Origin: Cliona cf. orientalis
Lineage: Eukaryota; Porifera; Demospongiae; Clionaida; Clionaidae
Reading direction: 5' to 3'
Length of the DNA stretch: 64,000 nt
Assembly (NCBI GenBank): GCA_963930775.1
Contig: OZ005696.1
Coordinates: forward strand, 1,612,001 to 1,676,000
Part shown: in pieces, positions 1 through 64,000 of the stretch
How the letters are laid out: each line of letters begins with the position of its first letter
Position numbering within the stretch: position 1 is the stretch's first letter
The notes under the pieces: generated by a model
Told to the model about the DNA's origin: nothing
Seen by the model: the letters and a program-made list of their open reading frames with translations, nothing else
The model's database searches: none
Made by a program: the position numbers and the translations under genes

Positions 1-9994
<9,994 letters not shown>

Positions 9995-10834
9995 AGCCAC
10001 TGTCACAGAGTTAGTGAACTGCAGTGCAGGGTAAGTGCAGCAGTCAAACGCTGTAGACACAACATAGTGATAACTTCAACTATTTTATTATGATCACATG
10101 TGGTTTTTTTGATGATAAGAATCCACTATCTCATATATATATAGTGCTAGTGTATTATTAAAAGTTAGGATGCAGAGCTAGCTGCATAATGAGGAGAAGA
10201 TGAAGTGCAGTGTACCAAAACCTGAGGGTGAATGGCTACAAGTGTCCAATTGCCATAATCATTTTCAAAAACTCAGTCATGATCATGACTATGGAAAAAT
10301 TATAAGCAGTTAGGCTTATGCATCTCTGGACTGGATTGTGTCCCTCTTATACTAATAGTCTATTGCTTAGGCGTGCTACAGCATGCTGATATAATATGTA
10401 CATTCAGACAAGCGTGTACAAGCTAAAAATTAAATTCAATTACGATGGTGTGAAAGTTCCTTACCGCACTAAACAGAAGAGAAGGCGTCGTTTCACACGA
10501 TTCTTGACATACGTGACGGTCGATTAGGCTTCCCCACTGATCGATCTCTCACCATTGACCTAGTCCCCAGCATAGATACTAAGCTAAGCGGTCATGCATT
10601 CCAATAAACACAGTGCGCATTACATGAAAGGGGTCGTACCACGCCCATACACTTTTTATTTATCTCCTGTCTCGTTCCCAGGCCCCAATATCGGATACGC
10701 GGATCGGTCTAGCGCATGCGCAATTCTGGTGCCACGCCTTAATCGTACCGCACGACTGAGGTCAAAGGCATTGTTGCTATTTGGGTGCGGCCACTTGGTG
10801 GAGGGCATCGAGCAGATCAGCAAAAGCGAAGACA
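9995..10834. promoter_or_regulatory. Divergent intergenic region between MAP3K and SAM gene 1
   Basis: Two genes start head to head about 840 bp apart, so both promoters should lie here. On the minus strand an acceptor (CTACAG near 10053) just upstream of the MAP3K ATG and a donor (GCG|GTAAGG with the exon edge at 10465) suggest a 5' untranslated exon around 10465-10500. The part next to the SAM gene (10680-10834) is richer in CpG than the surroundings. No TATA element was assigned. Confidence 0.5.
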
Positions 10835-13663
10835 ATGGCGACCCAAGCAGAAACTGCTGTAACGACCCAACCTCGCTCGAAGAGAAAGGAGATCGAGCAG
10901 TTTGTTAGAGATCTCGACCCGATCCAAGTCGTTGGTAAGTCGAATGAAATTTATATACAGTAGCTGCTCTACATAAATTGATTTCCTTCATAGTTCTGCT
11001 TTCAAAACGATTGTAAGTATTAGCTAAACGTTTGTTTATATATGTACTTGGTAATATCTAGAGAAATAACCCAGTGCGTGTGTGTTTGTGTGTGTATGTA
11101 TAACAAAAATAGACGGACGTATAGAATTCCATAACAGTCAACAGTGCAACTTGGTGAATGTCTGGGACATTACATTTTCCCTACTAAAGGACGCCTCTCC
11201 CTTGTATGATATGTAATAGTAACTAGTGACATGCAGGGCCTGTTTGGGGCGAGCCTGAGCTGAGCCTCTGAAAGTCTCTGTCAGTAGCTGCTACTCGAAA
11301 ACTTTAATAAAGCCATAGCACGATAAATCTTGAAGACTACTGGTACAGATCCAAGCAAACAATGACAGACAGTCTCATAGTGTCGTGTAGGCCTGTAGGT
11401 CTACAGCTGCATGATAGTCTCCTTCCATCCTTCAGTACCGACAGTCAATACAAAGTTTTACCAGAGTCATTAGTGAGCAGTACGTCTAGTCTATCTTTAT
11501 CGTATTCTTAGCTGGTCCTTGCGCTATTGAGCTGATGACAGGCTCTATCTCGCTCAGAGTGTCCTCCTTTGGAGCCTTCTGCTTGCTTCTGTACGGCGCA
11601 CGATGCGCTCTCTCTCTTTCGCGCCTTCTTTGAAGCCTTTTCTCTCTCTTCGCTTCAGCAGATTGAGTGTTAGTAGAACTAATACTAAAACAGTAGCAAA
11701 GAACAAGTATAGTCGTAATAAAGTGGCCTTTGAAATAATTCAATGTGTCAAAAAAACACGTGACTATGCTGACGCAAATGTTTTCATGCGGCCTTTTGAA
11801 ATATACCGCGCAGCGCTGTACAATGTCTATGGCGGTTCGCGCGTGACGGACGTACCATACATATAAAATAATAATAAACATAATATATGGATTGCGAGCG
11901 TTTGTCTCGTCTATGTGGGGCTCGCTCAGGCTCGCCCCAATTACCATCAGATTACAGGGAGGTACTGCTAATATTTACACGTTTTTCACTGTTCCTCTTT
12001 TGTATTTCTAGAGTGGTCGAACCAAGATGTTGTCGAGAGGTACCTGAAGCCCATCAACATGGAGCACTTGGCTAAAGCCTTTCTGGAGAACAACATCAAT
12101 GGTGCTGTGCTTCTTGCTCTTGAGGTACATGTAAACGAGATCTGACTATGCTATATTGTTCTACGTGTCTTGCAAAATTTGAATCCTTAAATCCAGCACA
12201 ATATTAGTATTATATTAAAGCCTTCAACAACCTATACTCTAGTTAGGTGTGATGCCCTACAAGATAGAACAATAAAGTGTTACATTTTTAGCTGACAAAG
12301 GTACAATGTTGAGACTAACCAGCTGCCTGCATGCTTGAGTGCACAGCAACCAATTATTGCTTGGCATTCAAGTGGCTTGGATTAGAAGCCACATAGTTAC
12401 AGCGTAAATTGGGTTGCTTGGCAACATTTTGGCTTGGAAAACTCTAATTTGGACCCTTTAGCTGTACACATTATCTCTCTCTCCCCCTCTCCCTCTCCCT
12501 CTCCCTCACTCCCTCCCTCCTCCCTATCTCCCTCTCACAGGAGTCCCATTTGAAGGAGCTTGGCTGTGCCAATGTTGGGGACAGGATCATCTTTCTGGAG
12601 TTCCTGAAGCTTCTCAAGAAGCACAAGAGAGATGCTGATCGTAGCCGTGCTTTGTGGAACGGTACCACTCCCGTCTGTAGCCTGGCCTACCACAGAAATC
12701 TGGCTAGTTTTTGTTTCCAGGTGCGTTTACTAATTTTGCTCTTGTAATAATATTATATGCTAATACATTTGTATGTAACGTTCACTGAAAGTAGACACTA
12801 ATGTTGTAGGTTTCATAGGGTACACATGTTACTTGGAGCATCGTGTTCATATTGCATAATAGAATATCCATTGTATAAAGAATAATGTTATCATAATTAT
12901 GATTATTGGGTACTATTGATGATATTTATCACCTATAATATGACATTGTACACCTATGTAAACTTACTTACATAACTTTTATAATAATGCTCTCTCCCCC
13001 CTCCCCCCCTCCCCCCCCCCCCCCCCCCCCCAACATACACACACTCACATATTTGCTTAGGCTCTCTGTCCCTGTTGCATTGCTACAACCGAGTGGCGTG
13101 TGACTGGCCAAGGTGTCCGCTGGAGAAAGAACCGTGCTGCCTTGGACTGCTGTGGTGACATTGAGACTCAGTTCATCGACTATCGTTTCTTGAAGGATCT
13201 TGAGCTTCGCCGTGAGCCAAAGTGCTGTTGCTGTTGTGTTGGATCTGAGCTATTGATCTACGCTGACGACAAGGACAGTGTGAGGTATGTGGGAGTGGTT
13301 GTTTCCTGTATATTATACACTCAAAAAATTTGGAGGGGCAGTGGATTAGTTCAGGCAATAACAGCTCATATTTCCAGGATGAAAAAAGTGAGAGCCCTCC
13401 CTTTGCCCCCCCCCCCCCCCCCCAAACCTAAATGAAACCCTGCTGTACTTAACAATATGACATTGTGCATTGTATTATAATAATTATTATACTACAATTC
13501 ATTTTCTGCTCACTCTCACTCATACAGCACTCGTCAAGCCAAGGCTAACGTTGGAGGACATGATCACGAGACTGAGCCAGTCTCCATCATGCACCCTGAG
13601 GCAGCAAAGGCTGAGAGCATCATCCGAAATGCCTGGGCAGATGCCAAGCTTGTGGCAGATTAA
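10835..13663 (+). CDS. SAM-domain protein with cysteine-rich C-terminal domain, copy 1
   Basis: Five exons: 10835-10934, 12012-12124, 12541-12720, 13061-13284, 13528-13663 (753 nt, 250 residues). Residues about 33-105 form a sterile alpha motif domain (VEWSNQDVVERYLKPINMEH, then ELGCANVGDRIIFLEFLKLL), a helical protein-protein interaction module. Residues about 130-215 form a compact Trp/Cys-rich domain with CPCC, DCCGD and a run CCCCCVGSELLIYADD. The beta-rich pattern could be PH-like, but I do not recognise a named family. No signal peptide or membrane span is visible; the Cys run could be lipidated or bind metal. A paralogue with the same exon lengths follows at 13962. The first Met is chosen because it opens exon 1 in frame and matches the paralogue. 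Confidence 0.88.
11244..11940. mobile_element. Terminal-inverted-repeat element inside intron 1 of SAM gene 1
   Basis: The left end TTGGGGCGAGCCTGAGC matches the reverse complement of the right end (GCTCAGGCTCGCCCCAA) over about 17 nt. Inside, on the minus strand at about 11486-11700, is a charged open stretch with AKREKRLQRRRERERAHR followed by a stop. This resembles the Arg/Glu-rich linkers of some transposon proteins, but I cannot place it in a family. It looks like a decayed or non-autonomous DNA transposon. Confidence 0.5.
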
Positions 13664-13961
13664 AGATAATTTTGATCAAGAAAATGGTTTTATGCGAACT
13701 GAGTACTATACCTAACTTTCTTTTATACGCTGTATGTGTATGCTGACTCAATTTACTAGTAATTTGTTGCAATCATTCAAGGAGCTAAAATATTGATTCC
13801 TTTACGCATGCGCAGAAGTGATGCAGGTAGGCCGTGGTGCGCGCGCCGCGCCAGCGTGCACATGCACAGCTAATACAGCCACACCCTTGTTTTTCCAATA
13901 GCGCGCAGAAGTTGATCGGATCAACATTGCTCGAGTGGTGCCGCTTCAAGACAAACAAATC
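13664..13961. other. Intergenic spacer between the tandem SAM genes
   Basis: About 300 bp separates the stop of copy 1 from the ATG of copy 2, so the 3' UTR of the first and the promoter of the second lie here. The part at 13800-13960 is CpG-richer (GCGCGCGCCGCGCC), like the sequence upstream of copy 1, which fits a promoter. No TATA box was identified. Confidence 0.45.
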
Positions 13962-16347
13962 ATGGCCAGTGGAGGAGATACGGCGGTCACTACTCAACCT
14001 CGTTCGAAGAGAAAGGAGGTGGAGAAATTTGTGAGTGAACTGGATCCAACGGAGGTTGTTGGTGAGCAAATATTCAGCTATCGATTGCAGTTATTTAAAT
14101 TTTTTTCTCCTTTTTGTGCGCTGTATTTTGAAGTTTGCATTCGAGATCGATACGCAGTTGGAAAAAGTACACAGTTATTATAATACTGCTATTAAAGCTC
14201 ACTCATTACTCTTTTGGCGCGATTCTGACTTCGAGGCACGCCCCCTCCTAATATTATTATTTTGTATGCGCGTCACTAAATACTACCAGGAGGAGCTCAC
14301 TGACCGTATTAGAGTAGATACTTGCTATGACGCATACTCTAGTATTGTATTAAAGTGTGAAGTTACATTGGGCTCTTCCATTTAATAGGCATACACCCCC
14401 CATTGAGGAGTGATAATTACATCCTGAGGGGGCTTTTTTTGCTAGTTTCTTGAGGGTCCTTTTGGCAATTTAATTGGTTCTTATGGGCCTCTTTTGGCGA
14501 TTTTAATTAATCTTGTGGGGTATTTTCTATCAAAAAGTAGATTCCGGAGGGGTCAAGCAACCACTTATTAATTTCCAGAGGGTATTTCAGATAAACTTAA
14601 TTGATCCTAGGGGGTTCAACTGTCCAAATTAATTATTCTTGAGGGGCAAAACGAGTTAATCAGTTCCTGAGGGGTCATTTCACAATTTGCTCCTCAATAG
14701 GGGGTGTTTGCTTATAAAATGGAAAAGCCCATTGTTATTTCTGCTTATTAAAACAGAGTGGTCGAACCAAGATGTTGTCGAGAGGTACCTGAAGCCCATC
14801 AACATGGAGCACATGGCTAAAGCCTTTCTGGAGAACAATATTAACGGTGCTGTGCTTCTTGCCCTTGAGGTACAATTCTTTTGCAAGCTCTGCTAGTTAT
14901 TATAGCTTAACTGCATGATATGGAGAAAACGTATTAAATGTAACCCTGAGAAGATTTTGATGTACAATGTACATGTGAATGCTTGATTGCTGAATGACAG
15001 ATTTACTACTAATAACCCACAATTTGTTAGGTTACTAAACAGTATTTGGCACACAGAAGGCCTCAGTTTGGAGCTGTATAATATAATATTTTACTGTGTT
15101 TCTTACATAGCATCCTCCTCTTTCTGTCTACTACACCATTATCTACAGCCACACCCACACACAATAATTATTAATACAGGAGTCCCATTTGAAGGAGCTG
15201 GGCTGTGCCAATGTTGGGGACAGGATCATCTTTCTGGAGTTCCTGAAACTGCTGAAGAAGCACAAGAGAGATGCTGATCGTAGCCGTGCTCTTTGGAACG
15301 GCACCACTCCTGTCTGTAACCTGGCCTACCATCGAGGCTGTGCCAGTTTCTGCTTCCAGGTGAGTAAGTAGCTATCAGGGGCGGCAGAAGGTTGAGAATA
15401 GTGGTGTGGCAAGCCTGCCATTACAAAGGCACAGTATAACATCATAAACATGCTTTAAACGAATGCTCTTTAATATTTTGAGAAAGGTGGGCGTGGCAGG
15501 GTAAGTCGCGAATCATTGGCCTCATGTTCAAGCCAAACTGCGTCTGTCATGACCGTGGCAATACCAGCTACTAGTGGAATGGAAAGACGTGACCTGCTCA
15601 TTGCTACAGCTATTTCAATTGAGGTCAGGAAAGTATTAGTGGCATAGAGGCAGCAGCTATTAAAAATGTGCTATGGCATTGCCTATCCATGAAAAAAGTG
15701 GTATGGCAAATGCCACACCAGCCATACCGCTTCTGCTGCCCTTGGCTATAATATTATACAAACTGCAAGAAACTCAAACTATGAATAAAATCGGAACTCA
15801 GATATTAAAGGGTACTATACCTAGCAGTATGGTACATGGACATGTACATGCATGTATACACACAAGTGTACTGATGACTTGTGCAAACATACAATCATAT
15901 TATGTTTATAGGCTCTTTGTCCCTGTTGTGTTGCTACAACTGAGTGGCGTGTGACTGGTCAGGGTATCCGCTGGAGAAGGAACCGTGCTACCTTGAACTG
16001 CTGTGGTGATGTTGAGACTCAGTTCATCGACTATCGCTTCTTGAAGGATCTTGAGCTTCGCCGTGAGCCAAAGTGCTGTTGCTGTTGTGTTGGATCTGAG
16101 CTCTTGATCTTTGCTGATGACAAGGATAGTGTGAGGTATGTGAGAAACAAACTGTTTCATTGCAGCCAACATCCGTGTCCCTGTGATGTGATTTCTCTCT
16201 CTCTCTCACAGCACTCGTCAAGTCAAGGCTAACGTTGGAGGACAAGATCACGAGACCGAGCCAGTCTCCATCATGCACCCTGAGGCAGCAAAGGCTGAGA
16301 GCATCATCCGAAATGCCTGGGCAGATGCCAAGCTTGTGGCAGATTAG
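13962..16347 (+). CDS. SAM-domain protein with cysteine-rich C-terminal domain, copy 2
   Basis: Five exons: 13962-14061, 14757-14869, 15180-15359, 15912-16135, 16212-16347. Every exon has the same length as its counterpart in copy 1 (100, 113, 180, 224, 136), giving 250 residues. The SAM domain and the C-terminal Cys-rich domain are nearly identical to copy 1. The N-terminus differs more (MASGGDTAVTTQ against MATQAETAVTTQ; KFVSELDPTEVV against QFVRDLDPIQVV). The introns do not align, so either purifying selection or conversion maintains the exons. Both copies look functional. The function is unknown, but a cytoplasmic adaptor role is plausible from the SAM domain. Confidence 0.88.
14388..14712. 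mobile_element. MITE with TIR of about 22 nt in intron 1 of SAM gene 2
   Basis: The left end GCATACACCCCCCATTGAGG is the inverted counterpart of the right end, CCTCAATAGGGGGTGTTTGC. The interior repeats a short motif of the type TCCTGAGGGG or TCTTGAGGGG with AATTAAT-like spacers about every 40-45 bp. No coding capacity is visible. Confidence 0.6.
15376..15744. mobile_element. hAT-like MITE with GCTAT flanks in intron 3 of SAM gene 2
   Basis: The ends CAGGGGCGGCAGAAG and (inverted) CAAGGGCAGCAGAAG match at 13 of 15 positions. Direct flanks GCTAT occur at 15371-15375 and 15745-15749. A subterminal pair GTGGTGTGGCAA / ATGCCACACC adds to the inverted symmetry. It has no coding capacity. Confidence 0.55.
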
Positions 16348-16955
16348 CTGTCCACTTGTTGACTTTAATTTTTACAGATTAATAAATAAATGTGTAGAAA
16401 GTGTACATTGTACGCCAGTTTGTACAAGTTATAGGTAGATAATATATTTAACTGCAGGTGACAACTGAATAATTATTAGCTATCAATTGTTGTGTAGTAC
16501 TTTAATATCCATGAAGATTGCAAAGAGTGGGTTGTACGTATAGATACATGGATACAATAATTATTCAGATGGCCTATGTGACAGTCCCTTTAATCTTTGC
16601 AGACTCAGATTGCAGATCACGACTAAAATTAATCTTGCCATGCAGCTAATATAATATTCACAGTGCAAATGAAAGTTCATTGGTATAGCTGACCGGATGC
16701 TAGTACACTAATGTAGACTTTGAACTCTATCTCCGATTTTAATACAGTGGGCGATGGCACGAATTCTGCTGACCGTCAGCAGAATTCGTGCCACGGTCAG
16801 CAGAATTCGTGCCATCGCCCACTGCATCAGAAGTCAGTGTAATCGCCGGGCCTCTCGATATACAGAAGGACCTAGCTAAGGATCTAGCAACTCTAACTCC
16901 TGCAACCTGTGACTATATGTATGATATTATTAAAATTACAATTTTGTAGCAGAAA
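16348..16955. other. Intergenic region, SAM gene 2 to kinase-tectonin gene
   Basis: About 600 bp. It should hold the 3' end of the SAM gene (AATAAATAAATG at about 16380-16392 could serve as a polyadenylation signal) and the promoter or 5' UTR of the next gene. The sequence TTTTGTAG just before the ATG at 16956 looks like a splice acceptor, so a 5' UTR intron is possible. The perfect palindrome at 16745-16824 lies here. Confidence 0.45.
16745..16824. repeat. Perfect 30-bp inverted repeat with third internal copy
   Basis: Arms 16745-16774 (begins CAGTGGGCGATGGCACGAAT) and 16795-16824 are exact reverse complements. The 20-nt spacer repeats CAGCAGAATTCGTGCCA, which matches part of the right arm, so the left arm can pair with either copy. 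It lies about 130 bp upstream of the kinase-tectonin start codon. Confidence 0.85.
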
Positions 16956-19900
16956 ATGACTGAACTATTTTCTGGTTTGGAGCCGTTCAAGTTGACTCAA
17001 CTTGAACTTACAGACAGAGTACTGGGCTACGGCTCCTACGCCACCGTCCACGAGGTGATATACAATGGAAGAAAGTGTGCTGGTAAAGAGATTCATAAAT
17101 TACTCCAAGAGCAGGGCAGCACCAGCTACACCCTTCGACGATTTGAAGAGGAGTGTCACATTCTCAGCTGTCTACATCATCCAAACATTGTTCAGTTCCA
17201 TGGGGTGTATTTCAGAGAATCAAAGGGAGTGCCTATTTTAATCATGGAGTTTCTTCCGATGAACTTGACTTCTTGTATAGAGGAACGTGGCATACTTCCG
17301 GAGGAGATCAGCTACTCCATTCTTCACGGTGTCGCACTAGGGCTGTGTTATTTACACCACCAAGACCCTCCAATCATTCACCGAGATCTATCAGCAAACA
17401 ACGTTCTTCTCACCTACGACATGGAGGCTAAAATTTCCGATTTTGGAGTAGCTAGAATGCTCAACCTGACCCCTCTACAGGTCAGTCACATGACGGAGAC
17501 ACCAGGAACCCCAGCCTACATGCCACCAGAAGTCATGGTAGCCAATCCTGTATACGACACAAGCGTTGATGAATTCTCCTTTGGAATATTGATGATCCAC
17601 ATTTTCAGTGGCAAATGGCCAGAGCCACAGTGTAGCCCAATTCGAATTGAAGACGGTAAAATGATTCCTGTCTCTGAAGCTCAGCGACGAGATGTCTTTC
17701 TACAAGTAATTGGATACGGTCATCCTTTGATGGAACTTATTCTGAAGTGTGTCAGCAATGACCCCCAGCAGAGGGTCCATGTTGACTTGATTCTCAAAAT
17801 ACTTGAAACTGTTTGGCAGATGAACATTGAAGAGAAGAGCAAAGCACACAATCATGCTGATTCGTCCAATAGCTTCCCTTCAAAAGGAGCAGTGTGGCAA
17901 TCAAAATTTAATAGTGAAGATCACAAGACTGTGGATGAAGAAACAATAGACTGTAATACTGATAATCACAGAAGGATACATCAAGGATCCGATATAAAGC
18001 AAAATCGACTGCCTACCAATAGTGGTAGAACTTCGCCAGCTTCCTCAGAGAGCGAGCATGTCAAAGATACTACACTTGAAGAACAGATCGAGCCAACACA
18101 CTCATCAGGATCGCCAACGTCTGCGGGATTTAGTTACATTAGGGATGACTTTATGGCTATCAAAGGTGCACTTGCTCCCAAACTGCATAAGCTAACTGAT
18201 TTTATTGCGCATGCTGCCTCATCACCGAAGAAGCCAAAATCCATCGGCGAACCATTTGCCGATATAAAAGTTGAAACGATGGCTGCCACAACCAAATCAA
18301 AAACTTATACTGATGAGGAAGAAGCGCAAAGGAGAATCGAAGCAGTGGAAGAAGATGATGTGGTTGTTGTAACCATGACCCCTCCTCAAGCTAAGAAGCA
18401 TCACAAAAGTGAAACAAAAAGAAATTATAAGCAGTCTTTGTCAGGAACGAGTAAGTTTGTACATAGCATTGTCTGAGCGTGAGTATCATCGAAAAGGTAT
18501 CATGAAAGTGTGTATTTACTACAGGTTCAAAGTCTACATCTCCAGTTGAGCAGCTGTACACCTTTGAAGAGGATCTCCCTTCCCTTACTTGGGCACAATC
18601 ACAGGAAGTGGAACAAGGCCCTCCAGTGCCAGGACAGCACACAGATCTTAGAGATAATGATGTGACCTTGAGTACTAGTGCTTCATTGGGTGCAGAATCT
18701 CTGAAGCATGGTGTGCCCATGCACTCTGGCTTAGCTGATACCTGGCATTCGAGCTCTGTTCACCAACTACCGCCACAGAGCAGCCTATCCCTACCGCGGA
18801 TATCTGACATAGCAATGGGATCTTCTGCTCCTGAATTAACCAGTATAGCCCAACAACATGTAACTATGTATATGTTGGATAATTATATTGAAAAGACGAC
18901 CTCTGTGTTGGATAGTGACAGTGAAGCATGTCCTGCTTCAGCTAATCAGGAGCACTATGAAATCAAAGCAAGTAAGTGTGTACATTGTGGCAAAAGCCTT
19001 ATCTATGTGCTATTAAAATGGCATGAATGGTATCCAAATGTGTGCTTTGTACAGGTTCAAAGTCCAGATCTGTGGACGCTGATCAAGGAACTATAGCACC
19101 AACACAGCAAAAGAAAATGACATCATCAGTTAATGCAGGAGATAGAGCAACCTGTAGTGTTGTATCTGAGTTTACCAACGTATCCTTAAAACAGGATAAT
19201 ATGGCCAAGTTTAACGATTACTACGAGGAGTCTACCTCTTTGCCAGATAGTGATGATGAAGCATATCTGCAAGAATCGCAGGTCGGTGCAGATTGGTATA
19301 GGCTCTGTGGGAGTCAGGTGCAGCATAGCCAACTGATGGAGCAGCAAAAGCGATTGCTCGATTCCCCACCTTCTTCTCCAGCATACAGTTCGAACGACTC
19401 CATAGCTGATTCGGATGAAACAGATCAGCCTAAGACTCCCACTGCCAATATTTGGGTTCCTATCTCCTTCCCAGATCACAATCAGCATAGTCTACAGTGC
19501 GTGTGTCTCTCCGATAAGCTCCTTTGGGTAGTCAACTCTAAAGGGAGTGTGTACTGCACAAGAGTGGAATCTCCTCTCCTCCGAGACCAATCGTGGCAAA
19601 CTATCAAAGGCTACCTGCATCAGGTTTCATCTTCACCCTCTGGCAATAATGTCTGGGGGATTCACAGTCATAACGCTTACGTGAGGCTCGGAATTGGGCT
19701 GAATCCTGAAGGTGCCCAGTGGAGAAATGTGACAAGCAATACTCAGTATGCTAACACAATTGGGCAGGTTGCAGTTGACGAGGCAGCAGTCTGGGCCGTG
19801 AGCACCAGTGGAAAAATTCTCTTCCGAAAAGATGTTGGTCAGGCTTATCCTGAGGGAAAGACTTGGCAGGAGGTCAAGAATGATTCGGAATCGCCCCAAC

Positions 19901-21234
19901 TAACTTTTAGATATGTTGCTTGTTGTTGTAACGTTGTCTGGGCAGTTACTACCGCTGGTGAGGTGGTTTGTCGCACCGGAATTGCTCATCACACGCCAAG
20001 TGGGAGAAAGTGGAAAGAGGTCAAAGTTCCCAAGTTAGTGTCAATCTCCGTCACCAGTGAAGGAGTGGTGTGGGGTGTCAGTGAGAGTAACTCGATAGGA
20101 TTCCGCTGTGGTGCTTCGGTGAGCAAACCAAGTGGTAAGGGGCCATGGTGGGAGATTTGTATCGACGCGCTCAGCAAAGTTAGTGCTCCAGTTGTGAGCC
20201 ACACTGGTACCTCCATTTTTGAGACGATCTCCTCTCTTGTGGATCACCTCCCTTTTCTAGAGCAGAATAATTTTGTCTCTGTTTCAGCTTCATCCATGTC
20301 GGGTGTGGTAGTTCTTGACGGGAAAGGAAGCCACCTTCATGCCTGCTGGAAGACAGTAACAGGTTTTTACTACACTCCTGCCAACAGTAGTGATCTCTTT
20401 CGGTCCATGAATTGGAGTAAGATAGCTGCTGGTGGCACTGCCCTCTGGTTAACAAGCTCTGTTGATGGAGACTTGTACAGTCAGTCTGAAGAGGCACTGA
20501 CACGTGTTGAATGTCCAGTGAAAGTTAGCCAAATTGCTGCCTCCCCCTCATGTATGTGGATCATGTCCGAAGACAGTATCTGGTCGAGACAGATGCTTTC
20601 GACAAAGGTCCCTGAAGGTATCGCTTTTGACAGGATTGAATTGAGTGCTGAACTTGAGTACGCCAAGCTTCAGTACGTGGCTTGTGGAAAGAACTCTGCA
20701 TGGGCAGTGGATGGCAATGGAGTACCTCACTTTCGATTTGCTGTTCAACCTCAGGAGTCCGGAGCCATGTCGCCAGCTTGGATCTCGCTTGAAGACAATC
20801 CTCACCCCCTCAAAATGATCACGGTCAGCCCTAATGATTGCCTTGTCTGGGCATGCGATGAACACCACAACGTTTATGCACGCATGGGTGTTACTCCTAA
20901 CTACCCCATCGGTGAAAGATGGGAATGTATACCTGAAGAGAAAGCTAAGGAACTGTGTGCTGAAAATACGAAGATTTATGCCTTGACACCAGACAATGAA
21001 CTGATATACCGTTACGGTATTGATGAGAACAATGTTCAGGGGAACTACTGGAGAAGGATGCCTGGTCAGTTTGAGCATGTTGCAGTGCATGGGGAGACAG
21101 GAGATTTGTGGACTGTGGACAGGAGTGGGAAGGTGTGGAAGCAGGAGCAGGTGGTGGTGAGCGTTGCTTCGTCACAGGTGGCAAGATCAACAACAGAGGC
21201 AACTTTGTTTGATATTGATGCTATATTGTGCTAA
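16956..21234 (+). CDS. TKL-type kinase fused to tectonin beta-propeller
   Basis: Three exons: 16956-18450, 18525-18971, 19055-21234, in phase for 1373 residues. Residues about 15-290 are a complete kinase domain: loop GYGSYATVHE, CAGKEI lysine, [18 protein letters not shown] and YMPPEVM, all catalytic residues present. Residues about 290-780 are a low-complexity Ser/Glu linker. From about 780 to the end at least eight tectonin (TECPR) blades are visible, each with a pattern like VWAVSTSGKILFRK followed by a W about 15 residues later. Tectonin propellers occur in autophagy factors TECPR1/2 and in lectins that bind bacterial surfaces. A role as a ligand-sensing kinase is therefore inferred, not shown. 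There is no signal peptide or membrane span. The gene ends 194 bp from the convergent LRRK stop. The kinase is closely related to the first domain of the genes at 35024 and 39208. Confidence 0.9.
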
Positions 21235-21428
21235 TGTTATAAGAGATCTATCCGACAGAGTAAAAATTTGATATTAATATTATTGTACATGTGGAAACAG
21301 AAAAGAGAAATAATATGTACACCATAATTATTATTACACCTGTAAAGAATAATACAGCATACAGTCACAACAAAATAAGGTAATGGAATGATTATTCACA
21401 CGATATAATGAACAAATACTAGCTATCA

Positions 21429-24426
21429 TCAATATGTCCGAGTCCAGTCATCCGATTCCCATACCAGCATGAAACCGGCATCCATCTGGTTCTGGGCCTC
21501 AGTGCCATCGTAGTAGGACCTGAATCCATTGCCAAAGCTTAAAAGCTGGTTGAAGTGAGAAGTGGGAGACAGTGAGCCAAGAGAAGACGACCTGGAGAGG
21601 GCCGGAAAAACAGGAATCAATCTTGTCTTTTACATGCAAGCATGCATGATGATAGATACACACATGCATCTAGTATCTACATATGCATGACAAGATGCAT
21701 GGACAAGTGCATCCCAATAATTAATATTAACATTTTGTTTGCCCCTTTCATCATTAGGCTACCTTATGATCATCTACATCGATGATTTGCCTATAAAAAC
21801 TTTGGTAGCTAGGTGATGGCAAATAAATGAACACACACGGTTTTGTACCTGCGTAATATGCTCAAAAGTGGACTAGGCCCTTCACTGGAATGTAATATGG
21901 AAGCTTCAGAATTGGTTCTAATGAGAGAGGATGGGAAGTCTCCACCAGCTGTGTCGAGCTGCTGTTGAAGGAGAGCCAAGTTGAGAGAGAGGAAGGAGCT
22001 GACAGTACCACGATGGCAGTCAAGGAAACAAAGAAGGTTGAAATTAAGTGCATTCATGATGAGGATCTTTCCCGACTTCAGTCCAACATAGAGCTGGAGC
22101 TGAGAGTAGTGAAGAGCAGTGATGTTGCACTCTATATGTGTGTGTGAGTGTGTGTGATGATGAAATTAAATTAAATTTTTGTAACGGTACTGAAAGGGGA
22201 CGGGTTTTTTTTTAAAAACTAATATTATCGTACCTTCTCCTCGTTCCAAGTGCTCTTCACAGTTAAAACTATCCCTGGCCGTCTTGTCCTCGGTATTCCA
22301 CCTCGTCACGTACTGCCCATGATAGAGGGCCCCATACACACTGACCACGTCCGGCAGTGCAGTGGCACCGCTGCTGCCGTCGGGATATCCCCCCGCTACT
22401 CCTCCTCCAACAGACTCTGAATTCACTCCATAGATCAGATGAGCATAGCTGAGGTAAGCCACATAGCTAGGTACACGAGAGAGATCAAGAGGATTCTGAA
22501 TGAAAGTGATGACTTCCAGCGTCTCGGCATTTAGAATAGTTATAAGTCCGTTCTTCTGTCCCACCCATAGCTCATAAATTGGCCCACTGGACTGCGGACC
22601 TCTTGGCTGCTCGACGTTAAATGATGGGGGCTGCAAATCGAGCGAGTTGAGAGATCTATCGGACATGCTCTGTAGTGGGGGGTTAGCCTCGCTGCCGGCG
22701 CCTGCCGCACTGGCCGAGTCAATCCTTGGAATGGCCAGCAGACAGGATGAGGTCTGTGTGGAGTCCATGTACGCCATCAGGGGGTCGAGAGTGATACAGG
22801 CGGGGAACTGGGTGGTGAGGCCTGAGGGTAGCTCATCGTTGTACATGAGCACTGAGCCGTCGTCCAACCCAAGGTAGACCTTTCGGAGGGAAGCAATGTG
22901 CACTATGCTCAGGATCTTCTTATACTGCTTCACCCATATCTAAGACATGGGAAAGAAATATCTGAATGAATGCTTTGGCCACATTCTAATATTTAAATTT
23001 TAAATTTTAGTTCCAGCAGGGAATTCCTAACTTGGAAACATAATCATTTTTGTTAGCAAATAATAACATGACTGGAGAGATATTCACTAGCAATACCACT
23101 GATTTATGTACCTGCACGTGTGGTCTCTTTGACGTCGTATCAAACATCATGAGATAGCCAATCTCAAATCCCATCCACACCTTATCACGTACCACACACA
23201 TGCTCAGGACAGGGGAGTCCCCCACCTCCACATCCTGTGACAGCGTAAGAGAACAAGGCATACAAAGTAGATCACGATTAATTATTTCACAGTCTGCATA
23301 ATTATTATTACCTCAATGTTTGTGAATTTGCCGGAGTAGTCGATAATAGTGGCCACAGAGTGTCTGGCGTTGCTGGTTGCCACCCAGAGTTCAAAGGTCG
23401 GCTGCTCGTCGTCGGAAAATGATGCTGGTGAATACTGAGGGGAAAAAGCAACACAATCACTAATCTGAGTGTGATCAAAATTATAACAAAATGTGCTAAA
23501 ATGTCATCAGATAAAAGCTTGGTACACTGTATTGCTTTAATAATAAAATGTACTTTGGGCTATAATATACCTTAGGGCTACGATTATTTGCGGGTACAAA
23601 TCTTAGCGGATTTTGGAAATAGTGTGTTTAGCGGGTACTCATTTTAGCGATTTTTCAAAATTAACATTCTATTTATTCGAAAATGTCGAAAGTTTTAATA
23701 TTCGTGGGTACAAATATTAGCGAAAATCAGGCAAATCGCTAATTTCGCTAAATTTAGTACCCGCAGACAAAAGTGTCCTTAAGGTACATATATAACTCTT
23801 ACTTGTTCTCCCATTCTTGGTGACCATCTGTACTTGCTCCGAGGTTCGTCTGATGAGAACCTCGGCTGATGTGAGGGAGTGAGAAACGGAGGCGTGGCAC
23901 TCGCCGTAGAACTGGTCGTCCGACGATTTATGTCCGTCGACTGATTGCCTGCCTCAGTGTGAGGGGCTGAAATAGATGCTTCTGTTGTCGGTGATATAGG
24001 ATATTCCTTGTTTGTCGGTTTAGGGAATGGCTTGCTCATTTCAGTCTCGCTAACTTCTGAAACTCTCGATGATGCGTATGCTGAATCGCCAGCCATTGTT
24101 CTTATATTAGGAGTAGCAGAAAGAAGGCTACCTCCAGATTCACGCCGATCCATGTGACTACTGATGATGCCACTTGATCGCGGTGATACTCCACTTGATC
24201 TATAGGTGATACCATTGGCCTCAGAGTAGACGTGAATCGAAGTCGGCTTGTTGCTATACAATCCGCTCTCTTCCTCAGTGACTTTCTTAAGGAGAGGGGG
24301 CGTGGCGGCACCTGTGCTTGATCCTAAGCTGGGGTTAAAGGGTGGAGGACTCATGATATGGTGACTCTTTCTATGCCTGAAGGTAGGCTGATAACCAGTG
24401 ATCACCCTAGCACATGTAGCCGTCAC
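21429..24426 (-). other. LRRK: LRRK C-terminal linker and WD40-like propeller exons
   Basis: Exons 24-29. Exon 24 (23803-24426) is a Ser/Thr/Pro-rich low-complexity linker. Exons 25-28 show propeller-like strands such as [62 protein letters not shown] and [14 protein letters not shown], as in the LRRK WD40 domain. The last exon ends [18 protein letters not shown]. Confidence 0.85.
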
Positions 24427-27400
24427 CTGGGGGGGGGGGGGGGGGGGGAGAGAGTGAGAGATTAAATATAGCTAGCATAAGGTAATGTAGGGCATTGTGG
24501 GTACCATACTTAATATAATAGAATGTATGGAAAAAATCAATTTTGAAAAACGTCCACTTTTCTGGTAAAGGTCGTCAATTGTTCCATATTATTATTGTAC
24601 ACGTTATGAGAATTCGTAAAATGCTAGATCATACATTATACTAGCTATGGTATTGTAGGGTAATGAAGGTAATGTACCTGTCCGGCATCACACACTCTGA
24701 TACCATCCAGCAGCTTTGGAAAATGTAGTGTGTTGCATTTCTCGATGATTTCATTTCCTGTTGGTCGATCGTCAGGATTCTCCTGCCAGCACCACACCAT
24801 CAGCTCACGAAGGAGAACGGGACACGGAAAATCCTTTAAAATGCGTATGGATGTGTGCATATAGATTGTAAAGCATACATAAATGTAATTTGGGATTTCT
24901 GCAGGGAAATCATTGCCATATCATCAAGTTATGGGCATACAAACAAATTTATATCCTGATTCAGGACCACAAGCAGTGAAGAAAAGGATCCTTCAAGTTA
25001 TAAGGCTATGTAGCTAATACGACTCTGTCAAGCTCACTTTTCGTTTCAGTGATGGTCTCTCTCCTTTCTCATTCGCCTGGTTTGCCTGCTGAGCATTGAG
25101 GTCGACATAGGGAACATGAAGAGTAATCAGCTCGTACATGAACATCGCAAAGGAGAAGATATCAATCTGACAGTTGTACACCTAAAAATTAATGGTAGAG
25201 CAATCAGACAAAAATGAGTAAAACTGACATAATACAATGTACATAATATATTATATCATTGAGTATAAATTATAATGGAATTGCAAGACTTAGTGTACCT
25301 CCTTTCCCTGGTATTTCAGCATTTCAGGGGCCATAAATCCTGGGGTTCCCACTAGACCCCTTGCCCCCTGCGTAGCAACAAACTGACTGATTCCATAGTC
25401 GGAGAGCTTTACTAGGACGTTGGTGGTTCCATACACTGGAATGGGATCTTGGGCATCCGGAAATTTCCATACCAGGACATTGTCACTCTTCAGGTCACGA
25501 TAGATGATTTTATTGTCATGAAGATACTGTAATGCACCGGCAACCTAATGAAACAAAGTGATAAGCATAATGAAATAGTCTATCCCAACTCTAAGCATAA
25601 TGTAAGAGTAGGTAAAGGTCGTCAGGAGAAAACGACTTGCTTGATGTATAGATTAACCCAACTAGCCACTGCTGGCAATTCATATTATACTCTAATGCTT
25701 CCTGATTACAATGATTACTATCACAATAATTATTGTACTGTACCTGAATCACTACTTGTTTGGTGACAGAGATGTGAAGGTGAGCGTGTGCTTCAGAATA
25801 GTCACGTAGCATGTCCTTGATGCTCCCGAGAGGAGCCAGCTCCAGAATCAGCCCAAGAGGTCTCATCATCACTCCGTGCAGCTGGATGATGTGAGGATGC
25901 TTGAGAGGAGAGAGGATGGAGAGTTCCTTTTTGACGCCAAAGAAGCCGTCGATGATGGAGCGACGTGTGACGTCGGCATTACGTGAGAACACAGACTGCG
26001 TGTCGGGATCAATGGGATCTTCAATGGAATGGTCTTGTTCAGCGTCTTGGAAACGCCACTCCTTGGTCAGCGCTTTGAACGCCACATCAATCTCCTCTTC
26101 ACCCTTTTAGCATGGTGCATGCAAATAATTACAACAAAATATCTAATAGTAAATTGGTGGATAAAAATTTTTTATAGATTGCTAAGTGAGGGCCTATAAT
26201 TTAATTACATGGGTTTGGCTTCAGGGGCTATGAAACAATCATCTAATTATTACAGCGGTCTTATTGCATAGGCTGCTACTAAACTGAGATACGCTTGCAA
26301 TAATATCACGAAACCGGAATTATTATTATTATTATCATTATACCTTGTCCGACGTTTTCTTCATCTTAGCCTTGTAGACAGTTGCAAAAGCTCCTTTTCC
26401 GATGCTCTCACCTCTCTGAAGCTTATCAGACTTCATTAGGATGTCGTGACCTTCAGTCATAAACATCTACAGTGAAGAAAAGGAGAAGCAATAAACATTA
26501 ATAATTATTAAATTTTTGTACAATCTTAAGGGAAGATTCCCTGTGGGTAACTTTACCGTTAAATTTTGGTAAACTTCTTAATGTTTTGACTGGATGCTCT
26601 AGTCATCCTGAGTTTACCAAACAGTTAAATCTTAGTTTCTATGCAGATAGCAACTGAGAACGATATCACTTGGATTCGTAGTTTTATTATTAATTTTGTT
26701 AGCTCTCTATTAACAAATCAGGCAACTCACAGTATCAGGAGCCATGTACGAGAGTAGAATGTCTCCGTGGTCGGGGCACTTCATGGTGTCCTGGGTGCGA
26801 GCAGTCACGATGCACTCTTGGTGCTTGAAGGAATAGCAGTACTTGCGAGAATGCTGTCTAGATGTCCTTGGACTGGTCTGTGTATAGATATGTATAATAC
26901 ATAATAATATAATATTATATGCAATATGACATTCGCTTTGTATATACATTCAAAATTTCAGAAAGTGTACAAGGTTCATGATTTGCATAACAATTACCAC
27001 GATTTGCATGACTCGAATTGATAAGCTTATATTTTACAATCAATCCCAAACTAAGGCCCATGGAGTGACCAGTCTGGCATGCATTAGGTATGACATAAGA
27101 TGCACTCACCTGCATCCTGGTGTGTGTTCTTTCTGACTTCATGTCGCCCAAGTGATCTTGCCGCGAATGTTTGTTTGATCTTGTTGCACCGAGAGAAGAT
27201 GGAACACTCGCGGTGATGCTGAAGTTTGGATCCATGCTAAACACAGCAGTAGAGGAAGCTTCAGAAGGTGGTGGGTTCTCCTGAAGAGATGCCTATAAGT
27301 TTAAGAAAAACGAAACATGTAGCTTCATTCCAACTGCAATGCATAAAACAATGATACACAAATTCATGCTACATGTAGGTGATCAATATACTACACATGG

Positions 27401-30400
27401 TAGCTCTACAGCCACAATACCAATTTCACCAACAAAGCAAACTTGTCTCTAACCACAGTGCATTCTTTAATAGTAGAACACTTTGCAGTGTACGACTGTT
27501 TCTCTCAATTAATTGGTTTCCTACATCTTGATTGTACTATATATACCTGTGCCGCATCGGCTGGTTGTTGTTCCAAATCAGCTGGCAATCCTCTTTCCAC
27601 CCTCTCTTCGGGACTCAGCAGAACAGGATTATCACTAAAAGACCTCCTGAGCTGTGCCATGTCTCGCGCAGTATTCTCAGAACAGAACGGGCAAGGAATA
27701 ACAGAAGTCCGAGGTCTCACGCCTACAAACCAGTCTTCCACCAACAGCGATATGTGGTCGAATACTTTCGACATAAGCCCAGCCCTCATGATGTCATTCT
27801 TTTCTTCATCAATGATTGGAGTCGTGGAAGCTACTGCCGCTGCCACGGATGATAGCACGGAGTTTGCCTCAGGGGATAGTTGCTGTTGCTGTTGCTGCTG
27901 CGGCTGCTTATTCCCTGACGAGTGATTGCCAGCTGCTGCTCCTGCTAGCTGACTAAGCCTGCAACAAAAGTAGTGGTAGGACGATGGTACAATTAATGTA
28001 TATTGTGTACACACAGGTAACTAGATATTAATTTTAATGATTAATCCTGAGTGAAGGGGCGGGGGGGGGGGGGGGGTGGGAATCAATCTTTCACTGATAG
28101 CAGAATGTTATAATTCAAGCTCACACAGTCATTGCTCCCCCACCCATGAGAATATAATTTTACATAACACTGTATTCTGCCATCTACATCTGCTTCACAA
28201 GATAGTTACCGTGTTTATGCTATTAGAACGCAAGCCAAAAAAAATTACAATTTTAAATTTTGCGCAATTTTCTGGTAAAGGTCGTCACTCACTCCATTAA
28301 GATACACTATGAAATATCCTAGAACGCGAATTTTCTTGCTAATTAGATCACGCGTTTTATTAGCATAAACACGGTATAGCTACGTACATGTAAAATTACA
28401 ACCCACCCTTCACTGCTCCTAGCTCTCCGGATGCTTCCTGTTGATTTTGCTGCACTAGGTTTCAAACCTCCACCATCCTTAGCTGTGTCATCGTCCTCAT
28501 GGTAAAGTACACTATCATTCACACTGGATCCATTGATCTGTTCATCAATGCTCGTCAATGTTGGTCCTGCATGGAGCCCCACAGGTCGCTGACGATTGGC
28601 TCTCTTCATTCGAAGCCGCTCGATCATCTCATCCAGCTCAGACAACTTCAATTCCTTCGCTCCGGCTCCTTTATTCGAGTGCGGCAAATATCCACTAGCA
28701 GAAGGATTCTGTGCTCCATCCAGGATGTTACGTGGTGCTTCTGGCTCAAGGATGCTTGGAATGGGGGGAGGAACATTTGGTATGGCTTGCTCGTTGACTT
28801 TAACGTAGCCTGTACTACGCCTGGCCTTCTTGCGTCTTGCCTCAGGGTACTTCAAAATTGGGTAGATGTCTGGTACACTGATGTTGATGCCAAAGATACT
28901 CAGCTCGGAGTGGTGAACCCTCCACTTCTTCTCTCCATAGATCTTGACTCCGTCACAACTCTGAGCTTTTGGGAACATTCCACCATTCAGTTCCTCCACG
29001 GAAAGAATAGTCAGATTCCCATACTGCAGGATCATTCCCGTTCTCCATTTCACCCATGTCAACTGATCTGTGTCTGCATTACAACGTTATAATCAGTAAT
29101 ATGTGACACATGCTATTATGCTATATCGACATAAATTTTTCTTACCATCCTCAGAGAGGCCACACCCCTCTCTGGCAAGCGAGATGATGGTTGGATCAGT
29201 GAGCAATCGAGATATCAATCTGGGCCAGAAACCGCTCGGAATGAAAGGTATCACATAGCAGTGACGCAATGGAGGCAGCATTTTCTGCAAGTTACACAAA
29301 ATTTAGCATGCATGAGCAAATTTGAACCTACTAAATTTCAAGCACGAGTGATCTTTGACTGTTCACTATAATATGAATTTTTTTATGAATGTCATAATTA
29401 AGGTCTTAAGAGCACGTATGGTATGAAGAATTTATGTACATGTGTGTTAAAGTGCCGTGCCACAGTTGCTCACCATCTCCTCAGGGAACATGGTCTGGGG
29501 CAGGTTTGGCTTTTCAGGACTCAGAGCAGAGGGGATGAGTAGCTCTCCATTACCCAGCTCCACGGCAACTTCAAACGTGGTCAGCAATCGAATGTACTCC
29601 TTTTTCCAGTGAATAGGGAACTCCTCATCATTGAAGATCAGAGGAAAATCAGAAACACGCATCACACCTGAGCATTCAAACAAACCAGGCATTACAAATT
29701 TTCATTATTGAAGATAATGTCCGGGTTGGTGTAGCATGATCTAAATTGCTAGTTCTAGTATGGATCCCCAACTGAGAACTCAACCACTGAAAACCAGGCA
29801 AGCGAACAGAGGTGTTGCGTAATGATTGGTGTGTGTCTGTACATTGGATAACTCAGAACTACAGCTACACGTAGCTACCTAGAGTTGGTAGACTCTATAA
29901 GTAGGGGATGGCACGGACACTCCCACATACAAATACCCAAATATCTCAAAACAGGCAATTTTTGTGAACATTTTATACAATGTAGCTTTGGCCAATATGA
30001 AGCAGAAAGGTTAATTCACACACTTAATATCTTTAATAATTTTGGCGTTACGCTGAGCTACATTTAGCTAGCTGCTACATTCCGAGGGAACAAGAAATGA
30101 AAAGATTTATAAATTTACCATCTCTGACTAGAGGATTGATTTCTCTGACGGTCACGATGTGGGCCAGCATATCACAGAGCCACTGAGGATCCACGAAGTA
30201 CAGGTCGCTCAGCAGGGGGTCTTCATAGTGCAGCATCGTGCCATTGTCGTGAAGGAATCGAACAGCCTGCTCCAGTTCTCTGTCGAGAGCGTTGCGACTG
30301 ATGAGTGTCCGAGGATCAGCAAACACTGCCTCCCTGAATTGACAAAGCAGTGCATGAGCAATAATATTATTATGATATAATATGACACATAGAAATGATA

Positions 30401-33400
30401 AAGAATTGACGAGTCTACCACTATCAGTACATGCATAATACACTCGGATATGAATCATTGTTGTTATATAACGAATTATTATGAGATTTGAGTAAAACTG
30501 TAACACTTAACTATGTATTTTGCCCGTTTGAGGACTGCCTCGGGATTGGGTACAGCAGTGGATTCACAAGTATCATAGTACAAGGAGTAGCTAGTGCATA
30601 CATTGTTGACTACAGTCACCTTAGATCTTTGTAGGTGAGAACAGGAGGCTTGCCCTGCAATCTCATGACGAGAGAGATGTTTCTCACTGTATCCTCCAGC
30701 TGAAGGTAGGAGGCAGGAACCAACTGGTCCATCAGTAGGCGGTGCTCCGGGATTCGACCACACCCAACACCACGCCCAGCAACGATGCTTTCCTTCACTT
30801 GGCTGGCAATGTCAAAGATCTTATCACGTAGGTTCTTGATATGGTAGCCACTTTTGCAGCTAACAACAATGCTATGCATCACCTACATTATGCAAACAAC
30901 ATAGCATAAATGCATTATGATTATACTGTTCTCATTCTATACGTATAATATTATGTATGTAGTTTTAGACTAAGTTTAATGATTGCTCACTTGGGGAAAC
31001 CCTTCTTTTCTGTCGTCCAAAGTGCCATATGTCTTGTTGATGTAATTCTTTGCTTGCTCAAGCTCTCGGCGTAGTTTGCTGTTGAGTCTGTCCTCATGGG
31101 TTCCAACAATCACAACAGGAGAATGGGGAGCTCTTGCCTGTGTATAAAAAAAATAATAATTATGTGTGTACGTGTATGTGATACTATGAAGATATGTGAA
31201 CAGGGGGGAAGAGAGAGAGAGAGTCTCCCATCTCGATCCAATACACATATAGGGCTGCCATAATCTTTTGAAAATAAATCCTAAGGAATATACCCCAAAT
31301 CCTGAGATATCACAGAAAACACTGTACCTTATGGGATTAGAAGGCTTTAAAATCCTAATATTCCTAATTTGCATATGCTAATAAAGCAAAATTGATGCTA
31401 AAAATCCTAATATAAGGATAAAATCCTAATCTTTGGCAGCATTACACATAATCATACCTGAATATTGAGTAGCCATGGTTTAATCTCCTGAGCTCCCTTC
31501 ATTCCATGAGTGACATTCCAGACCACGAGATAGAGCGATCTTCGCGAGAGAAAGCACTGGTGTGTGGCATAGTACTCCTCTTGGCCACCAAAATCCCACG
31601 TCATGAATGTGATGCTTTTCAGAGCTGTCTGAGAATGCTGCACTCGCTTGTAGTAGGTCCAGTCACTCACCACGATTCCAACGGTTGAGATGTTGGGACG
31701 TTCACCTCTGCTGTACTTACTGCGCTCCATGATTCTATAGGAAGAGTTAACGACAACAGTAAAATTTCATTTACCGTAAATCTGGAAATTTTCATTGTAA
31801 AAATATTTTCGTAGTCGATGACGGCTACGAAAATTAATCTTACAAAAATTAGCTAACGCTAATGCGGTAAGGGGTCGTTCCTACGAAAAATTTTTTACAT
31901 GAAAATTTGTCATACGAAAGTTTCTTTACACGAAAATTTCCAGATCTACGGTATATAATATTATGACTGTGATAAAGTATTACCTTTGTAGAGCCCAGTT
32001 TTCTTGTACTCCTCTCTGTCCTTTCTCAGAGATCTTTTGCAAGAGTGTAGTCTTTCCCCTTGCAGCGTAGCCAACAAGCATTAACTTCATTCGGTGATAG
32101 GGGCGAGCCCTATAGATAATTAGAAATGAATCATCATTACATAATCCCACACAATTACAATAACATTATAATTAGCAAACCTTTGAAGCAAAGACCATAA
32201 AAATCCAATAATATCCTTCGTCTTGCCTCGCTCAATGATATTGTGTGGAGGACAGATGAGCTTGAGGCCAGTGAGCGGGAACTCCCACAGCTTATACAGC
32301 TTGCCCATTTCTGCAGGGAGGCTGATGATGGCATTGTTGGACAGATCGAGGGTGTTGAGCTCCGTCATCTCACAAACACTCTCGGGGACCTTCTCGAGCA
32401 GGTTGTGCGAGAGAACAAGTCGCGTGAGAAGAGGACATACAAGCTTCGACTTATTCGGTCGCTTTCCGTGGTGTGATCGAGAATTTGAGCCAGATGCTGT
32501 TGCAGCTGACCCAACTGTGGCGTTATTGTCTCCCTGATTATTGCCACTTCTAGCATTTCTGCTGTGTCGCACCCTAGTCTGAGGCCCAAAGAAATTGGCA
32601 GTTTCCAGCAAGCAGTGACTCATCTCCAAGACGGTCAAATTGAGAAGGTTAAGGTGAGCCCTGTGTGCACAGAAGGACACCTCGTCATTGTGAATGGTGA
32701 ACCCAGATTCATGCAGGACAGCTGGGTTAGTGCAGGGGAGTGGCTTGGCCATCATTTGTGGGCAGTCGAGGCTTTCGAGATGATTGTGGGACATGTTAAG
32801 GTGCTTCAAGGTGGATGGAAACGATCGAGGAAAGCAGATGGTATTGACTTCATTGTGCTCAAGTTCCAAGCGAATCAACTTTGGGCAAAGGCAGGCAAGG
32901 TTCTCAGGAATCTCGGAAATGTGGTTATTGGAGAGCTTCAAGAGTGCGAGGCCTTCGTATTCCTCATCCTGGGAGTCAGAGCTCTGCCACTCGATCGGTA
33001 AAAGGCCATTGGAGATATTCAAGCGATCCTGAAGTTTTGAAACGTGCGTCAGTTCGATGGCTTCATCTCCCTCACCCTTTTGCCCAGCATCGTTATCGGC
33101 CTCGATGGATGCCGTGAGATACTTGGGGACAGGTGTCTTCATGACATCATGCTCGGGGGACCTGGCTCCCTCTTTGTTTGGTGACTTTGAGCTCTAATAA
33201 TACAAATACAAAAAGTATTGTAAACTTATTCCAGTGCAAATAAAATATTAGCTGTGCTGTATAGGAGCATCATATGAATTGAACAATAAGCTAGCCTTAA
33301 AGTTTTCTTATAAGGACACTATGAATGATATTAATGATCATATAAAATCTTATTCCTGCCCACAGCTATTAAAATTATTATTCATGCAATTTTTACCTCC

Positions 33401-36400
33401 ATTGATTTAGGAGAAGCACATGTTGGAATGACATTACATTCGTTCATCACACGAGGCCAGTTGGTTGGGATGGCCTCAATCTCATTACAGTTACAGATGA
33501 AGGTGTGCAGCTTGGGAGCTGTCCACATAGAGAACGGTAGCTTCCTCAGGTGATTATGTGAGACATCCAAGTAGGAGAGCTTTGGAATACAAAAGATGAA
33601 ATCTGGCAGCAACACAAGATCATTCTTGTCCAGCAAGATTCTGTTGAGGGAGAAGCACGGCCAAGCGTAGTTGTCTTCAGACTGAATATACACCTTCTGG
33701 ATTTCGGGAAGGCTCTCCAATTCATTGTTGGAGACGATCAGTTGTTGAAGCTTTGGCAGGTAGAAGACCTCTTGTGGTAATGTCTTCAAGTGGTTGTTAC
33801 TCAGGTTGAAGCACGTCACAAACTCCATCACTCTCGAACTATCGATGTTCTGAGAGCAGAGAAACCGTGCTCGATGCAGAGCTCCAGAGATCCAATCGGG
33901 GTGCAGTTCTGTCAGTTGTAAGCTGGACCACTTTATCATGGCCATCTTGTAGCGTCGATCCTTCGCATTCTTTGGCGGTTTGTAGTTGTCATCATGCTTG
34001 ATCAAGCTACCAAGAAGAGGCACCATAAGCTCGTGATGATGGCGAGACGGTACACAGATACGAATGGCGTCATAGTGCTTATCTTCTGCCCCATACTCCA
34101 GAAGCAGGCTCAGAATTTGTGGATTCTTGTTGGTAGTTGCTTCAGAGAGTGGGGTACGACTGATGGCTACTTTATCCAGCTGAGACGGATCGAGTCGTGT
34201 GTTGGGGTTAGCTCCTCTTCTCAGTAGTAGCTGAACTGCGTCGGTACGGTTGAGGTAGACGGCGAGGTGGAGAGCGGTGTAGTTGCATTGGTTAGCATCG
34301 GCAGACAGTCTCAGTTCACGACTGTGCTTCAAGAGATAGTTCAAGATGCCGGTGTCGTTCACAGCCACTGCGAGATGAATAGCTGTATGACCGGACATCG
34401 TAGCCGATCCAAACTTTGCCACGCCATGGCTCATGCTGTCCTCCAGATTATTGTGGTGCTCGTGGCTGCTACTTGCCATACGCACATGGCGGTTGTGTGC
34501 CCATGTAACCTGCTGCTGGGCTAGGGCCTTGACAATGTCGAGCTGTCTGTGAGCCACAGCGATGTGAAGAGCATTGTAGCCTTCGCTCGTAAGCCTCAGA
34601 GCAATATCTGGTACTTTATCAACCAGTTGCTGGACTAAACCAAGCCTTCCATACCTGTGTGTGTGTGGGGGGGGGGGGGGGTATGATTCAGTAAACTGTT
34701 ATGAATGATGATGGTAAACTGTACTCCCTTTCTATTTGTAACTGAATATCAATTCCAGTATCCTGTACATACTACAAGAAACCCTTTGTAGGGAAATACC
34801 ACAACCACCACACTCCTACTGCACCCCCTGCATTATGTACTACCATCCACTCACCACATACCAATGACAAGCATGGCTTGTGACCATGCATGCAGCTAGT
34901 ATGTCGTTGAATAATAATTATTGTGGCATGCATGCATGTCACAACATCCACCATACTTGGTCATGTGCATTGTCACACATTTTAAGGGTCACTAGTATTA
35001 CTGATACACAAGGCTGCAAGGTCATGGCAAGAAGAGCTACATTTGTGGGCCTGGATCCGTTCAAGCTAAGCAGAGTGCACGTAACTGACAGAGAACTAGG
35101 CCATGGAGCCTACGCTGTTGTTATGGAAGTGGAGTACATGGGACTCAAGTGTGCTGGCAAGAAGATCCATGAACTGTTACTCAAGCAGGGAGAGATGAGC
35201 TACAGTATCCATCATTTTGAAGATGAGTGTAAAATACTCAGTCAAGTTCGCCACCCCAACATTGTGCAGTTTCTTGGAGTTTACTACCAGCAGGGAATGA
35301 ACGTTCCAATGCTAGTGATGGAGTTTCTTCCCACAAATCTGAGTTCTGAGATCAAGCTTAAAGGCATCCTCCCAATAGAGCTCAACTATTCAATCCTTCA
35401 CGACGTGGCTCTTGGCTTGCAGTACCTCCACATGAAGCATCCTCCCATCATTCACCGTGATCTCTCCGCCAACAATATTCTCCTCACGGTCAACATGAAA
35501 GCAAAGATCTCAGACTTGGGAATGGCCAGGATGATCGACATGAGCCCTCTACAAGTCAGTAAAATGACAGAAACCCCAGGGACTCCAGCCTACATGCCAC
35601 CAGAAGTAATGGTCGCCAACCCTGTATACGACACAAGTGTAGACCAATTCTCTTATGGCATCTTGATGATACACACACTGAGTGGCAAGTGGCCAGAGCC
35701 ACAGTGTTGCCAGATCAGAATGGAGGCTGGTAAAATGATCCCCGTCTCCGAAGCTGGTCGCCGGGAGGAGTACCTCAGTGACATTGGGCACAAGCACCCA
35801 CTGATGGAGCTGATTTTGAAATGCATCAGTAATGACCCATCAAGTCGAGCCAAGGCAACTGAGATTGTCGAGAAACTAGCAGATATGGTTTTTAGATTTC
35901 CAGACCCATTTATCACCAGGCTAAATTCACTCAGTGCACAGGAAACTGTCAGACAAATGAACGTTCGAAGGAGAACTGAATCGAGCCTGGGTACGAGGCT
36001 AACTCCAGTCAGTGCACAACAGGTATTTCAACCCTATAATTCAACGCAGATTACACTGTCAACTATAATAGTATTATACGCATTTCTTGTGTTCATTATC
36101 CAGCATCGATTGTCTGTAGCACAAGAAAAGTGGTTCTTCAACATCATTGACACAGGTAAAGCAGAGAGAAAGTGCAAGAAAGATGGAGACTTTTTGGTAC
36201 GAATTGACGGACACAATCAATTCCACATCACATGCCGATGGAATGGAGAAATGAAACACATTGCTATTGATGTAAGTAGCCAAGTTTCAAGGCTAGTATT
36301 TACATAATTGAGTATACAATGATACTGTACCTCTCTTTCTACTTTAGGATGCAATGCTGTCAAGATATCCAACCCTTAGAGATTTCATCAACTACCACAT

Positions 36401-39400
36401 TGAACACGACATTCCTCTTCATGGTCACCCAATCAGACTCATATTTCCAGTCAACAAACTCAACGATGAGTGGGCCTTAGATCATTCCCAGGTTTCAATG
36501 AAAACAAAATTGTACTCAGGTGTATATGGGAACGTACTTGAAGCAACGATTAAGAAAACAGGAGAGAGAGTCATTGCAAAGTCCTACCATCGCTCTACAA
36601 GAAGCATGGAGGCTGCCAACCAGTTCCACTTAGAGATAACCCTACTCAAACAGTACAACCACAAGAATATAGTGAGGTAAGGTATAAGTTGTGATCATAG
36701 TCTCTGCATGGGTGTGGACTATACTATCATTATTAGAGTAATACTGCATTATTTACGTATCCTATGCACCCACAATGTGATATTTTAGCCTAGGCTGGGA
36801 CACTAAATGAACTATTATGCCTACCATTAATTTTGCATGGCTACTTTTAGTTCTTAACAGACATGACATGCATGCACGGTTAAAGCATAGCCTGCATATT
36901 ATATCTATGTTGGCTGAGATGGATTCCTCTGCTGGGAAGCTTTGCCCTAATTCAGGGGGTTTCTATATTAATTCCTAGACATTACATACATGCCATCCAT
37001 TAGTGTTCTCCCCAGCATACACAAGGCATATCGGCCCAACAAATCTTCCGTACAGAATTTTCTAATAGGGAGATTCCAAAAGCTTTGGTGTGGCCACAGT
37101 CTCCACCTAAAGCATGCCCTATATACTGTCGTGCCTTGACATGGCTTGAATTTTGCTTTGGGAGAACACTGTCCATGATAGCACTCTATTTTCAACATAG
37201 TACAAGATAGTCCATACAAACAGGATGTGGGTCATGTATGCAGTGGTGAATTTATCCATGCACAGGATGATAGGATTCTGTGCAGACTGTGACCCGATGT
37301 ACATTATCTTGGAGCATGCACCCGGTGGACTCTTACTTGACTCCTTGAAATCTAGACAAGCTAATCACTCCAAGAAACAATTGTGCACTATGTGTATCGA
37401 CATTTGCAGGGTGAGTGAACACAGGGAATGGTACTATTTTTTTGGCCAAATTACATAGCTGTACAGTGTAAAAATTGAAATTGTTTCTGCATGGCCATGC
37501 AAACCTGGGCACTAGTTTGACTTTGAACGTCACAACATAACGATAATAATAATTATGCTTCCACAGGCTATGGAGTATATTCACTCAAAGCAGCGTGTTC
37601 TCTGCAACCTGACTGCCAGAAGCTGTCTAATTGGGAGAATGAATACCATCAAGCTCTTCAAATTTGGTTTAAGCTGTCAGATGCAGAGCAGTATGGAATA
37701 TATTCGAGTTGAAACGACAACTGTTATGCCACTAAAATGGATGGCTCCGGAGGTACGTTGTTAGCGGCTGTGCCTTTCTATAATTCAGTAGGTATTGGGA
37801 TGATTTTTCCAGCTCAGAAGAGCCTGGGTGCATGTGGGCTGAACGATTGTAACTGAAATCTAAGTACATTATTTGCAAATAAAATTATAGCCAAGAAGAA
37901 TTCTAAATCAGTGTACTAGTAATCCCTTCATAGATTTATCTGACGTACATGTATATTATGTAGGTATTCAACTTTCGAAAGTACATGTTCAAAAGTGATG
38001 TCTGGAGTTATGGTGTTCTCATGTGGGAAATATTCACGGGCGGCAAGCTACCCTATCCAGGAATGACCAATGAGACAGCCCGTTCAAAGGTACAATCAGG
38101 TCATAGCACAGACAACACAGTGAATAATACCCCTTTTGATTGCTTCATTAACTTTTTACTATCATTAGATAAATTTGCTTTATTGAGGTTAACTCCCCTA
38201 GAAAGTGAGCATGTACTGTTGATATTGGCTGTATAAATAGGACTTCTATTATTGGGAATGCCCTCTAGTTACCAATTTTCATGTTCACTTGTTATACACA
38301 CATATATAGGTTGAGATTGGCTACCACATGGATCCTCCCGCTGTCAGTGACTGTCCAAAAGAGATAAGCAGAATTATGCTGAGCTGTTGGAAGTACGAGC
38401 CAGAAAGAAGACAAGACTTTGCAACACTAGCGATCAAACTACAAGACGCATACAAGAACCTCTGAGCTACACTTTAGTTCGTTGTTGTCATATTCGTCAT
38501 GTGAAGATTCAGACCACATGCAGTATCAATGTTTATAGCATTGGGATATCCTTTGAGACATACACCCAAGCCATTTTTGCTATAGTAGTCTGTTATGCTG
38601 CATGGGAGGGATCCACTTGTTCCATCCACTGGCAGAAACATTACAGTTTTTAGATACAGAGAAAGCTAGAGGATAATCACATACAGTATAATTATAGAGA
38701 GGCTATAGCTATTATTGCACAACTTCAGGACTTAGTCTACATGTAATATGTCTATAGGAGATAATAACTGTTACAACTGTGTCAGGATATACATATAGCT
38801 TGATCATCTCCATAAGTTTTGCTAGTCTTGTATACTTATTAACACTAACACCTAGTATCTATTTTGGATACACACGAGAGTTGATTGTAAACTACAATAG
38901 CCAAGTTGTAGCTTCACTCAAAGCCGTCTAGTAAGCAAAAGAAATAATCATGCACTTATAATCGCACAACCGTTGACTCAGAGCCTTTTAGTCAACTATG
39001 GGGCATAGTTCAAGTATATTGTTTATCAGAGCTAACTTAGATATGTGTATGACTTGGAGCTATAGAGAGCCATCAACAAAAGCTAAAAACATACTCACTA
39101 TATAGATATGTTTTGAGTTGGGAGAAGGCATAAGCATATAGTACATATATGGTCAATTTTATAGTATCGACTAGTGCCAGTGCAGCTAAAAAGCTAGCTA
39201 GTTGAAAATGGCAGCAATGTTAACTAGACAAGACTCCTTCACTGGCTTTGATCCGTACAAATTGATGGGAGTAAAAGTGACCGACAACATCATAGGGCAC
39301 GGCTCCTACGCCACGGTTCTCGAATTGGAGTACATGGGACTAAAGTGTGCCGGTAAGAAGATTCATGATGTTCTACTCAAACAAGATTCAACTTATATTG

Positions 39401-42400
39401 CCAGTCGATTTGGACAAGAGTGTCGACTGCTAGCGCAAATACGGCACCCCAACATTGTCCAGTTCTTAGGAGTATTCTTCACAGAAGGAGAGGAGGTACC
39501 CATTCTAGTAATGGAGTATTTGCCCACCAACCTCAAGGCTTGCATAGAAGTCAAGGGTGTCCTTCCACAGTCAACGAGCTACTCTATACTCCACGACATA
39601 GCTCTGGCCTTGTGCTATCTCCACAGCCAAGAGCCACCCATCATCCATCGAGATCTCTCTGCCAACAATATCCTACTCACTGCTAACATGAAGGCTAAGA
39701 TATCTGATCTAGGAATGGCTAGAATCGTCCAATTGAACCCCCTACAAGTCAGCTACATGACAGAGACCCCAGGTACGCCCATCTACATGCCACCAGAGGT
39801 GATGATAGCCAACCCTTCCTACGACACGAGTATTGACGAGTTCTCTTATGGTGTTCTGATAGTTCACGTGCTGACTGGAAAGTGGCCGGAGCCGCAGTGT
39901 AGCCAGATTCGCATGGAAGGGGGGAAGATGATACCCGTCTCGGAAGCCGAAAGACGAAGGATATTCCTTCAAGAGATCGGGAGTGAACATCCTCTCATGG
40001 ATCTGATTTTGAGGTGCATTGACAATGACCCCAAGCAGAGAGCCAATGCCAACGAAATTATGCAAATCATCACAAGGATAATTGCAGCAAAGCAGGTAAG
40101 CCAACATTTGCAGCGAAAACTATTTGTAGATGACTTAAAAATGTGCCTTCCTTGTGTATATTAGCTACTCATACTTAAGTAGACTATATGAATGCAATGC
40201 AGACTAAGTGATAGTGAATTTTCATTGTTAGGGCAAGCTACAAAATTAAAACACGAACACAAATTTGTGATCTATGACTAATCCTTATAATTATCACACA
40301 GAAGAATGTTTCACCGACAGCTCCACTTGCACCTTCACCTTATGAAATAGCACAAGTGAGAAACGTATCAATAGATCTACCTCACCCAGTTGACGTTGCA
40401 AAGAAAAAAACACCACTAAAGAAACCAATACCAGCAAAGAGAAAATCAAAAGAGCTGGTAAACAATAATATTATTATAACAGTTTCTCTCTGGTATGTTT
40501 CACATAATATATAGGTATACAATACTGTATATGTGTGTCTGAGCAGATAGGCATTTGGGGAGGGGGGGGTTCCCCCATGAATGGGTTTGGCTATAGGAGA
40601 TAAAACTCATTTTGTTTGAATTTTTATGTGACTCAGCCTTCAGTACCTGCTATGGTTGAGCTAGAGGACTGGTACTTTGGCAACATTGAGCGAGCTCTGG
40701 CAATCAGCAAGTGTAAGAAAGATGGTGATTTCGTTGTGCGGTTTAACGATATCAAACAGAGATACATAATCACAAGTCAATGGAAGGGCCAATGCTCACA
40801 CTATACACTGGATGTGAGTTTCAAAAAAAAGCTACTAGAATTTCTTTTTTGTTTTTCCATGTTGATTACTTGTTTACAATAGAAAGATGACTCTGGGAAG
40901 TACAGTATCATTGGATCCAGCCGCAGCTTCAAATCCGTTCAAGAGCTGATCACCTTTTATACATCGACGGGTGAATCCCTCAACAATAGCGAGGGTGATC
41001 AACTCCTACAGCATGTGAGCAAAAAGGACAAATGGAACGTCAAGTATACAGAGATTGAAGTGCAGATGAGGATTGGTACCAGTGCATTTGGGGACATGTG
41101 TATAGGATCGTATGCACAGCGAAAGGTGTCCATTAAGACGTATGCGGGAGACAAGGCAAGGTCTATCAATCAGTTTCTCCTGGAGGTGGAAGTATTGAAG
41201 GAATACTCACACCCAAATGTAGCAAGGTGAGCAGAAGTACGTGCATAGTTAGAGCACGAGAGAGAGAGAGAGAGAGAGAGAGAGTAAGGAAAGAGAGGGC
41301 GAGAGTAAGGAGAGAGAGGGAGAGTGCGTTAGAAGAATAATCACTCTATTGCTTGTCACTACTGCCTTGTAGGTTGGTTGCTGCGTGTCTTGAACCAAAT
41401 CCAAACTTCCTCAATAATCCGGTCTACCTGATCATGGAGCACGCTCCAGGCGGAGTCTTCAGGCACTACCTCCAAGAAAAAGAGTTTCTAATCACAACCA
41501 ATCAGATATGCAGAATGTGTGCTGACGCCTGCAAAGTACATAACTATACACTTGTATACATGTAGATTGTTATTTGGGAGGAACCCTGTAATTAATATTC
41601 TTAATAGGGCTTGGAGTATATTCATTCAATGAAGCGTGCCCACTGTGACGTGGCAACCAGGAGTTGTCTGGTGGGGTACGGCAAGATTGTCAAGATTGCT
41701 AACCTTGGAATGAGCACAGATTTCTCTAACAATTCCTTCAACATTCAACCTACGCCAAAGAATGCCCTCTTGCCAGTTCGTTGGAGCCCACCAGAGGTAT
41801 ACAGGTCATAACCATAAATACCACACTTTATAGTTTGCACACAGTGAGTACTGATCACTTACATGTACATTCAGTAAGGCTATGCATTACATGATGTCAC
41901 TAGCACAGCATAATTAAAGTACACTACATACACCTGCACTATAGAATGGTGGCATGGGGTCTGTGGTGCTTTGGTACAGTTTGGCTGCTACCAGCACTGA
42001 CATGAGCGGATGTGAAGGCCAAAATAATTTATTTTGGCTTAGCTTGAACTGTATGTACATGTAGGTATTGAATTTGGAGCGGCACATTCACAGTGACATA
42101 TGGAGCTTTGGTGTCTTCCTGTGGGAGGCATTCTCGTTTGGTAGAGAGCCCTACCCAGACATGGACGAGTACAATGTACTGACCAAAGTAAGCAAATTGA
42201 CGAATGGAGTAAGCTATAAATATACACGTACCATAATTACGCTAGAAATATTCATATATCAACATTTTCATTCACCTGCGTACCATAATAATAATTATTA
42301 AAATTTTGCTGTTTAAATTAAACAATTTTTACGTAACAAATTTCGTCATTTTACGCAAGTCTAGATAATTAAGCATTGTTCTGAGGCTGTATGTACACGT

Positions 42401-45400
42401 ACATACATGCATATGTGCAGGTAAAGGAGGGATACCATATGGATCCCCCCGCCATGTGTCACCCGGAGATCAGCAAGATCATGCTAGAGTGCTGGAAGTT
42501 CGATCCCAAGCAGAGGCCAAGCTTCACGGCATTGATCAAGAGACTAGAAACAGCTCAGCATCACATTTAACGGTATATACAAAATTAAATGGTACGGTAG
42601 TCATATTATTATTATAATAGTACATGTTCTGTATATATACCAAATTATTATTTTTAGTGTAGTGTAATTATTCAACTTTCTTATCTGCTCACTTTGTGAT
42701 TATTGTGTATACACTAAAACCATGTGATAATCTGACTTTTACTCACATTTTCAAACAACCTAAACACTATACATATACTCGTGGGTAAACTTATAATTAT
42801 TATAATATTAAACAACGGTTATACTGACACCCCCTAGCACAATTAAACGTTGACAACTTGCTTTTAAAAATTTTACACAACACGTTCTTCCCAACAGATA
42901 TCATAAAAGCAAAGTAAGAAATTACATGCAATACACAAGCTGAAAATAAGTTACCGTATAGCCGGAAAATTTGGCGGGGAATTAAATTTGGCAGTTTGGC
43001 GGTCTGTATTACAACCACCAGATTAAAATCTGCCAAAATTTCCTACTCGCATATATATGTATGGCGATCCTGTACCGAACCGCCAAATTTAAATCCGCCA
43101 ATATTCTTGCAATAGTGATTTTGGGCTCAACCGCCAAATTTAATTCCCGCCAATATTTCCGGCTATACGGTATTATGTCTTGTAACTCTTAAGGCTAAGC
43201 TTATACACTGACTGACCTGCATGCAGCGTGGAGCAAGCTGGCGTCATGGAGAGTGTGAGGAATGTCCTTGGCCAGTCGGCTCAGCACTTTGACCAACTCA
43301 GGGTTATTGATGAGCACACATTGCCTGTGAGGATGCAAGCATGGAATAATAATATTGAAACAATTATTAAAGGGGCTGAATGGGCTGAATGGTCTGAACC
43401 AGAACTGGGAGATTCCCAGAAATTCAAGAGTAGAGCAATAACTATTCTTGTTTATTTTGGTCACAGATCAAAGGCTTTAACTAACATCCCTTTCCATGTT
43501 CCATTGATCACGTGAATGCTAATTTAGCAGTGCAGTGCTGTCCTAAAGAAAGCCATGCGGAATTAAAAATTTCTATCTCTAGAGACAAGAGCACATTAGA
43601 GCATACATGTACGCAATGGTAGCATGGTAGTCTATTTTTATTATTAGGTTGATATGCATGCACATGTAGATACACGAGTGATTTAGTAGCATGAGAGATT
43701 GATTGTGTGTAAACACTTGGTGCTTGTCAGAAGCTGTGCATTAATAACAACCTCCCTGCATGGGAAAAATCAATCCAATACACACAATACTGTCCCTTTC
43801 ACCTCTTTCACACTATATATAAGTACACAGAATACTATATACATGTAGGCTGGCAAGGGCAAACACACAGATGTTGTAATCGTGACTAACAGAGATTGTC
43901 AACTCTTTCCTTGACTAGTTTACACAGGTGTGCCAGCATGAACGGGCGTGCAATGGCTGCAGTGTTCTCCCCCAAGAGTATTTCATGATGAAATAACATG
44001 ACCCGTGTCCACATAAAAAAGATGGGCATCCCCTCCCTTCCCACGATAATCAAAGAGGCCACGTTTGAACTAGTTCCTAGGATGTATACCACCTATCCTA
44101 TGCTCCCTGCCATCAGGGCTTAGTAGCTCATTTGGTAAGAGTGTCGGACTAGAATTCAGAAGGTCCTGGGTTCAAATCCAGCCTTATTTCTGACATTTTT
44201 TTCTCTTTCTTCACTTCTCAATCGCCTGTTTTGACACCTGCCTTACCAGGCTTATGGTAATTAGCCTTTAATTATCAATCAAAGTTTGGCTTGCAAGACT
44301 TGAGTATGCTGGGGAAAACACCGAAAGATACTTTCAAATTACCAGTAGCTAGAACTATAGTTCCTGTACCTATACAAAAGTACTACTAGAGCACTATATA
44401 AGTACCTGTACATAAGGCTCTCAGACTGAGAGAGCTGCTGACCCTTTGCCACAGTCAGGGGGAAGAGAGTGTTGAAGAGCTTCCAGTGGTCCAGAGTCTG
44501 AATATTGTTGGCCACCAAGTTACGCTCAACCTCTGCATGTGTCAAATGTAGTGTGTGAGAGTGATTATTTACCGTAGTGTCCCGGGTAAGCGCCCATGTA
44601 CTGCATTTCAAGAGGTCAATGTAGCAGCTTCTATACAAACGTATGGAATTTAAATCCCGGGTAAGCGCCCATGCAGGCCAAAAATAATAGCAAGTTATGT
44701 TTAAGCACCCATGGGCGCTTACTCGGAATACTACGGTAATACTATAAGAGTAGAAATATTATTGCAAGTGTCAGTGTACCCAGTTTCAATGGGTAAATGT
44801 TTGCAGCTTCCATGCATACAAATGTATGCAATTTATGTCATGGGTAAGCGCCCAAGTGGGCCAAAGTACCCAATAATGACTAAGTACCCATGGATACTAC
44901 TGTACTACATGATCATAACAATCACCAGCATATTAGAGAGGCCTTAAAACTGATTCCTATAACCATCCCTTTATCGGCAATATAGTGTCTCTGGGCTAGA
45001 GAAAATCTGTACTAACTTCAGAATTACATCAAACTTATATTCTGAGGAACATATTCAACATTTGGCCATTGGAAGCAGTGTATCATCATCACTTTTTGCA
45101 CAATGCAGACATATGGCGTGTGGTCCACCACCACACGCATGTACATGTGCATGTGCATGTATACTATGTACATGTACATGTACTACACTATAAAAGTACA
45201 TACATGATTGTCCATGTACATGCATGCATACATAAACTGGTACTATGCATACAAGTATTATCACAACACTCCCTCCAAATATAGACGTTGATAGAAGAAA
45301 AAACAATGTGTTGCATCAATAATTTATGTAGAAGAGCATATGACTACCAGCAACCTGGCTGGCCACATGCACAGGTGGAGTCATGTGACCCATTCAGTGT

Positions 45401-47895
45401 TGTGGAAACTACATGTAGTCTATTATCATTATGGATCTAAACTGTTGGATATTCAATAAGGAAGGATGGAGCAGGGATTTTTTTTCCAAGTGTTCACAGT
45501 GATGTAATCTCTTAGGTGAATTCACTATTACTTTGCAAAGTGGGGGTATCCCCTCAATCACAAGGTAGACCATGTTTTAGAAATTTAGGTTACAAAATTT
45601 GACTTTCAGCAATTTGGTAGAGTACCAAATGGTGTGTTTACTCACCTATTAGAACTTGTTCAACCTCTGTACCTTCATCCATCAGCTTTTGAGCTGCAAA
45701 GGAATAATTATTAATTTCATAATGAGTATATCTCTCATGCTAATAAATGCCATTGCATGTGAGATAAGCAAGGGTACAGACCATACATAATCATGTCAGA
45801 TAGAGAGGGGGGGGGGGAGAGAGAGGGAGAGAGAGGGGACAGAACCAGCCGGCTTCACCTAGAACATCATTGAGATAGTTGAGACAGAGATCCTGTCCAC
45901 TGACGCTGGCGTAGTCGACCGGAGTGAGCTGCTCAGTGTCTCTGGCCATGATGTCCCCTCCAAGCTGGACCAGCAGCTGGAGGCAGGCAAGGTGACCTGA
46001 ACCAGCCGCTATATGGAGGGGAGTCACTTCTTTACTGCTCGGATTGGAACGGACATTGGGATTGGCTATGAGAATGTGTGTGTGTGTGTGTGTGTGTGCA
46101 CGTACATGTATAAAATCAATATGGTGGGTGTGTGATATATTATAGTGGAACCCCTCTATAAGGACACCCATGAAATGAGGACATCTCCGACTCCATGCAT
46201 GCATAGAACAGTGTACAAAACTACCTTTGAAATGAGGACACCTCCTTTAATCAGGACATTTTAGGCTGTCCCAAGGGTGTCCAGAATAGAGGGGTTCCAC
46301 TGTAGATGTATACATGTGAGGAAGGGGGTGTATTGGTGGGTGTGTGGGAGGTGAGGCATGTACATTACTTATTATTATTATGAGATACATACAAACATAT
46401 ATATTATAGCTACTCTACTTTTCAAGCAATACATGGCTGTATAAGCATAAGCTTGATCAGGAGAATATAAAAAATACAGAGCAATTGGCGTTTCACATGT
46501 TGTCACAAAGTGGAGGACCAGGCACACCGCACAATAGTGCGACAACCCAGCAACACTGTGAAGCAACATTGGCAATGGGCAATTACATGTACATGACGAT
46601 CAGAAATATTGTTAGCCATCTCTCATCGAGGTAAATACTTAAAGAGCAAGGTACACAAATTAATCCCAAGTCTCAAGGGAAAGACATGGAGACTATGCTG
46701 CTAAGCAGCTCTGGCACATTAATGTACAATCACGTAGGGGTCACCTACACACTATCTAAGTTAGCTATTTGCTAGACCGTCCTTCACCATGGCAGGCTAT
46801 TATAATATGTAATCCCTGGATTGAGTAACCATTCTAGCAATTGTTTCCTCCATAAGCTGCTTTTGAGATTCCTTTGGGAAACAGCCCAGCTTTGGAGAAT
46901 AGCCATTATAAGTAGAATACTGAGCTATTATATAGATAGGTAAACCCATCGTTTCTATAGTGCTATCAGGAAAAGGACTTAAACGAACTTAATTTCCTTC
47001 AGCTGGTATACTATAGCCTATTATACTGTGGACAAATCACTATGGCCATTGTGATCTATACTACAAAAATAATTATGCAAGTGTAGTGTGTGTGTGTGTG
47101 CACAGTAACATTCAGTTTCAAAATATACACGTACATGTACCAGAAGCTGGTCGGTAAAATATTGCTTCAGTGAAATACATTGGTGGTTGAAAACATACCA
47201 TAACAATACGGATAGAAATACTGAATTCTCTCATTATTTTGTGTGTGAGTTTTAGTGGGTCTTTGAGGAAAGAATATTTATAGATAGCCTATCTAAATGC
47301 CTTAACTTAGAGATTCAGAGATTTTTTTTTCATCTCTAACTTTATTCCCCCTCCTTGAAATCTCTAAAAATGTACTTAGAGAATAGTACTGGGACATGGC
47401 ACTGGAATGTGTCAGGTTTCCCCCACTTGTACTTGAAGAACCAACAATAACATACATTAATCTCAGCAGTGGAATCTTTCTATTGCGGACACCAGCTAAA
47501 ATGCCCATATACAGTGTAAGCGAGCCTCGGGTATCCCTGTCTCAGGGGTATATTATTCTATACACCATACTATACTCCACCTCCTAATAAAGCGGTGCTG
47601 TGGTGTCGATATAATACGCATATAGGGAGGGCTGCATTGTATCGCAAAGTGACCTCACAACAACATAAATGTATATACCTTCCTTGATGAGTAAGCATTT
47701 TAGTGACTCTGGCTCATTTCTCTCTGCCGCAGCGTGTAGAAGGGTGTAGCCACGGTCATCTCGCTTGTTCAGCAGTTTCGACAGTCGTTCTGTGCTGTTT
47801 AAGATGTCGAGGAGGCGTGGCGTGTTGTCGACCAGCGTGACATCGAGGGGGCTGGTGATGAAATGCTGAATACTCATCACCATTGAGCTATGCAT
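21429..47895 (-). CDS. LRRK: LRRK1-like Roco kinase: ankyrin, LRR, Roc-COR, kinase, WD40-like
   Basis: Twenty-nine exons (minus, 5' to 3'): 47679-47895, 45859-46065, 45646-45693, 44406-44532, 43217-43324, 33397-34654, 32181-33193, 31984-32109, 31458-31734, 30991-31137, 30620-30882, 30119-30333, 29474-29667, 29146-29284, 28407-29073, 27547-27958, 27110-27292, 26731-26877, 26344-26466, 25744-26103, 25299-25544, 25038-25181, 24678-24833, 23803-24426, 23312-23434, 23112-23234, 22234-22939, 21849-22131, 21429-21591. They sum to 8799 nt, in phase, 2932 residues. LRRK proteins are GTP-regulated kinases at membranes and microtubules. The order ANK-LRR-Roc-COR-kinase-WD40 and the catalytic YRDLKSDN and DYG motifs fit LRRK1 better than LRRK2. 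It is longer than human LRRK1 and LRRK2, through a long COR-kinase spacer with polyQ and a long C-terminus. The donor of exon 7 (AAAG|GTTTGC) is weak but keeps phase. Start Met 47895 follows an acceptor-like CTAACAG, so a 5' UTR exon is likely upstream. Confidence 0.93.
23568..23786. mobile_element. LRRK: MITE with TACCTTAGGG/TACCTTAAGG ends
   Basis: The left end is TACCTTAGGGCTACGATTAT and the right end (inverted) TACCTTAAGGACACTTTTGT. Both continue into GCGGGTAC and (A)AATTTAGCG-type inner repeats. It is 219 bp and lies within 17 bp of an LRRK donor site. A second end of this family is at 57344-57380. Confidence 0.6.
24678..26466 (-). other. LRRK: LRRK kinase domain exons
   Basis: Exons 19-23, residues about 1930-2259. 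Glycine loop GKGAFATVY begins at 1939, Lys1967 is in DVAFKAL, the catalytic loop is [12 protein letters not shown] with Asp2094, DYG is at 2126-2128, and FMAPEM is the APE motif. Tyr in DYG and YRD instead of HRD are characteristic of LRRK1-type kinases. The preceding exons 16-18 carry polyQ, CPFCSE and a KCPDHGD Cys/His motif. Confidence 0.9.
28207..28376. mobile_element. MITE with TACCGTGTTTATGCTA ends
   Basis: The first 16 nt, TACCGTGTTTATGCTA, are exactly complementary to the last 16 nt, TAGCATAAACACGGTA, and both arms continue with AACGC-like sequence. It is about 170 bp, in an LRRK intron (27959-28406). The internal stretch CTGGTAAAGGTCGTCA also occurs near 24560. Confidence 0.65.
31251..31446. 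repeat. Possible MITE with AATCCTAA-rich interior
   Basis: The ends AGGGCTGCCA and (inverted) TAATGCTGCCA share GCTGCCA. The interior repeats AAATCCTAA on both sides. It lies in the LRRK intron between exons 31458-31734 and 30991-31137. The inverted repeats are short, so this is tentative. Confidence 0.35.
31772..31953. mobile_element. MITE with TACCGTAAATCTGGAAATTTTC ends
   Basis: The left end TACCGTAAATCTGGAAATTT pairs with the right end AAATTTCCAGATCTACGGTA. Internal CGAAAATTT repeats occur. It is 182 bp and lies just upstream of the Roc P-loop exon acceptor region in the LRRK gene. Confidence 0.65.
32181..33193 (-). other. LRRK: LRRK leucine-rich repeat exon
   Basis: Exon 7 (residues about 656-993) holds typical LRRs such as [45 protein letters not shown] and [20 protein letters not shown]. 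It leads directly into the Roc domain. An Asn/Gly/Ser-rich insert (about [12 protein letters not shown]) interrupts the repeats. Confidence 0.9.
35024..38465 (+). CDS. Dual-kinase protein 1: TKL kinase, SH2, tyrosine-kinase-like pseudokinase
   Basis: Seven exons: 35024-36022, 36104-36271, 36348-36676, 37266-37410, 37567-37752, 37964-38089, 38310-38465 (702 residues). Residues about 15-300 are a TKL kinase domain ([15 protein letters not shown] lysine, [25 protein letters not shown]). An SH2 domain covers about 343-425, with GDFLVR and phosphotyrosine-binding Arg366. Residues about 440-702 are a tyrosine-kinase fold: Lys467 is kept, but HRD reads LCN (559-561) and DFG reads KFG (579-581), so both catalytic Asp are lost; KWMAPE and [12 protein letters not shown] are kept. 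The second domain is thus a predicted pseudokinase, perhaps a regulator or scaffold. No signal peptide is visible. Start 35024 is chosen by alignment with the two related kinases; upstream in-frame codons have no similarity. The gene sits inside LRRK intron 5 on the opposite strand. Confidence 0.88.
36023..36103 (+). other. In-phase 81-nt intron that reads open as a hydrophobic segment
   Basis: Donor CAG|GTATTT and acceptor TTATCCAG are both acceptable. The 81 nt are also a multiple of three without a stop and would encode 27 residues including [16 protein letters not shown], a membrane-span-like run, placed between the kinase and SH2 domains. Either constitutive splicing or retention keeps the frame. 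T-rich introns often read hydrophobic by chance. Confidence 0.5.
38466..39207. other. Spacer between the two nested dual-kinase genes
   Basis: About 740 bp, holding the 3' end of the first gene and the promoter of the second. Apart from AT-rich sequence I see no repeat or coding potential. Confidence 0.5.
39208..42570 (+). CDS. Dual-kinase protein 2: TKL kinase, SH2, degenerate tyrosine-kinase domain
   Basis: Eight exons: 39208-40095, 40302-40457, 40637-40813, 40883-41226, 41373-41535, 41608-41796, 42065-42187, 42421-42570 (729 residues). Residues about 15-290 are a TKL kinase ([33 protein letters not shown]). Exon 2 is a short Pro/Lys-rich linker ([10 protein letters not shown]) that the neighbouring paralogue lacks. 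An SH2 domain follows ([17 protein letters not shown] with Arg383). The C-terminal tyrosine-kinase fold (about 455-729) keeps Lys492 and the catalytic-loop Asp590, but HRD is HCD, the loop Asn is Ser595 and DFG is NLG (608-610), so Mg binding and activity are doubtful. It is a tandem paralogue of the gene at 35024, with matching intron positions through the SH2 and kinase-like parts. It lies opposite to and inside LRRK intron 5. Confidence 0.88.
41257..41345. repeat. GA microsatellite in intron of dual-kinase gene 2
   Basis: A run of (GA)n followed by GGAGAGAGAGG-type repeats between exons ending 41226 and starting 41373. Confidence 0.7.
42952..43172. mobile_element. MITE with TACCGTATAGCCGGAAA ends
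   Basis: The left end TACCGTATAGCCGGAAAAT and the right end ATTTCCGGCTATACGGTA are complementary over about 17 nt. Both arms continue with GGCGGGAATTAAATTTGGC-like sequence, and the interior repeats CCGCCAAATTT. It lies within LRRK intron 5, between the second nested gene and exon 5. Confidence 0.7.
44116..44186 (+). tRNA. tRNA-like sequence, probably pseudo-tRNA or SINE head
   Basis: An A-box-like TAGCTCATTTGG and a B-box GGTTCAAATCC are correctly spaced around a putative anticodon arm (TCGGACTAGAATTCAGA). The acceptor stem does not pair and the T stem is imperfect, so a functional tRNA is unlikely. A T/C-rich tail follows. It lies in LRRK intron 4. Confidence 0.3.
44570..44738. mobile_element. 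MITE with TACCGTAGT ends and GTAAGCGCCCAT repeats
   Basis: The left end TACCGTAGTGTCCCGGGTAA and the right end (inverted) TACCGTAGTATTCCGAGTAA are both followed by GCGCCCATG. An internal third GGGTAAGCGCCCATG occurs. It begins 38 bp upstream of an LRRK exon (44406-44532). Confidence 0.65.
44777..44913. repeat. Partial copy of the GTAAGCGCCCA element
   Basis: It shares GCAGCTTC, CATACAAATGTATG, GGGTAAGCGCCCA and GTGGGCCAAA in the same order as the element immediately upstream, with one similar end (GGATACTACTGTA). Confidence 0.5.
46141..46304. mobile_element. MITE with (C)AGTGGAACCCCTCTAT ends
   Basis: Left AGTGGAACCCCTCTATAAGG then ACACCC; right (inverted) CAGTGGAACCCCTCTATTCT then GGACACCC. 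The interior repeats AATGAGGACA. Flanking TA fits a mariner-like target. It lies in LRRK intron 1, after a GT microsatellite at 46077-46098. Confidence 0.65.
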
Positions 47896-48768
47896 GGCTG
47901 TTAGTATGAGTGAGAGTGTCACGGTGTGTGTGTGCCATGCAGTGTGCAGTGTGGATGGATGGACATAATAATATTATACAGTGGGAATATTAAAATCCAC
48001 GTAAATTAATTAAGTTTTAGAACCCTCTCTTGCTTAAACCACACACTTACCAACTATTATCCCTCCCATCTGACAATCAAATTATCTTCAAGCCCACTCA
48101 CTGTTCTTGGCTACTAAGATAATTGATCTAAAGGTGACATCTTTCTATTACCAAGTTAGTTGTTTTATAAAAGCCCCATGATCACTTCGCTGGCTCTCGG
48201 CCAACAACAGCTATTTAAATTAAAACGGTCCAGACCGTCACCACGGCGGCAGCAAGCCATACTAAACCTCAATCATAGTACGGTATAATTTTGATCGTAG
48301 AACACTAACTCACCGAGATTTCTCTGCTATGAGTTGATCAAGCAGATCCAGTACAAATTTTTCAATTCAGGTATATATGGTGTCCGCCTTCCATTTTTTT
48401 CAGCTAGTGATCTTGTGATCGCAATCTCCTTGTGGAATCTGATTTCGGCTTTGTGAAATTATCGACCTTTGCCAAATTTATTTTCAGAGGGGAAACCCCC
48501 ATGCCGATCTGGGAGCCCCGCCCCCTCGTTGCTATAGCAACTAATTGAAAGCTGGTGCCGATGTATTGCACTTTGATGTAGAGAGTGAAGCGATTGATGA
48601 AAAGAAGTCAAAGAAGTGGCCTAGTGAGTATGCACAATCTGGAAGAGAGATCGGAATACTAAGAACTAGAGTCTAGTGGGCTGGAGTAGATACTGACTTC
48701 AAAATATTTTCGCTCGAGACGGCCCGACATCGTTTATTCCAAATAGAGCCCACCACTAAGCAACTGTC
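47896..48768. promoter_or_regulatory. Divergent promoter region, LRRK and plus-strand gene at 48769
   Basis: About 870 bp separates the two start codons. On the minus strand a donor-like CTCG|GTGAGTT (exon edge about 48314) and the acceptor CTAACAG just before the LRRK ATG suggest a noncoding first LRRK exon near 48314-48400. CpGs are more frequent around 48500-48740 than nearby. No core promoter element was assigned. Confidence 0.4.
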
Positions 48769-49045
48769 ATGTACAAGAAGGCTCACAGCTCCAGTACCTT
48801 AAACAACAAAACTGGCGTGCTGTCCACTCCGTATGCATCTCGCAACAACATGGCTCGAATTGGTACAGACTACCCGAAATCACTGAACAGAACCAAGGCT
48901 TGGAAGAAGACATACTTTTCTCTCTCCGATCCTCACCTTACGCGTTACTTTCAGAACAAACTTCTGGCCAGTCTTGACAGGGAGAGCTCTTCAAGACCGA
49001 GTTCGTGTCTATCTACGCCGAGATCAAGGGCATCAACTGTCACTG
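48769..49045 (+). CDS. First coding exon of an unrecognised gene
   Basis: An open stretch from ATG 48769 encodes a basic Ser/Thr-rich N-terminus (MYKKAHSSSTLNNKTG ... SLNRTKAWKKTYFSLSDPHL) and reaches a good donor CACTG|GTAAGT at 49045; without splicing it would stop after 96 residues at 49059. The 5' flank is shared with the LRRK promoter. I could not find a convincing second exon; the following 15 kb is the minus-strand cysteine-rich array. The gene may continue past it or beyond the window. No domain is recognised. Confidence 0.45.
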
Positions 49046-49536
49046 GTAAGTTCATGTGAATGCAGTATGATGGGTGTATGTATGAGTCGCTGAGTACTGT
49101 AAAAATTTTTATGTAATTCTTTTGCATAAAGTGACAAAACTTTTTTACACGAAAATAGTTTCCCCTCATATAGTGAGTATATTAGACGTGTTTGTTATTG
49201 ATGAAAATATTGTACATGAAATTTCTAGCACAAAATTTTGCGAACAAAATTAGCACGAATTGTTAATGTTTCCCCCACTTGCAAAACTTGATTTTCTATG
49301 GTAATGCATTTGTATGTATAATATTATTTATGTTACTGTGGTGACTATGGTCAGGTATTGTGTAGTGTTATAATGATGATGCTGCATTCAGTGTGAACGC
49401 AATAGCAGTTCAAGTACAAAAATTAGTTGTATGAGAAAGAAATGCGCACATTTAATGTAATTGATGATGGCGACATTATTATGACAATATTCATGTGCAT
49501 GTATAAAAATATATAGTATTCTTGTTCGATCTCATT
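49046..49536. other. 3' flank of cysteine-rich gene 1, duplicated downstream
   Basis: The part at about 49212-49536 (GTACATGAAATTTCTAGCAC onward) recurs at about 53435-53763 and 55531-55859 with few changes. It marks the type-a 3' flank shared by genes 1-3 of the array. There is no coding potential on the plus strand. Confidence 0.6.
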
Positions 49537-50529
49537 TCATTGAACAAAAATCTCAATTAGTTGCACTGGTGTGTCCTCATCTTCTAGAAAGAATCTTCCA
49601 CTGACAATACTCATTATGCGTATCTCAATGTCATCTGTAGTAGTCTGGTTTAGCTGCTTACAGAACCATGGAGGGTTGTTGAATTCACAGCAGGAACTGG
49701 AGCCAGCACAGCCCTGGCCATCCCATAGTGGATTGTTGGTGATGAAGTTAATATTATCATTTCTCGTTCCAATTTCACAAAAGTAGTCCTCATTGACAAA
49801 GGGGGGTGTAGCATTTGTTGGAATTATACAAGGGCAATAATCTTGTCCTTCTCGTGCTGCAGCAAATGTCCAAATATGATTTCGTGGGTCCCCAAATGTA
49901 ATCGAAATGCCATCAGCATATGCATCATCAAGTGTTCGTTGATTTTGATTAATGTAGCCAAGAAATCCTTCTGGAGTTCCAAATTGATATGCAACGATTC
50001 GTCCACATACCCTGGAATAAGGAATTCCATAGGAGGTGTAGTTGACTGAGTTGATGTTTGTATCCATTTGCCTTCGACATGTGCGAATTGGTAACTGGAC
50101 CTCTCTCCAACCATCTGGGCACTGTTCACTTGGATCAGACATGTTGAGGTAGGCAATACGCATCCACTTTCCATCACTTTCACCACAGCAACGATTCTCA
50201 TTCAAAGAGCAATAGATCAGCTGAGGTTCATTGGCAACATTCAACCAGTAGTAGCCAGATGGGTGGCCTTGATAAATATCTTCACATGAGCTTGCTGGAA
50301 AACTTTTGTATAGTCCGTAGAGCTGCGGAAGAATGCTGGTGTTGAAAATTCCTTCAACTTCATTTGCTAGTTGCGAATGGAGAGCGCTGCTAAGAGTACA
50401 TCCTCCATTATTGTCTACTCTCTTCATCTCAATGCTAGCTGGCCTAACGGGAGGTTGTGCTGCAACGACACTGCAGCACACCACTACCATAACCGTAGCG
50501 TATTGTACTAGGTTGCTTGAGTTTTTCAT
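49537..50529 (-). CDS. Secreted cysteine-rich fibrinogen-like protein 1
   Basis: A single exon of 330 residues from ATG 50529. The N-terminus has a hydrophobic signal peptide (YATVMVVVCCSVVAA). The body opens with a fibrinogen-type motif SSCEDIYQGHPSGYYWL, then CCGESDGKWMRIAYLNM, QCPDGWREV, VCGRIVAYQ, DGISITFGDPRNHIWTFA, DYCPCI, WDGQGC, CCEFNNPPWFCKQL and TTDDIEIRIMS. About 20 Cys and several N-glycosylation sites (NMS, NYT, NAT, NQT) fit an extracellular protein. This motif order is what I recall from unnamed protein families in sponges and cnidarians, and a lectin-like or matrix role is only inferred. It has no membrane span. It is the first of a minus-strand array and its 5' flank carries the 2.1-kb insertion. 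Confidence 0.88.
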   Translation of the reverse strand: MKNSSNLVQYATVMVVVCCSVVAAQPPVRPASIEMKRVDNNGGCTLSSALHSQLANEVEGIFNTSILPQLYGLYKSFPASSCEDIYQGHPSGYYWLNVANEPQLIYCSLNENRCCGESDGKWMRIAYLNMSDPSEQCPDGWREVQLPIRTCRRQMDTNINSVNYTSYGIPYSRVCGRIVAYQFGTPEGFLGYINQNQRTLDDAYADGISITFGDPRNHIWTFAAAREGQDYCPCIIPTNATPPFVNEDYFCEIGTRNDNINFITNNPLWDGQGCAGSSSCCEFNNPPWFCKQLNQTTTDDIEIRIMSIVSGRFFLEDEDTPVQLIEIFVQ

Positions 50530-50669
50530 ATTGCACAAAAGAGATGTTTACAATTAGCTGAAGGTTAGCAGCAAAAGTGAAGAGGAATGAACTTCCTTAC
50601 TTGCACTTACTAGTCATCCAACAACGACAGTTCTCATATATAGTCCAGATACATGCACTGTTTACCGTA

Positions 50670-52790
50670 CACTGTTAAAAAAAGTGTGTTGTGGTAACAC
50701 ACTTTTGGTGTGTTGGTACAGGTACTTAAATTTAACACGCCAAATGTGTGTCAGTCAACACCCTCTGTTTGGTGTGCTCTACAACACTGAAATAGTGTGT
50801 TGCACAGCACTTATTTAGTGTGTTCAGTAGGGATTGTGGTGTGCTTCTGTAACATGCAACAATGTGTATTAAATTTCATTTTCAATATTAAAAAAGGATC
50901 CAATAACAATAATATTATTATTACAACAATTATAAATAATTCGTTCAAAAGACATGACTGTAATACTATTACTAGTGCTTTTACTGTTCAGAAGCTTCCG
51001 TTGGTGTTGAATTATACACCCCAACTTTGGAGAAATAACGATCTTGCTGCTGCTGCTGGTGCTGTTATTTCATCTAAATACATGTAGACAAACAGAAAAA
51101 AAACAAAACATTGACTCAACCAGCTGCATTAGCATGACATTATATGGGTGTCCATGATTATTCATAGACATACATAATTAAGGATAATGGAAATAGACGG
51201 GGATACAGGGACAGATTAAGCAGTAGTCTCGTGCCCAGCCCCTTTTCACGCACGCAGAGAGAAGGGGTCTGGACAAATGTGTATAATAGGGCTCGTGTCA
51301 TCCGTGCAACATACAGTGCGCTCCATTCAGATGCACGGATCAAGTCACATGACTGTGCGGGCATGAATGGTATGCAAATTAATGACTATGCGCGTGCACG
51401 TTTGTACACGATAGAACCCTTGTGGAATGTTAATTTATTAGTGTTTCTTATTCACGCACACCAGAAATATCATGTATTCCTCGGCAACACGGGTCCTATA
51501 CACATTTGTCCAGACCCCTTCTCTCCGTGTGCGTGAAAGAGGGCTTGGCACGAGACTAATTAACCAGTAGGAATAGAGATAGGCATAAAAGGGAAAGATC
51601 CATGCATGAGAGAGAGGTGAAACTCACCAGATTAACATGTGTTTGGTTGTATGATGCAACAGGAGGCGAAGTTGTAAGCAGCAGGTGGCAGCTGTATCAG
51701 GTATAAATGAGAGAAAATCCTTTATGCACTAGACGAGAGGGAAGACCCTCAACAAGAGGAGGAAGAGAGACAGAGAAGCAGAGAGGGAGGGAGGGAGGGA
51801 GAGAGATGTTGGGTATGGAACTTACCAGATTGACATGTTTGGTAGTAGCTATGGCACTCCAGAATTACAAGCAGCAGGTGGCAGCTGTACCATACAATGA
51901 GAGAAAAATCACCTTATGCACTTTATATCATGACAGAAGGAAAGAGAGTCAGTGGCCTCAGTAAGAGAGGAGAGAGAGAGAGAAATCAATAAAACTTGCT
52001 TACCTAGCATAATGTAACATCTTAGCTTGATAACATCAGCAGCTACATCATTTATGTGCCGGGGAGCAGCCTGGGAGCGAAACTTTTAAGTTGATAAATA
52101 TTATGGCCCTAAAGTAGAGAAGGGTGAGAGAGCATTTTTCATTCAGGTATTGAAACGATTGCTCCATGCTTCTTATGGCCATTAATCTGGGCAATAACGG
52201 ATTGTAAGCATATTTTAGTCTAGAATACCACCCCCTGCATGTAAGTAAACTCTAAAAGGGAGGCCAGTCCAGAGACAATGACCGAAAAAGATGGCAAGTT
52301 TAGCATGCAACTAGCTACAGCTTCCTAAAAGACTGGTGGTAGCTACTTATTTGGAGTAGCAGAGGGAATAAACCACTTATGCTGCACATAAATATTATCT
52401 TAACCACTTACTAAACTCACTTATCCAGTTAGAAATCATCATTTCATGGTCAGAGAGCTGCCCAAAGATTCAAACTGGAGAGCAGCTGCCACTGAGAGCT
52501 AATCAATATGCGCATGCGTAATTAACCCAATGACGTAATGATCGTGGTAGCCCCGCCCCCATAGCCATACCAACACCCCTGTGAGTGTATCACAACACAC
52601 ATACAGGTGTGCAATTTTGCACACCTACTATTAAAGTGTGTCAGATAGCACACTTCCTATGTACTGAGTGAACATGTGTGTCCAGCAACACACTTCATGT
52701 GTCAGTGGAACACAAGTGTGTTATACAACACACTAGTGAAATCTGACCACAAAATTTAGTGTGTTGAACAACACACCATTTTTAACAGTG
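50670..52790. mobile_element. 2121-bp TIR element with TA target duplication
   Basis: The left end CACTGTTAAAAAAAGTGTGT and the right end (inverted) CACTGTTAAAAATGGTGTGT form the terminal repeat. TA flanks at 50668-50669 and 52791-52792 are a target duplication: paralogous flanks at 54881-54895 and near 61324-61338 read TTACCGTAGTGTAAC without the insert. Both ends carry many subterminal GTGTGTT/AACACAC words. No transposase is visible. The interior has a foldback (51224-51558) and a duplicated unit of about 200 bp (about 51620 and 51822). Confidence 0.85.
51224..51558. repeat. Inverted repeat with arms of about 61 nt, nested in the TIR element
   Basis: Arms 51224-51284 (TAGTCTCGTGCCCAGCCCC...) and 51497-51558 (...GGGCTTGGCACGAGACTA) are reverse complements with few mismatches. 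They share GAGAGAAGGGGTCTGGACAA inside. This may be an independent MITE that landed in the larger element. Confidence 0.75.
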
Positions 52791-52792
52791 TA

Positions 52793-53763
52793 GTGTAACA
52801 TGCATGCAGTCTTGCCGTCTTATGTATTTGATTTTTAGGGCGGACACTACCTGGAAAATTAGATAATGCACTTAAGTACATTTCTCTGTAGCCATTAATT
52901 TGTAGTATAATTAAACACTAATGTGTGTGATAGTGCATTCATGCTTGTGATGTTTTTCATTCCATAATAATAAGACTCAGACTGCTGACTATCTATACAC
53001 TTTCTATACACATTATTATCATCATCCTCTACGGTGCATGCATATATGCATAGTTACCCGGAGCTCCATGCATGAGCACCATTGATTGTATATTGAGCTG
53101 ACTTTGCTCTGTTGTCAACCTCGTTTAGTGTCAGCATCCCGGTAGAATCTTAGCTAATATAATATAGTATACCTTTACACGTAGGAAGTATTCACATACT
53201 ATGTTGATGAATATGCACAGATTTAGTGTGATGATCGTAGTACATGTATATGCATCACTACAAAAGTTAATAGCAAGTGCATAATGATAGTGAATATATG
53301 TATATATATACAAGACTTTATCACTGTTGAGATCATTGAACAAAAATCTCAATTAGCTCAACGGGTGTATCCTCTTCCTCAAGGAAAATGGAATCAGATG
53401 CACTACTCATTATGCGTATCTCAATATAAATATTGTACATGAAATTTCTAGCACAAAATTTTGCGAACAAAATTAGCACGAACTGTTAATGTTTCCCCCA
53501 CTTGCAAAACTTGATTTTCTGTGGTAATGCATTTGTATGTATAATATTATTTATGTTACTGTGGTGACTATGGTCAGGTATTGTGTAGCGTTATAATGGA
53601 TGATGCTGCATTCAGTGTGAACGATATTTTGCAATAGCAGTTCAAGTACAAAAATTAGTTGTATGAGAAAGAAATGCGCACATTTGATGATGGCGACATT
53701 ATTATGACAATATTCATGTGCATGTATAAAAATATATAGTATTCTTGTTCGATCTCATCATGT
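52793..53763. other. Duplicated intergenic block with a gene 3' fragment
   Basis: 52793-53763 is repeated almost unchanged at 54889-55859 (offset 2096 bp), and its first 630 bp again at about 61332-61968. At about 53427 the sequence jumps from a 3' gene fragment into the type-a 3' flank, a recombination junction shared by both long copies. Confidence 0.8.
53333..53427 (-). pseudogene. 3' fragment of a cysteine-rich family gene
   Basis: It encodes only the last 30 or so residues (IEIRIMS ... FLEEEDTPVELIEIFVQ, stop at 53333-53335), identical to the tail of the fragment at 61874. It is cut at 53427, where unrelated flank begins. Confidence 0.75.
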
Positions 53764-54748
53764 TCATTGAACAAAAATCTCAATTAGTTGCACTGGTGTG
53801 TCCTCATCCTCTAGAGAGAATCCTTCACCGACATTACTCATTATGCGTATCTCAATGTCATCTGTGGTAGTCTGGCTTAGCTGCTTACAGAACCATGGAG
53901 GGTTATTGAATTCACTGCAGGAACTGGAGCCAGCACAGCCCTGGCCATCCCATAGTGGATTGTTGGTGATTATCATTTCTCGTTCCAATTTCACAAAAGT
54001 AGTCCTCATTGACAAAGGGGGGTGTAGCATTTGTTGGAATTATACAAGGGCAATAATCTTGTCCTTCTCGTGCTGCAGCAAATGTCCAAATATGATTTCG
54101 TGGGTCCCCAAATGTAATCGAAATGCCATCAGCATATGCATCATCAAGTGTTAGTTGATTTTGATTAATGTAGCCAAGAAATCCTTCTGGAGTTCCAAAT
54201 TGATATGCAACGATTCGTCCACATACCCTGGAATAAGGAATTCCATAGGAGGTGTAGTTGACTGAGTTGATGTTTGTATCCATTTGCCTTCGACATGTGC
54301 GAATTGGTGACTGGACCTCTCTCCAACCATCTGGGCACTGTTCACTTGGATCAGACATGTTGAGGTAGGCAATACGCATCCACTTTCCATCACTTTCACC
54401 ACAGCAACGATTCTCATTCAAAGAGCAATAGATCAGCTGAGGTTCATTGGCAACATTCAACCAGTAGTAGCCAGATGGGTGGCCTTGATAAATATCTGCA
54501 CATGAGCTTGCTGGAAAACTTTTGTATAGTCCGTAGAGCTGCGGAAGAATACTAGTGTTGAAAATTTCTTCAACTTCATTTGCTAGTTGCGAATGGCGAG
54601 CGCTGCTGAGAGTACATCCTCCATTATTGTCTACTCTCTTCATCTCAATGCTAGCTGGCCTAACGGGAGGTTGTGCTGCAACGACACTGCAGCACACCAC
54701 TATGATCATAATCGTAGCATATTGTACTAGGTTGCTTGAGTTTTTCAT
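53764..54748 (-). pseudogene. Cysteine-rich family gene 2, frameshifted
   Basis: ATG 54748 opens a reading frame nearly identical to gene 1 (signal peptide, SSCADIYQGHPSGYYWL, CCGESDGKW and on). Relative to gene 1, 11 nt (GAAGTTAATAT in plus-strand orientation) are missing at about 53970/53971. The frame shifts after GTRND and ends about 20 residues later, so WDGQGC and the C-terminal domain are out of frame. The C-terminal segment remains open in another frame (to stop 53764). It also has SCSEFNN where others have SCCEFNN. Either a recent pseudogene or a truncated secreted form of about 278 residues. Confidence 0.8.
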
Positions 54749-55859
54749 ATTGCACAAAAGAGATGTTTACAATTAGCTGAAGGTTAGCAGCAAAAGTGAA
54801 GAGGAATGAACTTCCTTACTTGCACTTACTAGTCATCCAACAACGACAGTTCTCATATATAGTCCAGATACATGCACTGTTTACCGTAGTGTAACATGCA
54901 TGCAGTCTTGCCGTCTTATGTATTTGATTTTTAGGGCGGACACTACCTGGAAAATTAGATAATGCACTTAAGTACATTTCTCTGTAGCCATTAATTTGTA
55001 GTATAATTAAACACTAATGTGTGTGATAGTGCATTCATGCTTGTGATGTTTTTCATTCCATAATAATAAGACTCAGACTGCTGACTATCTATACACTTTC
55101 TATACACATTATTATCATCATCCTCTACGGTGCATGCATATATGCATAGTTACCCGGAGCTCCATGCATGAGCACCATTGATTGTATATTGAGCTGACTT
55201 TGCTCTGTTGTCAACCTCGTTTAGTGTCAGCATCCTGGTAGAATCTTAGCTAATATAATATAGTATACCTTTACACGTAGGAAGTATTCACATACTATGT
55301 TGATGAATATGCACAGATTTAGTGTGATGATCGTAGTACATGTATATGCATCACTACAAAAGTTAATAGCAAGTGCATAATGATAGTGAATATATGTATA
55401 TATATACAAGACTTTATCACTGTTGAGATCATTGAACAAAAATCTCAATTAGCTCAACGGGTGTATCCTCTTCCTCAAGGAAAATGGAATCAGATGCACT
55501 ACTCATTATGCGTATCTCAATATAAATATTGTACATGAAATTTCTAGCACAAAATTTTGCGAACAAAATTAGCACGAACTGTTAATGTTTCCCCCACTTG
55601 CAAAACTTGATTTTCTGTGGTAATGCATTTGTATGTATAATATTATTTATGTTACTGTGGTGACTATGGTCAGGTATTGTGTAGCGTTATAATGGATGAT
55701 GCTGCATTCAGTGTGAACGATATTTTGCAATAGCAGTTCAAGTACAAAAATTAGTTGTATGAGAAAGAAATGCGCACATTTGATGATGGCGACATTATTA
55801 TGACAATATTCATGTGCATGTATAAAAATATATAGTATTCTTGTTCGATCTCATCATGT
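54749..55859. other. Intergenic block, duplicate of 52793-53763 plus gene 2 5' flank
   Basis: The first 140 bp are the 5' flank of gene 2 (matching that of gene 1, without the 2.1-kb insertion). From 54889 it copies 52793-53763. Confidence 0.7.
55429..55523 (-). pseudogene. 3' fragment of a cysteine-rich family gene (second copy)
   Basis: The duplicate of the fragment at 53333-53427, 2096 bp away, with the same truncation point and the same junction into the type-a 3' flank. Confidence 0.75.
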
Positions 55860-56837
55860 TCATTGAACAAAAATCTCAATTAGTTGCACTGGTGTGTCCT
55901 CATCCTCTAGAGAGAATCCTTCACTGACACTACTCATTATGCGTATCTCAATGTCATCTGTAGTAGTCTGGCTTAGCTGCTTACAGAACCATGGAGGGTT
56001 GTTGAATTCACAGCAGGAACTGGAGCCAGCACAGCCCTGGCCATCCCATAGTGGATTGTTGGTGATGAAGTTAATATTAGCATTTCTCGTTCCAATTTCA
56101 CAAAAGTAGTCCTCATTGACAAAGGGGGGTGCAGCATTTGTTGGAATTATACAAGGGCAATAATCTTCTCCTTCTCGTGCTTCAGCAAATGTCCAAATAT
56201 GATTTCGTGGGTCCCCAAATGTAATCGAAATGCCATCAGCATATGCATCATCAAGTGTTCGTTGATTTTGATTAATGTAGCCAAGAAATCCTTCTGGAGT
56301 TCCAAATTGATATGCAACGATTCTTCCACACACCCTGGAATAAGGAATTCCATAGGAGGTGTAGTTGACTGAGTTGATGTTTGTATCTATTTGCCTTCGA
56401 CATGTGCGAATTGGTGACTGGACCTCTCTCCAACCATCTGGGCACTGTTCACTTGGATCAGACATGTTGAGGTAGGCAATACGCATCCACTTTCCATCAC
56501 TTTCACCACAGCAACGATTCTCATTCAAAGAGCAATAGATCAGCTGAGGTTCATTGGCAATATTCAACCAGTAGTAGCCAGATGGGTGGCCTTGATAAAT
56601 GTCAGCACATGAGCTTGCTGGAAAATGCCTGTATACTCCAATGAACTGTTCAATGATGCTGCTATTGAGACTTTGTCGAACTTGAGTTTGTATTTGTAAG
56701 CGTTGTGAAGGATTGGCACATACTTCACCATCAGAATTATCTGGCTCGATGATGATTGGCTGCAGAGTGATTTGTGCTCCAGCGAGGTAGCAGTATGCCA
56801 AGAGTAGTATGCCGCAATACAAGCGGTTGGATTGCAT
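55860..56837 (-). CDS. Secreted cysteine-rich fibrinogen-like protein 3 (mosaic)
   Basis: A single intact exon of 325 residues from ATG 56837. Signal peptide LYCGILLLAYCYLAGA. All family motifs are present (SSCADIYQGHPSGYYWL, CCGESDGKWMRIAYL, QCPDGWREV, WDGQGC, CCEFNNPPWFCKQL, DIEIRIMS). From the fibrinogen motif to the C-terminus and 3' flank it matches genes 1-2. Upstream of about 56620 it matches genes 4 and 7 (SNRLYCG start). It thus looks like a recombinant. The role is presumably the same as gene 1. Confidence 0.88.
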   Translation of the reverse strand: MQSNRLYCGILLLAYCYLAGAQITLQPIIIEPDNSDGEVCANPSQRLQIQTQVRQSLNSSIIEQFIGVYRHFPASSCADIYQGHPSGYYWLNIANEPQLIYCSLNENRCCGESDGKWMRIAYLNMSDPSEQCPDGWREVQSPIRTCRRQIDTNINSVNYTSYGIPYSRVCGRIVAYQFGTPEGFLGYINQNQRTLDDAYADGISITFGDPRNHIWTFAEAREGEDYCPCIIPTNAAPPFVNEDYFCEIGTRNANINFITNNPLWDGQGCAGSSSCCEFNNPPWFCKQLSQTTTDDIEIRIMSSVSEGFSLEDEDTPVQLIEIFVQ

Positions 56838-57954
56838 GTTGTTGCAGTAGTGTACAGCTGTAATAGTGGTGATTCTAACTGTGTGATGACTGCATGAGCA
56901 AGTACTTTTTATAGTGATCTAGCTTAGCCTATAGAATATCAGCTTGAATATCACTCTATTTGAAGCCATTCTTAGACTATACCGCCTAAATTTGACTCAA
57001 GGAAAACGGTATTACTTGAATAGATTTTATGAATACTCTGAAATCTTATATTTTGTGGTATAATATTATCTGGTATCTTTCCCTTGACTATAACTTATTG
57101 AGTATACGCTTCCTTCACATGATTGTATATCTTTTATGTCTTTCATGCACTACTTCTACCGTAAGATCTCCTACAATGACTATTCATATCAATATAGTAG
57201 CTGTTAGTAATGGGCAATATACCGTCCATACCGTGATACCGAGGTATTGACTATTAACCGTTAAACCATACAAATACCGTGATACCGTATTTACCATCAT
57301 AATTTTCTTCCATTCATAATAAATGAGAGTATAATCTATATCCAAGATTTGTACCCGCAAGTAATCGTAGCCCTAAGGTATGCTGGCGAGTTCCTGGATA
57401 CAAATCGCCCTATAAATTTGTATAATCAGATTCAAAAGTACCGATGTCGTAGCCATTAATGCTTGATTATCAAATTTTAGCGTATATACATTACCATAAT
57501 ATGTATCCCACATACCGTGGATACCGTGATACCACAATATTTTCTGTACAACACACCGTCAGCTACTATTTCCAATACCGCCCAATGCTAGTAGCTGTAA
57601 GCATATATACTAGGAAATCCTATGAATAAATAATATATCAGATTAACATTGTCTTACATGTTATACATAGATAGGTAATTCTCAGATTAGACACAGGAAT
57701 TCTAAGAATATTATACTGCCTGCTATTTGGCATGAATGGACCGATTATTTAAATCTATATATAGGTGCTCCTATTTAGTATCACTGCATCCCGGGCACAA
57801 TATAAATTTAAAGTAAAAAGTAATCAAATACTATAATATATTGATGGATATGCACAGAGTACCATAAAACTAGCACATGCATGCATCATTACACAAGTTA
57901 GCATAGTACAGACAGCAGTGCATCATAGTGCATGGGAGTTTACCACTGTTGAAA
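56838..57954. other. Intergenic region between genes 3 and 4
   Basis: It holds the gene 3 promoter side (AT-rich, matching the 5' flanks of genes 4 and 7), the 386-bp hAT-like element at 57205-57590, and sequence that recurs at about 59050-60130. No coding potential is seen. Confidence 0.6.
57205..57590. mobile_element. hAT-like MITE with 8-bp target duplication
   Basis: The ends TAGTAATGGGCAATATACCG and (inverted) TAGCATTGGGCGGTATTGG form the TIR. Flanking GTAGCTGT at 57197-57204 and 57591-57598 is an 8-bp duplication. The paralogous segment near 59190-59215 lacks the insert (TAGTAGCTGCATGTAAGC). The interior has repeated ATACCGTGATACCG words and one end of the TACCTTAGGG MITE family (57344-57380). 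Confidence 0.8.
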
Positions 57955-58751
57955 TCATTGAACAAAAATAATTCAACAGGCGTATCCTCTTCCTCTAAGG
58001 AACTGGATCCAACTATGTTACTCATTATACGTATCTCAATGTCATCTGTAGTAGTCTGGTTTAGCTGCTTACAGAACCATGGAGGGCTGTTGAATTCACA
58101 GCAGGAACTGGAGCCAGCACAGCCCTGGCCATCCCATAGTGGATTGTTGGTGATGAAGTTAATATCACCATTTTTCCTTCCAATTTCACAAAAGTATAGT
58201 CCTCATTGATAAAGGGGGGTGCAGCATTTGTTGAAATTATACAAGGGCAATAATCTTGTCCTTCTCGTGCTGCAGCAAAATTAATGCTTGTATTGAATTT
58301 CCTTCGACATGTGCGAATTGGTGACTGGACCTCTCTCCAAAATGCACTGTTCATTTGGATCAGACAATGTCATGTTGAGGTAGGCAATACACATCCACTT
58401 TCCATCACTTTCACCACAGCGACGATTCTCATTCAAAGAGCAATAGATCAGCTGAGGTTCATTGGCAACATTCAACCAGTAGTAGCCAGATGGGTGGCCT
58501 TGATAAATGTCGGCACATGAGCTTGCTGGAAAATGCCTGTATATATATACTCCAATGAACTGTTCAATGTTGCTGCTATTGAGACTTTGTCGAACTTGAG
58601 TTTATATTTGTAAGCGTTGTGAAGGATTGGCACATACTTCACCATCAGAATTATCTGGCTCGATGATGACTGACTGCAGAGTGATTTGTGCTCCAGCGAG
58701 GTAGCAGTATGTCAGGAATAGTATGCTGCAATACAAGCGGTTGGATGGCAT
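57955..58751 (-). pseudogene. Cysteine-rich family gene 4, inactivated
   Basis: ATG 58751 starts a type-2 signal peptide (SNRLYC). A C-to-T change makes a stop after CAACGCTTACAAATA (TAA, near 58600). Further damage: an extra TATATA near 58540, altered reading around FWREVQSP, and a large in-gene deletion between CRRKFNT and the AAAREGQDYCPCI region, removing the VCGRIVAYQ and GDPRNHIW parts. An extra base near 58195 and loss of sequence near the C-terminal EIFVQ add frame changes. It clearly belongs to the family but cannot make the full protein. Confidence 0.85.
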
Positions 58752-60134
58752 GTTGTTGCAGTAGTGTGCAGCTGTAATAGTGATGATTCTAACTGTGTGA
58801 TGACTGCATGGGTAGTATACTTTTTATAGTGCTCTAGCTTAGCCTATAAGCTTAAATATCACTCTATTTGAAGCCATTCTTAGACTACTGCCTGCATTCT
58901 ATACAATACATAAGAAGGATTGAAGATCAATTTATGAATAATCTTTCCAAATCAAAATGAATTTGACTCAAGGAAAGCAGTTACTGTATTACTTGAATAG
59001 ATAGATTTTATGAATACTCAGAAAGCTTAAGTTCTGTAGTGTATTATTATCTGTCTTCCCCTTGACTGTAACCATGCAAGAGTAACTTATTGAGTATACG
59101 CTTCCTCATAATATCATGATTGTGTCTTTGATCTTCATGTCTTTCACGCACTACTTCCACCGTAAGATCTCCTACAACAACTATTCATGTCCATAGTAGC
59201 TGCATGTAAGCATATATACTAGGAAATCCTATGAATAACTAGAGCTCTGTAGAGCACATACCCTGCGCGCACATTGCACAATCTATAGATTTACTTTCGG
59301 TGCATAGCTATAATTTTGTGAACTTGAGAGAAATAATGGACTGCTGTTTAGTTGTCCCGGTGACACTTGAAACAGCATTCTCTGCACCCAGACTAGAAAG
59401 ACATGAACTTATACCTATATTTTGTTGTAATAATAGTATAGCTATCTTACATAGTGATTGATTCCATGGGGCTTCTGGTTTCAGTTACGAGCATTATTTA
59501 GAACATTGACGATCTTTACCAGTCATACGCTTGTCAGTTGTGCGCATGAGCAGAAAGCACAATGGACATGCATGCATCATGCATTGATGGGCACATGTCG
59601 ATAGGCGTGGCTACGGTGGCCAGCAAAAGGCACTATTTGTGACACTCGTGGACCGTATCCCTCGATTTGACTCACACTGAAGCCATTTTTTCGCCGAATT
59701 CGATTGATTCGTTGTACTTACGAGTTGCTTAGACGCCTATATCTTGAGATATAGCGATTTTTGTGCTAACGACCATGACAACGATACGACCGATTACTTT
59801 ACCCCTTGCGCATGCGCGCGAGGTAAATATATCAGGTCGTCTTACATGTGATGTATACGAGATAGGTAATTCTCAGTTTAGACACAGAATTCTAAAAATA
59901 TTATGCTGCCTGCTATTTGGCATGAATGCGATCGATTATTTAAATCTAGGTTCTCCTATTTAGTATCACTGCATTCCAGGCACAATATAAAATTAAGAAG
60001 TATATACATATATTGATGGTAATATTGCACAGAGTACCATAAAACTAGCATATGCATGCATCATTGCACACGTTAGCATCGTACAGACAGCAGTGCATTA
60101 TAGTGTATATGGGACTTTGCCACTGTTGAAATCA
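58752..60134. other. Intergenic region between genes 4 and 5
   Basis: Mostly a paralogous copy of 56838-57954 without the hAT-like MITE. Relative to that copy, it has about 580 bp of extra sequence (59239-59820). The rest is AT-rich, with no gene seen. Confidence 0.55.
59239..59820. other. Unclassified insertion of about 580 bp relative to paralogous flank
   Basis: Flanks ATCCTATGAATAA and AATATATCAG are adjacent at about 57610-57635 and similar at about 62508-62530, but separated here. The insert is more CpG-rich than its surroundings (GCGCGC, CGCATGCGCGCG), with no clear terminal repeats and only short open frames. Confidence 0.45.
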
Positions 60135-61097
60135 TTATACAAAAATTTCAATTAATTCAACAGGCGTATCCTCTTCCTCTAAGGAATTGGATCCAGCTAT
60201 GCTACTCATTATGCGTATCTCAATGTCATCTGTGGTAGTCTGGTTTAGCTGCTTACAGAACCATGGAGGATTGTTGAATTCACAGCAGGAACTGGAACCA
60301 GCACAGCCCTGGCCATCCCATAGTGGATTGTTGGTGATGAAGTTAATATTATTATTTCTCCTTCCAATTTCACAAAAGTGGTCCTCCTTGACAAAGGGGG
60401 GTGCAGCATTTGTTGAAACTATACAAGGGCAATAATCTTGATCTATTCGTGTTGCAGCAAATGTCCAAATATGATTTCGTGGGTCCCCAAATGTAATCGA
60501 AATTCCATCAACATATGCATCATCAAGTGTTCGTTGATTTTGATTAATGTAGCCAAGAAATCCTTCTGGAGTTCCAAATTGATATGCAACGATTCTTCCA
60601 CACACCCTGGAATAAGGAATTCCATGGGAGGTGTAGTTGACTGAGTTGATGTTCGTATTCCTTTGTCTTCGACATGTGCGAATTGGTGACTGGACCTCTC
60701 TCCAACCATCTGGGCACTGTTCACTTGGATCAGACATGTTGAGGTAGGCAATACGCATCCACTTTCCATCACTTTCACCACAGGAACGATTCTCATTCAA
60801 AGAGCAATAGACCAGCTGAGGTTCATTGGTAACATTCAACCAATAGTAGTCAGATGGGTGGCCTTGATAAATATCTACACATGAGCTTGCAGGAGTGTGC
60901 CTGTATAGTCCATGGATTCTGCTGCTGAGACGTTGTAAAACTTCAGTTTCTATTTGAGCTCGAATTGACTGTTCATTGGCACATATGCTATGAAACGTTG
61001 TCTGTAGTATGATTTCTGCTCCACCGAGACTGCAACACGCTAAGAAAAATGCACAATAATATAACTTTCGTAGTATAGTCGGTTGATAACTATCCAT
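60135..61097 (-). CDS. Secreted cysteine-rich fibrinogen-like protein 5
   Basis: A single intact exon of 320 residues from ATG 61097. The N-terminus (MDSYQPTILRKLYYCAFFLA) is a signal peptide unlike the other two types. Downstream it carries the family motifs with small changes: SSCVDIYQGHPSDYYWL, SCGESDGKW (first Cys of the CC pair is Ser), QCPDGWREV, VCGRIVAYQ, DYCPCI, WDGQGC, CCEFNNPPWFCKQL. It ends EIFV, one residue short of the EIFVQ of its relatives because of TAA at 60135-60137. Its 3' flank is of the type shared with genes 4 and 7. Confidence 0.87.
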   Translation of the reverse strand: MDSYQPTILRKLYYCAFFLACCSLGGAEIILQTTFHSICANEQSIRAQIETEVLQRLSSRIHGLYRHTPASSCVDIYQGHPSDYYWLNVTNEPQLVYCSLNENRSCGESDGKWMRIAYLNMSDPSEQCPDGWREVQSPIRTCRRQRNTNINSVNYTSHGIPYSRVCGRIVAYQFGTPEGFLGYINQNQRTLDDAYVDGISITFGDPRNHIWTFAATRIDQDYCPCIVSTNAAPPFVKEDHFCEIGRRNNNINFITNNPLWDGQGCAGSSSCCEFNNPPWFCKQLNQTTTDDIEIRIMSSIAGSNSLEEEDTPVELIEIFV

Positions 61098-61873
61098 AAT
61101 ATTTTTAGCTGGTCGTGCGTATATCTGAAGCTTTCAAAGCAGTAGTGTTATTAATGCCTCTGCTGTCACTGATCTCTCTCTTTATAGAAGTCAGTATACT
61201 ACAGCTATATATCGAACTCATATTACATATACAGCAAAGTGAACAAGAGTGAACTGCCTTACTTGCACATACTAGTCATCCAACAACAACAGTTCTCATA
61301 TATAGTCCAGATACATGCACTGTTTACCGTAGTGTAACATGCAGTCTTGCCGTCTTATGTATTTGATTTTTAGGGAGGACACTACCTGGAAAATTAGATA
61401 ATGCACTTAAGTACATTTCTCCGTAGCCATTAATTTGTAGTATAATTAAACACTAATGTGTGTGATAGTGCATTCATGCTTGTGATGTTTTTCATTCCAT
61501 AATAATAAGACTCAGACTGCTGACTATCTATACACTTTCTATATAATATTATACACATTATTATCATCATCCTCTACGGTGCATGCATATATATGCATAG
61601 TTACCCGGAGCTCCATGCATGAGCACCATTGATTGTATATTGAGCTGATTTTGCTCTGTTGCCAACCTCGTTTAGTGTCAGCATCCCGGTAGAATCTTAG
61701 CTAATATACCTTTACATGTAGGAAGTATTCACATACTATGTTGATGAATATGCACAGATTTAGTGTGATGATCGTAGTACATGTATATATGCATCACTAC
61801 AAAAGTTAATAGCAAGTGCATCATATGATAGTGAATATATGTGTATATATACAAGACTTTGTCACTGTTGAGA
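61098..61873. other. Intergenic region between gene 5 and fragment 6
   Basis: The gene 5 5' flank, then from about 61332 a copy of the block at 52793 and 54889 (empty site for the 2.1-kb element at about 61324-61338). Confidence 0.65.
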
Positions 61874-62100
61874 TCATTGAACAAAAATCTCAATTAGCTC
61901 AACGGGTGTATCCTCTTCCTCAAGGAAAATGGAATCAGATGCACTACTCATTATGCGTATCTCAATATCTTCTGTGGTAGGCTGGGTTAGCTGCTTGCAA
62001 AACGTTGGAGAGCTGTTCAATCGACAGCAGTCCTGGAAGGCAACACAGCCCTGCATGTATGACCATCCCATAGTGGATTGTTGGCAATAAAATTAATATT
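61874..62100 (-). pseudogene. Cysteine-rich family fragment 6 with large internal deletion
   Basis: Only the C-terminal 65 or so residues remain (stop at 61874-61876; LNSSPTFCKQL, TTEDIEIRIMS, LEEEDTPVELIEIFVQ), more diverged than elsewhere. An insertion disrupts the WDGQGC region (GATGGTCATACATGCAGGGC). Upstream of NNPLWDG the sequence switches at about 62095 into a 5' flank resembling that of gene 5, so the N-terminal two thirds were deleted. Confidence 0.75.
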
Positions 62101-62835
62101 TTTATTTTGTTAGCTGGTCATGCATATATTATATCTGAAGCTAAACAGTAGACTGATGCCTCTGTTATCACTGATCTCTCTCTTTTATATATAGAAGTCA
62201 GTACTACAGCTATAGCAAGCTCATATTACATATGTGCATATGTGACCAGCTATGAGAAAAGGGACCATTTGGGAGTTTTTTGTTCGTAGTATGTAGCTTG
62301 TTGCATGCATGGAGTATAATGTCGACAGTACTGTTCATGTAGCTAATCTGCTCTGTTTGTGCCTGTATATATGCTGTAGCTATACTCACTACCAGCTACT
62401 GTACATAATTTCGTTGAAAGCAAGCTAACACTACCTGGAAAATTAGATCATAATGCACTAAGTACATTTCTCTGTAGCCATTAGTATTGTGGCATAATAC
62501 TAGGAATCCTATATGAATAAACATATCAGGTTGTCTTACATGTAATGTATATATAGGTATAATTCTCAGTTTAGATACAGAATTTTATACTGCCTGTTAT
62601 TTGGCATGAAATCAATGGGATCGATTATAAAGATGCTCCCATATTTAGTATCACTGCATGCATCCCGGGCACAATAAAAAAATTAAGAAGTATTCAAATA
62701 CTATAATATATATATTATATATTGATGGATATGCACAGAGTACCATAAAACTAGCACATGCATGCATCATTACACAAGTTAGCATAGTACAGACAGCAGT
62801 GCATCATAGTATATGGGAGTTTGCCACTGTTGAAA
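62072..62835. other. Intergenic region between fragment 6 and gene 7
   Basis: It begins with a gene-5-like 5' flank and ends with the type-b 3' flank found after genes 4 and 5. It is AT-rich, and I see no gene in it. Confidence 0.5.
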
Positions 62836-63813
62836 TCATTGAACAAAAATTTCAATTAATTCAACAGGCGTATCCTCTTCCTCTAAGGAACTTGATCCAA
62901 CTATGTTACTCATTATACGTATCTCAATGTCATCTGTAGTAGTCTGGTTTAGCTGCTTACAGAACCATGGAGGATTGTTGAATTCACAGCAGGAACTGGA
63001 GCCAGCACAGCCCTGGCCATCCCACAGTGGATTGTTGGTGATGAAGTTAATATTACTATTTCTCCTTCCAATTTCACAAAAGTAGTCCTCATTGACAAAG
63101 GGGGGTGCAGCATTTGTTGAAATTATACAAGGGCAATAATTTTGTCCTTCTCGTGCTTCAGCAAATGTCCAAATATGATTTCGTGGGTCCCCAAATGTAA
63201 TCGAAATGCCATCAGCATATGCATCATCAAGTGTTCGTTGATTTTGATTAATGTAGCCAAGAAATCCTTCTGGAGTTCCAAATTGATATGCAATGATTCT
63301 TCCACACACCCTGGAATAAGGAATTCCATAGGAAGTAAAGATGGCAGAATTGATGCCTGTATTGAGTTTCCTTCGACATGTGCGAATTGGTGACCGGACC
63401 TCTCTCCAACCATCTGGGCACTGTTCACTTGGATCAGACATGTTGAGGTAGGCAATACGCATCCACTTTCCATCACTTTCACCACAGCAACGATTCTCAT
63501 TCAAAGAGCAATAGACCAGCTGAGGTTCATTGGCAACATTCAACCAATAGTAGTCAGATGGGTGGCCTTGATAAATGTCTGCACATGAGCTTGCTGGAAA
63601 ATGCCTGTACACTCCAATGAACTGTTCAATGTTGCTGCTATTGAGATTTTGTCGAACTTGATTTTGTATTTGTGACCGTTGTGAAGGATTGGCACATACT
63701 TTACCATCAAAATTATCTGGCTCGATGATGACTGGCTGCAGAGTGATTTGTGCTCCAGTGAGGTAGTAGTATGCCAGGAGTAGTATGCCGCAATACAAGC
63801 GGTTGGATGGCAT
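62836..63813 (-). CDS. Secreted cysteine-rich fibrinogen-like protein 7
   Basis: A single intact exon of 325 residues from ATG 63813. Signal peptide LYCGILLLAYYYLTGA. All family motifs are present: SSCADIYQGHPSDYYWL, CCGESDGKWMRIAYL, QCPDGWREV, VCGRIIAYQ, DGISITFGDPRNHIWTFA, NYCPCI, WDGQGC, CCEFNNPPWFCKQL, DIEIRIMS, EIFVQ. It is the likely intact relative of inactivated gene 4 (same type-2 start and CRRKLNTG region) and the probable kind of donor for the N-terminal part of gene 3. Confidence 0.88.
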   Translation of the reverse strand: MPSNRLYCGILLLAYYYLTGAQITLQPVIIEPDNFDGKVCANPSQRSQIQNQVRQNLNSSNIEQFIGVYRHFPASSCADIYQGHPSDYYWLNVANEPQLVYCSLNENRCCGESDGKWMRIAYLNMSDPSEQCPDGWREVRSPIRTCRRKLNTGINSAIFTSYGIPYSRVCGRIIAYQFGTPEGFLGYINQNQRTLDDAYADGISITFGDPRNHIWTFAEAREGQNYCPCIISTNAAPPFVNEDYFCEIGRRNSNINFITNNPLWDGQGCAGSSSCCEFNNPPWFCKQLNQTTTDDIEIRIMSNIVGSSSLEEEDTPVELIEIFVQ

Positions 63814-64000
63814 GTTGTTGCAGTAGTGTGCAGCTGTAATAGTGATGATTCTAACTGTGTGATGACTGCATGGGTAAGTACTTTTTATGGTGATCTAGGG
63901 TAGCCTAGCATATCATGTTACATAAAGGAAATGTTCATAATTAGTTCCTATCTATGTTACTAGTAGCAAAAAACTTAGTGTGCTATGTTTGCATACAATG
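63814..64000. other. 5' flank of gene 7
   Basis: It matches the 5' flanks of genes 3 and 4 (GTTGTTGCAGTAGTG, then GATTCTAACTGTGTGATGAC). The inverse of TACTTTTTAT, about 65-75 bp upstream of the ATG, gives ATAAAAAGTA, a possible TATA element shared with gene 3 (near 56905) and gene 4 (near 58820). Confidence 0.45.

Follow-up and report, generated by a model that had tools for sequence, protein, structure and literature searches.

JAK proteins are built in the order FERM, SH2, pseudokinase and tyrosine kinase, and both of their kinase domains belong to the tyrosine kinase group. In the SHK proteins of Dictyostelium, a tyrosine-kinase-like (TKL) kinase domain is followed by an SH2 domain, and we know of no Fes-type kinase behind this SH2. 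The available text of PMC1420674 describes Shk1 to Shk5 as TKL kinases with an SH2 domain, that of Shk1 being required for plasma membrane localisation. For Fes, the available text of PMC2572732 describes an SH2 domain coupled to the kinase N lobe, with E469, E472 and R609 as salt-bridge residues of the human interface.

The window, i.e., the whole stretch of 64,000 nucleotides of Cliona cf. orientalis contig OZ005696.1 that was analysed, carries two adjoining plus-strand genes, A and B, with the order TKL kinase, SH2 and degenerate tyrosine kinase. This order, proposed in the earlier note, was borne out by gene models, Pfam and alignment. Gene A was rebuilt from the sequence at 35024-38465 (7 exons, 702 residues) and gene B at 39208-42570 (8 exons, 729 residues), with all introns GT-AG, all phases fitting and no internal stop, reproducing the in-phase splicing, the junctions 36022/36104 (A) and 40095/40302 (B) and the end of B that had been read previously. 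In A, exon 1 (35024..36022) encodes the TKL kinase domain and a linker, exon 2 (36104..36271) the first half of the SH2 with its Arg (GDFLVR) and His (KHIAI), and exon 3 (36348..36676) the remainder of a shortened SH2 and the kinase N lobe. The pseudokinase continues through exon 4 (37266..37410), exon 5 (37567..37752), with the catalytic loop VLCNLTARS for HRDLAARN and KFG for DFG, exon 6 (37964..38089) and exon 7 (38310..38465), which ends with the stop. In B, the TKL kinase domain lies in exon 1 (39208..40095), a linker without Pfam match in exon 2 (40302..40457), the first half of the SH2 with its Arg (GDFVVR) and His (SHYTL) in exon 3 (40637..40813), and the rest of the SH2 with the kinase N lobe in exon 4 (40883..41226). 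Exons 5 (41373..41535), 6 (41608..41796), with AHCDVATRS for HRDLAARN and NLG for DFG, 7 (42065..42187) and 8 (42421..42570), with the stop, encode the remaining pseudokinase. These assignments come from the gene models, together with Pfam and motifs for the TKL exons and alignment for the exons bearing SH2, N lobe or catalytic-loop residues. Introns on the TKL-SH2 side are in phase and short, namely 81 bases in A and 206 and 179 bases in B. Because intron 1 of A (36023..36103) is a multiple of three and stop-free, a single open frame (34868-36307) covers the TKL domain and continues into the first part of the SH2; the 81 bases are read as an intron from the gene model and from comparison with the proteins P0020-P0022. 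Neither AATAAA nor ATTAAA occurs between the genes (38466-39207), which leaves the 3′ end of A unmarked.

Two kinase stretches per protein were detected by Pfam (PF07714, E 3.4e-110 and 7.8e-103). The SH2 of B scored 43.3 bits, and that of A, at 20.9 bits with the cut-off set at 21, is borderline by Pfam alone; past its His, the A domain is shorter than those of Fes and B by 6 and 9 residues, respectively. The TKL domains were expected to be active-looking, and their catalytic motifs are indeed intact in A and B. Their assignment as Ser/Thr-type is partly sustained: the P+1 loop is of that type, and the lysine of HRDxK is replaced by serine (HRDLSANN). This lysine is usual in Ser/Thr-type kinases. 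Both proteins retain the phosphotyrosine pocket of the SH2 (Arg bB5, His bD4), including the Arg noted earlier. Degeneracy of the tyrosine kinase fold was likewise confirmed by alignment: A has lost Asp in both the catalytic loop and DFG, and B has lost the DFG Asp and the catalytic-loop Asn, its catalytic-loop Asp being present (HCD). The glycine loop is changed in both, and the N lobe Lys and alpha-C Glu are retained in both. The equivalents of the Fes interface residues E469, E472 and R609 are K, R and T in A and L, S and E in B; these residues are also absent from the relative C4 and from a Dysidea protein, and insect and scorpion Fer retain two of the three. The TKL-to-SH2 linkers differ in length (46 residues in A, 63 in B) and are only 23% identical, which makes a fixed TKL-SH2 interface doubtful.

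The second half, originally termed tyrosine-kinase-like, does have a tyrosine kinase fold and is more precisely, by alignment and tree, a degenerate Fes/Fer-derived SH2-kinase unit. Indeed, the SH2-pseudokinase part of A and B aligned with human Fes over almost its whole length (198.8 bits for A, covering residues 7-365 of a 369-residue stretch), and both units sat within the Fes/Fer branch with support of 100/100, whether or not the locus C19 was included. The intron phase series of the unit is common to A, B, C4 and C1b. In the tree without C19, the five Fes-type fused proteins formed one group (85/90); when C19 was added to 16 of the 22 earlier rows, C4 paired with C19 (96/95) and the Dysidea fused protein left the group of the others. 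Seven further loci were tried for this alignment and four yielded a row, L008 being C10a again. Among the five fused proteins, the SH2 Arg and His are retained in all and the DFG Asp is lost in four. No F-BAR was found by Pfam at the N terminus of A or B, where the TKL domain stands instead, and the N-terminal 440 residues of five Fer proteins gave no match in the window at E 0.05. A genome search with the FCH family returned four matches, none of them on C8, and missed the weak F-BAR matches (E 0.003 and 0.01) at C19, which looks, from its sequence, like an ordinary, canonical Fes/Fer gene.

The description as two tandem genes holds for the adjacency of A and B, which are not alone: relatives were found at C4, in two copies on C1 and in Dysidea avara, along with Src-type cousins at C10, C2 and C6. 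The genome contains at least 135 further matches to the A TKL domain (45-73% identity; B included, A itself excluded, partial matches counted). C19 is one of six strong Fes-type SH2 exons; the other five lie behind a TKL exon, which is broken in two cases. These are the C1 copies, one TKL having a stop and an insert and the other a frame break, with no kinase found behind the SH2 of the latter; the tyrosine kinase of C1b has lost catalytic residues. More generally, a TKL match lies within 5 kb upstream on the same strand at 8 of 103 SH2 places (A's own SH2 excluded, both lists being lower bounds) and on the opposite strand at none, against 0.16 expected by random scatter when clustering is ignored. 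TKL-SH2 adjacency in this genome is beyond chance. In C4, the tyrosine kinase has every compared residue, and a TKL-to-SH2 join is predicted from splice sites and phases. Its TKL exon resembles neighbours and copies without a nearby SH2 match, and its Fes part duplicates the C19 gene, the likeness beginning mid-exon. C4 as a simple ancestor of A and B was rejected, since holding its TKL together with those of A and B gave a p-AU of 0.016 (tests on 8 of 28 TKL loci, with groups named after the first TKL tree had been inspected; 28 of 29 loci had given a TKL row, L036 none). Given this value and the Fes part copied from mid-exon, C4 looks like a separate event. At C10, C2 and C6, a TKL exon likewise comes first, followed on the same strand by an SH2-tyrosine kinase unit that is of the Src and not the Fes kind in the tree. 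Among these loci, SH3 was found at C10 and C6 only, where it shares a single unspliced frame with the TKL domain; the SH2 Arg is lost in C2a, C2b and C6. A direct TKL join is out of phase in C2b, where an extra exon would be required, and in C2a no donor matching the search pattern was found.

The same order occurs outside this genome. P0152 of Dysidea avara (837 residues; database label "tyrosine-protein kinase Fer-like isoform X2") has a TKL domain, an SH2 (463-537) and a Fes-type kinase (579-825), with GFG for DFG (Asp to Gly) and a retained SH2 pocket. Its TKL domain is only 35-36% identical to those of B and A, and a single origin of the two fusions gave a p-AU of 0.0535. The predicted fold of P0152 was confident for the SH2-kinase region and unusable for the TKL part, probably because the underlying alignment set the latter against F-BAR helices. 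Its best match was human Fes (rmsd 8.1-9.3), and a value of 8.8 over both domains means that this fold does not show Fes packing. P0152 was one of the 99 matches to the second half of A, among which P0139, P0212 and P0215 were also examined in full, in addition to P0020-P0022 from a separate search. The second half of B gave 18 matches; among them P0001 alone lists an SH2, with C2 and SH3 domains and without sign of the A/B layout.

We consider it reasonably probable that each of the two genes specifies a single fusion protein, in which a Fes/Fer SH2-kinase unit stands behind a TKL kinase, the tyrosine kinase has lost catalytic residues and the SH2 steers the TKL output. The anatomy and the Fes/Fer descent being documented above, we infer that a Fes/Fer gene copy lost its F-BAR end and that its SH2-kinase exons came behind a single-exon kinase of the hugely expanded TKL family, joining at the phase-0 intron that precedes the SH2 exon. 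In A, B and C1b, the tyrosine kinase would afterwards have shed catalytic residues, with the phosphotyrosine pocket of the SH2 preserved. In the resulting protein, the SH2 may bind a phosphotyrosine site, the pseudokinase may pack on it like the Fes kinase N lobe, holding or relaying its state, and the TKL domain would be the sole catalytic output, steered by tyrosine phosphorylation through recruitment and release from restraint.

Could the halves instead be separate neighbouring units, whose TKL and SH2-kinase mRNAs are never joined? Most genomic TKL matches have no SH2 place nearby, the C4 TKL exon resembles such copies, and one polyadenylation-like hexamer lies within B intron 1 (others, also single, in A intron 5 and B introns 6 and 7). 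This reading is nevertheless improbable: the junction of A is crossed by an open frame, A intron 1 is free of such hexamers, Dysidea has all three domains in a single annotated protein, and C10 and C6 hold TKL and SH3 in one unspliced frame. Two unrelated neighbouring genes were rejected on the open frame, the short in-phase introns and the strand bias of SH2-TKL pairs. More improbable still is a TKL-SH2 isoform anchored in the membrane by a spanning segment that retained A intron 1 would encode. The retained intron would add 27 residues, including a hydrophobic run, and it is open in P0020-P0022, where the equivalents of exons 1 and 2 stay together. However, neither its length nor its sequence is conserved in P0020 (22% identity, against 77% for exon 2) and P0021 (45% against 89%), P0022 being near-identical throughout (96% against 95%); the search was biased to open versions, shorter proteins falling below its length limit, and the frame ends in intron 2. 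The idea was rejected on the divergence in P0020 and P0021.

The remaining alternatives concern the second kinase. It might still bind ATP or phosphorylate by an unusual route, making A and B two-activity enzymes, as the retained Lys and alpha-C Glu, the HCD of B and the presence of every compared residue in the sister C4 would allow; the residues lost in each protein and the altered glycine loops make this unlikely. Slightly less likely is that it is decaying baggage of the fusion, without function of its own. The C1 copies are breaking down, degenerate motifs also occur outside fused genes (among unfused loci with a readable motif, L007 is degenerate and L001, L002 and L006 are intact), and the pseudokinase diverges faster between A and B (pN 0.40, pS 0.70) than the TKL domain (pN 0.22, pS 0.71), synonymous sites being so close to saturation that these figures are rough. 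Yet at only 36% identity none of the 263 aligned codons is a stop, pN is well below pS, and Dysidea likewise combines a lost DFG Asp with a retained SH2 pocket. Judged from this A-B comparison, the pseudokinase is still under constraint.

Returning to fusion proteins steered by their SH2, the chances appear even that, in sponges, a TKL head encoded by one exon and copied many times was joined repeatedly, by independent events, to SH2-tyrosine kinase modules, giving phosphotyrosine-gated TKL kinases of Fes type (A, B and C1; C4; perhaps Dysidea) and Src type (C10, C6 and C2), with C4, C10a and C6 carrying two intact kinase domains of different kinds per chain, and the second one turned into a pseudokinase regulator in A and B. 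Sponges seem to have built the kinase-SH2-kinase fusion more than once. If the SH2 does steer the TKL kinase, a single animal protein would link the recognition of phosphotyrosine directly to a kinase from a different group, and would do so in a lineage that lies close to the base of the animal tree, where signalling through phosphotyrosine grew. Since one genome holds a canonical-looking Fes/Fer gene (C19), a fused intact kinase (C4) and fused degenerate ones (A, B and C1b), closely related genes are available for testing how a kinase became a pseudokinase.

The earlier suggestion that no family with this layout had been described agrees with our search: within open-licence full texts, no published description of a TKL-SH2-degenerate Fes/Fer kinase combination was found. 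Like JAK, A and B unite a kinase with an SH2 and a pseudokinase in a single chain; their order and origin differ, as already proposed, with no FERM match by Pfam, and membership of the JAK family is excluded by domain order. With Fes/Fer proteins (F-BAR, SH2, tyrosine kinase) they share a homologous SH2-kinase unit, a tree branch and the SH2 Arg and His, whereas they have TKL in place of F-BAR and have lost catalytic residues, so that they are not Fes/Fer proper. P0152 of Dysidea avara shares TKL, SH2 and Fes-type kinase with them, a layout that its Fer-like label omits. The TKL-SH3-SH2-tyrosine kinase genes at C10, C2 and C6 are alike in placing the TKL exon first, but their SH2-kinase unit is of Src type, instead of Fes type. 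Finally, A and B have the TKL kinase followed by SH2 that characterizes the Dictyostelium SHK proteins, to which they add a Fes-type kinase after the SH2, their SH2-kinase unit grouping with Fes/Fer.

Both genes of the tandem were rebuilt exon by exon, and each encodes a TKL kinase, an SH2 domain and a degenerate tyrosine kinase, in that order. Gene A occupies 35024-38465 of the window (+ strand, seven exons, 702 residues) and gene B 39208-42570 (+ strand, eight exons, 729 residues), with GT-AG at every intron and all phases compatible. In A, a single open frame (34868-36307) runs through the TKL domain into the first part of the SH2 domain because intron 1, of 81 bases, is itself open. Two kinase stretches per protein were recovered by Pfam in both genes, while the SH2 domain scored 43.3 bits in B and 20.9 bits in A, for a cut-off of 21; downstream of its His, the SH2 domain of A has six residues fewer than that of Fes and nine fewer than that of B. 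Neither an AATAAA nor an ATTAAA hexamer was found between the A stop and the B start (38466-39207). Just downstream of B, visual inspection showed an inverted repeat around GTATAGCCGG...AATTAAATTTGGC (about 42968-43171) that resembles a small transposon remnant, and a weak tRNA match lies at 44123-44182 (+; 29.6 bits, gathering score 29).

Exon 1 of A, its open intron and exon 2 are also contained in three database proteins, P0020-P0022. P0022 is near-identical to A (96% in intron 1, 95% in exon 2), and in P0020 and P0021 intron 1 has diverged more (22 and 45% identity) than exon 2 (77 and 89%). The order of A and B recurs in P0152, recorded as "tyrosine-protein kinase Fer-like isoform X2 [Dysidea avara]", with a TKL domain followed by SH2 (463-537) and kinase (579-825). 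Another database protein, P0019, combines a TKL domain, a coiled coil identified by eye and a degenerate kinase, and gave no SH2 match.

The TKL domain of A and B retains the glycine loop, the Lys, the alpha-C Glu, an 11-residue stretch and MPPE. Its P+1 loop is of the Ser/Thr kind, but serine replaces the usual HRDxK lysine; the TKL domain may be a Ser/Thr-type kinase. The phosphotyrosine Arg and His of the SH2 domain are present in all five Fes-type fused proteins compared (A, B, the loci C4 and C1b of the same genome, and Dysidea P0152), and the DFG Asp is missing in four of them. The second-kinase motifs read VLCN...RS and KFG in A, AHCD...RS and NLG in B, HAD and NLG in C1b, where Arg also replaces the Lys, and HRD...RS and GFG in Dysidea; the tyrosine kinase of C4 has lost none of the residues compared.

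Sequence comparisons show that the SH2-kinase half of A and B descends from Fes/Fer. Human Fes was the top SH2-plus-kinase match in the PDB for both A (198.8 bits) and B (213.3 bits); the 219.9 bits of a doubled EGFR kinase entry against A are the sum of two copies of a 109-bit kinase-only match. Phylogenies of SH2-kinase units placed the fused proteins of Fes type within the Fes/Fer branch (support 100/100), and exon phases 0, 0, 2, 0, 0, 0 are common to A, B, C4 and C1b, the first-exon phase of C1b depending on the acceptor chosen. A genome search with the Fes-type SH2 exon gave two weak matches (E 3e-5 and 8e-5) and six strong ones, of which two are on C1 and one each at A, B, C4 and C19. 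A TKL exon lies upstream on the same strand for five of the six strong matches, both TKL copies on C1 being broken. On C1 (L044, L045, L050), two B-like TKL-SH2 loci are in decay, one with a TKL frame break and no kinase found, the other carrying a stop codon and an insert within its TKL.

This adjacency of TKL and SH2 in the genome is not due to chance. A TKL match was found within 5 kb upstream on the same strand for 8 of 103 SH2 places, for 0.16 expected under random scatter, and on the opposite strand for none of the 103; three of the eight also had a downstream TKL match. By sequence, the SH2-tyrosine-kinase units to which TKL exons are joined fall into two kinds, Fes and Src, because the units at C10, C6 and C2 are of the Src kind (at C10a, 51% identity to human Src, 395 bits). 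TKL and SH3 share one unspliced frame in the C10 and C6 relatives, and the SH3 to SH2-kinase exon join is in phase at C10a and C6; C2b would require an additional exon. At L042 (C6:5770500-5778500, -), TKL, SH3 and SH2 are followed by four consecutive tyrosine kinase matches on one strand, a stop codon separating two of its long frames. Elsewhere in the genome, C17:2316550-2325288 (-) holds a 2925-aa single open frame with an SH2 match and ten tandem tyrosine kinase matches, and further tyrosine kinase match arrays, some with stops, lie at C5:2.2-2.6 Mb, C9:1.56-1.62 Mb, C11:8.47-8.78 Mb and C15:6.68-7.06 Mb.

The TKL of A has at least 135 matches elsewhere in the genome (45-73% identity), and A and B cluster with the A-like P0020 and P0021 in a tree of TKL domains (95/93). 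Topology tests used a second TKL tree of 22 rows, with groups named after the first had been seen. Grouping A, B, P0020 and the C1a locus was not rejected (p-AU 0.17); replacing C1a by C4 was rejected (p-AU 0.016), and replacing it by Dysidea gave p-AU 0.0535. Because of these tests, A, B and C1 may derive from one fusion event and C4 from a separate one. In the SH2-kinase tree, the five Fes-type fused proteins grouped together (85/90); once C19 was added, C4 and C19 paired (96/95) and Dysidea stood apart from the rest. The Fes-type SH2 exons of C19 and C4 are 98% identical, and no TKL match lies within 9.7 kb upstream of that of C19. Upstream in C19, two collinear weak matches to insect Fer fall in its F-BAR end (E 0.003 and 0.01), and an FCH family search of the genome gave four places, none on C19. 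From its sequence, C19 is read as an ordinary Fes/Fer gene, and C4 looks like a C19 copy truncated at its 5' end because their DNA likeness starts mid-exon. The dN/dS between their SH2-kinase parts was 0.09 over 377 codons, and these parts are therefore kept under constraint.

Comparison of A with B, whose synonymous sites are near or at saturation, gave pN/pS values of 0.22/0.71 for the TKL, 0.44/0.77 for the SH2, 0.40/0.70 for the pseudokinase and 0.58/0.80 for the linker. The pseudokinase evolves faster than the TKL, yet is held. A further TKL exon of the same family (16950-18473, +) precedes a long frame that matches Tectonin/Hyd_WA propellers (19027-21231, +), a possible TKL-tectonin fusion (16950-21231). 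On the opposite strand, a stretch with ankyrin and leucine-rich repeats and part of a kinase (25597-34698, -) resembles an LRRK/Roco gene, putatively a single one, and five related-looking frames of 284-352 aa by eye stand in tandem at 49540-63894 (-), the two scanned giving no Pfam match.

The TKL-SH2-Fes-type-kinase layout was undescribed in the portions of the literature searched and was absent from the consulted parts of PMC8662651, PMC4758236, PMC12716839, PMC2572732, PMC5793068, PMC1420674, PMC4053784 and PMC12909245. The consulted sections of the holozoan tyrosine kinome paper name a sponge-specific Src family, Src-Aque1, and contain no TKL fusion; PMC5793068 cites a Sycon cDNA whose domains are organised as in Fes/Fer. 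In Fes, the SH2 domain packs on the kinase N lobe and sets helix alpha-C, and ligand binding by SH2 was inferred to stabilise this packing (PMC2572732). Because the Lys and Glu are kept and the SH2 pocket is intact, the simplest reading of A and B would be that SH2 and pseudokinase form a braced unit for reading phosphotyrosine, with the TKL domain as output; phosphotyrosine binding and regulation would then be expected of both proteins. The residues that form the SH2-kinase salt bridges of human Fes are not conserved in any of A, B, C4 and Dysidea. The predicted fold of P0152, confident over its SH2 and kinase parts and unusable over the TKL part, best matches human Fes structures, with an rmsd of 8.1-9.3 across both domains.
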